NCBI RefSeq assembly: GCF_000717175.1
Contig: NZ_JNYD01000028.1
Location: forward strand, 1 to 64,000
Reading direction: 5' to 3'
Origin: Pseudonocardia autotrophica
GTDB taxonomy: Bacteria > Actinomycetota > Actinomycetes > Mycobacteriales > Pseudonocardiaceae
DNA: 64,000 bases
Every line of letters starts with the position of its first letter. The first letter of the stretch is position 1. Shown here one piece after another: positions 1 through 64,000 of this stretch. Both the position numbers and the translations under genes were made by a program. Below the pieces are notes generated by a model that saw only the letters and a list, made by a program, of their open reading frames with translations, ran no database searches and was not told the origin of the DNA.

Positions 1-44
1 TTTACACCCGAGCGGTCGCAGGTTCGATCCCTGCCGCGCCCACC
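1..44 (+). tRNA. tRNA-Val (anticodon TAC), 3' part only
   Basis: The window opens inside a tRNA. Positions 1-7 fit an anticodon loop with anticodon TAC at 3-5. A T-arm follows at 18-34, with stem GCAGG/CCTGC and loop TTCGATC. The acceptor 3' strand CGCGCCC, discriminator A and CC lie at 35-44. The 5' half is outside the window, so the acceptor and D stems cannot be checked. The anticodon reading rests on loop geometry alone. A tyrosine integrase gene lies about 90 bp downstream, so this tRNA is the likely integration site. Confidence 0.8.
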
Positions 45-68
45 CTCCCTGACCAGGTCAGGAGCCCG

Positions 69-116
69 CGTGACACGCTCAGCGGTCGCGTGTCGTGACA
101 TCAAACGTGACATCAA
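69..116 (+). repeat. Short direct repeats between tRNA and integrase
   Basis: The 11-mer CGTGACATCAA occurs at 94-104 and again at 106-116, a 12-bp period. A shorter copy, CGTGACA, begins at 69. Such repeats between a tRNA att site and an integrase gene are a usual place for integrase arm-type binding sites. That function is inferred; only the repetition is seen. Confidence 0.55.
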
Positions 117-135
117 CGCTCTTAGCGTCGGTCTC

Positions 136-1982
136 ATGGCGAGCAAGAAGGCCGGTCGGACGCGGACCCGCGGGAGCATCGACGAGCTGCCCAGCGGCGG
201 TCTTCGCGTGCGCGTCTACGCGGGCTGGGACACCGTCACCCGTCGCCGCCACATCTGACGGAGATCATCAAGCCCGGCCCTCGAGCCCGGGCTCAAGCCG
301 AGGCGGCACGCACCCGGATGCTCAACGAGGTCGACGAGCGCCGCAGCCCGCGGACGTCGGCCACGGTCGACCAGCTGCTCGACCGCTACCTCGAGATGAT
401 CGACGTCAGCGCGAGCACGCACCTCATGTACACGCGGTACCTGGAGAACCACGTCCGCCCCTTCATCGGCGGACTCAAAGCCGGCGCGGTCGACCCCGAC
501 GTGCTCGACTCGCTCTACGCCGAGCTGCGCCGCTGTCGCATCCACTGCCGGCCGCGCAGCCGGCAGATCGACCATCGCACCCCGCGACCGCACGAGTGCG
601 ACGACCGCTGCGGGCCCCACGCGTGCAAGCCGCTGTCGAACACGACGATCAGGCACGTCCACCACTTCCTGAACGCCGCCTTCAAGAAGGCCGTCCGCTG
701 GCGCTGGATCGCGACCAGCCCGGTGACCCAGGCGGAGGCACCGCCGCCGAAGCCGCCGGACCCGCGGCCACCGACGCCGGCGGAGGCGGCGAAGCTGATC
801 GAGGAGGCGTCGCTGGATCCGGACTGGGGCGCCCTGGTCTGGTTCACCATGACGACGGGTGCGCGCCGGGGTGAGGTCTGTGCCCTGCGGTGGCGCAACG
901 TGGACCTCGAGCAGGGCCTGGTCGAGATCCGTCGAGCCCTGGCGACCGACGGCCGGAGCAAGCTGGTGGAGAAGGACACGAAGACCCACCAGCAGCGCCG
1001 CGTCACGATCGACGACGAGACGCAGGCGGTCCTGACCGAGCACCGGGCGCGGGCGGAGGAAGCCGCGGCGCAGGTCGGCAAGCTGCTGACCGGGCAGGCG
1101 TACGTCTTCTCGCAGGCGCCGGACAGCAACGAACCGCTGGTGCCGTCCTCGGTCGGGCAGCGCTACACGCGGATGGCCAAGCGGCTCGGTATCGAGACGC
1201 ACTTCCACGCGCTGCGGCATTACTCGGCGACCGAACTGATCGCAGCCGGCATGGACATCCGGACCGTCGCCGGACGGCTGGGGCACAGCGGAGGCGGCAT
1301 TACCACGCTGCGCGTCTACAGCGCCTGGTTGGCCGAGGCCGACCAGCGCGCCGCAGCCGGCATCGCCGCACGGCTACCGGAGCGACCCAAGGCGGCTGCG
1401 TCCGCGAGCGAGCGGGCAAAGACAGCGCCCCGACTGCCGTTCGAGAAGGTCGCGTCGGTTATCCGTCAACAGATTCTGTCCGGCGAGCTCGCGCCCGGCG
1501 ATCAGCTGCTCGCAGTCAACGCCCTGGCCAAGCGGCACGAGGTCGGCGTCGGCACCGTGTACAAGGCGCTGCAGCTCCTCGAGGAGTGGGGCCTGGTCCT
1601 ACTCAAGAGCGGCGGTCGGCCAGTCGTCCTCGAGACCGTTGACCTTGACGACTCTGCGACGTCGTCCACGTCCGAGGCAATGCTCGTGGCGCAGGAGCCC
1701 GAGCCGGAGATCACCGAAGTCGAGCCGGCGCAGCCTGCCCCACCCGCTCCTGCCTCGATCCGGCTCCTCGACTTCGTCGTCCGGCGCCGCGGCTACGTCA
1801 TCGCCGACTTCTCCGCGGAGGCCGACCCGAGCAGCCCCTCCCAGCTGCGCCAACTCCTCGTCGATGCCGTCCGCCGAGACGGCTGCGACCCCAGCGACCT
1901 CGGTGACTTCACCATGGAGGTCGCCGATCCCGAGCTGAAGGAGCGCATACGCAACTTCGTCGCGCCGAGCAGCCCCTCCTGA
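136..1982 (+). pseudogene. Tyrosine site-specific integrase with C-terminal GntR domain, frameshifted
   Basis: Phage/ICE-type tyrosine recombinase. The N-terminal arm-binding segment (RGSIDELPSGGLRVRVYAG) begins at ATG 136 and runs into a stop at 256-258. The rest continues in another frame from about 255 to 1982. Restoring one T after position 252 would give the family sequence HYLTE, so this is a one-base deletion. The core domain keeps catalytic Arg (TGARRGEV), HALRHYSATEL and the Tyr in RVYSAW. After the catalytic domain, roughly 1440-1640 encodes a GntR-like winged helix (IRQQILSGELAPGDQLL), followed by an acidic/Pro-rich linker and a short C-terminal region. ATG 318 could give an N-truncated protein. 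No excisionase is obvious nearby. Confidence 0.85.
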
Positions 1983-2089
1983 AGCAGCCCAATCTTGAGC
2001 GTTGTGGAGTGATGTGCCGCAGCTGGAGACGACAGCGGTGCCGCGGGGCCGTACCATCCGAACATGCGTTCGACTCGGAGGCGGTGTCC

Positions 2090-2380
2090 ATGCGCAGGAT
2101 GGCGAAGCCCGTCTACGTCGACTTGCGGTGCATCTACGGGCCGCAGGAGCGACGAAACATCGACATCAGCAAGCCCGGGGTGCTTGACGTCGCCGGCGTC
2201 GCGAACGGCGAGCTCCATTCGTGGTTCCGCGGGCTCGAAGCGCGCTGGTACGGGCTTGTCTCGTTCCCCGTCATGTGGGCGTCGCGGAACCCCTCGTTAG
2301 GCCTGACGCTGGTGGACCAGCTCGTCCCGGCCGAGGCGTTGAAGCCGCGCCGCTACAACGGCGGTTCGTACCGCCGCTAG
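2090..2380 (+). CDS. Hypothetical protein (96 aa)
   Basis: Small basic protein of no recognised family. The ATG at 2090 is chosen because GGAGG lies 8 bases upstream; the frame is open further upstream (to 2009), but that extension looks non-coding. The sequence is rich in Trp, Tyr and Arg (WFRGLEARWYGLVSFPVMW) and ends in a basic GGSYRR tail. No signal peptide or membrane helix is seen. It lies just after the integrase, so it is probably island cargo. No function can be assigned. Confidence 0.45.
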   Translation: MRRMAKPVYVDLRCIYGPQERRNIDISKPGVLDVAGVANGELHSWFRGLEARWYGLVSFPVMWASRNPSLGLTLVDQLVPAEALKPRRYNGGSYRR

Positions 2381-2447
2381 AAGCAAGCCCTGAAGAAGTG
2401 AGCCGGGCGACGACATCCGCTGGCTCCTCGAGGAAGTTGATCCGGAC

Positions 2448-2630
2448 GTGAGCGATGCGGAGCACACAGAGGAGACGCCGACCATCCGAACCCGTCTTCA
2501 GGCGATGCTGTCGGAGGAGCGGATCGCCTCTCACCTCGAGCGGAAGGTGATCAAGCTCGACGGCGTGGTCGTCGACGACCTCGACACTCCGGCTCCGCCG
2601 GGAACAAGAATCGTCTTCGGCGGGTCCTGA
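2448..2630 (+). CDS. Small hypothetical protein (60 aa)
   Basis: Short acidic-to-neutral protein starting at GTG 2448. The second half (residues about 28-58) reads as a compact beta-rich element, [19 protein letters not shown], loosely reminiscent of the S4-type 'v.vdG..v.dp' loop. The resemblance is too weak to name a domain. It may be a conserved actinobacterial small protein rather than random sequence, because the Pro/Gly turn and hydrophobic pattern look selected. No neighbour suggests a role. Confidence 0.4.
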
Positions 2631-2689
2631 CTGCGACTGTTCTCTGCTCTGCGTGGCAGCTGCGGAGTACTCGTCCGTGGGGTGCCACG

Positions 2690-3599
2690 GTGCCCGCCCA
2701 AACCGCCAGGAATGATGGGCCGACCGACGACCGGCAGAACCACGCGCACATCAGCCCGAACGTCTGGCTGCTGGTCGTGGTCACCGCGCTGGCGCTGCTG
2801 CTCGGCCTGCACCTGGTCGCGTCCATCGGGGGCGGGGACATGCCCGTGGTCGTGTCGATGCTCAACTCCTACTCCGGCTGGGCCGCGGCCGCGTCGGGCT
2901 TCCTGCTGGGCAACGACCTGCTGATCATCACCGGGGCGCTCATCGGGTCCTCGGGTGCCTACCTGTCCTACATCATGTGCAAGGCGATGAACCGCTCCTT
3001 CCTCTCGGTCATCGCCGGCGGGTTCGGCGCCACGGCCTCGTCGGCCGCGACGGTCGAGGGCGAGCACCGGGAGATCGACGCCGCCGGGGTCGCCGAGCTG
3101 CTTGCCGACGCCCGCTCGGTGGTCATCACCCCCGGCTACGGCATGGCGTCGCGCAGGCCCAGTACCCGGTCGCGGACCTGACCCGGAAGCTGCGCGAGCA
3201 GGGCGTCGAGGTGCGGTTCGGGGTGCACCCGGTCGCCGGCCGGCTGCCCGGGCACATGAACGTGCTGCTGGCCGAGGCCCAGGTCCCCTACGACATCGTC
3301 CTGGAGATGGACGAGATCAACGACGATCTCGCCGAGACGGACGTCGTGCTCGTCATCGGCGCCAACGACACCGTCAACCCGGCCGCCGCCGAGGACCCCA
3401 AGGCTCGTTCATCGCGGGCATGCCCGTGCTGCGCGTCTGGGAAGCCGGCGACGTGTGAGTGTTCAAGCGGTCCATGGCCACCGGCTACGCCGGCGTGCAG
3501 AACCCGCTGTTCCTCCGGGAGAACAGCCAGATGCTCTTCGGCGACGCCAAGGAACGGGTCCAGGACATCCTCGCAGCACTCCCCGTGCCGAGCAGATAG
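2690..3599 (+). pseudogene. pntB: NAD(P) transhydrogenase beta subunit (PntB) remnant
   Basis: PntB couples hydride transfer between NADH and NADP+ to proton flow in the inner membrane. Only about the C-terminal 300 of roughly 470 residues remain: two or three transmembrane helices (from [15 protein letters not shown]), then the NADP(H)-binding domain with [28 protein letters not shown] and, near the end, [10 protein letters not shown]. The frame changes at about 3150 (a base lost in GMA-VAQAQYP) and about 3402 (a G lost in DPKGSF). An in-frame TGA at 3456-3458 sits just before VFKRSM. The 5' part, pntA and the small alpha subunit are absent. It is dead and unrelated to the neighbouring catabolic genes. 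Confidence 0.85.
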
Positions 3600-3787
3600 T
3601 AGGGCCGCCCGGCGCCGCCGAACAGGATCAGCTCTCGGAAGGCGTCTGCTGCGACGAGGTCGGCACCGGATCACCAGCGAGGTGACCTCTATGCCGATGT
3701 CCAGAAGACCCAGGTCACAGTCAACAGCGGCAATCGGGGAGAAACTCGAGCCGTCCGGACTTCGAGGTCTCGAAGGCATCGTCGCCC

Positions 3788-4115
3788 ATGAAGATTGGTC
3801 CGCAGCTCCCGGATTCTCCTGGCCAGGCGGGCGCCCACCCTCGCCGCGGTCCTGCGGCGGGTGGAGGTGGACGCCGAGGAAGGGGATCGCGCGGGTCGCG
3901 GTGGCCGACCACCTCTGGCAGATCCCGGAGAACGGCGGCCCGGAGGCGACGATGCTCGAGGCCTACACGAGGCTCGGGTACCTCGCAGCCTGCACATCCC
4001 GCGTCGAACTGCTGGCTTGAGTTACGGCGGCGCGCCACCGAGCGTCCGCGTTGCTCGCGAAGTGGGTGAGCACACTCGACGTCCTGGGAGGGCCCGGCCG
4101 GTCGCGGCCGGCGCA
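3788..4115 (+). pseudogene. LLM-class F420-dependent oxidoreductase, N-terminal remnant
   Basis: Pieces in three frames rebuild the N-terminus of a luciferase-like, F420/flavin-dependent oxidoreductase: MKIGPQLPD at 3788, FSWPGG near 3820, [19 protein letters not shown] near 3830, then [14 protein letters not shown] and [11 protein letters not shown] up to a TGA at 4018-4020. Readthrough gives ALLAKWVSTLDVLGG, also family-typical, to about 4100. About the first 110 residues of a 300-residue family remain, with at least three frame changes and one stop. A C-terminal remnant of the same family lies at 5641-5900, so the two may be ends of one disrupted gene. Confidence 0.7.
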
Positions 4116-4279
4116 GTGAGAAGTCGACCGACGGCGCGCCGACGCCCGGGCGCCCAGTGGCTTGGAAGGGACGGGAACGCACATGCGACGGATCCGGTCA
4201 CCGGAGCTGTGCGGACGTGAGGCGGTCCGACGGGTGACGGAGAGCCACACCCGCCGCTGTCGACCACCAACCCACCATC

Positions 4280-4773
4280 ACCGGGCCGGTAGCGCCACCT
4301 TCACAGTCAGGCGGGACGCCTCGACCAGGCTGCCCACCGAGGGCGGCACGTTCCAGGTGATTGGCTACCGGGGACTGGCCGACGGTGCCGAGCACGTTGC
4401 GCTCATAGCGTGAGGGATCCACGCGGTCCGGGCGAGCCCCCGGTGCACGTCCACGTGGAGTGCCTGGCCGGTGACGTCCTGGGCTCGACCGCCTGCGCGT
4501 GTGGTGCGGAGTTGCGAGCGGGGATGGCCGAGATAAGCGCGCTGGGTCGCGGTGTGCTCGTGCACGTCCGGCCGGCGCGCGGCATTCGCGCCTGCGGCTC
4601 TTCGCCGCCGCGGACGACCGGGCCCGCACCGACGCCGTCGCGGCGGTCATCCTGCGCGATCTCGGGGTCGAGCTCCCCCGTGCGGCCGGTGGCGGACGCG
4701 GATGGTTCCCCGGCCTCGGATGGCGGGCGAGAGGACGAAATGCAAGCGACGGGACGCGGGAGCGGACGGCATG
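4280..4773 (+). pseudogene. GTP cyclohydrolase II (RibA-like) remnant
   Basis: RibA opens the GTP imidazole ring in riboflavin synthesis. One frame at about 4330-4413 gives RLPTEGGTFQVIGYRGLADGAEHVALI. Another frame, from about 4440, gives VHVHVECLAGDVLGST followed by CACGAEL, covering the zinc-binding Cys cluster region, and AEISALGRGVLVHVR. A third frame holds TDAVAAVILRDLGVELPRA, matching the later 'ILRDLGV' segment. At least two frame changes and an internal stop exclude a working enzyme. A flavin-supply gene beside flavin reductase and LLM enzymes suggests it once served them. Confidence 0.65.
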
Positions 4774-5128
4774 AGCGCAGGGAACCCCCCGGTCAAGTCG
4801 GCAACGTGATGTACCCCGTGCGGGACGTCGAGGCGGCGGTCCGGTTCTACCGAGGAGTGAGTGTTCGGCTTCGGCGCCAAGTTCGCCGACGGGGACCGCT
4901 ACGCGGCCCTCGACGCGGGCGGCATCACCTTCGCCCTCGCCGGTGCCGAGGAGGAGGTGGCGATGGGACGCGCCGCCGCGTCGGTCAAGGTGCCGGACGT
5001 GGCAGCGGCCGTCCGCCGTGGAGCATGGCGCGACGGTGGTGGCCGCGCCCGAGCAGGGTCCGCACGAGGTCCGGGCCGTCGTCACGGACCCGTTGGACAA
5101 CGCCCTCGTCGTCCACGGACCGGTCTAA
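4771..5128 (+). pseudogene. VOC (glyoxalase/dioxygenase fold) protein, frameshifted
   Basis: Starts at ATG 4771 (MSAGNPPVK). The vicinal-oxygen-chelate pattern follows in pieces: MYPVRDVEAAVRFY near 4808, FGFGAKFADGDRYAALDAGG near 4860, SVKVPDVAAAV near 4982, then HGATVVAAPEQGP and VTDPLDNALVVHGPV ending at 5128. Each piece sits in a different frame from its neighbour, needing about three small indels to rejoin. Length would be about 119 aa, normal for one VOC protein. The flavin reductase gene begins 9 bases later, so it may be the broken first gene of that operon. Confidence 0.7.
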
Positions 5129-5137
5129 GGAGGCACA

Positions 5138-5638
5138 ATGATCAGTCTCGAACCCGTCGGCCGTGATCCCGGCGCGTTGCGGAGGACCTTCGCCTGCTTT
5201 CCGTCGGGCGTGGTCGCGGTGAGCGCCCTCATCGACGGCGTCCCGGTGGGCATGGCGGCGAGCTCCTTCACCTCGGTGTCGGTGGACCCGCCGTTGGTGT
5301 CGGTGTGCGTGCAGGACACGTCGGAGACCTGGCCCCGGCTCCGCGACCGACCGAGGCTCGGGGTGAGCGTGCTGGCCGAGGGACACGACGAGACCTGCCG
5401 GAGCCTGTCCCGCAAGCACGGTGACCGCTTCGCCGGGGTGGACTGGGAGCAGACCGGGCACGGTGCGGTCGTCGTGCACGGCTCGACGGCGTGGCTCGAC
5501 TGCAGTGTGCACGCGGAGGTGCCCGCGGGGGACCACGGCATTGTGCTGCTGGAGATCCACGGGATGAAGGACTCACCGGACGTGCCGCCGCTGGTCTTCC
5601 ACGGTAGCCGGTTCCGGAAGCTGCTCGCGGAGGTGTAG
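5138..5638 (+). CDS. Flavin reductase family protein (166 aa)
   Basis: Flavin reductase of the HpaC/NADH:FMN oxidoreductase type, which supplies free reduced FMN or FAD to two-component monooxygenases. Family features include FACFPSGVVAVSA near the N-terminus, MAASSFTSVSVDPPLVSVCV around residues 45-65, and the C-terminal GDHGIVLLEIHG with PPLVFHGSRFRKL. ATG 5138 follows AAGGAGG by 5 bases, a strong ribosome-binding site. It is the first clearly intact gene of cluster A. The LLM oxidoreductases at 17631 and 28750 are natural partners. Full family length. Confidence 0.9.
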   Translation: MISLEPVGRDPGALRRTFACFPSGVVAVSALIDGVPVGMAASSFTSVSVDPPLVSVCVQDTSETWPRLRDRPRLGVSVLAEGHDETCRSLSRKHGDRFAGVDWEQTGHGAVVVHGSTAWLDCSVHAEVPAGDHGIVLLEIHGMKDSPDVPPLVFHGSRFRKLLAEV

Positions 5639-5640
5639 GC

Positions 5641-5900
5641 GTGACGGTCGACCTTGAACGCAAGCTGGACGTCCTGCGCGAGCACTGCGCCAACGCCGGA
5701 CGGGACTACGAGGAGATCGAAAAACCGACTTCTCTGCGATGGAACCCGGCCCCGGTGGCGAGCCCGTCGAGGAGATCCTCAAGGAGCTGGAACGGCTCGC
5801 AGGGCTGGGGGGTCGCGCACGCACACACCCGGCTGCCCGGGGCGCCGGAAGGATTGCGAGTCTTCAGCGAGCGAATCACTCGCGAGCCGGGCGGCTCTCT
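5641..5900 (+). pseudogene. LLM-class oxidoreductase, C-terminal remnant
   Basis: From GTG 5641 the frame reads RKLDVLREHCANAGRDYEEIEK, the conserved C-terminal helix region of F420-dependent LLM oxidoreductases. A second frame (about 5739-5815) continues GGEPVEEILKELERLAGLG, and the first frame resumes with VAHAHTRLPGAPEGLRVFSERI. Two frame changes in 150 bp mean it is not a functional gene. The missing N-terminal part may be the remnant at 3788-4115. The start just after the flavin reductase stop is coincidental or reflects an older operon. Confidence 0.65.
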
Positions 5901-5975
5901 GAGCGACGCACCTGGGTCACAGACTTGGACCGGCGCTCGGCCGGAGAATGGCCGGGACGGACAGGAGGCATCGGC

Positions 5976-6878
5976 GTGGATGCGAGAGAACTCAGGGTCC
6001 GGACCTCGGACGGGGTCCAGCTGTACGTGAGGGACACAGGCAGCGGTGTCCCGATCCTCTTCCTTCACGAGTACGCGGGCGACCACCGCAGCTGGGCCCG
6101 CCAAGTCTGCGGCCTCCGCGCCGACCACCGCTGCATCACCTATGCGGCTCGCGGCTACCTCCCGTCGGACGTGCCCAGCTCGGGCTACTCATGGGAGCGG
6201 GCGGTGGCGGACGCGGTCGCGGTGCTGGACGATCTCGACCTCGAGAGCGCGCATCTGGTCGGACTGTCGATGGGCGGGTACACGGCTCTGCAGGTGGGGC
6301 TGCACCACCCTGACCGCGCGCGGTCGATTCTGGCGGCCAGCGTCGGTTCCGGGTCGGACCCGGCCGTCCGCGCCGCGTACCTCGCCGAGACCGCCGCTGT
6401 AGCCGCGCAGCTCCGCGAGCATGGGACGTCCGTCGTGGGGTACGGGATGGCGAACGGGCCCAGCCGGCTGCAGCTGAAGGCTCGCGACGAGGCGGCGTGG
6501 CAGGAGATGGTCGACCAGTTCGCCGAGCACTCCGTCGAGGGGCTGGCGCACACCATCGTCGAGATTCAGGGCCGGCGTCCCTCGCTGCACGATCTCGACC
6601 TCGCCGCCCTGACCGTGCCTCTCCACGTCGTGGTGGGGGACGAGGACGAGGCCTGCCTGTCGACCGGGCTGCTGCTGAAGCGCACGGCCCCGGCCTGCGG
6701 CCTCACCGTGGTGCCGAACAGCGGGCACGTGCTCAACCTGGAGGACCCCGAGGGGTTCGGCGAGCGGGTGCGCGGTTTCGTTCGGGCGGTGGAGGCGGGC
6801 ACGTGGCCGGTCAGGGACCCTAGGACCAAGGCCGCCTTGCAGTTCGACCTCGGCCGGACCGAGTCCGTTGCCGGGTAG
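5976..6878 (+). CDS. Alpha/beta-fold hydrolase (300 aa)
   Basis: Serine hydrolase of the alpha/beta fold. The oxyanion region is LFLHEYAGDHRSW, the nucleophile elbow is GLSMGGYTA with Ser, the acidic residue probably lies in VVVGDEDEAC and the catalytic His is in PNSGHVLN. GTG 5976 is preferred to upstream starts because AGGAGG lies 7 bases before it and homology-like sequence begins there (VRTSDGVQLYVRDTG). The substrate is unknown; in this cluster a lactone, ester or C-C bond (beta-diketone) is likely. The downstream regulator gene begins about at its stop. Confidence 0.88.
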   Translation: MDARELRVRTSDGVQLYVRDTGSGVPILFLHEYAGDHRSWARQVCGLRADHRCITYAARGYLPSDVPSSGYSWERAVADAVAVLDDLDLESAHLVGLSMGGYTALQVGLHHPDRARSILAASVGSGSDPAVRAAYLAETAAVAAQLREHGTSVVGYGMANGPSRLQLKARDEAAWQEMVDQFAEHSVEGLAHTIVEIQGRRPSLHDLDLAALTVPLHVVVGDEDEACLSTGLLLKRTAPACGLTVVPNSGHVLNLEDPEGFGERVRGFVRAVEAGTWPVRDPRTKAALQFDLGRTESVAG

Positions 6879-6885
6879 CGTCGTG

Positions 6886-7620
6886 ATGCTCCAGGAGACG
6901 AGGTTCGGGGACGAGACGAGGCGGCGGATGAGCGCGGCGACGGACGCGTGGTCGAAGAGCTTCCTCGCCGGGCAGGACCCGGCGATCCGCGACGCGCTGT
7001 TGGAAGACAGCCTGGTTGTGACCTACTCGGCCGGAGTGTGCATCTGCCGGGCGGACGAGGAGTACCGGGTCGCGCTGATCCACAGCGGCCGAATCCGGGC
7101 GCAGATCACCTCTTGGGACGGCCGTGAGGTCACCACGCGATACATGAGCGTCGGGCAGGTGACGGCGGTCCCGGCCATGATGACCCACGGTGCGCCCGCC
7201 TCCCTGCACGCGGTGACGACGTGCGAGGTCTCGCTGCTGAACCCAAACACCTTCCGGCGTCTGATGCGGACGCACGCCGCTCTAGCCTACCAGGTGGCCG
7301 TGTACCTGGCCGAGTCCACGTACGAGACGGTGGCCTACTTCGAGGACAACCTCTTCGGGTCCGTGCAGCAACGGGTGAGCAGGCACCTGCTGGAGATGGC
7401 CACACTCACGGTCAAGGGCCTTCTGGTGCAGACGGACCAGGCTGAGCTGGCGAGCGCGATCGGGTCGGTGCGGGAGGTCGTCGCCCGGGCGCTGAAGAAG
7501 CTCAGCGAAACCGGCGCGATCCGCCGCTCCCGCCGGCAGATCTGGATCGAGGACCCGGCGCTGCTGCGCTCGCTCGCGTCGACGCCGCTCGGCGGCTGGA
7601 ACGGGACGGGGGAGCGGTGA
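6886..7620 (+). CDS. Crp/Fnr family transcriptional regulator
   Basis: Two-domain regulator: a cyclic-nucleotide-binding-like beta-roll at about residues 35-145 (HSGRIRAQITSWDGREV, MSVGQVTAVPAM), a dimer helix, and a C-terminal winged helix with TDQAELASAIGSVREVVARALKKLSETG. Start is uncertain: TTG 6868, ATG 6886 or ATG 6928. The last has GAGG six bases upstream and would give 230 aa, typical of the family. It is the only DNA-binding regulator in 27 kb of cluster A, so it is the candidate controller. The effector is unknown; the cAMP-binding Arg/Ser pair is not evident. It overlaps the next gene by 4 bp. Confidence 0.88.
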   Translation: MLQETRFGDETRRRMSAATDAWSKSFLAGQDPAIRDALLEDSLVVTYSAGVCICRADEEYRVALIHSGRIRAQITSWDGREVTTRYMSVGQVTAVPAMMTHGAPASLHAVTTCEVSLLNPNTFRRLMRTHAALAYQVAVYLAESTYETVAYFEDNLFGSVQQRVSRHLLEMATLTVKGLLVQTDQAELASAIGSVREVVARALKKLSETGAIRRSRRQIWIEDPALLRSLASTPLGGWNGTGER

Positions 7621-8489
7621 TCTACCGCCTCGACCCCGAGCTGCGCGCCGCCGCGGCCGCGCTGCCGCAGGTGTACCGCACGGACGTCGTCGCGGCGCGA
7701 AAGGTCGCGGCGAGCCGGGTCGTGCTCGGCCCGGCCCCGGAGGACGTGACGGTCGAGAAGCACGTCGCCGGTGCCGTCCCGTTGCGGGTTTTCCGCCCGA
7801 ACCGGTGGACAGGCGGCGCCGTGGTCCACGCGCACGGCGGGGGCTTCATCCTGAGCGACCTCGATGCGACCCACGCCCGGGACGTCGAGATCGCCCGGGA
7901 AACCGGCGCGCTGGTCGTCTCGGTGGGCTACCGGCTCGCGCCGGAATGCCCCTTCCCGGCACCCGTCGAGGACGTCCATACCGGACTCGAGTGGGTGCAC
8001 GCGCAGGCTGGCGTGGACCCGGCTCGGGTGGTCCTGCACGGGGTGAGCGCGGGCGGGGCGTTGGCGGCCTCGGTGGCGCTGTCGACCACGCAGCCGGTCC
8101 GGCTGCTGTTCCTGGTCTCACCGGTGCTTGACGACCGGCTCGAGACCGCCAGCAGCCTGCGGTTCACCGACACTCCCGTTCTCACCCGTCGGGACCTGGA
8201 GATCTGCTGGTCGGCCTACCTCGGGGACGTCGACCGGACGCCGGAGGGAGCCGCACCGGGGCGATCTAGGGATCTGGCCAGGGTCCCGCCGACCTATGTC
8301 TCGGTCGCCGAGTTCGATCCGCTGCGGGACGAGGCCATCGACTTCGCGCGATCGCTGCTCGATGCGGGCATCGGCGTGGAGCTGCATCTGTTCCCCGGCA
8401 CCTTCCACGGGTCCTTGGCGGTTCGGGGGGCCGCGGTGAGCGAACGTCAACTGTCCGAGGAGATCGCTGTGCTGAGGAGTGTTCTCTAG
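7617..8489 (+). CDS. HSL-family alpha/beta hydrolase (esterase/lactonase-like)
   Basis: Hormone-sensitive-lipase-type esterase of 290 aa. It has HAHGGGFILSD (HGGG oxyanion motif), the YRLAPECPFPAPVED segment, nucleophile elbow HGVSAGGAL, Asp in EFDPLRDEA and His in FPGTFHGSL, so the triad is complete. GTG 7617 overlaps the Crp-type gene's stop by 4 bp, indicating translational coupling. The family includes epsilon-lactone hydrolases that follow Baeyer-Villiger oxidation of cyclic terpene ketones, which would fit the LLM enzymes here. That role is inference. Confidence 0.9.
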   Translation: MIYRLDPELRAAAAALPQVYRTDVVAARKVAASRVVLGPAPEDVTVEKHVAGAVPLRVFRPNRWTGGAVVHAHGGGFILSDLDATHARDVEIARETGALVVSVGYRLAPECPFPAPVEDVHTGLEWVHAQAGVDPARVVLHGVSAGGALAASVALSTTQPVRLLFLVSPVLDDRLETASSLRFTDTPVLTRRDLEICWSAYLGDVDRTPEGAAPGRSRDLARVPPTYVSVAEFDPLRDEAIDFARSLLDAGIGVELHLFPGTFHGSLAVRGAAVSERQLSEEIAVLRSVL

Positions 8490-9668
8490 ATGTCCGAGTT
8501 CCTGAGTGGCGTCCGGGTGCTGGACGTCACCGGTGCGCTGGCCGGGCCCTACTGCACCACCATCCTGTCCGACCTGGGAGCAGAGGTGATCAAGGTCGAG
8601 CCGGTCGAGGGCGACTCGCTGCGACGCAGACTGGTCGGCGACGAGCAGGTGCCGCTGCCGTTCGACCTAATCCACCGCAACAAGCGCAGCATCGCCGTGG
8701 ACATCAAGTCCGACCGGGGCCGGGACGTCGTCCGGGAGCTCGCGAAGCGCGCCGACGTCCTGGTCGAGAACTTCCGGGTCGGCGCCCTTGCCCGGCAGGG
8801 ACTGGGCTACGACGATCTCAAGGGGGACTGCCCCGATCTCGTTTACTGCTCGATCTCCGGTTTCGGGCAGTTCGGACCGATGCGGGACGCCAAGGGGATC
8901 GACCTGGTCGCCCAGGCCTACGGCGGGCTGCTGAGCGTTACGGGAACGCCGCAGGGGGAGCTCGCGAAGGCCGGCTACCCGATCGGCGACCTCGGGACTG
9001 GGATGTGGGGCGCGATCGGGGTCCTGGCTGCGCTCACCCGAGCCCGCGCAGGGCTCGGGGGCGCGCATATCGACGTGTCGCTCGCGGACACGATCGCCGG
9101 CTGGTCGCTGTGGGAGGTCGCCGAATTCCTCGGCTCCGGCGAGGCGCCGGGACCGCTGGGCACCGCTCACCGGCTCACCGCCCCGTACGAGGCGTTCACC
9201 TGCGGTGACGGTGCGACCCTGGTGATCGGAGCGACCGAGCGGTCGTGGCCGGACCTATGCGCGGTGCTGGAAATCGACCTCTCGGGCGACGTCCGGTTCC
9301 AGGGCGAGTACGCGCGGTTCGTCCACCGCGAGGAGCTGGCGTCGCTGCTCGGGGCCCGGTTCGTTGGGGCCCCCCGCGACAGCTGGATCGATCGGCTCCG
9401 GGCGGCCGGGGTGCCGTGCGGGCCGGTCAACGACGTCCCGCAGATGCTTGACGACGCCCAGTACGCCGTGCGCGAGATGTTCCCCGGCGACCGCGAGCGG
9501 TTCGGGCACCGACGCATGGTCAACACTCCGCTGATTTCGGACGGGGCACCGCGGGCCCAGCGGCGCGCCCCGGCAGTCGGGGAGGACACCGCTGCGCTGC
9601 TCGCGGAGATCGGTCTCGACGCGGCGGAGATCGAGCGTCTGCGGCGCGACCACGTGGTGGCCGGATGA
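8490..9668 (+). CDS. CaiB/BaiF family (class III) CoA-transferase
   Basis: Family III CoA-transferase, 392 aa, moving CoA between carboxylates through an aspartyl-CoA intermediate. The N-terminal signature VLDVTGALAGPYCTTILSDLG and EVIKVEPVEGDSLR are typical. The catalytic Asp is expected in KGIDLVAQAYGG. The C-terminal part (AGVPCGPVNDVPQMLDD) completes the interlocked-dimer fold. It starts directly after the previous stop, with a GAGGAG site inside that gene, and overlaps the next gene by 4 bp (ATGA). It probably activates a carboxylate intermediate for the enoyl-CoA hydratase encoded next. Confidence 0.92.
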   Translation: MSEFLSGVRVLDVTGALAGPYCTTILSDLGAEVIKVEPVEGDSLRRRLVGDEQVPLPFDLIHRNKRSIAVDIKSDRGRDVVRELAKRADVLVENFRVGALARQGLGYDDLKGDCPDLVYCSISGFGQFGPMRDAKGIDLVAQAYGGLLSVTGTPQGELAKAGYPIGDLGTGMWGAIGVLAALTRARAGLGGAHIDVSLADTIAGWSLWEVAEFLGSGEAPGPLGTAHRLTAPYEAFTCGDGATLVIGATERSWPDLCAVLEIDLSGDVRFQGEYARFVHREELASLLGARFVGAPRDSWIDRLRAAGVPCGPVNDVPQMLDDAQYAVREMFPGDRERFGHRRMVNTPLISDGAPRAQRRAPAVGEDTAALLAEIGLDAAEIERLRRDHVVAG

Positions 9669-10321
9669 CCGTCCGGTCGGACGTCCAGGACCGGGTGGCG
9701 TGGCTGACCCTCGACCGCCAGGCCAGGCGCAACGCGCTAACCGCCTCGATGTGGGCCGAGCTCGCCGAGCATCTCGACGCAGTGGAGAACGGCGCCGTGG
9801 CCGCGGTGGTGCTGGGCGGAGCGGGCGGGGCCTTCTCAGCAGGTGCGGACCTCGACGAGCTCCGCGGTTCCCACGCCGCGGGCCTCCGACACCTCGCGGA
9901 ACGGACGATTCTGCGAGTGCGGGACCTGCCTGTACCGACGTTCGCACTTATCGAGGGCTCGTGTCTCGGGGCGGGCTGCAGCCTGGCGCTCGCCTGTGAC
10001 ATCCGGGTCTGCGCTCCCTCCGCGCGGTTCGGCATCCCCGCGCTGCGCAACGGGCTGGTCTACGAGGACGTCTACGTCCGGCGGTTGGTCGAGCTCGTGG
10101 GCGAGGGCGCGGCGGGGCTGCTGCTGCTCGGCGGCGAGCGGTGGTCGGGAGCCGAGGCGCTCGCGCACGGTCTGGTCGAGCGGTGCGTCGAGGACCCGAC
10201 GGAAACGATCGAGGCACTGGTGGCTGGCCTGCGGGAGGCGCGGGCCGCGACGGTCGCCGCGACCGTCACGGCGATCCGGTGCGCTGCGAGGAGGATGTCG
10301 AAGGCTGGGCAGTGGACCTGA
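9665..10321 (+). CDS. Enoyl-CoA hydratase/isomerase family protein (218 aa)
   Basis: Crotonase-fold protein. It carries RNALTASMWAEL, the oxyanion-hole segment FSAGADLDEL and a second oxyanion segment, EGSCLGAGCSLALACDIRV. At 218 aa it is shorter than the usual 255-270, lacking most of the C-terminal trimerisation helices. The usual Glu positions around PALRNGLVYEDV are only partly conserved, with a Glu in VYED. It may be a hydratase, isomerase or ring-opening hydrolase on a CoA ester. Start ATG 9665 overlaps the CoA-transferase stop, and its own end overlaps the following SDR start. Confidence 0.85.
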   Translation: MTVRSDVQDRVAWLTLDRQARRNALTASMWAELAEHLDAVENGAVAAVVLGGAGGAFSAGADLDELRGSHAAGLRHLAERTILRVRDLPVPTFALIEGSCLGAGCSLALACDIRVCAPSARFGIPALRNGLVYEDVYVRRLVELVGEGAAGLLLLGGERWSGAEALAHGLVERCVEDPTETIEALVAGLREARAATVAATVTAIRCAARRMSKAGQWT

Positions 10322-11037
10322 ACCTCCGCGGCGCCCGGGCCATCGTGACGGGCGGCTCGCGCGGGATCGGATTCGCCGTCGCCCAGGAGCTCACCGCCGA
10401 GGGGGCCCGGGCGAGGCTGGTCGCCCGCCACCCGGGACGGCTCGCGGACACCACGGCCGATCTCCGCCCCGCCGCCGCGCTCGCCCTGCCTACCGACACC
10501 ACCAACACGGCGGCGGTCGGTGCGATGGTCGAGCGCATCGTGGCCGGCTGGGGTGGGGTGGACGCGCTGGTCAACGCCGCCGAGCCCGCGATCGCGATGA
10601 CGGGCGACAACGCGATCAGTGCTGATCTCGATACCAATATCCTCTGCTACCTGCGCTGCGCCCGCGCCGTCGCGACGCACATGACCGCCGAGGGCGCCGG
10701 ACGGATCATCAACGTCTCGGGGTTCAACGCCCGCCGCACCGGGTCGCTCGCCGGCACGATCCGCAGCGGACCGCCGCCGCTCTCACCGCGAAACACGCCG
10801 ACGAGCTCGGGCCGCGCGGTGTCGGCGGCACGGTCGTGCACCCCGGGCCGCCGTGACCGAGCGGACTCCCCGACGAGCGGCTGCGCGCCGGGCTCGGGGC
10901 CACCACCAGCCTGCGGCGGACGATCCGGGCCGACGACGTCGCGGACGTCGTCGTCTTCCTCTGCTCACCAAAGGGCTGCGGCGGTCACCAGGAACGCCGT
11001 AGGCGTCGCCGGTGGGAACCGCGGCGATTTCCACTAA
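10312..11037 (+). pseudogene. Short-chain dehydrogenase/reductase, frameshifted
   Basis: From GTG 10312 the SDR N-terminus is clear: ARAIVTGGSRGIGFAVAQ (TGxxxGIG), DALVNAAEPAIA and GRIINVSGFNARR (catalytic Ser region). Near 10770 the reading frame changes. The continuation ADELGPRGVGGTVVHPGPP is in another frame up to a TGA at 10855-10857, ADDVADVVVFLCSP in a third, and the original frame returns for VTRNAVGVAGGNRGDFH before TAA at 11035-11037. The YxxxK motif is not readable in a single frame. About three small indels are needed, so the gene is inactive unless the sequence is in error. Confidence 0.75.
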
Positions 11038-11054
11038 TGAAGGAGAAGCCAACG

Positions 11055-11849
11055 ATGGACTTCACGGGCAAAGTCGCCCTTGTCACGGGCGGCGGGAACG
11101 GCATCGGGCGGGCAGCATGTCTCGCGTTCGGCGAGCGGGGGGCGCGCGTCGTGGTGGTCGACTTCGACACCGAAACCGCGAAGGCGACGGTCGAGGCGAT
11201 CCACGAGGCGGGTGGTGAGGCGCTGCTCGTGGGCGCGGACGTCACGAGCGCAGCGGACGTGCAGGGCTACGTCCGGGCCTCGCTGGACGGCTACGGCCGC
11301 ATCGACTGCTTCTTCAACAACGCCGGCGTCGGCGGCACCGTTGCTCCGCTCGCCGAGTACAACGAGGCGGATTTCGACGCGGTGTTCAACGTGAACGTGA
11401 AGGGGGTCTTCCTCGGTCTGCGACACGTGCTGCCCGTCATGATCGAGCAGGGCAGCGGCGCGATCGTCAACACCGGCTCGGTGGCGGCGCAGCTGCCCAC
11501 CCCCGGCATGTCCGCCTACGCCTCCTCCAAGCTCGCCGTGATCGGGCTGACGAAGACCGCGGCCGGCGAGGTCGCCCGTCAGGGTGTGCGGGTCAACGCC
11601 GTGTGCCCCGGCCCGGTCGACACCAGGGCCATGCGGTGGCTGGAGGAGCAGATCGCGCCGGACGACACCGACGCCGCCACCCAGCGCGCCCGCGCGGGCA
11701 TGCCGACCGGCCGCTACTCGACGCCCGAGGAGGTCGCGAACGTTGTTGTGTTCCTCTGCTCGGACCTGGCCTCGAACACCACCGGGGCCCAGTATGTCGT
11801 CGACGGCGGTCGCAGCGCCGTCGGTGCGGCCGTCAGGCCTGGGCAGTGA
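11055..11849 (+). CDS. SDR family oxidoreductase (264 aa)
   Basis: Classical NAD-dependent SDR. Cofactor motif TGGGNGIG is at residues about 12-19, Asp in VVVVDFDT suggests NAD(H), FFNNAGVGG follows, Asn in FNVNVKGVF, catalytic Ser in NTGSVAAQ and the YASSK pair. The C-terminus VVDGGRSAVGA is normal. ATG 11055 is preferred to ATG 11037 because GAAGGAGAAG precedes it at proper distance. A hydroxyl-to-ketone oxidation in the pathway is the likely role. It overlaps the next SDR by 4 bp. Confidence 0.92.
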   Translation: MDFTGKVALVTGGGNGIGRAACLAFGERGARVVVVDFDTETAKATVEAIHEAGGEALLVGADVTSAADVQGYVRASLDGYGRIDCFFNNAGVGGTVAPLAEYNEADFDAVFNVNVKGVFLGLRHVLPVMIEQGSGAIVNTGSVAAQLPTPGMSAYASSKLAVIGLTKTAAGEVARQGVRVNAVCPGPVDTRAMRWLEEQIAPDDTDAATQRARAGMPTGRYSTPEEVANVVVFLCSDLASNTTGAQYVVDGGRSAVGAAVRPGQ

Positions 11850-12604
11850 TCGCGTTCGTCACGGGCGGCGCGTCCGGGATGGGCGAGGCCGTCTGCAGGC
11901 TCTTCGCCGAGCGTGGGGACCAGGTGATCGTCGCGGATCTAGACGGCGCGCGGGCGAAGGAGGTCGCCGCCACCCTGGACGGTGCGTCGGGGTACGCCGT
12001 GGACGTGACGGACTCCGCGGCCGTCGACGAACTCGTCGACGATGTCGTCAGCACGCACGGCGGGCTGGATGTGGTGGTGACCGCCGCGGGCGTCGACGAC
12101 CCCGAGACGAAGGTGGCGTTGTCGGCGCAGATCGACGCCGGCGGGCCGATCCTGCGCACCCCGGAGATCGGCGACGCGGCCTGGCGGAGGCTGCTCGCGG
12201 TGAACCTCGACGGTACCTTCTTCACGCTCCGGGCCGCGGCACGCGCCATGCTCCCCGCCCGTCGCGGCGCGATCGTCACCATCGCGTCGGGAGCGGCGTA
12301 CGAGGCCACCCCTGGCTATCCGCACTACGTCGCGGCGAAGGCCGGGGTGATCTCCCTGACTCACAGCGTCGGCAAGGAGCTGATCGGACACGGCATCCGG
12401 GTCAACGGCGTGGCGCCGGGCCTGGTGGACACCCCGATGCTAGGACGCGCTCCCGGCGGCGTGCGGGTCGCGAGCGGACATCCGCACAAGGTCGTCGCAC
12501 AGCCCGGCGAGATCGCGTCGGTCATCGCGTTCCTGGCCTCCGATGAGGCGGCGAACATCGCCGGTGAGGTGGTCATCGCCAACGGCGGACGGAACACCGC
12601 ATGA
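11846..12604 (+). CDS. SDR family oxidoreductase (252 aa), twin of the one at 29675
   Basis: SDR with TGGASGMG at the N-terminus, Asp in VIVADLDG (NAD preference), Asn in AVNLDGTFF, Ser in IASGAAYEA and YVAAK. The usual NNAG is replaced by TAAG, and an atypical insertion, DDPETKVALSAQIDAGGPI, follows it. The same insertion occurs in the SDR at 29675-30451 and the two align along their full length, so they are paralogues within one cluster. GTG 11846 overlaps the previous stop by 4 bp; the stop overlaps the next ATG. Confidence 0.9.
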   Translation: MIAFVTGGASGMGEAVCRLFAERGDQVIVADLDGARAKEVAATLDGASGYAVDVTDSAAVDELVDDVVSTHGGLDVVVTAAGVDDPETKVALSAQIDAGGPILRTPEIGDAAWRRLLAVNLDGTFFTLRAAARAMLPARRGAIVTIASGAAYEATPGYPHYVAAKAGVISLTHSVGKELIGHGIRVNGVAPGLVDTPMLGRAPGGVRVASGHPHKVVAQPGEIASVIAFLASDEAANIAGEVVIANGGRNTA

Positions 12605-14520
12605 CCGGCTTGTTCGCGCCACTCGACATCGGAGGGGTCCGGCTGCGCAACCGGATCGCGCTGCCGCCCATGGGGAGCAGGCACACGCCCGGGGGCCTGG
12701 TGTCGCCCGCGGACCTCGAGTGGCACGCCGAGCGCGCGCACGGGGGCGCGGGGCTGGTGATCACGGGCGGGACCCTCGTGCACCCGACGTCGGTGTACCG
12801 CGGCGGCGTCGCGGTCAACGGGTGGAGGTCCGAGGGGCTGCTGCGCGAGCGGGCGGAAGCGATCCACGCCGGAGGCGCGAAGGTGTTCGCCCAGCTCGTG
12901 CACGCAGGCCGCGAAACCCTCGGCGGCCAACCCGAGCTCGCCCAGGTAGCACCGAGCGCGATCCGTTCGCCCCGTGATCCCTACGTCCCCCATGCCTTGA
13001 CCACGGACGAGGTCCACACCATCGCGGACTCGTTCGTCGAGTCGGCGCGCGTCCATCTCGCGGCGGGTTACGACGGGATTGAGATCCACGCCGGGCACGG
13101 TTACCTGGTCGCGCAGTTCCTGAACGCTGCCGCGAACGCGCGGACGGACGAGTTCGGTGGCGCAACCCCCGTCGAGCGGCTGGCGTTCCTGCGGCTCGTG
13201 CTGCGGCGGGTCCGGGCCGAGGGTGCGCCGGTCGGCGTGCGGCTGAGCGCCCGCGAGGACGTCCCGGGCGGTATCGAGCTCGACGAGACCGTTGCCATGG
13301 TGCGGGCGCTCACCGAGGAACGGCTGATCGACTACGTCTCCGTCACCCGAGGCTCGCGCAACTCCTACGTCAAGGACCACACCTGGCCCTTCGCCGTCGC
13401 CGTGGCCGAGGCGCGCGCGGTCAAGACCGTCACCGACGTCCCGGTTCTGGTCACCGGCAGGATCGTGCGCCCCGAGCAGGCAGCAGCCGTGCTCGCGGAG
13501 GGTGCTGCGGATCTGATCGGCATCGGCAGGGGCATGATCGCCGACCCGGAGTGGGTCGCGAAGGCGCAGGGTGTGGTGGCCGGGGCGATCCGGCCGTGCG
13601 TCGGGTTCGTGCAGGACTGCCGGACCGCGATGGACGGGGCGTCGTGCGCCGTCAACGCCGCAGCCGGACGTGAGGCCCGGTACGGCACCCGGGTGCTGCG
13701 GCCACGCTCCGCCGACCGCGTCGTCGTCATAGGTGGGGGCCCGGGTGGGCTCGAGGCCGCGCGGGTGGCGGCCGAGCGCGGCTGCCGGGTGACAGTGCTA
13801 GAGGCGGAGCCGCAGCTGGGAGGCCAGCTCCGCCGAGCGGCACGTGCGCCGCACCGGCGCGAGCTGCTGTCCTTCGTGGACTACCTGGAGTCCGAGCTGG
13901 CCCGCCTGGGTGTGGAGGTGCTACTCGGCAGGCCAGCGACGGCCGAGGAAGTCCTGGAGCTGGGCCCGGATCTCGCCGTCGTGGCTACCGGGGCGAGACA
14001 CGACTCCGCCGAGAACGCGACGAGCGTCTGGGAGCTGCTCGGCGGTGAGCCGCCGCGATCCGGCCGCGCCCTCGTCCAGGACGACGGCACCGGGTTCTGG
14101 CCCGCCCTAAGCGCAGCGGAGCTGCTGGTCGAGGCCGGGGTCCAGGTCACCGTGGCCACTCCCGCGGCGATGGTCGGCGCCGCGATCCCCGCCGAGAGCC
14201 AGGCGAGCCTGCACGCCCGACTGCGGGGCGCGGGCACCCGCTACCGGCCCTTCACCGTGCTGGAGCGAGTCCTGCCCGGCGAGGTGGAGCTGCGGGACGT
14301 CACAACCGGGACGCTCGACCGGTTGCCCGCCGACCACGTCGTCGTGGCAACCGCGCCCGTGTCGCAGGACTCCCTCGCCGCCGAGCTGCGCGCCCGGGAC
14401 ATGCGCACCCGCACCATCGGGGACGCCTTGTCCCCGCGCCGCATCACCCATGCCGTGCTGGAAGCCGACGAGGCGATCACCGCGATGGTCTTCGCCGTAG
14501 CGCAGGAGGAACGAGTATGA
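12601..14520 (+). CDS. OYE/2,4-dienoyl-CoA reductase (FadH)-type NADH:flavin oxidoreductase
   Basis: Old-yellow-enzyme FMN barrel (residues 1-330) fused to an FAD/NAD(P) domain (about 370-639), 639 aa as in FadH, BaiCD and trimethylamine dehydrogenase relatives. Seen: LRNRIALPPMGS, AQLVHAGRE, GIEIHAGHGYLVAQFLN, RIVRPEQA and GIGRGMIADPEW, then dinucleotide motif GGGPGGLEAARVAA. The Fe-S linker has Cys333, Cys340 and Cys349, but the position expected for the second cluster Cys is Phe336. The role is probably reduction of a C=C conjugated to a carbonyl. ATGA overlaps tie it to both neighbours. Confidence 0.92.
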   Translation: MTGLFAPLDIGGVRLRNRIALPPMGSRHTPGGLVSPADLEWHAERAHGGAGLVITGGTLVHPTSVYRGGVAVNGWRSEGLLRERAEAIHAGGAKVFAQLVHAGRETLGGQPELAQVAPSAIRSPRDPYVPHALTTDEVHTIADSFVESARVHLAAGYDGIEIHAGHGYLVAQFLNAAANARTDEFGGATPVERLAFLRLVLRRVRAEGAPVGVRLSAREDVPGGIELDETVAMVRALTEERLIDYVSVTRGSRNSYVKDHTWPFAVAVAEARAVKTVTDVPVLVTGRIVRPEQAAAVLAEGAADLIGIGRGMIADPEWVAKAQGVVAGAIRPCVGFVQDCRTAMDGASCAVNAAAGREARYGTRVLRPRSADRVVVIGGGPGGLEAARVAAERGCRVTVLEAEPQLGGQLRRAARAPHRRELLSFVDYLESELARLGVEVLLGRPATAEEVLELGPDLAVVATGARHDSAENATSVWELLGGEPPRSGRALVQDDGTGFWPALSAAELLVEAGVQVTVATPAAMVGAAIPAESQASLHARLRGAGTRYRPFTVLERVLPGEVELRDVTTGTLDRLPADHVVVATAPVSQDSLAAELRARDMRTRTIGDALSPRRITHAVLEADEAITAMVFAVAQEERV

Positions 14521-15422
14521 CTCCGAAGTTCAGCGAACTGCCCGTGGCATCCAACGGGCTCCGGTCGGCCTGGGGAGTCTTCGGCCCCGAGGACGACCTC
14601 GGCACCGTCAACTTCCTCACACCGAAACGGGTGGCCGCCGCCGCTACGGAGATCCGGACCGGGGAGCGGTTCGGCGTGACCCTCCCGCTCGACCTGCCTG
14701 ACCCACCCTTCTACGATCGCGAGCCGTTGCAACACACCGTCTTCGAGCTGCCCGGGAACTTCCTCGACGACCGGCTGGACGGCTTCTACCCGCAGGCCTC
14801 CAGCCAGTGGGACGCCCTGCGGCACATCAGTGATCCCCGGCTGGGCTTCTACAACGGGCATTCGTCGGAACGGCTCGGGATCGGCGCCCACGCGCGGGGT
14901 GGGATCGTCGTGCGAGCCGTGCTGGTCGACGTCGCCCGCAATGGCGGGTTCGACGACTACTCGCCTACTCGGACCCGGGTGATTACCGTGGCCGACCTCG
15001 AACGAATCCTCGACGCGCAGGTGGTGAGCCTGCGCGAGGGCGACATCCTGCTGCTGCACACCGGGTACGTCACGGCCTATCTCGCCGCGGACCAGGACAC
15101 CAGGGTGGCGATGCAGCAGGAGCAGACCGTGCCGGGCCTAGAGGCGAGCCAGGAGACCGCGGAGTTCCTGTGGGACCACCGCATCGCCGCCGTCGCGGCG
15201 GACAGCCCCGGCATCGAGGTGCTCCCGCCCCAGCACGACGGGCCGATCCTGCACGCCCAGCTGATCCCCATGCTGGGCATGACATTCGGCGAGTTCCTCG
15301 ACCTCGGCGCATTCGCCGACGCCGCCGCGGCGGACCGGCGGTACACGGCGTTCTTTGCCGCCGTGCCGCTGAACCTGCCGGGCGGCGTCGGCTCGCCCGC
15401 CAACGCGGTCGTCATCCGGTAG
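14517..15422 (+). CDS. Cyclase family protein (metal-dependent hydrolase, 301 aa)
   Basis: PF04199-type cyclase/kynurenine-formamidase-like hydrolase of the longer (about 300 aa) subclass. The metal-binding segment reads SSQWDALRHI in place of the short-form HxGTHxDxPxH. Other family parts are DDLGTVNFLTP near the start, GDILLLHTGYV, AVAADSPGIEVLP and NLPGGVGSPANAVVIR at the end. It may hydrolyse a lactone, amide or cyclic diketone. Its 3' end overlaps that of the convergent PrpD-type gene by 11 bp, so transcription from the two strands collides here. Confidence 0.85.
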   Translation: MTPKFSELPVASNGLRSAWGVFGPEDDLGTVNFLTPKRVAAAATEIRTGERFGVTLPLDLPDPPFYDREPLQHTVFELPGNFLDDRLDGFYPQASSQWDALRHISDPRLGFYNGHSSERLGIGAHARGGIVVRAVLVDVARNGGFDDYSPTRTRVITVADLERILDAQVVSLREGDILLLHTGYVTAYLAADQDTRVAMQQEQTVPGLEASQETAEFLWDHRIAAVAADSPGIEVLPPQHDGPILHAQLIPMLGMTFGEFLDLGAFADAAAADRRYTAFFAAVPLNLPGGVGSPANAVVIR

Positions 15423-16674
15423 CGGTCACCGCCGCGAGCAGGTCGGCCACCGCGGTTTCGCGCTTGTCCAGGTGCGTCAGCGCGGTGTCGACCAGGTCTG
15501 ACCCGGCCACCCGGCGGGCGGTGCGGTCGAGCTCGGCGCGCTCCGGCGCACCGACCTGGGTGCTGTCGCCACGCAGCTCGACCGTCCGCCCCTCGGCAAG
15601 CCGCACCCGCAGCAGGTAGGAGCCCAGCGGCACGGCCTCGTCCGGGACCACGGTCATCGCGCGGACCAGTTCGTCCGTGACCGCCGCCGGCCTGCGGGCG
15701 AGGTCCTCCACCACGAAGTCCCCGGTCGCCACAAGGACCGCGACGCAGTACGGGGTGCTCATCAGCCGCCGCGTCGGGGTGTCGAGGCCCTCGGACCGGT
15801 CGATGCCCGACGTCGTGGCGAACGCGGGCGCCATCCGGAGCTCGACGGACCGGACGTCGTCGAGGGCTGCCTCGGCCAAGAGCGTGAGCGGCACCTGGTT
15901 GATCGCACAAACCGGGAACCGCTTCACACCCAACCGCGTCGCAGCCGTCCGCGGGTCGGCGGAGCCCCGCGTACGTTCGGTCACCCCCAACGACGGGAAG
16001 AGCCCCGCCCGGCCCCAGAGCGGCTCCTCCGCCGCCACCCACTCCGCCTCCGACGACCTTGCGGCCTGCCAGGCGAGCAGACCGGCGCTCGCGACCTGGT
16101 GGAGCCAGTCCTGCGTGCCCTCGACCCAGGTCTGCTGGGTGCCGTAGGCGCAGGCGGCGGCCCGCGCAACCGCGCGTCGGACCCGGGCGGGCTCCCACCC
16201 GAGCATCCGGCCTGCCCCGACGACCGCGGCGATCGGCCCAATCACCGAGGTGGGACGGACCCCGTGCGCGGACACCGCGGGGGAGACCCCGTCGCCGATA
16301 AGCTCCGCCGCGGCCATCGCCGCCGCGAAGCCCGCGAGCAGCTCCTCAGTAGTCGCCTCCGCGCCCAGGGCGAGTAGCAGGGGCAGCGCCGTCGTGCCGA
16401 CGTGCGTCATCGCGCCGAAGTGGGTGTCGTCCTGGCCCAGGGCGTGGATCAGCTGGGCGTTGCGGGTAATCGCCGACGGCTGGTCGACCCGCCTCCCCGT
16501 TAGCAGATCGGCGTAAGCCCCGTCCCAGGTCAACGGGTCCTCGAACAGGTGTCCCACCAGCCCGCGGGCACTCGCTGCCACGGCCAGGTCGTGCACCAGG
16601 ATCACTGTGGCCGCTTCGAGCGCCGCCGCGGGGTACGCGCCGGACGCGAGTCCGACCACCTCATCGAGCTCCAT
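15412..16674 (-). CDS. MmgE/PrpD family protein (420 aa)
   Basis: Member of the 2-methylcitrate dehydratase/iminodisuccinate epimerase/cis-aconitate decarboxylase fold. N-terminal half: GLVGHLFEDPLTWDGAYADL, then QDDTHFGAMTHVGTTALP containing the family His region. C-terminal half: GVKRFPVCAINQVPLTLL and RMAPAFATTSGID. Length is slightly under the usual 450. It is the only minus-strand gene in cluster A and has its own AAGGAG site before ATG 16674. It diverges from the hydrolase at 16821. The substrate is unknown; a dehydration or epimerisation of a tricarboxylate-like acid is possible. Confidence 0.85.
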   Translation of the reverse strand: MELDEVVGLASGAYPAAALEAATVILVHDLAVAASARGLVGHLFEDPLTWDGAYADLLTGRRVDQPSAITRNAQLIHALGQDDTHFGAMTHVGTTALPLLLALGAEATTEELLAGFAAAMAAAELIGDGVSPAVSAHGVRPTSVIGPIAAVVGAGRMLGWEPARVRRAVARAAACAYGTQQTWVEGTQDWLHQVASAGLLAWQAARSSEAEWVAAEEPLWGRAGLFPSLGVTERTRGSADPRTAATRLGVKRFPVCAINQVPLTLLAEAALDDVRSVELRMAPAFATTSGIDRSEGLDTPTRRLMSTPYCVAVLVATGDFVVEDLARRPAAVTDELVRAMTVVPDEAVPLGSYLLRVRLAEGRTVELRGDSTQVGAPERAELDRTARRVAGSDLVDTALTHLDKRETAVADLLAAVTATG

Positions 16675-16820
16675 CGCTCACTCCTTCCGTCGATGCCAGG
16701 GGTACGGCATGAGCCCCCGCGGGTCCATGACCGAAGTCACGCGCAAGTCGGCGGATCCAAGTCACAGTCACGGCTCGCCGGGACGGCGAGACTTCCTCCA
16801 TCAACTTGCGAGGAGGCACA
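16675..16820. promoter_or_regulatory. Divergent promoter region between PrpD-type gene and LLM operon
   Basis: A 146-bp gap separates the divergent starts at 16674 (-) and 16821 (+), in a cluster where neighbours otherwise overlap. It must hold at least two promoters. No convincing -35/-10 pair was picked out by eye. GAGGAGG just before 16821 serves the plus-strand gene and AAGGAG just after 16674 serves the minus-strand gene. Confidence 0.5.
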
Positions 16821-17618
16821 GTGCAGACGCTGGATCTGGTGGACGCCCACAGCGGCGTCGAGTTCGGCAATGGGGTCCGCCTCGACGTCCGTCGCGACGG
16901 GACCGGGGAGCGGACGGCACTGGTGCTTCCGGGCGCCGAGCGCGCGGTCGAGGACGGCCGATTCCTGGAGGCCCTGGCCGAGGACTTCGCTGTCGTCACC
17001 CCGAGCCATCCCGGCTTTAGCCGCTCGCCCCGCCCGGACTGGTGCTCCTCGGTCGACGACTTGGCCTATCTCTACCTGGACTGGCTGGACCGTTCCGAAC
17101 TGACGGACGTCACGCTCGTCGGGCTGCAGTTCGGCGGCTGGGTGGCGCTGGAAATGGCGGTGCGCAGTTGCGCCCGCATCTCGCGGCTCGTGCTCGTGGA
17201 CTCCGTCGGGGTGAAGCTCGGCGGGCCGCTGGACCGGGAGGTGGTGGACCTGTTCGCGACCCCGCACGCCGAGCTGGACAAGATCATCTACGCCGACCGG
17301 GCCCATGCGCTGGGAGACCTGGCCCTGGCACCCGTGGACGACGTGCTCGAGCTGGCCCGCAACGAGGAGGCGCTGGTGACCTACGGCTGGCAGCCCTACC
17401 TGCACAATCCGCGGCTGCTGAACTGGCTCTGGCGGATCACCGTACCGACGACCGTTGTGTGGGGTGACAGTGACGGCGTCGTCGTCCCGGACTACGGCCG
17501 CGGCCTGGCCGCCCGGATCCCCGGCGCCTCATTCGACCTAATCGACCGTGCGGGCCACCGGCCGCAAGTCGAACGCCCTCACGACGTGGCGCGGCTGATC
17601 GCCAAGTTCGCCGTCTGA
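16821..17618 (+). CDS. Alpha/beta-hydrolase-fold protein lacking the nucleophile Ser
   Basis: 265 aa alpha/beta hydrolase fold. The strand-turn-helix that normally reads GxSxG is here VGLQFGGW, with Gln103 in the nucleophile position. The acidic residue in VVWGDSDGVV and His in RAGHRPQVERP are kept. GTG 16821 follows GAGGAGGCACA, so the start is well supported. The stop is 12 bases before an LLM oxidoreductase with which it forms an operon. It may act by another mechanism, for example stabilising a flavin-peroxide product, or may not be catalytic. Confidence 0.85.
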   Translation: MQTLDLVDAHSGVEFGNGVRLDVRRDGTGERTALVLPGAERAVEDGRFLEALAEDFAVVTPSHPGFSRSPRPDWCSSVDDLAYLYLDWLDRSELTDVTLVGLQFGGWVALEMAVRSCARISRLVLVDSVGVKLGGPLDREVVDLFATPHAELDKIIYADRAHALGDLALAPVDDVLELARNEEALVTYGWQPYLHNPRLLNWLWRITVPTTVVWGDSDGVVVPDYGRGLAARIPGASFDLIDRAGHRPQVERPHDVARLIAKFAV

Positions 17619-17630
17619 CCAGGAGGACCT

Positions 17631-18821
17631 ATGCAGTACTGGAGCTTCACCGAGGCCGCCTACCCCGACCTGCCCGAGCCCGAGACGTACCCGTCGATCC
17701 GGGTGACCCTGCCCAACGGCGTCATTGACCCCGAGCGGGCCGCGAGCCTGTGGGACCGCTACATCCGGGAGTGGCAGGTCGCCGACGAGTGCGGCCTCAA
17801 CGTGATGGTGAATGAACACCACTCCACGGCGACGTGCATGACGTCAGTCGCGCCCCTGATCACCGCGGTGCTGGCGCGCGTCACCTCGAACGCCCGCATC
17901 CTGCTGCTGGGCAACCCTGTCGCGAACCGGCCGGACCCCGTCCGGATCGCCGAGGAGATGGCACTGGTCGACGTCCTGAGCCACGGCCGGCTCGACGTCG
18001 GATTCGTGCGCGGCGTGCCGTACGAGATCAGCGCGACGAACACCAAGCCGATCGGCATGACCGAGCGCATGTGGGAGGCCATCGAGCTCATCACCCGTGC
18101 CTGGGCGACCCACGACGGGCCGTTCAACTGGGAGGGCGAGTTCTTCCACCACCGCCAGGTCAACATCTGGCCGCGGCCCTACCAGCAGCCGACCCCGCCG
18201 GTCTGGGTCACCGCGGTCAGCCCGAGCAGCGCCACTCGGATCGCCGACCAAGACTACCGGATCGCCACTTTCCTCACCGGGTACGAAGGCGCCCGTACCG
18301 TCTTTCAGGCTTATCGGGACCGGCAGGCCGAGGCGGGCAAACCAGTCCCTGCGGACGACAAGTTCGGCTACGCCGCACTCGTCTACACCGGAAAGACGGA
18401 CGCCGAGGGCCTCGACGGCGCCCGAAAACTGCTCTGGTACCTAACTTCGAACAAGGTGGCCACGGAGTTCCTTTACCCGCCGGGCTACACGCCCTACCCG
18501 GTGCGCGCCGCTGGCCTGCGCGCGCACAGCGCGGTCCACGACCCGGCGCTGCTGGCCGATCAGGGCGGCCACGCGAAGAAGGACCTCGCCTTGATGTCCC
18601 TTGAGGAGCTCATCGACCGTGGGATCGTCTTCGCGGGCAGCCCTCAGACCGTCTCGAACCAGATTGAGAAGTTCTACTCCGAGGTCGGCGGCTTCGGGAA
18701 CCTGCTGCTCATGGGCCAGGCGGGCCACATGGAGCATGACGAGGCTGTCCGCGGCCTGGAGCTCTTCGCCGACCAGGTCGTCCCCGCGGTGAACCGCTTG
18801 ACCGACGCCGCCACAGTCTGA
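17631..18821 (+). CDS. LLM-class flavin-dependent monooxygenase (396 aa)
   Basis: Bacterial-luciferase-like TIM-barrel flavoenzyme, the FMNH2-using oxygenase half of a two-component system. Seen: VMVNEHHSTATCM (EHH motif near residue 63), RILLLGNPVANRPDP, EEMALVDVLSHGRLDVGFVRG, MWEAIELITRAW and VFAGSPQTVSNQIE. Strong AGGAGG site six bases before ATG 17631. The flavin reductase at 5138 could supply reduced flavin. Related enzymes perform Baeyer-Villiger oxidation of cyclic ketones or hydroxylations. The substrate here is not known. Confidence 0.92.
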   Translation: MQYWSFTEAAYPDLPEPETYPSIRVTLPNGVIDPERAASLWDRYIREWQVADECGLNVMVNEHHSTATCMTSVAPLITAVLARVTSNARILLLGNPVANRPDPVRIAEEMALVDVLSHGRLDVGFVRGVPYEISATNTKPIGMTERMWEAIELITRAWATHDGPFNWEGEFFHHRQVNIWPRPYQQPTPPVWVTAVSPSSATRIADQDYRIATFLTGYEGARTVFQAYRDRQAEAGKPVPADDKFGYAALVYTGKTDAEGLDGARKLLWYLTSNKVATEFLYPPGYTPYPVRAAGLRAHSAVHDPALLADQGGHAKKDLALMSLEELIDRGIVFAGSPQTVSNQIEKFYSEVGGFGNLLLMGQAGHMEHDEAVRGLELFADQVVPAVNRLTDAATV

Positions 18822-18845
18822 CCCCACCTCGATGATCGGAGCACA

Positions 18846-20150
18846 ATGACGTCTCAATCATCCCTGCCAGACAACGTCGCGGCACCACCCACGGAGAACG
18901 CAGCACTCTCGCGTCGCTCCGTGGTGGCGGCCGGCACCGGGAACGCGCTCGAGTTCTACGACTTCGCCGTGTTCGCCTCGTTAACCCCGGTGATCTCGAC
19001 GCTGTTCTTCCCCGCAGGAAACCCGGTCGCCGCGATCCTTTCTACGCTGGCGCTCTATGCCGTCGGCTTCGTGGTGCGCCCGGTGGGGGCCATCCTGCTG
19101 GGCCAGCTCGCCGACCGCCGCGGACGCAAGTTCACCCTCTTCCTCGCCCTAACCCTCATGGGCGTGACGACGGTGCTCGTCGGCGTCATGCCGACGTACG
19201 CCCAGGTCGGCATCCTAGCGCCCGCACTGCTCTGCCTCGCACGGGTCCTGCAGGGCATCTCGGTCGGCGGCGAGTTCGGGACCGCCGCCACCTACCTCAT
19301 CGAGCACTCGCCCCGGCACAAGCGCGGGCTCTACGGATCCTTCGCTGTGTTCTCCTCCGCGAGCGGCAGCGTGCTTGGCATCTTCGTCGTGCTGATGCTG
19401 ACCATCTCCATGACCCAGGAGACGCTTAGCGGATGGGGCTGGCGGCTGCCGTTCCTCCTCGGCTTTCCACTCCTCGCCATCGGCATGTACCTGAGGTTCC
19501 GCCTGGCCGAGTCCCCAGAGTTCGAGGAGCTCAAAGCCGAGGGCACACGAGCGCAAAATCCGCTGCGCACACTTTTCCGCGAGCACTGGCGGGCCTTCCT
19601 GACGGTGCTGGGAATCAGCGTCGGCTACCAAATCCTCTCAGCCACCATCCAAGGCTTCCTGCTCACCCACATCCGCACCGTCGTGGGGATGCCAGCTGTG
19701 CCTGCGCTGACCACGGTGCTGATCGCCGCGCTGTTGGGCCTTGGGATGGTGCTGGTCGTCGGGACCGTGGCGGACCGGATCGAGCGCCGGACGTTGCTGC
19801 TCATGGCGTGTGGGCTGGCACTCGTCCTGCCCCTCCCGTGCATGCTGATCATCAGCCTCGGCGGCTTCGGGCCTGTGCTGATCGGGCAGATCGTGTTCTG
19901 GATTCCACTCGCCATCTTCGGCGGGGTGGTTTCCGCCGTCTTCGCGGACCTCTTCCCGGCGCAGGTCAGGGCATCCGGCTTCGGCATCGCCTACGGCTTC
20001 GGAGTCGCGGGCTTCGCGGGCACAACCCCCTTTGTCGCCACCCTATTGGTCGACTCCTCGGGCACCGTGCTGGCACCGGCCTGGTACGTGATCGCCGCGG
20101 CCGCCGTCACTATGGTCGTCGTGGCGACCGCGATGCGGCGGACGACGTGA
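18846..20150 (+). CDS. MFS transporter, MHS (metabolite:H+ symporter) family
   Basis: 434 aa with 12 predicted hydrophobic segments. The MHS signature GNALEFYDFAVFASL begins at about residue 35, followed by FVVRPVGAILLGQLADRRGRK, the loop 2-3 motif of the major facilitator superfamily, and GEFGTAATYLIEHSP near residue 140. This family imports carboxylates and similar solutes with protons (shikimate, citrate, proline/betaine). GGAG precedes ATG 18846. It is probably the uptake system for the cluster A substrate. It overlaps the next gene by 4 bp. Confidence 0.92.
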   Translation: MTSQSSLPDNVAAPPTENAALSRRSVVAAGTGNALEFYDFAVFASLTPVISTLFFPAGNPVAAILSTLALYAVGFVVRPVGAILLGQLADRRGRKFTLFLALTLMGVTTVLVGVMPTYAQVGILAPALLCLARVLQGISVGGEFGTAATYLIEHSPRHKRGLYGSFAVFSSASGSVLGIFVVLMLTISMTQETLSGWGWRLPFLLGFPLLAIGMYLRFRLAESPEFEELKAEGTRAQNPLRTLFREHWRAFLTVLGISVGYQILSATIQGFLLTHIRTVVGMPAVPALTTVLIAALLGLGMVLVVGTVADRIERRTLLLMACGLALVLPLPCMLIISLGGFGPVLIGQIVFWIPLAIFGGVVSAVFADLFPAQVRASGFGIAYGFGVAGFAGTTPFVATLLVDSSGTVLAPAWYVIAAAAVTMVVVATAMRRTT

Positions 20151-20959
20151 GCGTGGGTCGGCTGACGGGGCGGACGGCAGTAGTCACGGGTGCGGGCTCG
20201 GGGATCGGCGCGGCCACGGCCGAGCTGTTCGCCCGGGAGGGCGCGAAGGTCGTCGTAGCTGATCTCGATAAGGCGACAGCCGCGGCGACCGTGGAGCGGA
20301 TCCGCGACGAGGGCGGAGCAGCGGAACCCTACGCGGTGGACGTCTCGGACTCCTCTGAGGTCGCCGGACTCGTCGCGTTCACCGTGGACACCTTCGGTAG
20401 CGTGGACGTGCTGCAGAACTACGCCTCAAACCGGGGAGTGGTCGCGCAGGACGTCCTGCTTGCCGCCGCCGATCCGGAGGTCTGGCTCCAGCAGCTATCC
20501 GTGGACCTGTTGGGCTGCATGCTCACCGCGAAGCACGTCCTCCCGCATATGCTGCGGGCGGGCTCGGGGAGCATCACGAACGCGTCCTCGCTGGTCGCGT
20601 GGCTCGCTCTGGAGGCCCGGCCGGCGTACGCCACGGCGAAGGCCGGGGTGATCGGGCTGTCCAAATCCATCGCCGTGGAGTACGGCAGGCAGGGCATCCG
20701 GTGCAACGTCGTGGCTCCGGGCCCGATTGTCTCGCCGGGCACCGAGGAGATGTACTCCGAGGAGCAGACGGCGGTAATGCTCGAGCACGTCGCGGCGCCG
20801 CGCCTGGGTAGGCCTGACGACGTCGCGCTGGCGGCCTTGTTCCTCGCATCGCCAGAGTCAACCTTCGTCAACGGGCAGGTGCTAGTCGTGGACGGGGGCA
20901 TGTCGGCGTACGCGCCCATGGTCCCGTCGTTCCGCCGGTTGGCCGGCGGGGAGGAGTAG
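20147..20959 (+). CDS. SDR family oxidoreductase (270 aa)
   Basis: SDR with TGAGSGIGAATAELF, VVVADLDK (Asp for NAD), ASSLVAWLAL (Ser) and YATAK. Two variations: the usual NNAG reads NYAS, and the usual structural Asn in 'NxxG' is Asp (SVDLLGCM). The Ser-Tyr-Lys triad is intact, so it is probably active. GTG 20147 overlaps the transporter stop; a second GTG lies 6 bases later. The C-terminus extends with MVPSFRRLAGGEE. It is probably an alcohol dehydrogenase in the degradative route. Confidence 0.9.
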   Translation: MSVGRLTGRTAVVTGAGSGIGAATAELFAREGAKVVVADLDKATAAATVERIRDEGGAAEPYAVDVSDSSEVAGLVAFTVDTFGSVDVLQNYASNRGVVAQDVLLAAADPEVWLQQLSVDLLGCMLTAKHVLPHMLRAGSGSITNASSLVAWLALEARPAYATAKAGVIGLSKSIAVEYGRQGIRCNVVAPGPIVSPGTEEMYSEEQTAVMLEHVAAPRLGRPDDVALAALFLASPESTFVNGQVLVVDGGMSAYAPMVPSFRRLAGGEE

Positions 20960-20964
20960 GCGAG

Positions 20965-21933
20965 ATGCGTGTGATGGTGACCGGTGGCCTCGGGGTAAAT
21001 GGGGCCTGGGTGGTGCGCGAGCTGCTCGACCGCGGCCACGAGGTCGGCATCTTGGAGGCCCGGGACGACACGTCGCTGATCGACGACGTCAAGGACCGGG
21101 TCGAACTCGTCGTCGCCGACGTCCGGGACGCCGGACAGGTGGTCGAGGCGACGGCGAAGCTGGCCCCGGAGGCGGTGGTGCACCTGGCCGCGTTCGTCGA
21201 TTGCGATCGGGACCCGCAGCTGGCGATCGCGGTGAACGTCGGCGGTACAGCGAACGTCTGCGCGGCGGCCGTCGCCGCGCGCGTGCGCCGAGTCGTCTAT
21301 ACCAGCACGAAGGGGGTGTACGGGCCCAGTGTGGGCGACCGCGGCCATCCCACCTACGCGCCGATCCCCGAGCACGGAAAGCGGGTGTCGCGCGACATCT
21401 ACCCGATCACGAAGGCCGCAGCCGAGGACGTCCTGTGGTGGTACGGCCGCACGACCGAGCTCGAGGTCGCCGCCATGCGGTTCGCCACGATCTACGGACC
21501 CGGCAAGCTAGCCCGGCACGGCGGGGAGGGCTTCGGGCGGCAGATCTCGCTTTACAGCTCGATGCTGGAGCTGCCCGCCGCCGGGCGGCCGTTCGCCGTA
21601 GAGCGTGGCGCCGACGAGCGCAACGACCTCGTCTACGTTCTCGACGTGGCGGACGCGATCGCGACGGTCGCCCTGGCCCCGGAGCCTTTGCAGCACAACG
21701 CGTACAACGTCACCGGCGGGGAGCCCGTATCGACCGCGGCGTACGCCGCCGCGATCCGGCGTCTGATTCCCGGAGCGGACCTGCGGGTCGGCCCCGGGCT
21801 GGACCCCATGGGCATGGGCGCCCCCTACTACACGAGACTCGACGGGAGCCGTATGGCGACGGAATTCGGGTGGCAGCCCCGCTACGATCTGGAGCGCGCG
21901 CTGCGGGACTACCGCGATCGGGTCGCTCTATGA
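20965..21933 (+). CDS. NAD-dependent epimerase/dehydratase family protein (322 aa)
   Basis: Extended SDR: VTGGLGVNGAWVVREL (GxxGxxG), VADVRDAG, VVHLAAFVDCD, catalytic Thr/Ser in VVYTSTKGVYGPS and the YPITK pair. C-terminal substrate region MRFATIYGPG and VLDVADAI. GGAGGAG in the preceding gene supports ATG 20965. Members of this fold include sugar epimerases, hydroxysteroid dehydrogenases and aldehyde reductases. With no other sugar gene nearby, a dehydrogenase or reductase role is more likely than nucleotide-sugar chemistry. It overlaps the next gene by 4 bp. Confidence 0.88.
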   Translation: MRVMVTGGLGVNGAWVVRELLDRGHEVGILEARDDTSLIDDVKDRVELVVADVRDAGQVVEATAKLAPEAVVHLAAFVDCDRDPQLAIAVNVGGTANVCAAAVAARVRRVVYTSTKGVYGPSVGDRGHPTYAPIPEHGKRVSRDIYPITKAAAEDVLWWYGRTTELEVAAMRFATIYGPGKLARHGGEGFGRQISLYSSMLELPAAGRPFAVERGADERNDLVYVLDVADAIATVALAPEPLQHNAYNVTGGEPVSTAAYAAAIRRLIPGADLRVGPGLDPMGMGAPYYTRLDGSRMATEFGWQPRYDLERALRDYRDRVAL

Positions 21934-22898
21934 GGGCGGCGCTGTACAGACGTCCCGGCCCGGCGAACGAGGTGCTAGAGGTCCTGGACCTGGAGACTCC
22001 CGAGCCCGGCCCAGAAGAGGTGCGGGTGCGGATCACCGTCTCGGGCATCAACCCGACGGACTGGAAGACGCGCGCCGGAACGAACCGGCGACGACCCGAC
22101 GGGTTCCAGATACCCCACCATGACGGCGCCGGAGTGGTCGACGCGGTCGGCCCCGGCGTTATCGGACTGGCTGTGGGCCAACGAGTCTGGACCTACCTCG
22201 CGGCCTACCACAACCGTTGGGGCACCGCGGCCGAGTACGCCGTGCTGCCCGCCTCGCGGGTGGTTCCGCTGCCGGACGAGGCCTCCGATGAGCTGGGGGC
22301 ATGCCTGGGTGTACCTGCGCTGACCGCCGCGCACTGTCTCGGCGGGAGCTTCAAGTCGCTGGAGGGGCGGACCGTACTCGTGGCCGGCGGCGCGGGCGCG
22401 GTGGGCCACTTCGCGATCGAGCTCGCCACGTTCGCGGGCGCAGCGGTCGTGACCACCGTCAGCTCCGAGGAGAAGGCGGAGCTGGCACGGGCAGCAGGTG
22501 CGGATCATGTGCTGCGCTACGACGAACCGGATGTGGCTCAGCGGATCGGTGACCTGGTTGGCGGGGTCGACCGCGTCGTCGAGGTGGCACCCGGCGCGAA
22601 CATGGAGCTGGACCTGGCGGTCCTGAACCAGGGCGGCACGATCTCCACCTACGCCGCCGAGCCGGAGCTGGTGCTTGCGGGCGGCCCGCTCATGAGCGGG
22701 AATGTGCGGCTGGAGTTCGTGCTGCTCTACGGCGTGTCCGCACACGAGCTCGCCGCGGCGGTGGGGTGGACGGCAGACGCGCTGGCGGCCGGGGCGCTCT
22801 CGGCGCTGCCGATCGCGGCCTACCCGCTGGAGCGGGTCGCGGCGGCGCAGGAGCACGTGGAGCAGGGTTTCGTAGGAAAGGTGGTGGTGCGGCCGTGA
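21930..22898 (+). CDS. Zinc-independent MDR alcohol dehydrogenase / quinone oxidoreductase-like
   Basis: 322 aa medium-chain reductase. VRITVSGINPTDWKTRAG and PHHDGAGVVDAVGPGV at the N-terminus and VLVAGGAGAVGHFAIELA (Rossmann motif) at about residue 150 match the QOR branch. The catalytic zinc Cys/His ligands of alcohol dehydrogenases and the structural four-Cys loop are missing. It is probably an NADPH-dependent enone or quinone reductase. ATG 21930 overlaps the previous stop by 4 bp and its stop overlaps the ligase GTG. Confidence 0.9.
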   Translation: MRAALYRRPGPANEVLEVLDLETPEPGPEEVRVRITVSGINPTDWKTRAGTNRRRPDGFQIPHHDGAGVVDAVGPGVIGLAVGQRVWTYLAAYHNRWGTAAEYAVLPASRVVPLPDEASDELGACLGVPALTAAHCLGGSFKSLEGRTVLVAGGAGAVGHFAIELATFAGAAVVTTVSSEEKAELARAAGADHVLRYDEPDVAQRIGDLVGGVDRVVEVAPGANMELDLAVLNQGGTISTYAAEPELVLAGGPLMSGNVRLEFVLLYGVSAHELAAAVGWTADALAAGALSALPIAAYPLERVAAAQEHVEQGFVGKVVVRP

Positions 22899-24505
22899 CC
22901 GGAGGGCTGATCAGCGCGCTTACGCCGCTGTCCTTCCTGGAGCGCTCCGCAATCGTTTACGCCGAATCACCGGCGGTCGTGTACGGCGAGCGGACCTGGA
23001 CCTACCGAGAGTTTGCCGACGAGGTGGCCCGCCGAGCGCGGGCGCTGCGTGGGGCTGGTGTCCGCCCCGGAGACCGGGTCGCCTACCTCATGCCCAACGT
23101 CCCGGAGATGCTGGTGGCGCACTACGCCGTGCCTCTCGCGGGCGCGGTGCTGGTGGCGGTCAACACCCGGCTTGCGGCGGCGGAGGCGCGCGCCATCCTC
23201 GACCATTCCGGCGCGACCCTGCTCGTAGTCGACGCCGCTTTCTCGAGCACGGTGGCCCCGCTGGTCGGATCGCTAGCGACGGTGCGGACGATCGTGGAGG
23301 TGGCGGACCCGCTGGGGCCGCCGACCACAGACGGCGTCCCCGGAGCCGTCGCCTTTGCCGACCTGCCCGTGAACGGGACCGGTGAGCTCGTCTGGTCCGT
23401 CGAGGACGAGCACACCGCAATTTCGATCAACTACACCTCCGGGACGACCGGTCGTCCCAAGGGTGTGGTCTATACCCACCGGGGTGCGTACCTGAACGCG
23501 CTCGGCGGGATGCACCACAGCGACCATGACGCGGGCAGTGTCTACCTGTGGACACTGCCGATGTTCCACTGCAACGGCTGGTGCACACCCTGGGCACTCG
23601 TCGCGGCCGGCGGCACCCAGGTGTGCCTGCGCGAGGTGCGAGGGGACGCCGTCTGGGGCCTCATCAAACGCCACGGGGTGACCCATCTCAACGGCGCACC
23701 CACGGTGCTCACGACGATCCTGCAGTCCGCAGCGGGGCACGCGCTCGGCCGCGAGCTCGTGGTCACGACGGCGGGCGCGCCGCCCAGCCCGACCGTCATC
23801 CTCGGTATGGAGGACATGGGCTTCCGGATCGTGCACGTCTACGGGCTCACCGAGACCTACGGGCCCTACACGATCAATGAGCATCAACGTTCCTGGGAGA
23901 GCTTGCCCCCGGAGCGGCGCGCCGTTCTGACGGCACGGCAGGGCGTCGGGATGGTGCAGGTCGACCGGGTCCGGGTGGTCGACCGCGAGCTCAAGGACGT
24001 GCCCGCCGACGGCGTGACGATGGGCGAAGTTGTGATGCGCGGCAACACCGTGATGAAGGAGTACTTCCGGGACCCTGAGGCGACCGCGGAGGCGTTCGCG
24101 GGCGGCTGGTTCCACTCCGGGGACCTCGGCGTGCTGCACCCTGACGGGTACGTCGAGCTGCGCGACCGGGCTAAGGACGTCATCATCTCCGGTGGCGAGA
24201 ATATCTCGACCATCGAGGTGGAGCATGCCGTCGCGGCGCACCCGGACGTGCTCGAGGTCGCCGTGCTCGGTGTCCCCGACGAGCGCTGGGGCGAGCGGCC
24301 GAAGGCCTTCGTCGTCCCGCGGCCGGGCCGACTTCCCACCGAAGGCGAGCTCATCGCGCACGTGCGGGAGCACCTTGCGCACTACAAGGCGCCCCGCGAG
24401 GTCGAGATAGTCGACGAGCTTCCCAAGACCTCGACCGGCAAGGTCCAGAAGTACGAGCTGCGGGAACGGGAGTGGTCCGGCGAGACCACCCGAATCCGCG
24501 GATGA
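22895..24505 (+). CDS. Acyl-CoA ligase (AMP-binding, 536 aa)
   Basis: ATP-dependent CoA ligase of the ANL superfamily. P-loop INYTSGTTGRPKGV is at about residues 178-190, VYGLTETYGPY carries the adenine/Glu motif, GWFHSGDLGVLHPDGY is the hinge region with Asp, DVIISGGENIS follows, and the catalytic Lys is in LPKTSTGKVQK. Length and motifs match medium-chain or aromatic acid ligases. It sits directly upstream of the HyuAB pair, a position that in acetophenone degradation is held by a beta-keto acid ligase. GTG 22895 overlaps the previous stop. Confidence 0.93.
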   Translation: MTGGLISALTPLSFLERSAIVYAESPAVVYGERTWTYREFADEVARRARALRGAGVRPGDRVAYLMPNVPEMLVAHYAVPLAGAVLVAVNTRLAAAEARAILDHSGATLLVVDAAFSSTVAPLVGSLATVRTIVEVADPLGPPTTDGVPGAVAFADLPVNGTGELVWSVEDEHTAISINYTSGTTGRPKGVVYTHRGAYLNALGGMHHSDHDAGSVYLWTLPMFHCNGWCTPWALVAAGGTQVCLREVRGDAVWGLIKRHGVTHLNGAPTVLTTILQSAAGHALGRELVVTTAGAPPSPTVILGMEDMGFRIVHVYGLTETYGPYTINEHQRSWESLPPERRAVLTARQGVGMVQVDRVRVVDRELKDVPADGVTMGEVVMRGNTVMKEYFRDPEATAEAFAGGWFHSGDLGVLHPDGYVELRDRAKDVIISGGENISTIEVEHAVAAHPDVLEVAVLGVPDERWGERPKAFVVPRPGRLPTEGELIAHVREHLAHYKAPREVEIVDELPKTSTGKVQKYELREREWSGETTRIRG

Positions 24506-24537
24506 CCGGCCCACCACCCCCGAAGGAGCGGCGTGGC

Positions 24538-24804
24538 ATGACGACACAGAACCCGACGATCGCACCCCCGCGCGTCGTCGAGCGGGAGGCGGTGACGGCC
24601 GACGATCTGGCGGCCCTCTGCGTCGACCTCGCACGAGACTTCCCCGGCTCCACAGCGGCGGACTTCCGGCGCTACCCGGTGCTTAGTGAGGGCGGGTGGT
24701 TCCTGGTGGTCAAGCACCAGCCCACTCTGCGTTCAGTGAGCCGAGAACCCTGGGACCTGTTCGGGCCGATCCGGCTCACCTCTCACGGGCTGGACCTCTC
24801 GTGA
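24538..24804 (+). CDS. Small protein (88 aa) translationally coupled to HyuA
   Basis: ATG 24538 is preceded by GAAGGAG. The protein has an N-terminal unstructured part, then EAVTADDLAALCVDLARDFPG (probably helical) and a beta-like segment GGWFLVVKHQPTL, ending LTSHGLDLS. No known domain is recognised. Its stop overlaps the HyuA ATG (TGATG). Acetone carboxylase has a small gamma subunit and acetophenone carboxylase a 15-kDa subunit beside HyuA/HyuB-like chains; this could be such a subunit, but no sequence evidence proves it. Confidence 0.7.
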   Translation: MTTQNPTIAPPRVVEREAVTADDLAALCVDLARDFPGSTAADFRRYPVLSEGGWFLVVKHQPTLRSVSREPWDLFGPIRLTSHGLDLS

Positions 24805-26834
24805 TGATCGGGGTGGACGTCGGCGGCACCTTCACCGACGTCGTGGCTGTCGACGGCGGCGAGATCCGGACGATTAAGGTCGCGACTGCGGCGCGCACCG
24901 AGGAGGGGGTTCTCGCAGGGGCGCGGGAGGCCGGCGTCGAGCACGCTACGACCTTCAACCACGCCAGCACGCACGGGCTGAACGCGGTGATCACCCGCAG
25001 GCTGCCTAAGGTCGCGTTTCTGACGACCATGGGGCACCGGGACATCCTGGACGCCGGCCGCACCTGGCGTCCGGCCGAAGCACTGACCGATGCGCACTGG
25101 CGGCGCTCCTTCGGCGACGCCTCCCGTCCGCTCGTACCGCGTTACCTGCGCCGTGGCATCCGGGAGCGGATCACCGCGGACGGCGGGATCCTCATCCCGC
25201 TCGACGAGGAGCATGCCCGCGCCGAGCTGGAGGTGCTGAGGGACTGCGCGGTGGAGGGTGTAGCGATTTGCTTGCTCAACGCCTATGTGAGCGCGCACCA
25301 CGAGGAGCGGCTGCGGGAGCTGGTGGCCGAAGTGCTCGGCGACGTGCCCTGCTCGATCTCCAGCGAGGTCTCGCCACTGGCCAAGGAGTTCGCCCGGTCC
25401 TCCACCACCGTCGTGGACGTGTTCATGCGGATCATCTATGACGGCTACACGTCGAGGCTGGACGCCGGTCTGCGCGAGGCCGGATTCCGGGGCGAGCTGA
25501 ACTACGCCAACTGCGCCGCCCAGCTCGTGGCGGCGGACGTCGCGGTCGAGCACCCGTATCAGATCGTCTTCGCGGGGCCCGCCGCCGGGACCGTGGCGGG
25601 CGCCCACTTCGGTTCACTGATCGACGCTCCGAACCTACTGTGCGCGGATATTGGCGGGACCTCGTGCGACATCAGCCTGGTGACAGCGGGTGAGCCCAGT
25701 GTCGACACCACCTTCCAGCTCGAACACGACTTGGTCGTCAACGCGCTCTCCACTGAGGTCGTCAGCATCGGCGCCGGCGGCGGGAGCTTGGTGACCATCA
25801 GCCCGGCGGGAGAGCTGCAGGTCGGCCCGGGCTCGGCTGGCTCCGTGCCGGGACCCGCCTGTTACGGGCGGGGCGGGGTTGAGCCCGCGACCACGGACAC
25901 CATGCTGCTCATGGGGATCCTCGATCCCGACGGGTTCGCCGGGGGGCGCATGCGGCTGGACCCCGATCTGTCCCGGCAAGCGTTCGAGGCGCTCGATACC
26001 CCGCTGACCTTCGACCAACGCGTGGACTACGCGTTCCGCACGGCTGTGGCGAACGTGGCCGAAGGGCTGTTCAACGTTGCCGTCAAGCACGGCATCGATC
26101 CCCGCGACTACAGCCTATTGGCTTTTGGCGCCGCCGGTCCGATGCTGCTTCCCGCGGCGCTGGACTTGATCCACGCAAGGGAGGTCGTGATCCCACCGCA
26201 CCCGGGCCTGTTCTCCGCACTCGGCCTGGTCAGCTCCGACCAGGTCTACGGGGACAGCCGCAGCTCCTACACGATTCTGGAGCCGGGCGCCGCGGAGTCC
26301 ATCGAGAAGGTGTACACGCAGATGGAGGAGCGGCTCGCCCAGCGCTTCGGCGACCGCGGCGAGAAGGTTCGGTTTGTGCGAACGTTCGACGCGCTCCTGG
26401 TGGGGCAGACCTGGGAGACCCCGTTCGTCGGGATCCCAGATGGCCCGATCACGCCGGAGACCGTACAGTGCATGATCGCGAACTTCCACGACGTCTACGA
26501 GCAGCGCACCGGCAACCGGTTCGAGGCGCTGCCCGTGCAGGGCGTGACCTACCGGGTCGAGGCGGTATTCGGTGTGGACAAGGTGGAGTACCCGCGAGTC
26601 CCCCGCCGGGAGACCGGTGGGCCGACGCCGAGCGGGGAGCTGCAGCTCCGCTACCTCGGACCGGAGCCGCTGCCTGCAGGGGAGTACCAGCGCGCCGATC
26701 TGCGGGCCGGCGATACCTTGGTCGGACCCGCGGTCGTTCGAGAGCCGTTGTCCACCACGTTTGTGCCGCCGGACCACCGGCTCACCGTTGGCGAGTACGG
26801 CGAGCTCCACATCCGACTCGAGGAGGCACAGTGA
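24804..26834 (+). CDS. hyuA: Hydantoinase/oxoprolinase A family protein (HyuA-like, 676 aa)
   Basis: ATPase subunit of the HyuA/AcxA type. The ASKHA phosphate-binding segment GVDVGGTFTDVVAV opens the protein. FNHASTHGLNAVITR, SSEVSPLAKEFARSSTTVVDVFM, FAGPAAGTVAGA and the second phosphate motif ADIGGTSCDISLV (near residue 282) follow, then GPGPAC-like VPGPACYGRGG. The family phosphorylates a lactam, enol or bicarbonate in N-methylhydantoinase, 5-oxoprolinase, and acetone and acetophenone carboxylases. It pairs with HyuB next door (4-bp overlap). GTG 24801 is an alternative start. Confidence 0.92.
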   Translation: MIGVDVGGTFTDVVAVDGGEIRTIKVATAARTEEGVLAGAREAGVEHATTFNHASTHGLNAVITRRLPKVAFLTTMGHRDILDAGRTWRPAEALTDAHWRRSFGDASRPLVPRYLRRGIRERITADGGILIPLDEEHARAELEVLRDCAVEGVAICLLNAYVSAHHEERLRELVAEVLGDVPCSISSEVSPLAKEFARSSTTVVDVFMRIIYDGYTSRLDAGLREAGFRGELNYANCAAQLVAADVAVEHPYQIVFAGPAAGTVAGAHFGSLIDAPNLLCADIGGTSCDISLVTAGEPSVDTTFQLEHDLVVNALSTEVVSIGAGGGSLVTISPAGELQVGPGSAGSVPGPACYGRGGVEPATTDTMLLMGILDPDGFAGGRMRLDPDLSRQAFEALDTPLTFDQRVDYAFRTAVANVAEGLFNVAVKHGIDPRDYSLLAFGAAGPMLLPAALDLIHAREVVIPPHPGLFSALGLVSSDQVYGDSRSSYTILEPGAAESIEKVYTQMEERLAQRFGDRGEKVRFVRTFDALLVGQTWETPFVGIPDGPITPETVQCMIANFHDVYEQRTGNRFEALPVQGVTYRVEAVFGVDKVEYPRVPRRETGGPTPSGELQLRYLGPEPLPAGEYQRADLRAGDTLVGPAVVREPLSTTFVPPDHRLTVGEYGELHIRLEEAQ

Positions 26835-28750
26835 CCGCCCTTCGCGACCTGCCCGCCGGCGAGTTCGAGGCCCGCTACGGCGGAGACCGGTTCACTGCTG
26901 GCGTCCTCGGCAACCGGATGCGCTACATTGTCGACCACATGTGCGCCGGCCTGCTGAATACGGCGTTCTCCCCAATCCTGCGGGACTGGTACGACTTCGG
27001 CGCCACCATCTCCGGCCCGCCCGAGCAGGGCTACCCGGTGAGCGCGGTGAGCAATTCCCTCGCTGTTTTCCTGGGTACTATGGGCGACGCCGTGCGGACC
27101 ACAATCGTTGAGTACGGGCCGGACGAGGTGGCCGAGGGCGACGTGATCATCGCCAACGACCCCTACCGGATTGGCAACCACGTCAACGACCTGTGCTTCA
27201 TCCGCCCCGTCTTCCACCAGGGCAGGCTGGTCTCCTTCGTGACAATCCGCGCACACCAGCTCGACATGGGCGGTGTCGTCCCCGCAGGTTTCAGCGCGAC
27301 GAAGCGGAACTCATACGAGAACGGGCTGGTCATCAGCCCGATGCGGCTCTACGCGCAGGACAAGCCGGTCCGCTCGACCTTCCACCTGATCTTCGACAAC
27401 GCCCGCATGGCGGCCCTGCTGCATCCGGACATGAAGAGCATCTACCAGGCCCTCCTCCTCGCGGAGCGGCTGATCCTGGAGAGCGTTGAGCGCTACGGCG
27501 TGGACGCCTACCTCGGGGCGATCTCTTACACCTGCGACGCCTCCGCCGAGGCAATGAGCACTGCGTTGCGCGAGTCGCTGCCGGACGGGATCTACGAGGC
27601 CGAGGAGGGCATGGACGCGGACGGTGTCGACGACACCCTCACCTACAGGCTTCGCATGCGGATCGCGAAGCACGCCGACCGTGTCGAGGTCGACCTGTCT
27701 GGAACCTCCGAGCAGGCCCGAACGTCCATCAACGCGTCCGCGCTCGACGCCAAGACTGCGGTCGTTGTCGGGCTGAAGATGCTGCTCGACCAAGCCTCGC
27801 CCTTCAACTCAGGATCGTTCCGCGCGGTCGACCTGGTGGTACCGCCCGGCACGTTCTGCAGCGCCACTCCGCCGGATGGCTGCGTGTTCATGTACGGCGA
27901 GGTCTCGATGCTCGTCCTCAATGCCGTCTACCGGGCGCTGTCCCAGGTACTGGGGGAGAACGCCGTCGGCGGGGACTTCGGATCAATGATGATGCACAAC
28001 GCGAGTGGGGTCCGTGACGACGGCACGCCCTGGGCCGCGGTCGGGGACTGCGGCGGCGAGCACGGCCCGTGGGGCGCGAGCCGCGCGGGCGACGGGGACA
28101 GCTACTCGGTCAGCCAGCTCGTCAACTGCATCGACCCGGCCACCGAGGCGACCGAGGCGTCCGCGCCGGTGGTGCTGCTGCGCAAGGAGTACGCAGTGGA
28201 CACCGCGGGCGCAGGAGCGCACCGCGGGGGCGCGGCCGTCCGGCGGGACACCCTGTTCCTGCTCGCAGGTGAGCACTGGTCCAGCCCCCTTCACACCCGC
28301 TCACCCAGCGGGACCGGGGTGCACGGCGGCGCCGACGGCGTCGCACAGGCCTGCTGGATGTTCCCTCCGGAGTCCTTCGACGTCGCCGCAGCGCAGGACC
28401 TACTGGGTACCGGGCCGGAGGTCTACGCAGGCTCCCAGCCGATCGGCGGCGTGCTGCACCCGGACACGAAGTGCCTGGACCCCGAGGGCGAGTACCACTA
28501 CTTCGCCTCGAGCCCGCTCTGGCGGACCACACCACGCACCATCTTTCGCTATCAGACGGCGGGTGGCGGAGGCTGGGGAGATCCATGGAGCCGCGATCCC
28601 GAGCGCGTGCTGCGCGACGTTCGGGACGAGTACGTGTCGATCGAGGGTGCGCGGCGGGACTACGGCGTCGTCGTCGAGGGCGACCCGGCGCGGTACCCCG
28701 AACAGCTGCGGATCGACCACAAGGCCACCGTTCTCCTGCGGGCCCGCTGA
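26831..28750 (+). CDS. hyuB: Hydantoinase B family protein (HyuB-like, 639 aa)
   Basis: Partner subunit of the HyuA-like ATPase. Family segments: FSPILRDWYDFGATI, EGDVIIANDPYRIGNHVNDL (NDPY), RAHQLDMGGVVPAGFS, EVDLSGTSEQARTSIN and a Gly-rich C-terminus TAGGGGWGDPWSRDPERV. GTG 26831 has GAGGAGGCACA upstream and overlaps the HyuA stop. At about 69 kDa it is nearer to N-methylhydantoinase B than to acetone carboxylase beta. Hydantoinase and ketone carboxylase roles remain open; the flanking CoA ligase and thiolase favour ketone carboxylation. Confidence 0.92.
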   Translation: MTALRDLPAGEFEARYGGDRFTAGVLGNRMRYIVDHMCAGLLNTAFSPILRDWYDFGATISGPPEQGYPVSAVSNSLAVFLGTMGDAVRTTIVEYGPDEVAEGDVIIANDPYRIGNHVNDLCFIRPVFHQGRLVSFVTIRAHQLDMGGVVPAGFSATKRNSYENGLVISPMRLYAQDKPVRSTFHLIFDNARMAALLHPDMKSIYQALLLAERLILESVERYGVDAYLGAISYTCDASAEAMSTALRESLPDGIYEAEEGMDADGVDDTLTYRLRMRIAKHADRVEVDLSGTSEQARTSINASALDAKTAVVVGLKMLLDQASPFNSGSFRAVDLVVPPGTFCSATPPDGCVFMYGEVSMLVLNAVYRALSQVLGENAVGGDFGSMMMHNASGVRDDGTPWAAVGDCGGEHGPWGASRAGDGDSYSVSQLVNCIDPATEATEASAPVVLLRKEYAVDTAGAGAHRGGAAVRRDTLFLLAGEHWSSPLHTRSPSGTGVHGGADGVAQACWMFPPESFDVAAAQDLLGTGPEVYAGSQPIGGVLHPDTKCLDPEGEYHYFASSPLWRTTPRTIFRYQTAGGGGWGDPWSRDPERVLRDVRDEYVSIEGARRDYGVVVEGDPARYPEQLRIDHKATVLLRAR

Positions 28751-29688
28751 TGCAGCCCTACGCGGCAGGGAGCGTCGCCCTGGGACTGCACCCTCCAAAC
28801 GCGGGCGCGCACGACCAGGTCGAGGCCGTGCTTCGACAAGCGGTGGCCGCGGAGTCGGCTGGCTTCGCCGGCGCCACGCTCAGCGAGCACCACGCGGGCT
28901 TCCCCGGCTACCTTCCTGCCCCGCTACTGGTCAGCAGCTGGATTCTCGCCGAAACCACCCGTCTGTGGTCCGGCCCGACCCCGACGTTGATCACGGTGCG
29001 CAACCCCGCGCTGCTCGCAGAGGAGATCGCCTGGACCGCGGCCCGCTATCCAGGCAGGCTCGGTGTGGCCGTTGCGGCGGGCTACACGCCGGCCGACTTC
29101 ACCACGCTCGGGCTGAGCCAGGAGGGCCTTGCGCAGCGTTTCGCGGACGGAGTCGCCACACTGCGGCGGACGCTCGCGGGCGAGGGTCCGCTCGCCGCCG
29201 ATCCCGCGATCGCCGCGCTCGCCACCGGCTCCATACCGCTGCTGCACGCCGCCCACAGCGCCTCCGCCGCAGCGAAGGCGGCGGAGCACGGCACCGGCAT
29301 CCTGCTCATCGGCTCGGACGACGCCAGCCGTGCCGGACGCCTCACCGCGGCCTACGCCGCGGCGGGCGGGTTCGGCCCACGGGTCTGGATCCGGCGGGTC
29401 CACCTCGGAGACGTCCCGCAACGCGTGCTCGACGAGCTGGAGCGGGCATTCGTCGGCCACGATCGGTCCCGAGGCGGTGCGCTGAACGACGTGATTACCG
29501 GCGGGCCCGCGGAGATCGTCGATCGGCTGCTCGCCGAGACCCGGGCCCTGGGCCCCAACACGGCCCTCAACCTGAGAGTGCAGCTCCCAGGCCTTGGCCA
29601 GGGCGCCGTACTCGAGCAGATCGCCGCGCTCGGCGCAGACGTGCTTCCTGCGCTCGCTCACGAATGGAGTTCCCGTGCCGCACTCTGA
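28750..29688 (+). CDS. LLM-class flavin-dependent oxidoreductase (312 aa)
   Basis: Second intact luciferase-like protein. Seen: VALGLHPPNAGAHDQVEAVLRQAVAAE, ATLSEHHAGFPGYL (EHH motif), TLITVRNPALLAEEIAW, GRLGVAVAAGYTPADF, HAAHSASAAAKAAEHGTGILL and the family's C-terminal GGPAEIVDRLLAE. It is shorter than the 396-aa paralogue and lacks that protein's large insertions. ATG 28750 overlaps the HyuB stop by one base (TGATG). It needs reduced flavin or F420; which cannot be told from the sequence. Confidence 0.88.
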   Translation: MQPYAAGSVALGLHPPNAGAHDQVEAVLRQAVAAESAGFAGATLSEHHAGFPGYLPAPLLVSSWILAETTRLWSGPTPTLITVRNPALLAEEIAWTAARYPGRLGVAVAAGYTPADFTTLGLSQEGLAQRFADGVATLRRTLAGEGPLAADPAIAALATGSIPLLHAAHSASAAAKAAEHGTGILLIGSDDASRAGRLTAAYAAAGGFGPRVWIRRVHLGDVPQRVLDELERAFVGHDRSRGGALNDVITGGPAEIVDRLLAETRALGPNTALNLRVQLPGLGQGAVLEQIAALGADVLPALAHEWSSRAAL

Positions 29689-30451
29689 CCGACCGGTTGC
29701 CCTGGTCACCGGTGGTTCCTCCGGGATCGGAGAGGCCACCTGCCGACTGCTCGCCGCCCAAGGCCACCGCGTGGTCGTCGGGGGGACGGACCCGCACCGG
29801 ACCAAGACCGTCGCCGACTCGGTCGACGGCGTCGCCCACACCGCTGACGTGAGCGACTCCGGCCAGGTCAACGCCATGGTGGAGGCCGTGCTGCGCGATT
29901 TCGGCCGCCTCGACGTCGTCGTCACCGCTGCCGGGACCGACGACCCCGAGACGAAGGCCGTCCTCGCCGAGCAAATGCGCGCCGGGGGCCCGATCCTACG
30001 CACCCCCGACCTCACCGACACGGCCTGGCGCCGGCTCATGGCGGTCAACCTCGACGGCACGTTCTTCGTCGTCCGGGCCGCGGTGCGAGCGATGCTGCCC
30101 GCGGGCCGGGGGGCAATTGTCACGGTCGCCTCCGGGGCGGCATACGAGACAATTCCCGGCTACCCGAACTATGCCGTGTCCAAAGCCGGCGTCGTCGCGC
30201 TGACCCACAGCGTAGGCAAGGAGATGATCGGGCACGGCATCCGCGTCAACGGCGTGGCCCCGGGCCTGGTCAAGACGCCGATGCTTACTCGGTCGCCGTC
30301 CGGGCTCAAGGGGCGGCCCGGCGGACACCCGCACCGCACCCACGCCGAGCCGGAGGACATCGCCGCTGTGATCGGGTTCCTCACGTCCGACGCCGCTGTA
30401 AACATCGCGGGCGAGATCATCATCGCAAACGGTGGGCGGGCGACGGCTTGA
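29675..30451 (+). CDS. SDR family oxidoreductase (258 aa), twin of the one at 11846
   Basis: SDR with TGGSSGIGEATCRLL, AVNLDGTFFVV, VASGAAYETIPGYPNY and YAVSK. Like the paralogue at 11846 it has TAAGTDDPETK instead of the usual NNAG, followed by the insertion LAEQMRAGGPI; long stretches such as VRAMLP, HSVGKE, IGHGIRVNGVAPGLV and NIAGE are near-identical. VVVGGTD lacks the Asp that selects NAD, so cofactor preference may differ (NADP). GTG 29675 lies inside the end of the LLM gene with GGAG before it. Confidence 0.9.
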   Translation: MPHSDRPVALVTGGSSGIGEATCRLLAAQGHRVVVGGTDPHRTKTVADSVDGVAHTADVSDSGQVNAMVEAVLRDFGRLDVVVTAAGTDDPETKAVLAEQMRAGGPILRTPDLTDTAWRRLMAVNLDGTFFVVRAAVRAMLPAGRGAIVTVASGAAYETIPGYPNYAVSKAGVVALTHSVGKEMIGHGIRVNGVAPGLVKTPMLTRSPSGLKGRPGGHPHRTHAEPEDIAAVIGFLTSDAAVNIAGEIIIANGGRATA

Positions 30452-31184
30452 GCACCCTGACCTTTGATTTCACCGGCCGCACGGTCGTCGTCACGGGAGC
30501 AGCCCGCGGCGTCGGAAGGGCGATCGCCGACCTGTTCCACACCTCGGGTGCGACGGTTGTCTGTGTGGACGCCGACGCCGCCGCCCTCGCCGCCACCGCA
30601 GAGGAGATCGGCGCCGTCGCCGTCGCAGCGGACGTCTCGGACACCGCGGCGATTGAGGCGCTGTTCGAGCAGGTCGTCGCCGACACCGGCCGGGTCGACG
30701 TCGTCGTAAACAACGCCGGGATACTGCGCGACGGGATGCTCTGGAAACTCAGCGACGCCGAATGGGACGCCGTCCTGGCGGTCCACGCGGCGGAACCTTC
30801 CGGACGACCCGAGCCGCCGTGCCGCACCTGCGCCGCCAGGGCGGCGGCCGGATCGTCAACGTCACCTCCTACAGCGGGCTGCACGGCAACGTCGGCCAGG
30901 CCAATTACGCCACCGCCAAGGCCGGAATCATCGGGTTCACCCGGACCGCGGCCAAGGAGCTCGGCCGCTTCGGTATCACCGTCAACGCCATCTCACCCAA
31001 CGCGGACACCCGCATGATCGCATCGATTTCCCCGGAGCGGCGCCGCGAAATCGAGGCGACCATTCCGCTCGGCCGCTTCGGCGACCCCGCCGAGATGGCT
31101 GCTGCGGTTGCCTTCCTGGCTTCTGATGGCGGCGCCTACATTACTGGTGCTGTGCTGCCCATCGACGGCGGCCTCTCCATCTGA
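30448..31184 (+). pseudogene. FabG-like SDR with one-base frameshift
   Basis: From TTG 30448 the frame gives VVVTGAARGVGRAIAD, VVCVDADAA, VVNNAGILRDGML and EWDAVLAVHA. Near 30791 one G is missing: restoring it joins the frame ending at 31184, which supplies GGTFRTTRAAVPHL, VNVTSYSGLHGNVGQANYATAK (Ser, Tyr, Lys) and VLPIDGGLSI. The rejoined protein would be about 245 aa with all SDR residues. Either a very recent pseudogene or a base-calling error. A 3-hydroxyacyl-CoA dehydrogenase role just before a thiolase would make sense. Confidence 0.85.
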
Positions 31185-31200
31185 TCCCTTAAGGAGGACA

Positions 31201-32325
<1,125 letters not shown>

Positions 32326-33426
32326 GGGGCAGTGGTGGCTCAGTTGGCAGCGACCCAACGGTCCGATGTAATCGGCGAGATGGGGTTCGCAGGGGCATCA
32401 CCGGATTGAGCAGCCGCGACATGAAACGTCGCCGTGGGCGGCGAAGCGGGCGAGGCCTTCTGCTCGCAAAGTCAGTGAGCTTTGTGACGGTCTCGCCATA
32501 AGCAGAGGGCCGAACCCGAGCTCACAAAACAATGTCGAGCTCCAAGGTTCCGCCGCCCAAGCCCGGGAGGCGGAGCTACGTGCTTGCTTAGACGGTGCTT
32601 TCCGGCGATGCGTGCATGATCTGTTCTTGCGTGAGGACTTCTAAGGTCGTAATAGCTGCACGGGGTCGGGCACACGGGCGACCCTAGCGGGTATTACCCG
32701 GGATTCCGTTTGTTATGCCAGGTAATGACTGACGCTTGCGAATGGTGAATAGCGAGGTTGAGTTACTGCCGCGCAATGGCAGAAGAGCGATATAGATGAA
32801 CTCGGCATTCCCTTGCGGATGGCGTAGACTCATTCGGTTGCCGTCCGGCTGGCTCGCGGTACGGCGGCAGGATCAGTGCTTCGTTCGCAAGCGCCGGTAC
32901 GGTCCACGCATCAGGGGCGGACCACCTGCGCCCGCCTTACCACGGCAACAAGCCGATAATCCAGATTAGGACAATCCGGCAGCTAGGCGGCCGGATCCTG
33001 GCGCCCTGGCGCATGGACCGGTACCGGTGCTTGCGGACGAAGCCCTGATCCCGCCACCGCACCGCGAGCCAGAATCGCAGAGCAGGCACGGGAAGTCGCC
33101 CACGTACTGAGCCAGCGAAGTAGAAGCCGGGTTCTTGCGCGCCCAGCCTCGTCAAACTCATAACGCGTCCGCGGCCGGTACCCCACGAACTTTTCGCAAG
33201 GCCATGACCTGCGGCTTCTCGGCAGGATCAATGCGCGCTGCAGGGGCCGAGCAGGCCTCGGTACCCAGATCGGACGCCTCCAGGGAGCTCGGGCCGGGCC
33301 CTGCGGGTTCGTCGGCTCCTGCAAGCCCAGCTGACGAATTCTGCGGTTTCTGCGGTTTCCGCGGCGGGAAGACACGTGCTCGGGCTGGCGACGACCGACT
33401 TGGTGGCTTGCCCAGAGTTGCGTCCC
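32326..33426. other. Gene-poor region between cluster A and the IS256 element
   Basis: About 1.1 kb with no convincing gene. Open frames here are short and lack ribosome-binding sites or recognisable domains. Local sequence is less GC-rich near 32690-32830 than the flanking genes. It contains an imperfect inverted duplication (32850-33071) and on the minus strand a frame (33161-32937) with a basic, Arg/Trp-rich peptide of unknown kind. It probably represents several old insertions and deletions. Confidence 0.5.
32850..33071. repeat. 60-bp imperfect inverted repeat with 101-bp spacer
   Basis: Positions 32850-32909 match the reverse complement of 33011-33071 at about 53 of 61 positions, counted by eye, with a single one-base gap. 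Both arms encode a similar peptide when read outward in the same sense: WLAVRRQDQCFVRKRRY on plus and WLAVRWRDQGFVRKHRY on minus. So this is a diverged inverted duplication of coding sequence, or an element with long terminal repeats. The parent family is not recognised. Confidence 0.7.
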
Positions 33427-34815
33427 GTGGCGTGGTGTAGGTCCAGGCCCTGACGGCGTGGGTGAGCGCGTGTAGGGGGCCATCGTGCGACGGTCAGCGA
33501 GACCGGCTCAAAGGTGCTCGCGAAAGGACACGACGCACGATGACCCTGGACCAGTCTGCCCTGCTCGAGGTGCTGGAGACACTCAAGGCTGCACATGTCG
33601 AAGACCGAGTGCGCTCCGCAGCGGAGACGATCTATCAGGCGCTGATCGAGGCCGAGCTCAGCTCGGTGATCGGTGCTGGCCCGCATGAGCGCACTGAGTC
33701 CCGCACTGCGCAGCGCAAACGGCCACCGCCCGCGCACCCTGACCACAACGGTCGGGGACCTGGAGCTGCGCATCCCAAAGCTGCGCACCGGCTCGTTCTT
33801 CCCGTCGCTGCTCGAGCGGCGCCGCCGCATCGACCAAGCCCTGTTCGCGGTGGTCATGGAGGCCTACCTGCACGGGGTCTCCACCCGCAAGGTCGACGAC
33901 CTGGTCCGCGCCCTCGGCGCGGACACCGGGATCTCCAAATCCGAGGTGTCGCGGATCTGCGCCGACCTCGACGACGAAGTCGACGCGTTCCGCGACCGGC
34001 CGTTGGCCGACCAGGCGTTCCCGTATGTGTTCCTGGACGCGACCTACTGCAAGGCCCGGGTCAACCGCTGGGTGGTCTCCCAGGCGGTGGTGGTCGGCAC
34101 CGGGGTGGCCGCCGACGGGCGCCGCGAGGTGCTCGGGTTCGCCGTGGGCGACTCCGAGGACGGGGCGTTCTGGACGCAGTTCCTGCGCTCGCTCAAGGCC
34201 CGTGGGCTCGGTGGGGTGCAGCTGGTCATCGCCGATGCCCACCTCGGGCTGCGCCACGCCGTGCAGGCGGTGTTCGCTGGGGCCTCGGTGCAGCGGTGTC
34301 GGGTGCATTTCCTGCGCAACGTGCTGGCCCGGGTGCCGAAAGGGTCGGCGGAGATGGTCGCCGCGGCGGTGCGCACGATCTTCGCCCAGCCCGACGCCGA
34401 GCACGTCCACGAGCACTTCGAGGTCGTGGCCACCATGCTCGGCGCTCAGTTCCCGGTCGTGGAGGCGATGCTGCGCGAGGCCGAGCCGGAGCTGCTGGCC
34501 TTCGCCGCGTTCCCGGTCAGCCATTGGAAAAAGATCTGGTCCACGAATCCGCTGGAACGGCTGAACAAGGAGATCAAACGCCGCACCGACGTGGTCGGGG
34601 TGTTCCCCAACCCGGCGGCGCTGCTGCGCCTGGCCGGCGCGGTGCTCGTCGAGGCGCACGACGAGTGGCAGGTCGCGGATCGCCGCTACCTCTCCGAAGG
34701 CTCCATGGCCGCTCTCCGCGCCAAGGCTGAAGACGAACCAGTAGCGCCCGGCGAGCTCGTCGCGGCATCATCAGCGACAAGCTGACCGCCGCGCACGATC
34801 TACACCACCCCATGG
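33427..34815 (+). mobile_element. IS256-family insertion sequence
   Basis: A transposase of the IS256/mutator family is bracketed by short inverted repeats. The left end, about 33427-33443, reads GTGGCGTGGTGTAGGTC. The right end at about 34798-34815, read in reverse complement, is GGGGTGGTGTAGATC, sharing GTGGTGTAG-TC. Length of about 1.39 kb is normal for the family. No target duplication was identified by eye. Insertion has cut an older transposase fragment on the right (34816-35179). Confidence 0.8.
33540..34785 (+). pseudogene. IS256-family (mutator-type) transposase, frameshifted
   Basis: DDE transposase. The N-terminus MTLDQSALLEVLETLKAAH starts at ATG 33540. At about 33714-33719 (GCAAACGG) one extra A moves the frame; removing it joins ERTESRTAQR to NGHRPRTLTTTVGDLELRIPKLR. 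The remainder is intact to 34785: catalytic Asp in FLDATYCKAR, Asp in VIADAHLGLRHAV, Glu in NPLERLNKEIKRRT. The rejoined length is about 415 aa, as usual. The A-run could be a mutation, a sequencing error or, less likely, a frameshifting site; most IS256 members use one frame. Confidence 0.88.
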
Positions 34816-35179
34816 GGCGTCATCCTTGCCCAGACCGGCAAGCAGCCCCCCGGCATACTCGCCGGCCCGCCGCCGCGGCTCTGACCTGGCTGGCTGGCTC
34901 GACATGAGCCCTACCAGCGCGTCCAACTCTACGACCCACTCGTCGACTGAACCGCGCCGGCGTGTCCGGAATGTCGGGGAGGCCGAAGGATTCCTGTGGC
35001 TAGGCAGAAGTCGGCCAGCAGGCCGGGGACCGGTCGGCCGAGCAAGGTGACCTTGGTGCCGGGTGCGTCCGGCGACCGACGAGCGCGACCCCGTCGGCCG
35101 TCGCGGCCTCCACCAGCTGTTGAGCGAACTGCTGGTGATCAATCCGAGCCCACAGCCTGGGCTCGATCGTGTCGGTCAT
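34816..35179 (-). pseudogene. Transposase fragments (IS256 N-terminus and IS701-like N-terminus)
   Basis: On the minus strand ATG 35179 opens MTDTIEPRLWARIDHQQF followed by AQQLVEAATADGVALVG, which resembles the first 35 residues of other IS256-type transposases. The frame then loses sense. Further on, about 34960-34830, another minus frame reads VDEWVVELDALVGLM then ARSEPRRRAGEYAGGLLAGL, like the N-terminus of IS701-family transposases. That fragment stops at the right end of the intact-looking IS256 element, which may have truncated it. These are debris, not genes. Confidence 0.5.
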
Positions 35180-35609
35180 CGCTGGTCCTTCCCAGCGGCC
35201 ACGCCCGGAGCTCGAGACCACTGACGCCGGACTCGAAGGCCCGACCCTGTGAGCAGCACGCCGGGCGGCCCACGCCCCTCGTCGCCGCGCCACGGTTCAC
35301 CGTCGCCGACACTTGGTTGCTCACCATGCTGCTCATCGCCTCGCGGTGCTCAGCCTCGTCCCGAGCCTCACGCTGCCCGGAGAGCGGGCCGGACCTGGAC
35401 CTCAGCTGGCGATCATGGGCGGCCGAGCGGAACGCCGCTGTTACCTGGGCGGCCGTCTGCGATACTCGGCAGCAACCTCTCGCAACGTCATCCTCATCTC
35501 TGTGCACCGTGCACAGCGTCTGCCCGGCAAGTATCGCTCTCAGGGCCAGTGACCCGGCCGTTCGCCGCTGCTTCACTGACTCAACCCCCACATGAGAGAC
35601 GGTGATCAC
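35180..35609. other. Intergenic region upstream of APC permease
   Basis: About 430 bp without a supported gene. It must hold the permease promoter, but no clear -35/-10 pair is seen. A minus-strand frame at about 35330-35240 begins MSSMVSNQVSATVNRG and is too short and unplaced to call. Confidence 0.4.
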
Positions 35610-37088
35610 ATGACGGCGACGCCAGTCGTGCCCTCGGCGGACCCCGCGCGGTCCGCCGCCCCGGACGGTCTGAGCCGCGACAGCATCGGGGTCGCGGGAA
35701 TCGTCTTCTTCATCATCGCGGCGGCCGCCCCGCTCACCGTGGTCATCGCGCTGTTCCCGGTGATCATGGGTTCCGGCAACGGGGTCGGGACGGCCGGAGC
35801 GTTCCTCCTGGTCGCCGCGGTGCTGCTGGTCTTCGCGGTCGGCTACGTCGCGATGAGCAGGCACGTGCGCAACGCCGGAGCGTTCTACTCCTACGTCAGC
35901 CTCGGTCTCGGCCGTCCCCTCGGTCTCGGCGCGGCCGGGCTGGCGATCTTCGGCTACAACGCGATCCAGCTGGGGCTCTACGGCGGCATCGGCTACTACG
36001 CTCACGAGCTCGTCACCGGCTGGATCGGAGTGGACCTGCCGTGGTGGCTCTACTCGCTGGTCGCCCTCGCGGCCTGCCTCGCGCTGGGCGCCAATCACAT
36101 CCACTCGGGCGCTCGGGTGTTGGGCGTCCTGCTGTTCCTGGAGACGGTCGTGATCGTCGTGCTGGACGTGGCAATCCTGGTGAACTCGCCGACGCCGGCG
36201 TCCCAGTGGTCGTTCGACCCGATCTCGCCGACCACGGTGTTCGCCGGGGCGATCGGGGTGGCCCTGATGTTCGCGCACGCGTCGTTCATCGGCTTCGAGG
36301 GCAGCGCGATCTACAGCGAGGAGGCCCGCGACCCGCGCCGTACGGTGCCCCGCGCCACATACATCGCCGTGGTGTTCATGGGCGTGTTCTACGCGATCAC
36401 TGCCTTCCTGATCGTGAACTCGTTGGGTGTGGGCAACGCGGTGGGAGTGGCTCAGGACTCCGGCGGTGACCTCGTGTTCGTGGTCAGCGACTCGGTGCTG
36501 GGCGGCTGGATGACCGGCGCTTTCCGCGTCCTGATCATCACGAGCATGTTCGCCGCGATCGTTACCTTCCACAACAACGTAGCGCGGTACCTGTTCTCGC
36601 TGGGCCGGCAGGGTGCGCTGCCCGCGGCGCTCGGCCGAACGCACGCTCGCAAGCAGTCCCCGGTCACGGCCTGCGTGGTGCAGACGGTCATGGTCGGGCT
36701 GGTCATCGTGGTCTTCGCGATCGCCGGGCTCGACCCCTACGCTGCCCTGTTCACCTGGATGACCGGTATCGGCGCCGTCGGGATCATCCTGCTGCAGTTC
36801 GTGGCGAGCATCGCGGTCTTCGTGTGGTTCCGCCGCACGAACCACGACAAGCGGGTGTGGAACACCGTGATCGCCCCGCTGCTTGGCATCGCGGGCCTCG
36901 CTCCGTTTCTGTGGTTCGCCCTCACCGAAATTGATGTCCTGCTGGGCACCGGCGGCTGGCTGGCCGCCCTGCTCGTTGGGCTCGTCTTCCTCTCCCTGTT
37001 GGGCGCGACGGTGTGGGGGCTGTGGCTCAAGCGGGCCCGGCCCGCCGTCTACGACGGGCTGCTCACCGGGGTGGGCGACCGGGCGTGA
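35610..37088 (+). CDS. APC-superfamily amino acid/amine permease (492 aa)
   Basis: Integral membrane transporter with about 12-14 hydrophobic helices. The first helix (GVAGIVFFIIAAAAPLTVVIAL) has the unwound-helix pattern of the APC fold, and FEGSAIYSEEARDPRRTVPRATY around residue 230 is the conserved E-A-RDP loop of amino acid permeases. ATG 35610 is preferred; an ATG 18 bases upstream is possible. It ends 17 bp before the convergent end of the PucR gene. Together with the divergent kinase-lyase operon it probably imports the amine substrate. Confidence 0.9.
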   Translation: MTATPVVPSADPARSAAPDGLSRDSIGVAGIVFFIIAAAAPLTVVIALFPVIMGSGNGVGTAGAFLLVAAVLLVFAVGYVAMSRHVRNAGAFYSYVSLGLGRPLGLGAAGLAIFGYNAIQLGLYGGIGYYAHELVTGWIGVDLPWWLYSLVALAACLALGANHIHSGARVLGVLLFLETVVIVVLDVAILVNSPTPASQWSFDPISPTTVFAGAIGVALMFAHASFIGFEGSAIYSEEARDPRRTVPRATYIAVVFMGVFYAITAFLIVNSLGVGNAVGVAQDSGGDLVFVVSDSVLGGWMTGAFRVLIITSMFAAIVTFHNNVARYLFSLGRQGALPAALGRTHARKQSPVTACVVQTVMVGLVIVVFAIAGLDPYAALFTWMTGIGAVGIILLQFVASIAVFVWFRRTNHDKRVWNTVIAPLLGIAGLAPFLWFALTEIDVLLGTGGWLAALLVGLVFLSLLGATVWGLWLKRARPAVYDGLLTGVGDRA

Positions 37089-37105
37089 GGCGGCCGGGCG
37101 GACGG

Positions 37106-38317
37106 TCAACGGTCGGGCTGCGCCTCGGCCGCCGTCCGCCCCGGACGGGAGCGCAGCCACTCCAGGGCCATCGTCAGGCGGGCCGTGTGTTGCGGGACCG
37201 ACAGGTCGAGACCGGTGGCGGTCTCGACGGTCTGCAGCCGGTTCCGGATGGTGTTGCGGTGCCGGTAGGTTCGCTCGGCGACCTCGGCGATCGAGCCGAA
37301 TTCGAGAAAGCTGCGCAGCGTCCCCAGCAGACCCTCCGAGTCCCGCAGCGCCAGCAACGGGGCGAGCACCTCACGGGCCATGGGTCCGGTCAGCTCGTCC
37401 TGCCCGGACATGATGGCGCCGATCCAGTGCTCCCGGATCGGGCGCAGCCCTGGCGCCGCATCGCTGCGGCTCGCGGCGCGGGCGAACCGGACGCCGCGGG
37501 GGACCTCAGCCAGCCCGGCCACGTCCGCGGTGCCGCACCGCCAGCCGCCGAGTGGCTCGAGCAGGGCGTGCACGGCGGCGCTGTCCCGCTTGCCCCGGTT
37601 GACCACGCCGAGCAGCTCGTCCCCGAGGTAGCCGAGGTAGCAGGGCAACGACGCGCGCTGCAGCGCGGTCCGGCAGGACTCAAGCCTGCGGTCCTGGGTG
37701 GGCACGCCCTCCGCGACAACCACGACCAGGGGTGCGTCGGCCGGGATCCCAAGCAGCGAGGACACGTCCGTGACCACGCTCGGGTCGCGCTCGCCCTCGA
37801 GCACCAGGCGCTCGAAGGCCCGCGCGCGGATCTCCCCGCGGTGGCTGGCCAGGTCTCGCTCGGTGCGCCGGTATGCGTCGACCACCTCGACACTGTTCGC
37901 CTCGGTGGCCTCCCAGACCAGCAGAAGGCCGTCGAGGAACCCGGGATCCTCGGTGAGCCTGCGCCGCCTTCCCTCGCTGACGATCGCCTCCCAGAGCGTG
38001 CGCAGGTCCAGCTGGAAGGAGTGGATGAGGGCGGGCAACGGGAATCCCTGCTCGGCCCGCTGCCGACCGACGTCCGCGGTGGCTCGGGCCACGTGCGGGG
38101 GCACCGGCTCGCCGGAGAGCCGGGTGAGCGCCAGCTCGAGCGTGCGCCGCATGCCGGCGAGCTTCACTCCGGGTGCGGCCTCCATCCGCGCGTAGGCGGG
38201 TTCCTCGGCGTCCAACCGCTCCTGGGCGTGCCGGGCCAGCGCGTCGAGCTGCTCGGTGAGCAGCATCCGGGCGATCGACCGCACCGCCTCGGCGTGCGGG
38301 GCGGTCGCCTCAGCCAT
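37106..38317 (-). CDS. PucR family transcriptional regulator (403 aa)
   Basis: Regulator of the PucR/CdaR group. Its C-terminal helix-turn-helix reads SIAEVAERTYRHRNTIRNRLQTVETATGLDL (about residues 343-373). The middle part, GILLGIPADAPLVVVVAEG-like, resembles the GGDEF-related domain of PucR proteins, and the N-terminal 150 residues are helical with an RsbRD-like look. It is transcribed away from the kinase-lyase operon across a 244-bp gap, the usual layout for a regulator of a divergent amine or purine catabolic operon. ATG 38317. Confidence 0.9.
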   Translation of the reverse strand: MAEATAPHAEAVRSIARMLLTEQLDALARHAQERLDAEEPAYARMEAAPGVKLAGMRRTLELALTRLSGEPVPPHVARATADVGRQRAEQGFPLPALIHSFQLDLRTLWEAIVSEGRRRRLTEDPGFLDGLLLVWEATEANSVEVVDAYRRTERDLASHRGEIRARAFERLVLEGERDPSVVTDVSSLLGIPADAPLVVVVAEGVPTQDRRLESCRTALQRASLPCYLGYLGDELLGVVNRGKRDSAAVHALLEPLGGWRCGTADVAGLAEVPRGVRFARAASRSDAAPGLRPIREHWIGAIMSGQDELTGPMAREVLAPLLALRDSEGLLGTLRSFLEFGSIAEVAERTYRHRNTIRNRLQTVETATGLDLSVPQHTARLTMALEWLRSRPGRTAAEAQPDR

Positions 38318-38561
38318 GGAACGACGATGCCGCAGTGATGTGCATGAAGCACACTAACTCAGCCGGTGTCGATGCGCGTACATCAGCTTAAAGGATCTCA
38401 CATGCTGTTTCGCAGAGGATACTTCGTTCGGTGACGAGGGTGTTGTGCGTGGGGCACAGCAGGGGCGGCCGAGATCGCGCCGCTGGCCCATTGGTCCTGG
38501 CACCCCGTTGGCGTTGTATCGAGACGTACCCCGGTGACCCGAGAAAGTGAGACCTCCCGAA
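38318..38561. promoter_or_regulatory. Divergent control region, PucR gene / kinase-lyase operon
   Basis: A 244-bp gap between divergent starts. It is less GC-rich than its flanks at about 38350-38440. It contains the inverted repeat TGTGC-ATGAA-GCACA at 38339-38353, 22 bp upstream of the PucR start codon, which could be an autoregulatory operator. No strong -10/-35 pairs stand out. Operator function is inferred from symmetry and place only. Confidence 0.5.
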
Positions 38562-41528
38562 ATGACCTTCGCGACCACTTCGGACTCGCGCCCGGTCACG
38601 GGTGCACGCCGCCCCGTCCTGCCGGCGGAGCTCCTAGCGGAGGTGCTGCGCCGTGACTTCGGGATCGCCGCCGCCGCGCAGACCCCGCTCGGCGGCGAGG
38701 TGGACCTGAACCTGCGGGTGGACGACGAGCAGGGCAGACCGCACTTCGTCCGAGCCAGTCGCGCGGAGCCCGGATCGGCCGACATCGCCTGGCAGAACGC
38801 GTTGCTGCGGCACCTCGAGGCCACGGTCCCCGAGCTGCCGGTGCCCCGGCTGGTCCCGACCCTGACCGGCGCCGACGGCGTCGACCTGGTGCACGACGGT
38901 GCCGCCTTCACAGTCCGCGTGCTGTCCTGGGTCCCTGGCCGCACCCTGGCCGACACTGCGGAGCACCCGCCCGCCCTGCTCACTGCGTTGGGTCGGATAG
39001 CCGGGCAGCTGAACCTTGGCCTCTCTGGCATGGCCCGCCCCGAGGGCGGACTCCCTCCGCACGACTGGGACATGCGGCGCGCGGCGGAGGTGGTGGGGGA
39101 GCCCGGCGACATCGTGACCGACCCGTCGGACCTCGCGGACGTCCGGCGGATCATGGCCTGGTACGCCCGGATCCACCCCGTGCTGGCCGAACTACCCCAC
39201 GGCGTCGTGCACCAGGACCTCAATGACGCCAACGTGCTCGCCCTGGACGGCGAGATCTCCGGAGTCGTCGACGTCGGCGACGCCCTTTACAGCATCCGGG
39301 TCGCCGAGGTGGCCATCGCCGCCGGCTACGCCATGGTGCGCAAGGCCGATCCGCTGGCCGCCGCCGCGCACGTCGTGGCCGGCTTCCACTCGGTGGTGCC
39401 GCTGACCGCCGAGGAGATCGCCGCGATCTACCCGCTCGCCGCGGCCCGACTCTGCATGAACGCGGTGACCTGGAATCGGCGGGTCGCCGAGTCCGGCTCG
39501 GAGTACGGGCGCACCCGCTCCAGGCACACCTGGCCCACCATCCGGATGCTCGCGCAGGTTCCGCCGGACGCCGCCGAGGCGGTCTTCCGGGTGGCCTGCG
39601 GGCTGCCCGACCACCGCCCGACCGCGCCCGCCGAGGAGCTCGCCGCGGCCGTCGAGCGCGGGTTCGCCGGGGCCGGGAACATCGTCGCCCTCGACGCGCG
39701 TCCCGCGAGCGAGCTCTACGACGACGTCGACTGGACCGACGCGGCCGCCCTACGGGCCGCCGTCACCACCAAGCTGGCGGGCCGCCCCGGCGTGCTGGGA
39801 CACCTCGAGGCCTCGCTTGCCTGGTCGGCACGCCGCCGCCCAGGCTCGGCCGAGCCCGCCACCGTGCGGGTCGGCAGCACCGTGCTGCTGCCCGCCGGGA
39901 CAGAGGTCGCCGCGCCTGCGAACGGCCTGGTCGTCCGCGCCGGGAGTCCCCTGGTTGTCCGGCACGGCGAGGTCTTCAGCTGCTGGTGGTCCCTGGACGC
40001 CGCCGTCGAGCCGGGCGACCCGGTGACCGCGGGCCAGGTGCTGGGCACTGTGGCCGAGGGCGACGCCGAGCCCGGTTTCGGCCCCGGCGTGCAGGTGCAG
40101 CTGGTGCGCTCGGCGGACGTGGCCGCCTGGCCGCCACCACGGCGGGTGAGCCCCTCGTGCCGACGCACTTGGCGGCTGCTCACCACTGACCCCACGCCGG
40201 AGCTCGGCCGGCTGCCCGAGGAGCTCACCGTCGACGAGGTCGTGGCGGTGCGCGGTAGGCGGATCGCCCGATCGCAGCGCAACTACTACGCCCGGCCGAT
40301 GAACCTGGTTCGCGGCCGCGACGTCTGGTTCTACGACGAGGACGGCCTGGCCTACCTCGACTCGCTCAACAACGTGACCCATGTGGGCCACGCCGAGCCC
40401 CGGGTCGCCGCGGCGAGCCACCGCCAGATGCGAACCCTCAACACCAACAGCCGCTTCGTGTACCCGCAGATCGCCCGGTACGCCGAGAAGCTCGTGGCCA
40501 CCCTGCCCGAGCCCCTCGAGGTGGTGTTCCTGGTGTGCACCGGCAGCGAGGCCAACGACCTGGCGCTGCGAATCGCCCGCCAGGTCACCGGCCGGGTGGA
40601 TCTGGTCAACATCGACGGCGCCTACCACGGCAACACCGGCGTCGTCACCGGGATCAGCCCGAACCGCTACAAGGGCCCGGGGGGGCAGGGCGCCCCGCCG
40701 ACCACGCACGAGGTGCGGATGCCGGACCGCTACCGCGGCCCCTACGGCTACGACGACCCCGGCGCCGGCGCCCGCTACGCCCACGACGCCGCCGAGGTCA
40801 TCGCTCGGATCGACGCCGACGGCCGGCGCCCGGCGGCGTTCATCGCGGAGTCGCTGATGGGCAGCGGCGGCAACATCGTGTTCCCGCAGGGCTACCTGCA
40901 GGGTGCGTTCGCCGCGGCCCGAAAGGCGGGCGCACTCTGCATTTCTGACGAGGTGCAGGTGGGCGTGGGCCGGCTGGGCTCCTGGTGGGGCTTCGAGCTG
41001 CAGGGCGTGGTGCCGGACATCGTGACGATGGGCAAGCCGCTGGGCAACGGACACCCGCTCGCCGCCGTTGTCACCACCCGGGCGATCGCCAACGCCTTCG
41101 ACACCGGCATGAAGTACTTCAACACCTTCGGCGGCAACCCGGTGTCGTGCGCCATCGGCGAGACCGTGCTCGACATCGTGGAGCGCGACGGGCTGCGGGA
41201 CAACGCTGTGAAGGTCGGCGGGTACTTCGCCGAGCAGCTCCGGGCGCTGGCCGAGCGGCAGCCGATCATCGGTGACGTCCGCGCCGAGGGCCTCTACCTC
41301 GGCGTCGAGCTGGTCCGCGACCGGGTGACGAAGGAGCCGGCCACCCGTGAGGCCTTCGCGGTGACCGAGCTGACCAAGGAGCGCGGCGTGGTCGTGTTCC
41401 CAAACGGCGTGCACGACAACGTCCTGAAGATCAAGCCCCCCATGACCTTCCGGCGCGAGCACGTCGACACCTACGTCGAGGTGCTCGACGATGTCCTGTC
41501 CCTGCCCGAACTCACCCTCGACAAGTAA
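38562..41528 (+). CDS. Kinase / M23-like / phospho-lyase fusion (988 aa)
   Basis: Three parts. Residues about 1-345: APH-fold kinase like hydroxylysine kinase, with VVHQDLNDANVL (catalytic Asp219) and SGVVDVGDALYSIRVAEVA. About 395-520: an M23/biotinyl-like beta domain without zinc ligands. About 545-985: class III PLP enzyme with ISDEVQVGVGR and PLP Lys825 in MGKPLGNGHPLAAVV, then KYFNTFGGNPVSCA, the pattern of AGXT2L ammonio-phospholyases rather than ordinary transaminases. Predicted chemistry: phosphorylate an amino alcohol, then eliminate phosphate and ammonia to leave an aldehyde. The next gene encodes an aldehyde dehydrogenase. GTG 38547 is an alternative start. Confidence 0.9.
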   Translation: MTFATTSDSRPVTGARRPVLPAELLAEVLRRDFGIAAAAQTPLGGEVDLNLRVDDEQGRPHFVRASRAEPGSADIAWQNALLRHLEATVPELPVPRLVPTLTGADGVDLVHDGAAFTVRVLSWVPGRTLADTAEHPPALLTALGRIAGQLNLGLSGMARPEGGLPPHDWDMRRAAEVVGEPGDIVTDPSDLADVRRIMAWYARIHPVLAELPHGVVHQDLNDANVLALDGEISGVVDVGDALYSIRVAEVAIAAGYAMVRKADPLAAAAHVVAGFHSVVPLTAEEIAAIYPLAAARLCMNAVTWNRRVAESGSEYGRTRSRHTWPTIRMLAQVPPDAAEAVFRVACGLPDHRPTAPAEELAAAVERGFAGAGNIVALDARPASELYDDVDWTDAAALRAAVTTKLAGRPGVLGHLEASLAWSARRRPGSAEPATVRVGSTVLLPAGTEVAAPANGLVVRAGSPLVVRHGEVFSCWWSLDAAVEPGDPVTAGQVLGTVAEGDAEPGFGPGVQVQLVRSADVAAWPPPRRVSPSCRRTWRLLTTDPTPELGRLPEELTVDEVVAVRGRRIARSQRNYYARPMNLVRGRDVWFYDEDGLAYLDSLNNVTHVGHAEPRVAAASHRQMRTLNTNSRFVYPQIARYAEKLVATLPEPLEVVFLVCTGSEANDLALRIARQVTGRVDLVNIDGAYHGNTGVVTGISPNRYKGPGGQGAPPTTHEVRMPDRYRGPYGYDDPGAGARYAHDAAEVIARIDADGRRPAAFIAESLMGSGGNIVFPQGYLQGAFAAARKAGALCISDEVQVGVGRLGSWWGFELQGVVPDIVTMGKPLGNGHPLAAVVTTRAIANAFDTGMKYFNTFGGNPVSCAIGETVLDIVERDGLRDNAVKVGGYFAEQLRALAERQPIIGDVRAEGLYLGVELVRDRVTKEPATREAFAVTELTKERGVVVFPNGVHDNVLKIKPPMTFRREHVDTYVEVLDDVLSLPELTLDK

Positions 41529-41537
41529 GGACCCCTG

Positions 41538-42974
41538 ATGCCGACCGAGCTGTTCCAGTACCTCGCGGGCGAGGCTGTCCCCGCCGCCTCCGGCGCGCTG
41601 GACGACGTTCTCAACCCGGCCACGGGCGAGGTCATCGCCCGGGTCCCCGCGGGCGGCGCCGAGGACGTCGAGAAGGCTGTCGCCGCCGCCGACGCCGCGT
41701 TCTGGCCGTGGGCCGAGACCCCGCCCGCGGAGCGGTCCGCGGCGCTGCTCAAGCTGGCCGACCGGCTGGAGGGCGCCCGCGAGGAGGTGGCGGTGCTCGA
41801 GTCGGACAACGTCGGCAAGCCGCTGCACATCGCCCGCGAGGAGGTCGACTTCGCCGTCGACAACTTCCGGTTCTTCGCCGGCGCCGCGCGGGTGCTGGAG
41901 GGTAGGGCGGGCGGCGAGTACTCGGCCACCCACACCAGCTTCATCCGCCGGGACCCGCTCGGCGTCGTCGGCAGCGTGGCGCCGTGGAACTTCCCGCTGG
42001 TCATGGCGGCGTGGAAGATCGGCCCGGCGTTGATGACCGGCAACACGCTGGTGCTCAAACCCAGCGAGCAGACCCCGCTCACCGCGCTCAAGCTCGCCGA
42101 GCTGGCCGCGGACCTGTTCCCGGCAGGCGTGCTCAACGTCGTCACCGGGCACGGCGGGACCGTCGGTGAGGCGATCACCACCCACCCGAAGGTCCGGATG
42201 ACCTCGCTGACCGGTGACACCGCCACCGGCAAGCGGGTCGCGGTGGCCGCCAGCGGCAACCTGAAGCGGCTGCACCTGGAGCTGGGCGGCAAGGCCCCGG
42301 TCCTGGTCTTCGCCGACGCCGATCTCGACCTGGCCGTCCGCAAGATCGTCGAGGGCGGCTACGGCAACTCCGGACAGGACTGCATGGCCGCCTCGCGGGT
42401 CTATGTCGAGGCCCCGATCCACGACGAGTTCGCCGCGGCGCTGGCCAAGGCGGTCGGGAACGTCGCGATGGGCGATCCCCGCCTGGACACGACGGAGATG
42501 GGCCCGGTCATCTCGCAGGCCCACCTGGACCGGGTGACCGGCTTCGTGGACCGCGCCACGACGACGGGGGAGGGCGAGCTCGTGGTCGGTGGCCCCGCCT
42601 CCGGGCCCGGCTTCTGGTACAAGCCGTCGCTGCTGGTCGGCGTCCCGCAGCAGGCCGAGATCGTGCAGAAGGAGGTCTTCGGCCCCGTCGTCACCACCAC
42701 CCCGGTAGCGGACGAGACGCAGGCCTTCGCCTTCGCCAACGACGTCGAATACGGCCTCGCCGCCTCGGTGTTCACCTCCAGCGTGTCCCGCGCACTGCGG
42801 GCGGCCCGCCGGCTCCAGTTCGGCACCGTCTGGATCAACGAGCACCTGCCGATCGTCTCGGAGATGCCGCACGGCGGCTTCAAGCAGTCCGGGCACGGCA
42901 ACGACATGTCGATGTACTCGCTCGAGGAGTACACCGAGATCAAGCACGTCATGATCAACCTGGTCGAGGGCTGA
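41538..42974 (+). CDS. Aldehyde dehydrogenase (aminobutyraldehyde-DH-like, 478 aa)
   Basis: NAD-dependent ALDH. Seen: GVVGSVAPWNFPLVM, KPSEQTPLTALKLAEL, SLTGDTATGKRVA, catalytic Glu in LHLELGGKAPVLV and catalytic Cys in SGQDCMAASRVYV. The GQDC-AASR form and 478-aa length are most like gamma-aminobutyraldehyde dehydrogenases. Starts 9 bases after the kinase-lyase stop with GTAAGGA upstream, so co-transcribed. It would oxidise the aldehyde released by the lyase to its acid. Confidence 0.93.
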   Translation: MPTELFQYLAGEAVPAASGALDDVLNPATGEVIARVPAGGAEDVEKAVAAADAAFWPWAETPPAERSAALLKLADRLEGAREEVAVLESDNVGKPLHIAREEVDFAVDNFRFFAGAARVLEGRAGGEYSATHTSFIRRDPLGVVGSVAPWNFPLVMAAWKIGPALMTGNTLVLKPSEQTPLTALKLAELAADLFPAGVLNVVTGHGGTVGEAITTHPKVRMTSLTGDTATGKRVAVAASGNLKRLHLELGGKAPVLVFADADLDLAVRKIVEGGYGNSGQDCMAASRVYVEAPIHDEFAAALAKAVGNVAMGDPRLDTTEMGPVISQAHLDRVTGFVDRATTTGEGELVVGGPASGPGFWYKPSLLVGVPQQAEIVQKEVFGPVVTTTPVADETQAFAFANDVEYGLAASVFTSSVSRALRAARRLQFGTVWINEHLPIVSEMPHGGFKQSGHGNDMSMYSLEEYTEIKHVMINLVEG

Positions 42975-43002
42975 GTCCCCCACACGAGTAAGGAGCCGGC
43001 CG

Positions 43003-43359
43003 ATGAGCCACGACGCCCCCGACGGACGCACCCTGGTCGTCAACATGTTTCGGATGCGTCCCGGTGTCGACCCGGCGAAGTTCGCCGAGTTCTCCGCCGC
43101 CGTGGACCAGCCCCTGGTGACTGCCCACGCCGAGGTGGTGACCCGCTTCGACGCCTACGTCGTCGGCGGGACCACGGCCGAGGCCCTCGATGCCGACATC
43201 GTCGAGGTCCTGGAGGTCACCGACTGGGACACCTGGGTCCGGGTACGGGACAACGACCCGTCTTTGCGGCCGGTGATGTCCGGGTTCGACGAGCTCGTCG
43301 AGCCCGGCTCCGTCCGCTCCAACTTCGTCACCCCGATCCCGAGAGGCAGCACGCCATGA
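43003..43359 (+). CDS. Dimeric alpha/beta-barrel small protein (118 aa)
   Basis: Small ferredoxin-like-fold protein resembling RedY-type and antibiotic-monooxygenase-like proteins: TLVVNMFRMRPGVDPAKFAEFS forms strand one and helix one, DADIVEVLEVTDWDTWVRVRD the second half. AAGGAG precedes ATG 43003; its stop overlaps the next ATG. No catalytic residue can be assigned. In this operon it may bind or isomerise an intermediate, or assist the FAD enzyme encoded next. Confidence 0.75.
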   Translation: MSHDAPDGRTLVVNMFRMRPGVDPAKFAEFSAAVDQPLVTAHAEVVTRFDAYVVGGTTAEALDADIVEVLEVTDWDTWVRVRDNDPSLRPVMSGFDELVEPGSVRSNFVTPIPRGSTP

Positions 43360-45086
43360 GCACCAGCTACGACGCCATCGTCATCGGGGCGGGTCACAAC
43401 GGCCTGATCTCCGCCAACTACCTCGCCCGCGCCGGCAAGAAGGTGGTGGTACTCGAGGCGCGGGATGTGGTGGGAGGCGCCTGTACCACCGAGGAGCTGA
43501 TCCCCGGCGCGAAGTGGTCCTCCTGCGCCTTCATCCAGGGCCTGCTCCGCCCGGAGATCATCACCGAGCTGGAGCTGGCGAAGTACGGCCTGGAGATGTA
43601 CCAGACCGAGGCCATGGAGGTCGTCATCTTCGACGACGCCAGCCACATGTTCATGTGGAAGGACATGGACCGCACGCTCAAGGAGCTGGAGAAGTTCTCC
43701 AAGACCGACGCCAAGGCCTACCTCGACTTCGGCGTGCGCATCAAGAAGTTTGCCCAGATCATCACGCCCTTCCTGATGAAGCCGCCGACCAGCCGCTCCG
43801 AGGTGCTGGCGGCGTTCGAGGCCGAGGGCGCCGAGGACCTGTTCGACGAGTTCGTGCTCTCGTCCACGAAGGACCTGCTGGACCGCTACTTCCATTCCGA
43901 GCACATCAAGGGCCTGTTCACCTTCTTCGGAATGATCTCGGTGTGGGGCGGACCGTCGACCCCTGGCACCGGGTACGTCTACGGCCACCACTCGGTCGGC
44001 GAGTTCGAGGGTCACCTCGGGCAGTGGGGCCTGGTCAAGGGCGGCATGGGCGGCATCACGCTGGCTATGACCCGGGCCGCGGAGGCGCACGGCGCAGTCG
44101 TCCGGACCGGGGCGCCGGTGCAACAGGTGCTGGTCTCCGGCACGAAGGTCACGGGCGTCCGGTTGAAGTCCGGCGAGGAGATCCTCGCGCCGGTGGTGCT
44201 GTCCAACGCCGACCCGGCCCGCTCAATCCTGCAGCTGCTGCCCAAGGGCACGGTCAAGCCGTCGATCGAGAAGGCGGTGCAGCAGTACGACAACCGCGGC
44301 TCGATGGCCCGGATCCACCTGCTGGTCGACGAGCTGCCCGAGTACATCGGCTTTCCCGCCGGCCAGGGCCCACAACACGAGGCCCAGGCGATCATGGGCG
44401 CATCGGTGGAGAACTTCGAGCGCGCCTGGGAGGCCCAGCGCCGTGGCGAGCTGCCCGAGGACTTCGTGATCGAGGCGATGATCCAGTCGGTCACCGACCC
44501 GGGCCTGGCGCCGGAGGGCAAGCACACGCTGACCCTCGGCGTACAGCAGCTGCCCTTCGAGCTCAAGGGCACCACCTGGGACGAGATGCGGGACAAGTTC
44601 GCCGACGCCGTGCTGCAGGTGCTGTTCCGCTACGCGCCGAACCTGCGCGACCACATCCTCGACCGCGTGGTGATCACGCCGCTGGACCTGGAGCGTGACT
44701 ACGGGCTCACCGGCGGGAATATCTTCCACGGGGCGATGTTCCTGGACCAGCTGTTCGGCAGCCGGCCCGCGCCGGAGCTGGCGGACTACCGCACCCCCGT
44801 CACGGGCTACTACCTCTGCGGCTCGGGCACGCACCCGGGCGGCGGGGTCATGGGCGCCAACGGGCACAACGCGGCCAAGGTCGTCCTCGACGACATGCAC
44901 CACCCGGCCGGTCGGACCCCGGCGGCGGCGCAGGCGAGGCCCGCCGTCACAGGCCGGACGCCGGTCACGGACCGGTTCATGTCAGCTGTGATGGGCACGA
45001 AGTGGGGCCGCGAGCTCGGCTACCGCGTGGCCCGGCAGCCCGCGCTGCGCAAGGTCGTCAAGATCTTCACCCGCAGCGGTGTCTGA
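43356..45086 (+). CDS. Phytoene-desaturase-like (CrtI/PYROXD2-type) FAD oxidoreductase
   Basis: 576 aa. N-terminal FAD motif DAIVIGAGHNGLISANYLARAGKKVVVLEA and GGACTTEEL, and C-terminal FAD segment GSGTHPGGGVMGANGHNAAKV are those of CrtI-related amino-oxidase-fold proteins. No other carotenoid gene is near, so a carotenoid role is unlikely; PYROXD2-like homologues have ill-defined redox functions. The last 50 residues (TPVTDRFMSAVMGTKWG...) form an extra C-terminal tail. ATGA overlap with the preceding gene and an 8-bp overlap with the following one show tight coupling. Confidence 0.88.
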   Translation: MSTSYDAIVIGAGHNGLISANYLARAGKKVVVLEARDVVGGACTTEELIPGAKWSSCAFIQGLLRPEIITELELAKYGLEMYQTEAMEVVIFDDASHMFMWKDMDRTLKELEKFSKTDAKAYLDFGVRIKKFAQIITPFLMKPPTSRSEVLAAFEAEGAEDLFDEFVLSSTKDLLDRYFHSEHIKGLFTFFGMISVWGGPSTPGTGYVYGHHSVGEFEGHLGQWGLVKGGMGGITLAMTRAAEAHGAVVRTGAPVQQVLVSGTKVTGVRLKSGEEILAPVVLSNADPARSILQLLPKGTVKPSIEKAVQQYDNRGSMARIHLLVDELPEYIGFPAGQGPQHEAQAIMGASVENFERAWEAQRRGELPEDFVIEAMIQSVTDPGLAPEGKHTLTLGVQQLPFELKGTTWDEMRDKFADAVLQVLFRYAPNLRDHILDRVVITPLDLERDYGLTGGNIFHGAMFLDQLFGSRPAPELADYRTPVTGYYLCGSGTHPGGGVMGANGHNAAKVVLDDMHHPAGRTPAAAQARPAVTGRTPVTDRFMSAVMGTKWGRELGYRVARQPALRKVVKIFTRSGV

Positions 45087-47886
45087 GACGCCTGTCGACC
45101 GCGCCGGCATCGACCGATCGGCCGGCACCCGTTCGCTCTACGCCTACGACGCATCGAGCTACCGGGTCCTCCCGGCCGGAGTCGCCTTCCCCGGCGACAT
45201 CGCCGAGGTGCAGCGGATCCTCGCCGAGTGCCTGGGCAACGGGGTCCCGGTCACCTGCCGCGGTGCCGGGACCTCAATGGCGGGCAACGCCGTCGGCGCA
45301 GGGGTGGTGCTGGACTTCTCGCGGCACATGAACCGGGTCCGCGCGATCGACCCGGTCGCCCGCACCGCGACCGTCGAGCCTGGCGTGGTGCTCGACGCGC
45401 TGCAGGCCGAGCTTGCCCCGTACGGGCTGATGTTCGCCCCGGACCCGTCCTCGCACAGTCGAGCGACGGTCGGGGGGATGATCGGCAACGACGCGTGCGG
45501 CAACCACTCGGTGCGCTACGGCCGCACGTCCGGGCACGTCGTGGCCCTGGAGCTGCTGCTGGCCGACGGGACGCACCTGGTCGCCGAGCGCGGCGGCCTG
45601 CGTGCCGCCGACCCCACGGACGCCGCCGCCGTGGCCCGCGCCGCGGAGCTGGCGGAGGGCCTGCGCGGGATCATGGGGGAGCACCTCGGCCGGATCCGAC
45701 TCGACCTCGGCCGGGTCCCGCGCCAGGTCTCGGGCTACCAGCTCCAGCATCTGCTGCCGGAGAACGGGTTCGACGTGGCCCGGGCGCTGGTGGGCAGTGA
45801 GGGCACCTGTGCGGTGGTCGTCGGGATCACGGTGTCCCTGGTGCCCCGGCCCGAGGCCGTGCAGCTCGTGGTGCTGGGCTATCCGGACATCGTGACCGGC
45901 GCGCGGGACGTGCCGGCCCTGCTGGAGTCCGCGCCAGCGGCCGTCGAGGGGATCGAGGAGACGATCGTCGACGCCCTGCGCGCCCGGCGCGGCCCGGCCA
46001 GCGTCGCCGGGCTGCCCGAAGGCCGCGCGTGGCTGTTCGTGGAGCTGGAGGGCCCCAATCCGGAGGCGCTCGCCCTGGAGGGCAAGCAGCTCGTGACGCG
46101 GCTGGAGGGGCTGGGCGGGCTGACCGCCGGGCGGATCGTCACCGACCCCGGGGAGCGCGCCGCGCTGTGGCGGGTCCGCGAGGACGGCGCCGGGCTCGTC
46201 GCCCGCCGACCCGACGGACGGTCCACCTGGGCCGGCTGGGAGGACTCCGCCGTCGACCCGGCGAACCTGGCCGACTACCTCGCCGACCTGCGGGCACTGC
46301 TCATCGCGCACGGCCTCGACGGCGTGTTCTACGGCCACCTCGGCGCCGGCTGCGTGCACATCCGGATCGACTTCGATCTGGAGACCGAGCAGGGCGTGGC
46401 CGCGATGGCCGCCTTCGCCGCCGACGCCGCGGACCTGGTGCGCGGGCACGGCGGCAGCGTCTCCGGGGAGCACGGCGACGGACGGGCCCGCAGCGCGCTG
46501 CTGGAGCGGCTGTACGGCCCGGAGCTGATCGCGGCGTTCGCGCAGTTCAAGCGGCTGTTCGATCCCGGGGACCTGCTCAACCCGGGGATAATCGTGGACC
46601 CGGCCCCGCTCGACGTCGACCTGGCCCCCTTCGTGCCCCTCCCACTCCCCGTGGGGTCCACCGCGTTCGCCTACCCCGAGGACCCCGCCGGGTTCGCGGG
46701 CGCAGCCGGCCGGTGCATCGGCGTGGGCCGCTGCCGCGCCGACGGCGGGGCGATGTGCCCCAGCTACCAGGCCACCCGCGAGGAGCGCGACTCCACCCGC
46801 GGCCGCGCCCGGATGCTGCAGGAGATGATCCGGCAGGGCCCGGTCGCCGACGGCTGGCGCTCCACCGAGGTGCGGGACGCCCTGGACCTCTGCCTGTCCT
46901 GCCGAGCCTGCGCGAGCGACTGCCCGGCCGGGGTGGACATGGCCACCTACAAGGCCGAGTTCCTGCACCTCCACCACAAGGGCCGGATCCGCCCGCGCAC
47001 CCACTACTCGCTGGGCTGGCTGCCGGCGGCCGCCGCGCTCGCCCGCCGGGTCCCCGCGCTCGCGAACGCGGTGCTGCGGGCACCGGGAACCGCGTGGCTC
47101 GCCGGCATCGCACCGGAACGGGCGATGCCGCGCTTCGCCCGGCGCGGGGCGTACCGGCGGGCCCGCGCCCTGCCCGCGACCGGCGGCGGCCGGCTGTTCG
47201 TGGACTCCTTCACCCGGGCCTTCCGCCCCGAGGTGCTCGGTGCGGCGCAACGCGTGCTCGGCAGCGCGGGCGGCGCTCCGCAGCCGATCGACGGCGTGTG
47301 CTGCGGGCTGACCTGGATCAGCACCGGGCAGCTGGGCGTGGCCCGGCGGGTGCTGCGTCGCACGGTCGCGCGGCTCTCCTGGGGCACGGACCCGATCGTC
47401 GTCCTGGAGCCCAGCTGCGCCGCCGCCCTGAAGCACGACGCCCCGCGGCTGCTCTGCACCCCCGAGGCGGCCGCCGTGGCCGCGCGGGTGCGGACGTTCG
47501 CCGAGGAGCTGGAGCACCGGCTCGACGCGGGCTGGACGCCCCCGCCGCTGCCCGGGCCCGCCGTACTGCAGACGCATTGCCACGAGCGCGCCGTGTTCGG
47601 CGCAGGCCAGTCCCGGCTGCTCGCCCGGCTGGGGATCACCGGCGTCGCCGAGGCCACGGGCTGCTGCGGGCTGGCCGGGAACTTCGGGGTGGAGCGCGGC
47701 CACCACGAGGTCTCGACCGCCGTCGCCGAGCTGTCCCTGGCCCCTGCCCTGCGCGCGGCCGCACGGGACACCGCGGTGCTCGCCGACGGCTTCAGCTGCC
47801 GCACCCAGATCGACCACCTCGGCTCGCCGACCCGCCCCCGCCACCTCGCCGAGCTGATCGCCGACCACCTGGAGGAACCCCGTTGA
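45079..47886 (+). CDS. FAD-binding and Fe-S oxidoreductase (GlcD-GlcF-type fusion, 935 aa)
   Basis: 2-hydroxyacid dehydrogenase fusion. Residues about 20-530 are a PCMH-type FAD domain (CRGAGTSMAGNAVGAGVVLD, GGMIGNDACGNHSVRYG) with the FAD-oxidase C-terminal domain (FYGHLGAGCVHIR, SGEHGDGRARS). The remainder carries Fe-S Cys motifs, one partial (CIGVGRC...MCPS) and one full (CLSCRACASDCP), then two CCG motifs (GVCCGLTW, GCCGLAGNFG). Similar proteins oxidise D-lactate, glycolate or D-2-hydroxyglutarate to the quinone pool. It starts at GTG 45079 inside the previous gene. Confidence 0.93.
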   Translation: MSETPVDRAGIDRSAGTRSLYAYDASSYRVLPAGVAFPGDIAEVQRILAECLGNGVPVTCRGAGTSMAGNAVGAGVVLDFSRHMNRVRAIDPVARTATVEPGVVLDALQAELAPYGLMFAPDPSSHSRATVGGMIGNDACGNHSVRYGRTSGHVVALELLLADGTHLVAERGGLRAADPTDAAAVARAAELAEGLRGIMGEHLGRIRLDLGRVPRQVSGYQLQHLLPENGFDVARALVGSEGTCAVVVGITVSLVPRPEAVQLVVLGYPDIVTGARDVPALLESAPAAVEGIEETIVDALRARRGPASVAGLPEGRAWLFVELEGPNPEALALEGKQLVTRLEGLGGLTAGRIVTDPGERAALWRVREDGAGLVARRPDGRSTWAGWEDSAVDPANLADYLADLRALLIAHGLDGVFYGHLGAGCVHIRIDFDLETEQGVAAMAAFAADAADLVRGHGGSVSGEHGDGRARSALLERLYGPELIAAFAQFKRLFDPGDLLNPGIIVDPAPLDVDLAPFVPLPLPVGSTAFAYPEDPAGFAGAAGRCIGVGRCRADGGAMCPSYQATREERDSTRGRARMLQEMIRQGPVADGWRSTEVRDALDLCLSCRACASDCPAGVDMATYKAEFLHLHHKGRIRPRTHYSLGWLPAAAALARRVPALANAVLRAPGTAWLAGIAPERAMPRFARRGAYRRARALPATGGGRLFVDSFTRAFRPEVLGAAQRVLGSAGGAPQPIDGVCCGLTWISTGQLGVARRVLRRTVARLSWGTDPIVVLEPSCAAALKHDAPRLLCTPEAAAVAARVRTFAEELEHRLDAGWTPPPLPGPAVLQTHCHERAVFGAGQSRLLARLGITGVAEATGCCGLAGNFGVERGHHEVSTAVAELSLAPALRAAARDTAVLADGFSCRTQIDHLGSPTRPRHLAELIADHLEEPR

Positions 47887-49358
47887 CCACCACCCTCAGC
47901 TCGCCCGCCGACGTGATCGGCACCGTCGACACCCGGTTGGTGATCGGCGGTAGGCGCACCGAGGCGAGCGACGGCGCCCGGTTCGACGTGCTCGACCCGG
48001 CCACCGGCGAGGTCCTCGCCGCGGTCGCCGACGCCACCCCGCAGGACGGTCGGGCGGCGGTGGTCGCGGCCGTCGCGGCCCAGGCCGGCTGGGCCGCCGT
48101 CCCGGCCCGCAAGCGCGGCGAGATCCTGCGCCGCGCCCACGAGGCGCTGCTCGCCGACACCGAGCGGCTCGCCACGATCATGACTCTGGAGATGGGCAAG
48201 TCCCTCACCGAGGCCCGAGGCGAGGTCCGCTACGCCGCCGAGTTCTTCCGCTGGTTCGCCGAGGAGGCTGTGCGGCTCGAGGGCTGGTACGGCCACACGC
48301 CGGACGGCGCGTCCCGGGCGATCGTGGCGAGCCAGCCGGTCGGCCCCTGCCTGCTGATCACGCCATGGAACTTTCCGCTGGCCATGGGCACCCGCAAGAT
48401 CGGGCCCGCGCTCGCGGCGGGCTGCACGGTCGTGCTCAAGCCGGCGCCGCAGACGCCGTTGTCCAGCCTCGCGCTGGCCGACGTGCTGGCCGCGTCGGGC
48501 GTCCCCGAGGGCGTGGTCAGCGTGCTGCCCGGCAGCCGCGCCGCCGAGGTCGTCGAGCCGCTGCTGCGCGGCGGAGACATCCGCAAGCTCTCCTTCACCG
48601 GCTCGACGGCGGTCGGCCGGATCCTGCTGGAGCAGGCGTCCACGGCGATCGTGCGGACCTCGCTGGAGCTGGGCGGCAACGCACCCTTCGTGGTCCTCGC
48701 CGACGCCGACCTCGACGAGGCCGTCGACGGCGCGATGGCCGCCAAGATGCGCAACATGGGGGAGGCCTGCACCGCGGCCAACCGGATGTTCGTGCACCGC
48801 TCGCTCGCCGCAGAGTTCGGCCGCAGGCTCGCCGAGCGGATGGGCGCGCTGCGCGTGGGCAACGGGCTCGACGAGGGCACCGAGGTCGGTCCACTGATCG
48901 ACGCACCGAGCCTGGCCAAGGTGGGCTCGCTGGTCGACGACGCGGTTTCCCGCGGCGCGCAGGTGCTGGTCGGCGGCGCGCCCGCCGAAGGCCCCGGCTA
49001 CTTCTACCCGCCGACCGTGCTCACCGACGTCGCCCCGGACAGCGCGCTGTGCGCCACCGAAATCTTCGGCCCGGTCGCCGCCATTCAGGTGTTCGACGAC
49101 GTCGACGACGCGATCGCGCGGGCCAACGCCACCGAGTGGGGGCTAGTGGGCTATGTGTTCACCCGCGACGTCGACCGGGCGCTGGCGGTCTCCGAGGCCC
49201 TCGAGGTCGGCATGGTGGGGCTCAACGTGGGCGTGGTGTCCAATCCTGCGCTGCCCTTCGGCGGTGTGAAGCAGTCCGGGCTGGGCCGCGAGGGCGGCCG
49301 GCACGGCATCGCCGAGTTCCTGGAGCAGAAGCTGGTGGTCCTGCCCAAGCGCGGCTGA
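47883..49358 (+). CDS. Aldehyde dehydrogenase (succinate-semialdehyde-DH-like, 491 aa)
   Basis: Second ALDH of the operon: ITPWNFPLAMGTRKIGPALAAG, KPAPQTPLSSLAL, SFTGSTAVGRIL, catalytic Glu in SLELGGNAPFVV and catalytic Cys in GEACTAANRMFV. The GEAC-AANR pattern and PALPFGGVKQSGLGREGG C-terminus are those of NAD(P)-dependent succinate semialdehyde dehydrogenases. TTG 47883 overlaps the FAD/Fe-S stop by 4 bp. With the first ALDH it suggests a pathway with two aldehyde stages, or one passing through a 4-carbon semialdehyde. Confidence 0.92.
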   Translation: MTTTLSSPADVIGTVDTRLVIGGRRTEASDGARFDVLDPATGEVLAAVADATPQDGRAAVVAAVAAQAGWAAVPARKRGEILRRAHEALLADTERLATIMTLEMGKSLTEARGEVRYAAEFFRWFAEEAVRLEGWYGHTPDGASRAIVASQPVGPCLLITPWNFPLAMGTRKIGPALAAGCTVVLKPAPQTPLSSLALADVLAASGVPEGVVSVLPGSRAAEVVEPLLRGGDIRKLSFTGSTAVGRILLEQASTAIVRTSLELGGNAPFVVLADADLDEAVDGAMAAKMRNMGEACTAANRMFVHRSLAAEFGRRLAERMGALRVGNGLDEGTEVGPLIDAPSLAKVGSLVDDAVSRGAQVLVGGAPAEGPGYFYPPTVLTDVAPDSALCATEIFGPVAAIQVFDDVDDAIARANATEWGLVGYVFTRDVDRALAVSEALEVGMVGLNVGVVSNPALPFGGVKQSGLGREGGRHGIAEFLEQKLVVLPKRG

Positions 49359-49374
49359 TCCGCGCCCGAGAACC

Positions 49375-49405
49375 GGCCCCCGCCCAACCCTCCCGGGCGG
49401 GGGCC
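49375..49405 (+). terminator. Perfect 11-bp GC hairpin after the kinase-lyase operon
   Basis: GGCCCCCGCCC (49375-49385) pairs exactly with GGGCGGGGGCC (49395-49405) around a 9-base loop. No T-run follows, which is common for actinobacterial terminators. It starts 16 bases after the ALDH stop and separates that operon from gamma-glutamyltransferase, whose start is 166 bp away. Confidence 0.75.
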
Positions 49406-49571
49406 CCTCGGCGTGCCCGGAGCCGGTTTCACACCCGCTGAGCAGGAAATACAACCTTCACGCAGGGTGGACGCAAACAACGCAAAGGCGATTGAGGCCA
49501 CCCCGGCGGGCTCCCTACCTTCCTCCCCACCGAGCCCGACCGAAGGGCTCACCGGCCCGAGAAGTGAGGAC

Positions 49572-51326
49572 ATGGCGTCGCACAGGACTTCCACCAGCCC
49601 GGCCCTCCGGGAGGACGTGGACGGCACCGTGGCCGCCCCGCACGAGGTCTCGGTGCGGGCCGGCCTGGAGATGCTGGAGCGCGGCGGCACGGCCGTGGAC
49701 GCGGCGGTGGCCGCCGCGCTCGTGGCCGGTGTCGTCGAGCCCGCCGAGACCACCCTGGCCGGCAGCGGCTTCCTGGTGCTGGCCGACCCGGCCGACGGCG
49801 CGTGGTCGGTCGAGTTCGGGCCGCGCGCCCCCCGCACGGCGCACTCCACGATGTACGCCCTCGACCTCGACTCGCAGGACTACCCGGTCAACGGGGTCGC
49901 CGCCGTCGTGGGCAAGGCGAACAGCGACGGTCCGCTGGCCACGGGAGTGCCCCGCACCCTGCTGGGCCTGCTTACCGCCCAGGAGCGGTTCGGCAGGCTG
50001 CCCCGCCGGATGGTCCTGGCACCTGCGATCGCCGCGGCCGCCGACGGTTTCGCGATCGATCCGTTCTTCCTGGTCTCGGCGCTGGGCGACCTGGGAAGGC
50101 TGGGCCGCGACGCCGGTGCCCGCGCCACCTTCCTCGACGCGGAGGGCCTGCCGCTGGGTCGGACCTCCGGCAGCCACGCCGGAACCAGCTACGCGCCCCC
50201 GTCCCGGCTCCCGCAGCCGGTGCTCGCGGCGACGTTGGCCGAGGTGGCCGACGCTCCGGACCTCGACCTGCTGCGCACCGGCGCGGTGGCCGAGCGGATC
50301 GTCGCCACCTCCGGGGAGCTGGGTGGGATCCTCACCGCGGCGGACCTCGCCGCGTCCGCACCGGACATCGTCCGGCCGCTGAGCACGGTCTTCCGCGGGC
50401 ACGAGATCCTCGTGCCGGCCGCGCCGAGCGGCGGGCTCACCCAGCTGCAGGCGCTGGCAACCTGGCAGGCCCTGCACCCCGAGGGCGGGCCGATCGAGGA
50501 CACCGCCGAGCGCACCCGGCAGCTGGCCGCGGTACTGCTGCACGCCTTCGCCGACCGCTACCACTGGCTCGGCGACCCGGACGTGGTGCCGGTGCCGCCG
50601 GCGTCGGCCCTGCTGGCGCCGGGCTACATCCGGCTGCTCGCCGAGCAAGTGCGCGCCAGGGCCGTTCCGACCACAGAGGGCGCTCCGCCGTGGAGCTTCT
50701 ACGCGGGCCGGGCCGAGCACGACCCGTGGGCGTTCGCCACGAGCCACGTCCCGGCCTGGGAGCCCGAGCTGGCCTCAACCCCGACCGCCGGGACCACCCA
50801 CGTCTCCGTGGTCGACGCCGAGGGCCGGGCGGTGTCGGTCACCCACACCGCCGCCCACCCCTTCGGCTCCGCGATCGTCTGCTCGCGGACCGGCCTGCTG
50901 CTCGACTCGGCGATGGCGTGGTTCAACGCCGCGCCGGGCGCAGCGAACAGCATCCGCCCCGGGGCCCGGCCGCTGGCCAACATGGGCCCCACGGTGATCA
51001 CCCACGAGGGCCGCCCGGTCGCGGCGCTCGGCGCGTCGGGTGGCCGCCGGATCATCAGCACGATGGTCCAGCTGGTGATCAACCTGCTGGACCGGCGAAC
51101 GTCGCTCACGGATGCCCTGGCGGCCCCGCGGGTCGACGCGAGCGGGCCCGAGCTGTTGCTGCAGGGCTCGCTCGGCACGCACGCCCCGGAGCTCGCCGAT
51201 CTTGCCGCGGTCGCCGTCCGCGGCACCAACGCGCCCTTCACCACGGACTTCGCCCGGGCCAATGGCGCGGTCCGGCACGCAGGCGGGACCCGCTCCGCCG
51301 TCGACGCCCTTTGCTTCGCCCCCTAG
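49572..51326 (+). CDS. ggt: Gamma-glutamyltransferase family protein (584 aa)
   Basis: Ntn hydrolase made as one chain and self-cleaved. N-terminal half: APHEVSVRAGLEMLERGGTAVDAAVAAAL, typical of GGT. Cleavage and nucleophile site GTTHVSVVDAEGRAVSVTHT places the catalytic Thr at residue 408; ANSIRPGARPLANMGPTV follows. No clear Sec or Tat signal peptide is seen in the first 40 residues, so it may be cytoplasmic, unlike many GGTs. ATG 49572 after GTGAGGAC. It could hydrolyse gamma-glutamyl-amine conjugates in the adjacent amine pathway. Confidence 0.9.
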   Translation: MASHRTSTSPALREDVDGTVAAPHEVSVRAGLEMLERGGTAVDAAVAAALVAGVVEPAETTLAGSGFLVLADPADGAWSVEFGPRAPRTAHSTMYALDLDSQDYPVNGVAAVVGKANSDGPLATGVPRTLLGLLTAQERFGRLPRRMVLAPAIAAAADGFAIDPFFLVSALGDLGRLGRDAGARATFLDAEGLPLGRTSGSHAGTSYAPPSRLPQPVLAATLAEVADAPDLDLLRTGAVAERIVATSGELGGILTAADLAASAPDIVRPLSTVFRGHEILVPAAPSGGLTQLQALATWQALHPEGGPIEDTAERTRQLAAVLLHAFADRYHWLGDPDVVPVPPASALLAPGYIRLLAEQVRARAVPTTEGAPPWSFYAGRAEHDPWAFATSHVPAWEPELASTPTAGTTHVSVVDAEGRAVSVTHTAAHPFGSAIVCSRTGLLLDSAMAWFNAAPGAANSIRPGARPLANMGPTVITHEGRPVAALGASGGRRIISTMVQLVINLLDRRTSLTDALAAPRVDASGPELLLQGSLGTHAPELADLAAVAVRGTNAPFTTDFARANGAVRHAGGTRSAVDALCFAP

Positions 51327-51338
51327 GAGAGACCCGCC

Positions 51339-52697
51339 ATGACCACCGACGACGTCACCCGCCCCGAGGCTCCCGACGGAGCGGCCCCGCGCCAGTCACC
51401 GATCCGGACCTTCCTGGTCTCCGGGGTCGGCACGGCCCTGGAGTACTACGACTTCGCCATCTACGGCCTGGCCGCGGCCGTCGTGTTCAACACACAGTTC
51501 TTCCCCGGCGACGATCCGCTGCTCGGTACGCTCTACGCCTTCGCCGCCTTCGGCACCGGGTTCGTCGCCCGCCCGATCGGCGGGATGGTCATCGGCCACT
51601 TCGGTGACCGCGTAGGCCGCCGCAAGATGCTCATCCTCACCCTCACCGTGATGGGGCTCACCACCTTCCTCATCGGCTGCCTGCCCGGCTACGCGACGCT
51701 CGGCTGGCTGGCACCGGCGCTGCTGGTGCTGCTGCGGCTGGTGCAGGGCTTCGCCGCCGGCGGTGAGTGGGGTGGTGCGGCGCTGTTCGGGATCGAGGCC
51801 GCCCCACGCGGCAAGCGCGGGCTGTGGGGCAGCTTCACCAGCATGGGTGTGGGGCTCGGCGGCATGCTCGGTGCCGCGGTGTTCGCGATCGTGAGCGCGG
51901 TGTTCGCCGACAGCCTGACCGACTGGGCGTGGCGGCTGCCGTTCTGGATCGGCGGCGTGCTCGTGCTCGCCGGCCTGATGGCCCGCCTCGCCATGCCGCA
52001 GGAGGAGGCGATCGAGGTCGACAAGGAGGCGGGGCTGCCGATCGTGCGGGCCTTCAAGCACGCGCCCAAGACGATCCTGCTCGGCATCGGCGTCGCCTAC
52101 GGGTACAACACCATCGCCTACGTCGGCTCCACGTTCTTCCTGTCCTACCTCACCCAGCACGGCTACGGGTCGACGTTCTCGCTGATCATGCAGCTGGTGC
52201 ACAACGGCGTCCTGATGACGGCGGCCCCGTTCTGGGCGATGCTGTCCGACCGGGCCGGCCGCAAGAAGGTCATGGTCGCGGGCGCAATCGCCTACACGGT
52301 GTTCCTGTTCGTCTTCTTCCCGGTGATCGGGCTGGGCAGCGCGGTGTTCGCGGTCTTCGCCTTCGTGTTCAACGGGATCACGATGGGGCTGACCCAGGGC
52401 CCGCTGCCGGCCTTCCTCGGCGAGCAGTTCCCGGCGAAGATCCGCTACACCGGCATCTCGACCGTCTACCAGATCGGGGCCGCGCTGGGCGGTGGCACCG
52501 GTGCCTTCGTCGCCGCAGCGCTGCTGCTGGCCTCCGGGGGTAACGCGGTGGTCGTGTCGCTCTACGGCGGGTTCGCGATGCTGATCCTGGCGCTCTGCGT
52601 GCTGGGCCTGCGCGAGACGGCCAAGGCCACCACCGAGCAGGTGAACGAGGGCGTCGCCGGGCGCAGCGCGACCGTCGGCCACGCGCAGCCCGCCTAG
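51339..52697 (+). CDS. MFS transporter, MHS family (452 aa)
   Basis: Twelve hydrophobic segments. Signature GTALEYYDFAIYGLAAAVVF at about residue 28 and ARPIGGMVIGHFGDRVGRRKML (loop 2-3 motif) at about 75; GEWGGAALFGIEAAP near 140. It is related to, but clearly distinct from, the transporter at 18846. TAGGAGAG precedes ATG 51339, 12 bases after the GGT stop, so they are co-transcribed. It probably imports or exports a carboxylate or a gamma-glutamyl conjugate. Confidence 0.92.
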   Translation: MTTDDVTRPEAPDGAAPRQSPIRTFLVSGVGTALEYYDFAIYGLAAAVVFNTQFFPGDDPLLGTLYAFAAFGTGFVARPIGGMVIGHFGDRVGRRKMLILTLTVMGLTTFLIGCLPGYATLGWLAPALLVLLRLVQGFAAGGEWGGAALFGIEAAPRGKRGLWGSFTSMGVGLGGMLGAAVFAIVSAVFADSLTDWAWRLPFWIGGVLVLAGLMARLAMPQEEAIEVDKEAGLPIVRAFKHAPKTILLGIGVAYGYNTIAYVGSTFFLSYLTQHGYGSTFSLIMQLVHNGVLMTAAPFWAMLSDRAGRKKVMVAGAIAYTVFLFVFFPVIGLGSAVFAVFAFVFNGITMGLTQGPLPAFLGEQFPAKIRYTGISTVYQIGAALGGGTGAFVAAALLLASGGNAVVVSLYGGFAMLILALCVLGLRETAKATTEQVNEGVAGRSATVGHAQPA

Positions 52698-52706
52698 GCT
52701 GGCGGG

Positions 52707-53699
52707 ATGGCCGGTGGCAGGCGGGTGCGGCTGTCCGACGTGGCGCGGGCCGCGGGGGTGTCCCCCACGACGGCGTCCCACGCGTTCAGCGGGCACAGGC
52801 CCGTCTCCCCGGCCACCCGCAAGGCGGTGCTGCAGGCGGCCTTCGAGCTCGGCTACACGGGCGCGGAGGCCGCCCACCGCTTGACTGTGGGCCTGCTCAT
52901 TCGGCCGCCGGAGGCGATCCCCGGGCTGGCCTTCGGCACCACGTCGCTGGCCGCGGAGACCGGCGCGACCGTGCTGGCCCTGCTGGGGGAGGGCTTCTCG
53001 GTCACCGCGATGAACGGGCTGGAGGACGTCGGCGAGCAGCTGGGCTGGCTCGACGGGTTCGTGCTGCTGGCCCCGAACCGCTGCGATCCGGTGCTCGAGG
53101 TGCTGCGCGCCCGGGACATCCCGACGGTCACCTACGAGGAGCCCGTTGGGGTGGCGGACTTCGACTGGTGGGTCGGCAACGACTTCGTGGAGTCCAGCGC
53201 GAAGGTGGTGCGGCACCTGCACGCGGCCGGGGCCCGGCGTGTGGCGTTGGTAGCTGGGCTGACGGACAACGCCTACCAGCGCAAGGTCATCAGCGGGTAC
53301 CTCGCGGAGGTACGCCACGTCGGCCATAGTCCGATGCTGCGTCGTGCAGACCCCGCTCGCGGCGGGCTGGCCGGGCGTCGGGCCGCCGGAGACCTGCTCG
53401 CGTCGGCCACCCCGCCCGACGCGATACTGGCAACCTCAGGGGTGTTCGCGGTCGCGGCGCTGGAGGAGGCAAATGGGCGGGGGCTCGCGGTGCCGGACGA
53501 CCTACTGGTCGCCGCGACGATGGACGGCCCACTCGGCGCCCACGCCCGAGTGCCGATCACCGCTTTGCGGTCCAACGCCAACGATCTCGCCCACGCCGTC
53601 GCCGGGCTCATGACGAGCCGTCTTTCCGGCGGTGTTCCGCCTGCTCTACACGACAAGGTCGTGCTTGAGCTCGCAGTCCGCCTCTCGACGACACGCTGA
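52707..53699 (+). CDS. LacI family transcriptional regulator (330 aa)
   Basis: Residues 6-55 form the LacI helix-turn-helix and hinge: VRLSDVARAAGVSPTTASHAFSG then RPVSPATRKAVLQAAFELGY. The rest is a periplasmic-binding-protein-like effector domain (TVGLLIRPPEA, ARRVALVAGLTDNAYQRKVISGY, PDAILATSGVFAVAALEEANGRG). The ATG lies 9 bases after the transporter stop with only a GGCGGG preceding. It probably controls the ggt-transporter unit. The last residues VRLSTTR are basic. Confidence 0.9.
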   Translation: MAGGRRVRLSDVARAAGVSPTTASHAFSGHRPVSPATRKAVLQAAFELGYTGAEAAHRLTVGLLIRPPEAIPGLAFGTTSLAAETGATVLALLGEGFSVTAMNGLEDVGEQLGWLDGFVLLAPNRCDPVLEVLRARDIPTVTYEEPVGVADFDWWVGNDFVESSAKVVRHLHAAGARRVALVAGLTDNAYQRKVISGYLAEVRHVGHSPMLRRADPARGGLAGRRAAGDLLASATPPDAILATSGVFAVAALEEANGRGLAVPDDLLVAATMDGPLGAHARVPITALRSNANDLAHAVAGLMTSRLSGGVPPALHDKVVLELAVRLSTTR

Positions 53700-53804
53700 A
53701 GCCCGTGGGGGAACATTAGCTCCGCGCGCAGAGCAAGGGCAAGAATGCTGAATTCGTTCGTGTGGGTCGCTTACCCCCGCTGAGCTTGGCCTCCAGCGCC
53801 GGAC

Positions 53805-54415
53805 ACTGGCGGTGTGGGGTCAGCAATCTTGGTGTGGCGGTGTGCGGGCTGCTTCGAGTCAGCCGGGGAGAGCATTCCGATGCTGGAATGTCGCCGTAGC
53901 GGGTTGTACCAGCAGTCTATTCATTCGAAGATCGCGGTAGCAAGATCGGCACGGGTTTCCCACTTCTTCGAGTCGAGAAGCTCGAGTTGCATGGTGCCCC
54001 AAAACGACTCGACCAGCGAATTGTCGTAGCAGTCGCCTATCGACCCCATCGACAGCACGAGTCGACCAGGTCGTCGTAGGGGTCGGTGTGCTGGTCGCGC
54101 CCGGTGCAGCCGCGACTTCGGCGCCGATAGAGCTAATCCCGACTTCACGCATGAGTTGAGCCACCCGCTTGTGGTTGACCGCCAGGCCCAATCCGAGGGT
54201 GAGTTCGGCGTGCACCCGCGGCTAGCCGTAGGTGCCGCGAGACTTGCCGTGGATCCGCTCGATGTGCTTCGCAAGAAGTCCTTCTCCAGGGCCCGCTGTG
54301 ATTTCACCCTGGAGCGCCATTCGTGGTAGGCCTGGCGGCGCAGGCCAAGGACCCGGCAGATCATCGCGACGGAGAATCCGTCGTCGGCGAGTTGGCGGAC
54401 CAGTGGAAGAGCTAC
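53805..54415 (-). pseudogene. IS3-family transposase OrfB remnant
   Basis: Minus-strand pieces of an IS3 OrfB: DDGFSVAMICRVLGLRRQAYHEW near 54385-54310, NHKRVAQLMREVGI near 54180-54140, then after an internal deletion of the first two catalytic Asp regions, GSIGDCYDNSLVESFWGTMQLELL (catalytic Glu region) near 54050-53980. The conserved Trp codon after AIFE is TGA, then CWYNPLRRHSSIGMLSP follows to about 53870. At least two frame changes, a deletion and a nonsense codon show it is dead. Confidence 0.85.
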
Positions 54416-54714
54416 AGTGAGAGGACGTTCTTCCGGGCGAAATAAGCGGCGGCGCGCTTGAGGATCTCGTTCTTCATTTCAAGCCAGCGGGCTTTCTTGC
54501 GCAGCTCGGCGAGTTCGCATTTCTCGTCGCTGGACAGACGCGAGGGACTCGAGCCGCTCTCGTCTGCGTCGGCCTGAGCGAGCCAGTGCCGCAGGCAGGA
54601 CTCCGAGATTGAAAGCTCCTTGGCGATCTCGGCGATGGTCTTGACCTTCGCGCGAGCGAGGTCCACTGCGCGCTGCCGGAACTCGGGCGGGTGAGGAGCG
54701 GGCACGAACGACAT
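54412..54714 (-). CDS. IS3-family transposase OrfA (100 aa)
   Basis: Helix-turn-helix subunit of an IS3 transposase, ATG 54714. PPEFRQRAVDLARAKVKTIAEIAKELSISESCLRHWLAQAD is the DNA-binding part, and SSDEKCELAELRKKARWLEMKNEILKRAAAYFA the leucine-zipper helix. Complete at the usual 100 aa. It is followed by a decayed OrfB, so the element cannot move by itself. Confidence 0.85.
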   Translation of the reverse strand: MSFVPAPHPPEFRQRAVDLARAKVKTIAEIAKELSISESCLRHWLAQADADESGSSPSRLSSDEKCELAELRKKARWLEMKNEILKRAAAYFARKNVLSL

Positions 54715-54765
54715 CCTTCCCGGCGGACGGGGTCCGCCTCAGGAGAGGTGTCCGGTGTCCGGGGC

Positions 54766-55138
54766 CAAGCTCAGCGCTGCCTGAACGCCGACTGTCCGAC
54801 GTCGTCTACCGCCAGCTCCAAGCCGACAGCCAACGTTCCGGGGCGGACCAGGGGGACACACGAGGGCGGCTGCATAGTCCGGCGCGGCCTGCTCCTACGT
54901 CGAACGCCAGCTCTTCGGACATCACTTCCCGGGCCCCCCGCCCCGCCACTACAACCCCGCCGCAAGATCCACTTGACACGCACGCTGCCACCCCGACGCC
55001 CGAGCCATGCTCGCCCGCCGCAAGGCCGCTGGCGGTGGGATGGAAGCCCTCCGGATTCTCAAGCGTCGACTCTCCGACGTCGTCTACCGAGCGTTACAGG
55101 CAGACGCCCAGGTCAGTCCCGCCCGACTCGCCGCTTGA
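54766..55138 (+). pseudogene. IS110-like transposase C-terminal fragments
   Basis: Two fragments resemble the end of IS110-type transposases. The first, about 54766-54835, reads as RLSDVVYRQLQADS in one frame. The second, 54946-55138, reads YNPAARST, a TGA, HARCHPDARAMLARRKAAGG, then MEALRILKRRLSDVVYRALQ and ADAQVSPARLAA with its own stop at 55136-55138. The RLSDVVYR-LQAD motif thus occurs twice, suggesting remains of two copies. The family assignment is by memory of the motif and is moderate. Confidence 0.45.
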
Positions 55139-55369
55139 CCGAGGAGCTAGCGACAGTCCCTCGTCAGGAACGGAGCACCGGCGAAGTTTGGCTCGTAAGT
55201 CTGGCTCGTCGAGGGAGGCCGGGCAGTCTCGCGGGCGGCCTCGTGTGGCTTCTGCCGGCCGCTCGGCCGGCCTTGTCCGGCGGCTCCGAAGCCGTTGACA
55301 AGTTGGCGGAGGGACTTCATAGTCGTGCAGCAGTATGAAGGCTCGTTCCTATATAAGCATGGAGACGTC
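55139..55369. other. Leader region of the ABC transporter operon
   Basis: 230 bp between transposase debris and the ABC ATPase start. It holds GC-rich inverted sequence (CCGGCCGCTCGGCCGG) near 55255-55270 and, downstream of it, a promoter-like pair at 55295-55323. No gene is seen. Confidence 0.45.
55295..55323 (+). promoter_or_regulatory. Candidate sigma-70-type promoter for the ABC operon
   Basis: A perfect TTGACA at 55295-55300 is followed after 17 bases by CATAGT at 55318-55323. The start codon of the ABC ATPase is at 55370, leaving room for a leader of about 40 nt. Neither hexamer is common in this GC-rich window, which supports the call. Confidence 0.55.
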
Positions 55370-56854
55370 ATGGATGCCGCTCCGGTCGAGGCTCGGCCCG
55401 CAGGACCCCCAGGTGCGTTGCCGTCTTTGCGCCTTACCGATGTCCGCAAGTCGTTCAGCGGGAACGCTGTCCTTCGTGGGATCTCGCTGAACCTTCGCGG
55501 CGGTGAGATCGTCGGTCTGATGGGGCCGAACGGGGCGGGCAAGTCAACGCTGCTGAAGGTGCTCGACGGTTTTCACCGCATGGACAGCGGCCGGATCGAG
55601 GTCGACGGGGTGCAAGTGCCCTCCCTCGCCGGTCGTAGCGACGTCGCCTTCATCCATCAGGACCTCGGCCTGGTCGAGGATCTCAGCGTCACGGATAACC
55701 TGCGCCTGGGTCAGCCGTGGGCGTCTCGGTTCGGTCCGATGATTGATCGCGACCGCGAGCGGGACATGGCTGTCGCGGCGCTGCGGGCGGTGCGGCTCGA
55801 GGTGGATCCCGCGGTGCTGATCAGGGATCTACCCCCAGGTGAGCGGACCTTGGTGGCGATCGCCCGGGCGCTCGCGCTCGGGGCGACCAAGCTTTTCGTT
55901 GACGAGGCCACGTCGAATCTGACGAAGGCGGACTCGTTTAGCGTCTTGGCGGTGTTGAAGGAGCTGGCCCTCGACGGTGCCCTGATCGTGATCGTGACCC
56001 ACAAGTTGTCCGAGGTCTTCGAGTGTGCGCACCGAGCGGTCGTCCTCGTCGACGGCGAGCTGGTCGCGGACGATCTGATGCGTGACCTCGACCGGGCTGC
56101 CCTGGTGAGCAAGCTTCTCGCTCACGAGACCGAGGCCGGGTTGGCGCTCGCGACGGAGTCCACGAGCGAGGTGGGCCCAGAGGTCATTCGATTTGTCAAC
56201 GCCCGGACCTGCAAGATCGGTGCGGTCAACCTTGTGGTGCGGCGCGGTGAAGCGGTTGGGCTCACCGGCACGGCCGGTTCGGGGCTGCACGAGGTCGCGC
56301 TCCTCGCGGCCGGTCACGCGCCGCTCACTGCCGGGGCTGTGGAGGTCGATCGGGCGGTGCGCATTGCACTCGTTCCGCCCCAACGGGAGACACAGGGCGG
56401 CTTCCCGGCCCTCGCCGTGGCGCAGAACATGGCGATCTCCAGTCTGCGTCGGCGCCGCATCCTCGCCGGGCTGGTGTCGGGGGCGCGGGAGCGTGCGGAC
56501 GTCGAGCAGATGGCGGATGAGCTGTCGGTCGTCCCGCGATCCGTCACCACCGAGTTCGGCGTTCTTTCCGGTGGAAACAAACAGAAGGTCATCCTCGGGC
56601 GGGCGCTCCTCACTGATCCCGATCTCCTCGTCCTGTGCGAGCCGACCCGCGGGGTGGACATCCGGACCAGGGCAGAGATCTACCGAACTGTCGCGAAGGC
56701 GAAGGCGGCAGGGGCAGCTGTTCTCGTGGTGAGCTCGGACTACGAGGACCTGGCAGCGATGTGTGATCGGGTAGGTGTGGTCACAGCGGAGGGAACGAGT
56801 GACCCGCGCCCGAAGGATGAAGTCTCGCTTGACCAATTCGAGGAGTACCTGTGA
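55370..56854 (+). CDS. Sugar-type ABC transporter ATP-binding protein (RbsA-like, 494 aa)
   Basis: Tandem ATPase of the carbohydrate-uptake type. Domain 1: Walker A GPNGAGKST near residue 57, Walker B LFVDEATSN, signature altered to LPPGERTL. Domain 2: degenerate P-loop LTGTAGSGLHEV and signature LSGGNKQKVILGRALL with CEPTRGVDIRTRAEIY, as usual in RbsA/MglA. ATG 55370 follows GGAGACGTC; ORF extension upstream lacks domain sequence. It overlaps the permease by 4 bp. The substrate of such importers here need not be a sugar. Confidence 0.92.
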   Translation: MDAAPVEARPAGPPGALPSLRLTDVRKSFSGNAVLRGISLNLRGGEIVGLMGPNGAGKSTLLKVLDGFHRMDSGRIEVDGVQVPSLAGRSDVAFIHQDLGLVEDLSVTDNLRLGQPWASRFGPMIDRDRERDMAVAALRAVRLEVDPAVLIRDLPPGERTLVAIARALALGATKLFVDEATSNLTKADSFSVLAVLKELALDGALIVIVTHKLSEVFECAHRAVVLVDGELVADDLMRDLDRAALVSKLLAHETEAGLALATESTSEVGPEVIRFVNARTCKIGAVNLVVRRGEAVGLTGTAGSGLHEVALLAAGHAPLTAGAVEVDRAVRIALVPPQRETQGGFPALAVAQNMAISSLRRRRILAGLVSGARERADVEQMADELSVVPRSVTTEFGVLSGGNKQKVILGRALLTDPDLLVLCEPTRGVDIRTRAEIYRTVAKAKAAGAAVLVVSSDYEDLAAMCDRVGVVTAEGTSDPRPKDEVSLDQFEEYL

Positions 56855-58086
56855 CACCATCGATCGCGCCTGCGAGGAAGCAGGACAGCGACCGCGATCC
56901 GGACGCTCGCGCGGGGGAGACCGGGCGTCGGGATCCCCGACTCCGGACGAGGTTGGCCGGGAGCTGGACGCTTCTCGCCTTCGTGGTCATCTTCGTCGGC
57001 TACTCACTTTGGCTGGGCGAGAAGTTCCTCGTCGTGCAGAACCGGATGTTCGACATCCACTCCATCGTGCCGATCCTGCTGCTGGCACTCGCCGCGGTGG
57101 CCACGCTGCTTGCCGGGAAGTTTGATCTCTCGATCAGCGGGATGGCGACCCTCTCGGCGTTCCTGACGATCGGGCTCGCCAGCAAACAGGGACTACCGAT
57201 GGGGATGGTCCTGGTAATCGTGCTGGTCGTCGGGATCCTGGGCGGGCTGCTGAACGCGCTGCTCGTCGTCGGACTCGGGATCAACACCTTCATCGCGACC
57301 TTGGGCACGAGTGGTCTGTTCCTCGGGGCCTCGGCGGTGTACTCCGGCGGTACGCAGGTGGCGCCGGACTCTACCGACACTCCGTTGCCCACGTGGTTCA
57401 GCAACTTCGGGTCCTTCACTGGAAAGCCCCCGACGGCCCTCGTAGTCGTCGTGGTCCTGGTCGGCGGTGTGCTCGCGGCGGTTGCGGTCCTCCGGGCGCG
57501 TCCCGCCCGCTTCTCCGCGCGGGCTTGGAGGCCGCTCGCGCTGAGTCTCGGTGGTGTCATCTTGCTCGGTCTGCTCGGTGTGCTCGTCTTCACGCCCTGG
57601 CTGAGCGACCTGTCCTGGGCGACGACCGCCCTACTTTTGGTAGCGACCGCATTGTGGGTTGTGGTCGATAAGACTGTCTTCGGGCGCGAGTTGCGCGCCA
57701 CGGGAGCGAACCCCGAGGCGGCGAAGCTCGCCGGCGTGCACACCGCTCGTACCACGGTTGTCGCCTACGCGTTGACCGGTCTGCTCTCGGCCATGGCCGG
57801 CGTCGTCGCCGCCGCGAGCCTTGGAGCGGCACAGCCGGCCCTGGGCGTGCCGCTGCTGCTGCCGGCCTTCGCGGCAGCCTTCCTCTCGACCGTGCTGTTC
57901 TCGCGCGGGCACTTCAACGTGTGGGGTGCGGTCGTCGGCGGGGTGTTCCTGCAGTGGGTCAGTCAGGGACTTGTCAACGGCGGGCTCGCTTTCACGTGGA
58001 ACGACGTGGTGAACGGCTTTGTGCTGGTCCTCGCGGTCTCCATCTCCTCGCTTATGACGCGCTCATCGTCCTCCACCGGTCACTGA
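56851..58086 (+). CDS. ABC transporter permease (RbsC/XylH-like, 411 aa)
   Basis: Multi-spanning permease. GKFDLSISGMATLSAFLTIG is the family's 'DLSVG' segment, and GINTFIATLGTSGLFLGAS and FGRELRATGANPEAAKLAGV (the cytoplasmic 'aTGgN..AA..aGi' loop) are diagnostic. At 411 aa it has an extra hydrophobic segment pair at about residues 190-260 relative to RbsC, as in longer XylH-type permeases. GTG 56851 overlaps the ATPase stop. Confidence 0.92.
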   Translation: MTPSIAPARKQDSDRDPDARAGETGRRDPRLRTRLAGSWTLLAFVVIFVGYSLWLGEKFLVVQNRMFDIHSIVPILLLALAAVATLLAGKFDLSISGMATLSAFLTIGLASKQGLPMGMVLVIVLVVGILGGLLNALLVVGLGINTFIATLGTSGLFLGASAVYSGGTQVAPDSTDTPLPTWFSNFGSFTGKPPTALVVVVVLVGGVLAAVAVLRARPARFSARAWRPLALSLGGVILLGLLGVLVFTPWLSDLSWATTALLLVATALWVVVDKTVFGRELRATGANPEAAKLAGVHTARTTVVAYALTGLLSAMAGVVAAASLGAAQPALGVPLLLPAFAAAFLSTVLFSRGHFNVWGAVVGGVFLQWVSQGLVNGGLAFTWNDVVNGFVLVLAVSISSLMTRSSSSTGH

Positions 58087-58121
58087 CCGCTCGCCCGTCC
58101 ACATCCAGTCAAGGAGCTTCG

Positions 58122-59255
58122 TTGACAAGACACTCCTCTTCCAGGCGGCGGAGCCTGCCGCGGATCGCCGCGGCGGTGGCCCTCACCTGCGGCCTGGCCG
58201 GCTGCAGCGCCGGTGCCGAGGTCGCGACCGGAGACGTCTCCGATGCCGGGCTCAAGGCGGCGCAGGCGCTGGTAGCCGAGGCGACAGTGCTGTCGGCCAC
58301 TGACCTCCCACTGCCGAGCGAGCCCGTTGCGCGGCAGAAGCTCAGGGTGTTCGTGGTGTCGCCCAATGCCTCGAACCCGTACTCCACCCTGATGGTCCAG
58401 TCCTTCCAGGAGGCCGCGGGGGTGATGGGCTGGGAGCTCTCGCCGGCGTACGACGCCGCATCCTCGGCCACGAAAGGCGCCGGCTTCATCCGTCAGGCCG
58501 TGCAAGAGGGTTACAACGCTATCTATTACCCGTCCATGCAGGTCGACGCGCTCCGTGGGCCGGTGCAGGAGGCGCTCGCCGCGGGGCTGACCATCGCGTG
58601 CCCGGACTGTGCCCCGCAGCAGCTCGGTGACTCCTTCATCACGCCGACGACGGACAACGCCGAGATCGGCAGGCGGCTCGCGGCGCACGCGATCACCACG
58701 CTGCAGGGTAAGGGGACCATCCTCACCTACCCCGATCCCGAGTACAGCACCATCACCCAGCGGTTCGAGGCGTTCGACGAATACATCGCCCAGAACTGCC
58801 CGGCCTGCACGGTGAAGCCGACGCAGTTCACCGCGGCCAGCCTGGCCCAGCCCGGACCGCCTGTCTGGGCCTCGGCCCTCTCCACCAACCCACCGGGCAC
58901 GGTGGATCTGGCCGTAGCGCCCTTCGCGGTCGCCTCACGGCTATTCGCCACCACGCAGCAGAGCCGCGGTCGAAGCGACATCAAGATCATGGACACCGGG
59001 AACTCCGATGTCCAGCAGCTCGACCTACTGGCAACGAAGAGCCTGCCCTACATCGGCTCGACGGCGGTCCCGGAGCAGTACGAGGCGTGGGCATCGGTCG
59101 ACCTGATCGCCAGGGTCCGCGCAGGCCAGCCACTTTACGACGTCACGAAGCTGCCGTCGGTGCTCGCCACCCCGGACAACGCCGTGCAGTTCAAGTCCGG
59201 CTCGGCCGAGCCGGACATCGACTACAAGACCAGGTTCACCGAACTCTGGCGGTAG
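58122..59255 (+). CDS. ABC transporter substrate-binding lipoprotein (377 aa)
   Basis: Periplasmic-binding-protein-like lipoprotein. The signal peptide RRRSLPRIAAAVALTCGLAGC ends in lipobox LAGC with Cys near residue 28. The mature part resembles ribose/autoinducer-2-type proteins: VVSPNASNPYSTLMVQSF, PTTDNAEIGRRLAAHA and DIKIMDTGNSDVQQL. TTG 58122 follows AAGGAG. Family-1 binding proteins bind sugars, but several actinobacterial clusters use them for other hydroxylated or aromatic compounds; the acyl-CoA genes downstream favour the latter. Confidence 0.9.
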   Translation: MTRHSSSRRRSLPRIAAAVALTCGLAGCSAGAEVATGDVSDAGLKAAQALVAEATVLSATDLPLPSEPVARQKLRVFVVSPNASNPYSTLMVQSFQEAAGVMGWELSPAYDAASSATKGAGFIRQAVQEGYNAIYYPSMQVDALRGPVQEALAAGLTIACPDCAPQQLGDSFITPTTDNAEIGRRLAAHAITTLQGKGTILTYPDPEYSTITQRFEAFDEYIAQNCPACTVKPTQFTAASLAQPGPPVWASALSTNPPGTVDLAVAPFAVASRLFATTQQSRGRSDIKIMDTGNSDVQQLDLLATKSLPYIGSTAVPEQYEAWASVDLIARVRAGQPLYDVTKLPSVLATPDNAVQFKSGSAEPDIDYKTRFTELWR

Positions 59256-59296
59256 CTCGCAGTTTCCTAGATCTGTTGAGAAGAAAGGACCGACAG

Positions 59297-59932
59297 TTGA
59301 GCAAGTACGAGGCCGAGTTCCTCGCCCAGAAGGACGACCTGATGGATCTCCTCGCGGTGACGACGAACCCTCTCCACCGGAAGATCCTCAAGAACTACCG
59401 CCGTCACAGCCTGCTGGAGATCTCGGGGCGCAGCGACGACATCCTCTCGCCGGAGATGACCGTCGAGCACCCGGTGTACAAGATCTTCGAAGGCGGCAAG
59501 GCGATGGTCTTCGACGGGATGGAGGAGGTCCGCGGGTTCTACGACGCGCTCGCGTCGACCGACTCGCTCGTGATGTGGACGAGCAACGCGAAGCTCGCCG
59601 TCGCGGATTGGGGCTTCGCGGGTGAGGTGCAGTTCAACCAGTTCGTCAAGGGGTCCGTGCTTCGGGAGGGTGTCTTCGCCGGGATCGCAGACGCCGCTTC
59701 CACGGACGGCGCCGAGCGCAGCGCGGAGGAGTACGACGCCGACGCGATCTACCTCGTGCGCCGTCCGATCGCCTACGTGTGGCCGTACGCGCCGGACGGG
59801 CGGCTGCAGGGGGAGCAGGTCTACGAGGACTCCTCGTGGCGGTCCGTGGAGAAGGTCGACCCCGAGGACGTGATCACGCCCGAGCGTGCGCGGGAGCTGC
59901 TGGCCCCGCAGCTCGAGACACATTGGCCCTGA
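59297..59932 (+). CDS. NTF2-like (SnoaL-type) protein, copy 1 (211 aa)
   Basis: Cone-shaped NTF2-like fold protein, TTG 59297 after AAAGGA. N-terminal helical part NPLHRKILKNYRRHSLLEISGR, then PEMTVEHPVYKIFEGGKA and DGMEEVRGFYDAL, and a beta part DWGFAGEVQFNQF. It closely resembles the protein at 60061 but lacks its Ala-rich loop. The family includes dehydratases, isomerases, cyclases and epoxide hydrolases working on small hydrophobic or polyketide-like substrates. Function here is unknown, probably one step between uptake and CoA activation. Confidence 0.82.
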   Translation: MSKYEAEFLAQKDDLMDLLAVTTNPLHRKILKNYRRHSLLEISGRSDDILSPEMTVEHPVYKIFEGGKAMVFDGMEEVRGFYDALASTDSLVMWTSNAKLAVADWGFAGEVQFNQFVKGSVLREGVFAGIADAASTDGAERSAEEYDADAIYLVRRPIAYVWPYAPDGRLQGEQVYEDSSWRSVEKVDPEDVITPERARELLAPQLETHWP

Positions 59933-60060
59933 TCCGGCCGTCTCTGCACACAAGAACGAAGAGCGGATGACGACAAACCCGCGCGCCTGGTAACCGGGGG
60001 AGTCAACCGGCATCGCTCTGGTCACCGGTCAACACCTGTGCGAAGCAAGGGATCTTCAGG

Positions 60061-60726
60061 ATGACGAGTAAGTACGAGGAAGAGTTCCTCGCGCAGAAGG
60101 ACGACCTCCACGCCCTGCTCGAGGTCACCACCAACCCGCTACACCGGAAGATCCTCAAGAACTATCGGCGCCACAGCCTGCTGGAGATCTCCGGGCGGCT
60201 GGACGAGTGCATCGCTCCAGACATGATCGTCGAGCACCCGGTCTACAAGTTCTTCGAGGGCGGCGAAGCGATGATCCTCGACGGCATGGAGGCCGTCCGC
60301 GGGTTCTACGACGCGCTCAAGTCCACGTCCTCGATGGTGCAGTGGACCGGGAAGTCGAAGATCGCCGTAGCGGACTGGGGCTTCGCAGGCGAGATCCAGT
60401 TCAACCAGTTCGTGCCCGGCTCGCTGCTGCGCGAGGGCGGCTTCGCCGACATGGCGGAGGCGGCGGCCGCCGCAGAGTCCGACGCCGCGCCGGCGGCGAG
60501 GACCGCCACGGAGGGCTCGGAGCAGTACGACCACGACGCCGTCTACCTGGTGCGGCGCAAGTTCGCCTACGTCTGGCCCTACGCCAGTGACGGGCGACTG
60601 GCCGGGGAGCAACTCTACGAGGACACGTCCGAGCGGACGATCATCAAGGTGGAGCCCGAGGACGTGATCACACTGGAGCGGGCCCGGGAGCTCCTCGAGC
60701 CGATGCTCGAAACCCACTGGCCGTGA
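60061..60726 (+). CDS. NTF2-like (SnoaL-type) protein, copy 2 (221 aa)
   Basis: Tandem paralogue of the preceding gene, with the same NPLHRKILKNYRRHSLLEISGR core and MVEHPVY-like IVEHPVYKFFEGGEA, GFYDALKS and DWGFAGEIQFNQF. An inserted Ala-rich loop (AEAAAAAESDAAPAA) lies near residue 140. The 128-bp gap between copies and the divergence of their loops suggest an older duplication with separate roles, or a heterodimer. ATG 60061 with a weak GATCTTCAGG upstream. Confidence 0.82.
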   Translation: MTSKYEEEFLAQKDDLHALLEVTTNPLHRKILKNYRRHSLLEISGRLDECIAPDMIVEHPVYKFFEGGEAMILDGMEAVRGFYDALKSTSSMVQWTGKSKIAVADWGFAGEIQFNQFVPGSLLREGGFADMAEAAAAAESDAAPAARTATEGSEQYDHDAVYLVRRKFAYVWPYASDGRLAGEQLYEDTSERTIIKVEPEDVITLERARELLEPMLETHWP

Positions 60727-60925
60727 GCCGGACGGCTCCGTTCTCCACCGAACGATGCAGGTGAGCCCAGCGGGAAAAGCGCGGACGCGAAGCCGTGATC
60801 CTCGACTGGTCTGGTCGCCGCCTCGTCACGGTGTCGGAACGCCGCGAGCTCCGGCTCGCGCCGCTGACCCACCACGTACCTGCTGATCGCCTGTCAGATC
60901 GTGACGGTGTAGCCGAGAGGAAGTC

Positions 60926-62092
60926 ATGCACTTTGAGCTGAGCACAGACCAGGAGGATCTGCGGCGAGCGGCGCGCGAGCTCGCCCGCAGTTTCTCGGAC
61001 GAATACTGGGCCGAGCGGGACGAGAAGTGTGAGTTCCCGTGGGAGTTCTACGAGGCGTTCGCGAAGGGGGGTTGGCTGGGCATCGCCATTCCCACCGAGT
61101 ACGGGGGCGGTGGCCTCGGCATTCTCGAGGCCTCGCTCCTACTGGAAGAGGTCGCTGCCTCCGGTGCGGGGATGAACGGGTGCAGCACCATGCACCTGAC
61201 GATCTTCGGCCTGAACACGATCGTCAAACACGGCAGCAGGGAACTCGCCGAGAGCATCCTGCCCGCTGCCGCCGACGGGTCCCTGCACGTCTGCTTCGGG
61301 GTGACCGAGCCTGACGCCGGCACCGACACCACGCGGATCTCCACCTTCGCCAAGCGGGTGCCCGGCGGGTACGTGCTCAACGGGCGCAAGGTGTGGATCA
61401 CCAAGGCCGGGCAGTCGCAGAAGATGGTGCTCATCGCGCGGACCACCCGTCTCGACGAGGTGTCGAAGCCGACCGAGGGCATGTCACTGTTCTTGATCGA
61501 CGTCGACCCTGAGCACGTCGCCCTGCGGCCGATCCCCAAGATGGGGCGCAATGCCGTGTCGTCGTACGAGGTATTCATCGACGACTACTTCGTCCCGGAC
61601 AGTGCCCGCATCGGCGAGGAGGGTAGGGGGTTCACCTACCTGCTCGACGGGTTGAACCCGGAGCGCATCCTGCTCGCTCACGAGGCGTTGGGCATCGGGC
61701 GCGCCGCGCTCGAGCGGGCCGTGCGGTATGCGCAGGAGCGGGTCGTGTTCGGGCGGCCGATCGGCCAGAACCAGGGCGTGGCGTTCCCGTTGGCCGAGGC
61801 GGCGACCCGGCTCGACGCGGCCGAACTGATGGCGCGCAAGGCGGCGTGGCGCTACGACCGCGGGTTGTCCTGCGGGCGGGAGGCCAATATGGCGAAGTGG
61901 TTGTGCGCCGACGCCGGTTTCCGGGCGGCGGATCAGGCGATCCAGACGCACGGTGGGATGGGTTATGCCCGCGAGTACCACGTGGAGCGGTACTTCCGCG
62001 AGTCCCGCATCCTGCGGCTCGCCCCGGTCAGCCAGGAGATGGTGATGAACTACGTCTCCCAGCACGTCCTCGGGCTTCCCAAGTCGTACTAG
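60926..62092 (+). CDS. Acyl-CoA dehydrogenase family protein (388 aa)
   Basis: Flavoenzyme introducing an alpha,beta double bond into acyl-CoA. Seen: FGVTEPDAGTDTTRIST (FAD/substrate loop), LNGRKVWITKAGQS, YAQERVVFGRPIGQNQ and QTHGGMGYAREYHVERYFRESRILRLAPVSQE. The usual C-terminal catalytic Glu (YEGT) is absent; Glu246 in LNPERILLA sits at the alternative position used by isovaleryl-CoA dehydrogenase. GAGAGGAAG before ATG 60926. Probably the first beta-oxidation step after CoA activation. Confidence 0.92.
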   Translation: MHFELSTDQEDLRRAARELARSFSDEYWAERDEKCEFPWEFYEAFAKGGWLGIAIPTEYGGGGLGILEASLLLEEVAASGAGMNGCSTMHLTIFGLNTIVKHGSRELAESILPAAADGSLHVCFGVTEPDAGTDTTRISTFAKRVPGGYVLNGRKVWITKAGQSQKMVLIARTTRLDEVSKPTEGMSLFLIDVDPEHVALRPIPKMGRNAVSSYEVFIDDYFVPDSARIGEEGRGFTYLLDGLNPERILLAHEALGIGRAALERAVRYAQERVVFGRPIGQNQGVAFPLAEAATRLDAAELMARKAAWRYDRGLSCGREANMAKWLCADAGFRAADQAIQTHGGMGYAREYHVERYFRESRILRLAPVSQEMVMNYVSQHVLGLPKSY

Positions 62093-62133
62093 GTCTCGGT
62101 CAGCGACAGCACAGCGGACAGCAAGGAATCATC

Positions 62134-63360
62134 GTGCAGGTAAGTCACTCCGATCCCCGCGGAAGTCTCACAGGTGTTCGCGTCGTCGACCTGTCGCGTG
62201 TGCTGGCGGGACCGCTGTGTTCGCAGATGCTCGCCGACCACGGCGCACAGGTGGTGAAGGTAGAGCCCCCGGCCGGGGATGACACCCGGGCATGGGGGCC
62301 TCCGTTCGTCGGAGAGAACATGAGCGCCTACTTCTCTGCGCTCAACCGGAACAAGGCGAATCTCTGTCTGGATCTCAGTGTCGCCGAGGGCCAGGCGGTC
62401 CTCGCCGACCTGCTCCGCGATGCTGATGTCCTCGTCGAGAACTTCAAGAGCGGGACGTTGGGCCGGTGGGGTTTCGCCGAGGAGACGCTGCGCGAGCGGT
62501 ATCCCCGACTCGTGCACTGCAGGATCACGGGATTCGGTGTAGACGGCCCGATGGGAGCCATGCCCGGTTACGACGCCGTCGTCCAGGCCTACTCCGGACT
62601 GATGAGCATCAACGGTGAGGAGGAGGGCCCGCCACTGCGGATCGGGGTACCCGTCGTCGACATGGTCACCGGCGCCTACGCCGCGACGGGGATCCTGCTG
62701 GCGCTGCTCGATCGCGCACGCACGGGCCTGGGGCAGCTGGTGGACAGCACCTTGATCGACACCGCGGTCTCGCTGCTGCATCCGCACTCCAGCGCGCACC
62801 TCGCCGACGGGCGGATCCCAGCGCGCACCGGCTCGGCGCACCCCACGATCGCTCCGTACGACACCTTCCCGGCAGCGGACGGGCCGATCTTCATCGGAGT
62901 GGGCAATGACCAGCAGTTCCGCCGGTTCCTCGCCGTCCTCGGCGCCGATCACCTGGCCGAGGACCCCCGCTTCTCCACGAACGCGGACCGGCTGGCCAAT
63001 CTCGGCGAGCTGCGTCCGCTGCTCGACGAGTGCGTCTGTCGATACGACCGGCACAGTCTCGCCAAGGAGCTCCTCGCGCAGGGCGTTCCGGCCTCGGCGG
63101 TGAACAATGTCGCCGAGGCGCTGAGTGATCCCCACGTGCTGCACCGGCGGATGGTCGCCGAGGAGAACGGGGAGCCGGTGGTCGGGATCCCCATCAAGCT
63201 GAGCCGCTCGCCCGGCAGTATTCGGGCGGCACCGCGCGACCGCGGCGCCGACACCCGCCGCGTCCTCGCCGGACTCGGCTACAGCACCGAGCGGGTCGAT
63301 GCGCTCGTGAACGCCGGCGTCGCGCAGGTGCCACGCGCGGAGGTCGACCATCCGCTGTAG
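62134..63360 (+). CDS. CaiB/BaiF family (class III) CoA-transferase (408 aa)
   Basis: Second family III CoA-transferase of the window: VRVVDLSRVLAGPLCSQMLADHG, VVKVEPPAGDDTRAWGPP and catalytic Asp in PGYDAVVQAYSGLM. C-terminal GVPASAVNNVAEAL and DPHVLHRRMV. GTG 62134 after AAGGAATCATC. Only about 40 bp from the acyl-CoA dehydrogenase, so in the same operon. It probably moves CoA from a product acyl-CoA to the incoming acid. Confidence 0.92.
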   Translation: MQVSHSDPRGSLTGVRVVDLSRVLAGPLCSQMLADHGAQVVKVEPPAGDDTRAWGPPFVGENMSAYFSALNRNKANLCLDLSVAEGQAVLADLLRDADVLVENFKSGTLGRWGFAEETLRERYPRLVHCRITGFGVDGPMGAMPGYDAVVQAYSGLMSINGEEEGPPLRIGVPVVDMVTGAYAATGILLALLDRARTGLGQLVDSTLIDTAVSLLHPHSSAHLADGRIPARTGSAHPTIAPYDTFPAADGPIFIGVGNDQQFRRFLAVLGADHLAEDPRFSTNADRLANLGELRPLLDECVCRYDRHSLAKELLAQGVPASAVNNVAEALSDPHVLHRRMVAEENGEPVVGIPIKLSRSPGSIRAAPRDRGADTRRVLAGLGYSTERVDALVNAGVAQVPRAEVDHPL

Positions 63361-63439
63361 TCCCGCCGGGCGTTCCCGGGACAGTCCCTCGGCGGATCCA
63401 CGAGAGGGACGCCGCCGCACCGAGAGAAGGATGAGGATC

Positions 63440-64000
63440 ATGAACGTCGGAGCGATTGAGTTTCACTCCACGCACCCCCGCGACGCCCACGACGTGCTGC
63501 GCCGGGCCCGGGATCTGCTCCTCGACAGCCCGGGCCGCCGGGACGAGATCGCGGACGGCTTCGCGTGGCCGGATCTCGGTGCATCCTTCAACTGGGCCGT
63601 GGACTGGTTCGACCGGATCGCCCGCGCGAACGACGCGCCGGCCCTGCGGATCGTCGAGGAGGGAGGCGCGGACTCCACCTACAGCTTTGAGGAGCTGCGG
63701 CACCGGTCTGACCAGGTTGCCCGCCGGCTGGAGCAGCTCGGCGTCGGGCGCGGAGATCCGGTGATTCTGATGCTGGGCAACCAGGTCGAGCTGTGGGAGT
63801 CGATGCTGGCGGTGATGAAGATCGGCGCCGTCCTGGTGCCCACGACGACCGCGCTGGGCCCGTCGGACCTCGCTGATCGGGTCCGGCGAAGTGGTGCCCG
63901 TGCCGTCGTCGCAAACGCCGCGGACACGCCGAAGTTCGACGGGATCGGAGGGGACCACCTTCGGCTCGTGGTCGGGCAGGCATCCGGATGGACGGAGTAC
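63440..64000 (+). CDS. AMP-forming acyl-CoA synthetase, 5' part (cut by window end)
   Basis: The frame from ATG 63440 (or ATG 63431, same frame) stays open to the window end, giving 187 residues with no stop. The N-terminal sequence resembles acetoacetyl-CoA/acetyl-CoA-synthetase-like ANL enzymes: FNWAVDWFDRIAR, STYSFEELRHRSDQVARRLEQLGVGRGD and VMKIGAVLVPTTTALGP. The P-loop motif lies beyond the edge. As the next gene after the CoA-transferase it probably activates the imported substrate or an intermediate acid. Confidence 0.85.
   Translation, partial: MNVGAIEFHSTHPRDAHDVLRRARDLLLDSPGRRDEIADGFAWPDLGASFNWAVDWFDRIARANDAPALRIVEEGGADSTYSFEELRHRSDQVARRLEQLGVGRGDPVILMLGNQVELWESMLAVMKIGAVLVPTTTALGPSDLADRVRRSGARAVVANAADTPKFDGIGGDHLRLVVGQASGWTEY

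Follow-up and report, generated by a model that had tools for sequence, protein, structure and literature searches.

A kinase–phospholyase fusion of known type in what looks like an undescribed operon for hydroxylated amine breakdown in Pseudonocardia

We analyzed a window of 64,000 nt of DNA from the soil bacterium Pseudonocardia (the whole stretch from NCBI RefSeq GCF_000717175.1, contig NZ_JNYD01000028.1, positions 1 to 64,000), which encodes a 988-aa fusion of a kinase and a PLP enzyme. The fused protein is of a known type, and the surrounding operon appears to be an undescribed route for the breakdown of a hydroxylated amine. What is new here, judged by comparing gene content between genomes, is that the operon is a conserved pathway. 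It is likely that the fusion works as a two-step enzyme, an APH-type kinase followed by a PLP lyase with a structural spacer, within a dedicated catabolic operon.

Gene map and the fused enzyme

Pfam and NCBIfam domain searches showed that the genes named in an initial annotation of this DNA are all real and lie at the positions it gave. It had also picked the right permease, but its start at 35610 is an in-frame downstream ATG and the gene begins at 35592. It had overlooked two members of the operon, which encode an EthD-like and a CrtO-like protein. A simple ORF picker misses and misplaces genes, and our conclusions therefore rest on tblastn and HMM results. The features are as follows.

35592..37088, + strand: APC-family amine/amino-acid permease, 498 aa (Pfam AA_permease_2 2.5e-26)
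37106..38317, − strand: PucR-type regulator, divergent from the fusion (Pfam HTH_30 and GGDEF_2)
38562..41528, + strand: kinase / M23-like spacer / PLP phospholyase-like fusion, 988 aa (Pfam domains and structure matches)
38619..39671, + strand: kinase part of the fusion, approx. residues 20-370 (Pfam APH residues 44-273; H217, D219, N224, D237, D240)
39672..40196, + strand: M23-like spacer of the fusion without its zinc ligands, approx. residues 371-545 (Pfam M23 match at residues 440-513, under the cut-off)
40197..41525, + strand: putative PLP ammonio-phospholyase part of the fusion, approx. residues 546-988 (PLP lysine K825; K956 and K958)
41538..42974, + strand: ALDH1, aldehyde dehydrogenase of the aminobutyraldehyde dehydrogenase subfamily (NCBIfam PRK13473)
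43003..43359, + strand: EthD-like dimeric alpha/beta-barrel protein, 118 aa (homologue names; AF2 model and Foldseek)
43356..45086, + strand: CrtO/CrtI-type FAD oxidoreductase (Pfam Amino_oxidase; NCBIfam CrtO 292 bits)
45079..47886, + strand: FAD, 4Fe-4S and CCG hydroxyacid dehydrogenase, YdiJ/GlcD-like (FAD_binding_4 / FAD-oxidase_C / Fe-S / CCG)
47883..49358, + strand: ALDH resembling succinate-semialdehyde dehydrogenase (SSADH; R171, R290, S453)
49413..51326, + strand: gamma-glutamyltransferase-family enzyme (GGT), probable operon member (Pfam)
51339..52697, + strand: MFS metabolite/H+ symporter, probable operon member (Pfam, NCBIfam, locus comparison)
52707..53699, + strand: LacI-type regulator, last gene of the run (Pfam)

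From the fusion through the SSADH gene, successive gaps measure 9, 28, −4, −8 and −4 bp, and these genes therefore look like one transcription unit. The GGT, MFS permease and LacI genes follow at gaps of 54, 12 and 9 bp; a GGT gene (44%) likewise lies 3' of the module in Streptomyces iranensis, and at one further locus (L031) a LacI gene likewise lies 3' of the SSADH gene. An APC permease relative also adjoins the Mycolicibacterium and S. iranensis modules, and of 34 fusion loci (window counted; flanks are short in some) 29 have a PucR relative close by.

The fusion gave Pfam matches to APH (3e-20), M23 (5e-6) and Aminotran_3 (5e-76), and a search scoring the 7992 candidates that share most words with it found no fewer than 1380 homologues (E<=1e-3); it is therefore not a chance ORF. 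These homologues, together with the NCBIfam families PRK06148 and PRK06149, rule out a novel layout. The alignment to both families covers almost the full length, but the scores of 852 bits against PRK06148 (curated cut-off 1128) and 758 bits against PRK06149 (curated cut-off 973) fall short. Both are families without a tested function, labeled only "hypothetical protein" and "aminotransferase". Bacterial fusions of this kind reportedly led Veiga-da-Cunha et al., in 2012, to the human enzymes.

In the kinase half, residues H217, D219, N224, D237 and D240 are invariant in 55/55 aligned fusion rows (window counted), with HQDLNDAN as the HxDxxxxN loop and DVGD as the DxxD metal site of APH-type kinases, and by this alignment the kinase residues of the window fusion are intact. 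A search of solved structures up to E=1 returned a single match for this part, homoserine kinase 2ppq (E=1e-3). The M23-like spacer, which the initial annotation had recognized, is there at 27.1 bits, slightly below the Pfam cut-off of 28.7, but its zinc ligands (HxxxD and HxH) are gone. The spacers of Sinorhizobium meliloti and of Neolewinella (two loci) retain them, and comparison with these intact spacers rules out an active M23 peptidase in the window; a structural role would fit the spacer.

Class III PLP transaminases bind the substrate carboxylate through an arginine, and we investigated whether the PLP half retains it. By sequence, human ETNPPL is the top PDB hit (E=2e-118). Fold comparison likewise places 6tor at the top (46% identity, TMt 0.94), followed by 5g4i, the A1RDF1 protein. 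The same two proteins lead by both measures, and both are characterised phospholyases and not transaminases. All phospholyase-type rows, fused or split, above 260 bits carry Lys at position 956 and then Lys or Arg at 958, and K956 is present in 54/55 aligned fusions. Of the 11 class III enzymes elsewhere in the same genome, the five that could be read all have Arg at position 956 and no NN motif. The window PLP half thus combines the NN and T/S-R motifs with a Lys where class III transaminases have Arg; that this Lys-for-Arg exchange marks the phospholyase family is what we infer from 6tor and 5g4i. Altogether, the PLP half looks phospholyase-like, with the transaminase arginine replaced by lysine as in known phospholyases.

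Human ETNPPL/AGXT2L1 (6tor) shares the PLP fold, the lyase motifs and the KIKPP pattern with the window lyase over the 46% identical lyase half, but is a separate protein without a kinase. Arthrobacter aurescens A1RDF1, a bacterial phospholyase and the protein of known structure closest to the split Mycolicibacterium lyase, belongs to a different subtype from the window lyase (KMRPP, Asp at 763) and is likewise not fused. PbfA, an (R)-1-hydroxy-2-aminoethylphosphonate ammonia-lyase, is also a class III PLP enzyme that acts as a lyase (PMC8154272), but the window PLP half reaches only 215 bits, far under the PbfA cut-off of 525. There are no phosphonate genes among the annotated genes from 35592 to 53699, and on these two results a phosphonate route was rejected.

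Pfam and NCBIfam label the PLP half merely as aminotransferase class III or hypothetical, in line with a plain omega-transaminase carrying a catalytically idle kinase-like domain. We regard this as most improbable, given the lyase-pattern Lys at the site of the class III Arg, the kinase residues invariant in every aligned row, and an annotated kinase gene adjoining the split lyase in 12/13 opened plasmid loci (the exception being L119). The domains, PDB matches and motif residues instead support the earlier proposal of a kinase and an AGXT2L-type phospholyase in a single chain, which probably phosphorylates an amino alcohol before releasing phosphate and ammonia from it. The N-terminal kinase would place phosphate on the hydroxyl of a 1-amino-2-hydroxy compound, and the C-terminal PLP domain would eliminate phosphate and ammonia to leave an aldehyde, as ETNPPL and PHYKPL do.

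Conservation of the module

The kinase–phospholyase pair is widespread. In Mycolicibacterium the same set of genes (permease, ALDH, EthD-like, CrtO-like, hydroxyacid dehydrogenase, SSADH) lies beside separate kinase and lyase genes, and in two strains it lies beside a fusion instead. This conservation bears out the earlier view that the fusion heads an operon. Thirteen places in Mycolicibacterium carry the CrtO subtype of this module (type A); at 12 of them the stretch read includes both kinase and lyase, split in 11 cases and fused in one, and the thirteenth ends at a contig end, with an 83% lyase on another contig of that genome. Of 248 Mycolicibacterium genomes, 12 encode a close lyase orthologue (>=82%), and each of these belongs to the 13 type A genomes; such orthologues are thus found only with this CrtO subtype (Fisher p about 6e-22, kinship ignored). 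In the one type A genome without a close orthologue (G1128), the fusion occupies the corresponding site. Phylogenetically, the fused lyases and the split ones fall into distinct clades, with support of 99/98 and 100/98.

Beyond Mycolicibacterium, the split pair is found on Rhizobium and Agrobacterium plasmids together with ALDH1 (51%), CrtO (52-53%) and a sugar-type ABC importer, with no SSADH or hydroxyacid dehydrogenase nearby. A rhizobial 144-aa protein was rejected as an EthD-like orthologue, as neither locus searched (L060, L061) yielded a tblastn hit at E<=1. The module lacks the hydroxyacid dehydrogenase and SSADH in S. iranensis (L034) and the hydroxyacid dehydrogenase at L092. At other fusion loci, mostly in Streptomyces (about 65-69% identical), PucR is kept and the rest of the module was not seen (some flanks are short), so the kinase/lyase can serve in other settings. 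An apparent conserved 356-aa partner (L080_8088) was rejected, since it looks like a low-complexity frame opposite a conserved gene, which in L097 encodes an IlvD/EDD dehydratase.

Split lyases of lower identity (down to about 38%) are frequent in Mycolicibacterium genomes that lack the module, and relatives at E<=1e-80 occur in 76/248 genomes in all. Among 72,556 plasmid records, 384 encode a relative of the split lyase (E<=1e-70), the weakest match in the list having 35.5% identity; those listed records that carry an annotation mostly name it an aminotransferase.

Flanking enzymes and candidate substrates

The accessory enzymes were then compared with families of known function. ALDH1 scores 671.5 bits against NCBIfam PRK13473 (aminobutyraldehyde dehydrogenase), over the curated cut-off of 615, and gamma-aminobutyraldehyde dehydrogenase 6c43 is among its three best PDB matches. 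The 118-aa protein has no Pfam match and 17 homologues (own copy counted), some carrying the EthD name, and an AF2 model searched with Foldseek suggests an EthD-like fold. The CrtO-like enzyme falls far under the NCBIfam CrtO cut-off of 1000, its best PDB match being CrtI-type 4dgk, and the hydroxyacid dehydrogenase (433.5 bits) does not reach the YdiJ (D-2-hydroxyglutarate dehydrogenase) cut-off of 1350.

The operon SSADH scores 544.5 bits, below the NCBIfam SSADH cut-off of 646.35. Its R171, R290 and S453 align with residues of GabD and human SSADH that we take to be the carboxylate-binding Arg/Arg/Ser of known SSADHs, and among the SSADHs covered R171 is found in 13/13 (window counted), R290 in 4/4 and S453 in 3/3. 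ALDH1 relatives have Trp, then Gly, Cys or Glu at these positions. The retention of these residues therefore argues against ethanolamine, aminopropanol and hydroxylysine, the substrates first suggested for this DNA. These keep a share of the probability but fit less well, given also EutB and HglS, as set out below.

The GABA shunt consists of aminobutyraldehyde dehydrogenase, GABA transaminase and SSADH. Both flanking window ALDHs are of GABA-shunt type, but where a transaminase is expected the window operon has the kinase/phospholyase. The favoured substrate is a hydroxylated gamma-amino acid, converted to a semialdehyde in a putative "hydroxy-GABA shunt". In general form, the route is quite possible, if somewhat doubtful. 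Its reaction, step order and carboxylate we infer from domains, catalytic residues, the lyase-type motif and shared operon membership, all read from the DNA. Uptake by the APC permease would be followed by oxidation of one substrate end to a carboxylate by the CrtO-like FAD enzyme and ALDH1; kinase and lyase would remove the amine from the opposite end to give a semialdehyde, the SSADH-like enzyme would oxidise this, and the FAD/Fe-S dehydrogenase would oxidise a D-2-hydroxy acid. More tentatively, the shunt might begin with the import of a hydroxylated diamine (2-hydroxyputrescine) or an amino polyol (a 4-carbon amino triol) and lead through to the TCA cycle. Here the CrtO-like enzyme and ALDH1 would yield 4-amino-3-hydroxybutyrate or a 2-hydroxy form, the kinase and phospholyase would replace GABA transaminase to give succinate or malate semialdehyde, and the SSADH and D-2-hydroxyacid dehydrogenase would feed the TCA cycle.

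Ethanolamine or 1-aminopropan-2-ol, which kinase and lyase would turn into acetaldehyde or propionaldehyde for oxidation by the ALDHs, is rather unlikely. The window lyase does have the ETNPPL residues E763, NSRF and KIKPP, but the ethanolamine ammonia-lyase EutB is already encoded in the same genome and in 8 of the 12 genomes searched among the 13 of type A in Mycolicibacterium, and neither substrate would need an aminobutyraldehyde-type ALDH, a carboxylate-binding SSADH, a hydroxyacid dehydrogenase or a CrtO-like enzyme.

In animals, enzymes of this type use hydroxylysine as a substrate, and a route from 5-hydroxylysine via alpha-aminoadipate semialdehyde, 2-oxoadipate and D-2-hydroxyglutarate would give the YdiJ-like dehydrogenase of the operon a role. 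HglS is found in 6 of the 12 type A genomes searched, but is missing from the other six and from the Pseudonocardia genome, and the CrtO-like gene, EthD-like gene and SSADH would be left unexplained, which makes this route improbable. The conversion of hydroxyectoine-derived hydroxy-diaminobutyrate to aspartate semialdehyde is suggested by a split pair in Chelatococcus adjoining eutB, eutC, doeA, doeB and ehuB, and by an AstE/AspA-type deacylase 3' of the fusion in ten Streptomyces/Micromonospora loci (Pfam run on one). The neighbourhood seen in Chelatococcus occurs in only 1/13 opened split plasmid loci, the deacylase read has no NCBIfam match at 1e-30, and there is no ectoine gene among the annotated window operon genes; we consider it very improbable.

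Earlier biochemical work had described bacterial lyases for ethanolamine phosphate and aminopropanol phosphate, with no genes assigned to them. In the open-licence literature searched, we found no tested substrate for a bacterial kinase–lyase pair or fusion, and in its titles and abstract openings we recognised no description of this operon or of a tested bacterial fusion. The interchange of fused and split versions within one operon offers a clean, testable case. With a substrate assigned here, it would become easier to name the corresponding route across Pseudonocardia, Streptomyces, Mycolicibacterium and rhizobia, and many annotations would be corrected. If true, the putative hydroxy-GABA shunt would represent a deamination without a keto-acid acceptor, paid for by ATP.

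Architecture of the fused enzyme

The window is a 100% match to Pseudonocardia halophobica VKM Ac-1069. The initial annotation described one protein as a hydroxylysine-kinase-like kinase joined to an AGXT2L-type ammonio-phospholyase through an M23-like spacer. The analysis gives:

38562-41528 (+), 988-aa fusion in three parts: APH kinase, sub-threshold M23 match, class III PLP domain

Its AlphaFold2 model, based on an alignment of 55 sequences, gave a mean pLDDT of 90.3 and a pTM of 0.88. In addition to its APH match, the kinase half carries the HxDxxxxN loop and the DVGD site, with the key residues present in 55/55 rows (window included), supporting a putative kinase in the same chain. In kinases encoded separately from the lyase ("split"), a simple pattern found the motifs in 12 of the 14 read; L110 and L116 fail the pattern as written.

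The best PDB match of the PLP half, by sequence and by fold alike, is human ethanolamine-phosphate phospho-lyase (ETNPPL), and the second best on both counts is the Arthrobacter phospholyase. In transaminases, an arginine binds the substrate carboxylate. Besides the fusion, the genome holds 11 further class III places (12 in all); the five readable enzymes among them (L001, L003 to L006) all have Arg at position 956 (fusion numbering) and lack the NN motif, whereas every phospholyase-type row in this comparison, fused or split, has Lys956 with Lys or Arg at 958. Lys956 is kept in 54 of the 55 rows of the fusion alignment. Fused rows share Glu763 and Lys958 with ETNPPL, while split rows share Asp763 and Arg958 with the Arthrobacter enzyme; L055 and L056, where the match is confined to the lyase part and the residues are split-type, were left outside both classes. 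By the available sequence tests, the PLP half is a lyase, in agreement with the AGXT2L-type activity predicted for it.

The spacers of the fusions from S. meliloti (L063) and Neolewinella (L040, L041) keep the HLGxDxx, GHL and PHLHF motifs and thus apparently a complete M23 zinc site. All three motifs are gone from the window spacer, and any HxH occurs in 4/55 close homologues, with P0104 alone possibly in register. A metallopeptidase-like domain with its zinc site is thus present in some fusions and decayed in the clade of the window fusion. The M23-like label therefore stands as a sub-threshold domain match but not as a zinc site.

At least 1380 homologues of the fusion were found at E<=1e-3, and 116 of the 120 listed (own protein included, counted from the table) have both APH and Aminotran_3. 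The kinase-lyase fusion is already known and has no novelty as a layout. It is sparse at E<=1e-100, occurring in 7/200 genomes of the family and 8/296 across the phylum (own included in both); among the phylum hits, G334 and G337 give lyase-part matches only. An Amycolatopsis locus (L036:9380-16246) has a tandem pair of different fusions with an SDR gene in between. A PxpC-like gene lies near the fusion in L037 and L042, as does a PxpA-like gene in L042, and hydantoinase/oxoprolinase genes lie near split kinase and lyase genes in two plasmid loci (L111, L114).

The operon and its relatives

The run 38562-49358 is tightly packed, with intergenic distances of 9, 28, -4, -8 and -4 bp, and is followed by GGT, MFS and LacI genes at 54, 12 and 9 bp. 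Upstream of the permease, a frame at 33673-34785 resembles an IS256/Mutator-type transposase. Among 34 fusion loci compared, several with short flanks and one (L009) being the window itself, most of the operon recurs in two others:

L031, Mycolicibacterium: ALDH1, EthD-like, CrtO, APC, fusion, hydroxyacid dehydrogenase, SSADH, LacI
L034, S. iranensis: PucR, APC, fusion, ALDH1, EthD-like, CrtO, GGT, MFS

A PucR relative lies near the fusion in 29/34 loci; the rest of the module was not seen in the 31 loci other than L009, L031 and L034, several of the 34 having short flanks. In Streptomyces-type loci, three ORF clusters recur, in 21, 13 and 10 loci; their L011 members, the one of each that was scanned, are a HAD-type protein, a DAO-type FAD enzyme and an AstE/AspA-type deacylase, respectively.

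The EthD-like protein (AlphaFold2 pLDDT 87.5, 16 sequences) has low-identity Foldseek matches to dimeric alpha/beta-barrel proteins, methylmuconolactone methylisomerase, HapK and SnoaB among them. Its homologues number 17 with the own copy, and 12 of them are on contigs over 5 kb; ten of the 12 sit on contigs equal in length to a fusion-bearing one, an indirect match, and an eleventh, from S. iranensis, was examined directly in a different assembly (L034).

In Mycolicibacterium, the CrtO-like gene occupies 39 places in 28/248 genomes, which fall into type A (13 places, 72-75% identity), type B (25 places, 61-64%) and a single place at 45%. We read all 13 type A loci, 12 of the 25 type B, the 45% place (L107) and one type B locus from another family (L081). 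Type A loci place GntR, ALDH1, EthD-like, CrtO and APC genes opposite divergent kinase, lyase, hydroxyacid dehydrogenase and SSADH genes; 11/13 are split, L091 is fused, L084 runs out at the contig end, and L092 is without the hydroxyacid dehydrogenase. Neither kinase nor lyase occurs in the 13 type B loci read, where the fusion is absent and the EthD-like genes are more distant. Instead, the type B loci encode acetaldehyde dehydrogenase (13/13, partial in L103), 4-hydroxy-2-oxovalerate aldolase (12/13) and an IlvD/EDD dehydratase, seen by Pfam in L097 only and as a conserved antisense frame in 13/13. The sister set in L080, L081 and L096-L106 (APC, ALDH1, EthD-like, CrtO-like, IlvD/EDD, aldolase and acetaldehyde dehydrogenase, no kinase or lyase) may act on a deoxy sugar or an amine resembling a sugar; a TetR gene was scanned in its member L097.

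Lyase orthologues of >=82% identity occur in 12/248 genomes, the copy of G896 itself among them, and all 12 are type A; the one type A genome left, G1128, has the fusion at that place instead. Fisher tests of this association count related genomes as independent, and their significance is overstated because kinship is ignored. More distant split lyases are common in other Mycolicibacterium genomes and occur in some type A ones, reaching 76/248 genomes in all (E<=1e-80). In a lyase tree of 61 rows, for which the tool warned of long branches among transaminase rows, fused and split enzymes form two clades (support 99/98 and 100/98). L031 and L091 cluster with the window fusion rather than with split lyases from the same genus; one operon thus uses two distantly related kinase-lyase versions. 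Of all the evidence, this speaks most strongly for both activities being part of the route and not chance neighbours.

Plasmids of Rhizobium CIAT894 and A. tumefaciens CFBP7129 combine split kinase and lyase with ALDH1 (51%), CrtO (52-53%) and a sugar-type ABC importer. On a Chelatococcus plasmid (L117:6877-16857), eutB, eutC, doeA and doeB (ectoine/hydroxyectoine) adjoin the split pair. A Rhizobium N324 plasmid (L116:622-17269) has the pair with APC, ALDH and P450 genes near hpaE/hpaD, a set for which octopamine or another aromatic amino alcohol may be the substrate. A split lyase is also encoded on conjugative plasmids of Klebsiella pneumoniae; in L109 a gene annotated as a kinase lies next to it, in L119 none does.

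Possible substrate of the route

ALDH1 is of the aminobutyraldehyde dehydrogenase type, and the last ALDH of the operon is SSADH-like, under the NCBIfam cut-off. In GabD and human SSADH, the TRK, FRN and SN/SS positions bind the carboxylate; Arg171, Arg290 and Ser453 of the last ALDH align with them and are conserved (window included) in 13/13 covered, 4/4 and 3/3 SSADH-like rows, respectively. In the neighbourhood of other fusions, the SSADH-like genes of L068, L070 and L071 (46-48%) keep the first Arg alone, thus the set is not general to fusion loci. Type B loci and two sugar-like loci with aldose epimerase and IlvD/EDD (L059, L082) point to the CrtO/ALDH1 part as one that feeds polyhydroxy acids. 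Together, these observations suggest that the lyase-made aldehyde bears a carboxylate.

Alternatively, the operon could be a second route for one of the usual substrates, ethanolamine or hydroxylysine. The own genome encodes EutB, as do 8 of 12 type A genomes (all type A but G1097), which gives ethanolamine another outlet; HglS, absent from the own genome, is found in 6 of the same 12, so that hydroxylysine is disfavoured by the former and favoured by the latter. Of the complete catabolic route initially proposed, the conserved operon around the fusion holds, while the usual substrates have evidence against them.

Altogether, the catabolic operon is real and well conserved and its fused enzyme is of a known kind, whose biochemical class is fairly sure. 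The carboxylate suggested for the aldehyde points to a hydroxylated gamma-amino acid, e.g., 4-amino-3-hydroxybutyrate, as a possible substrate, which would yield succinate or malate semialdehyde.
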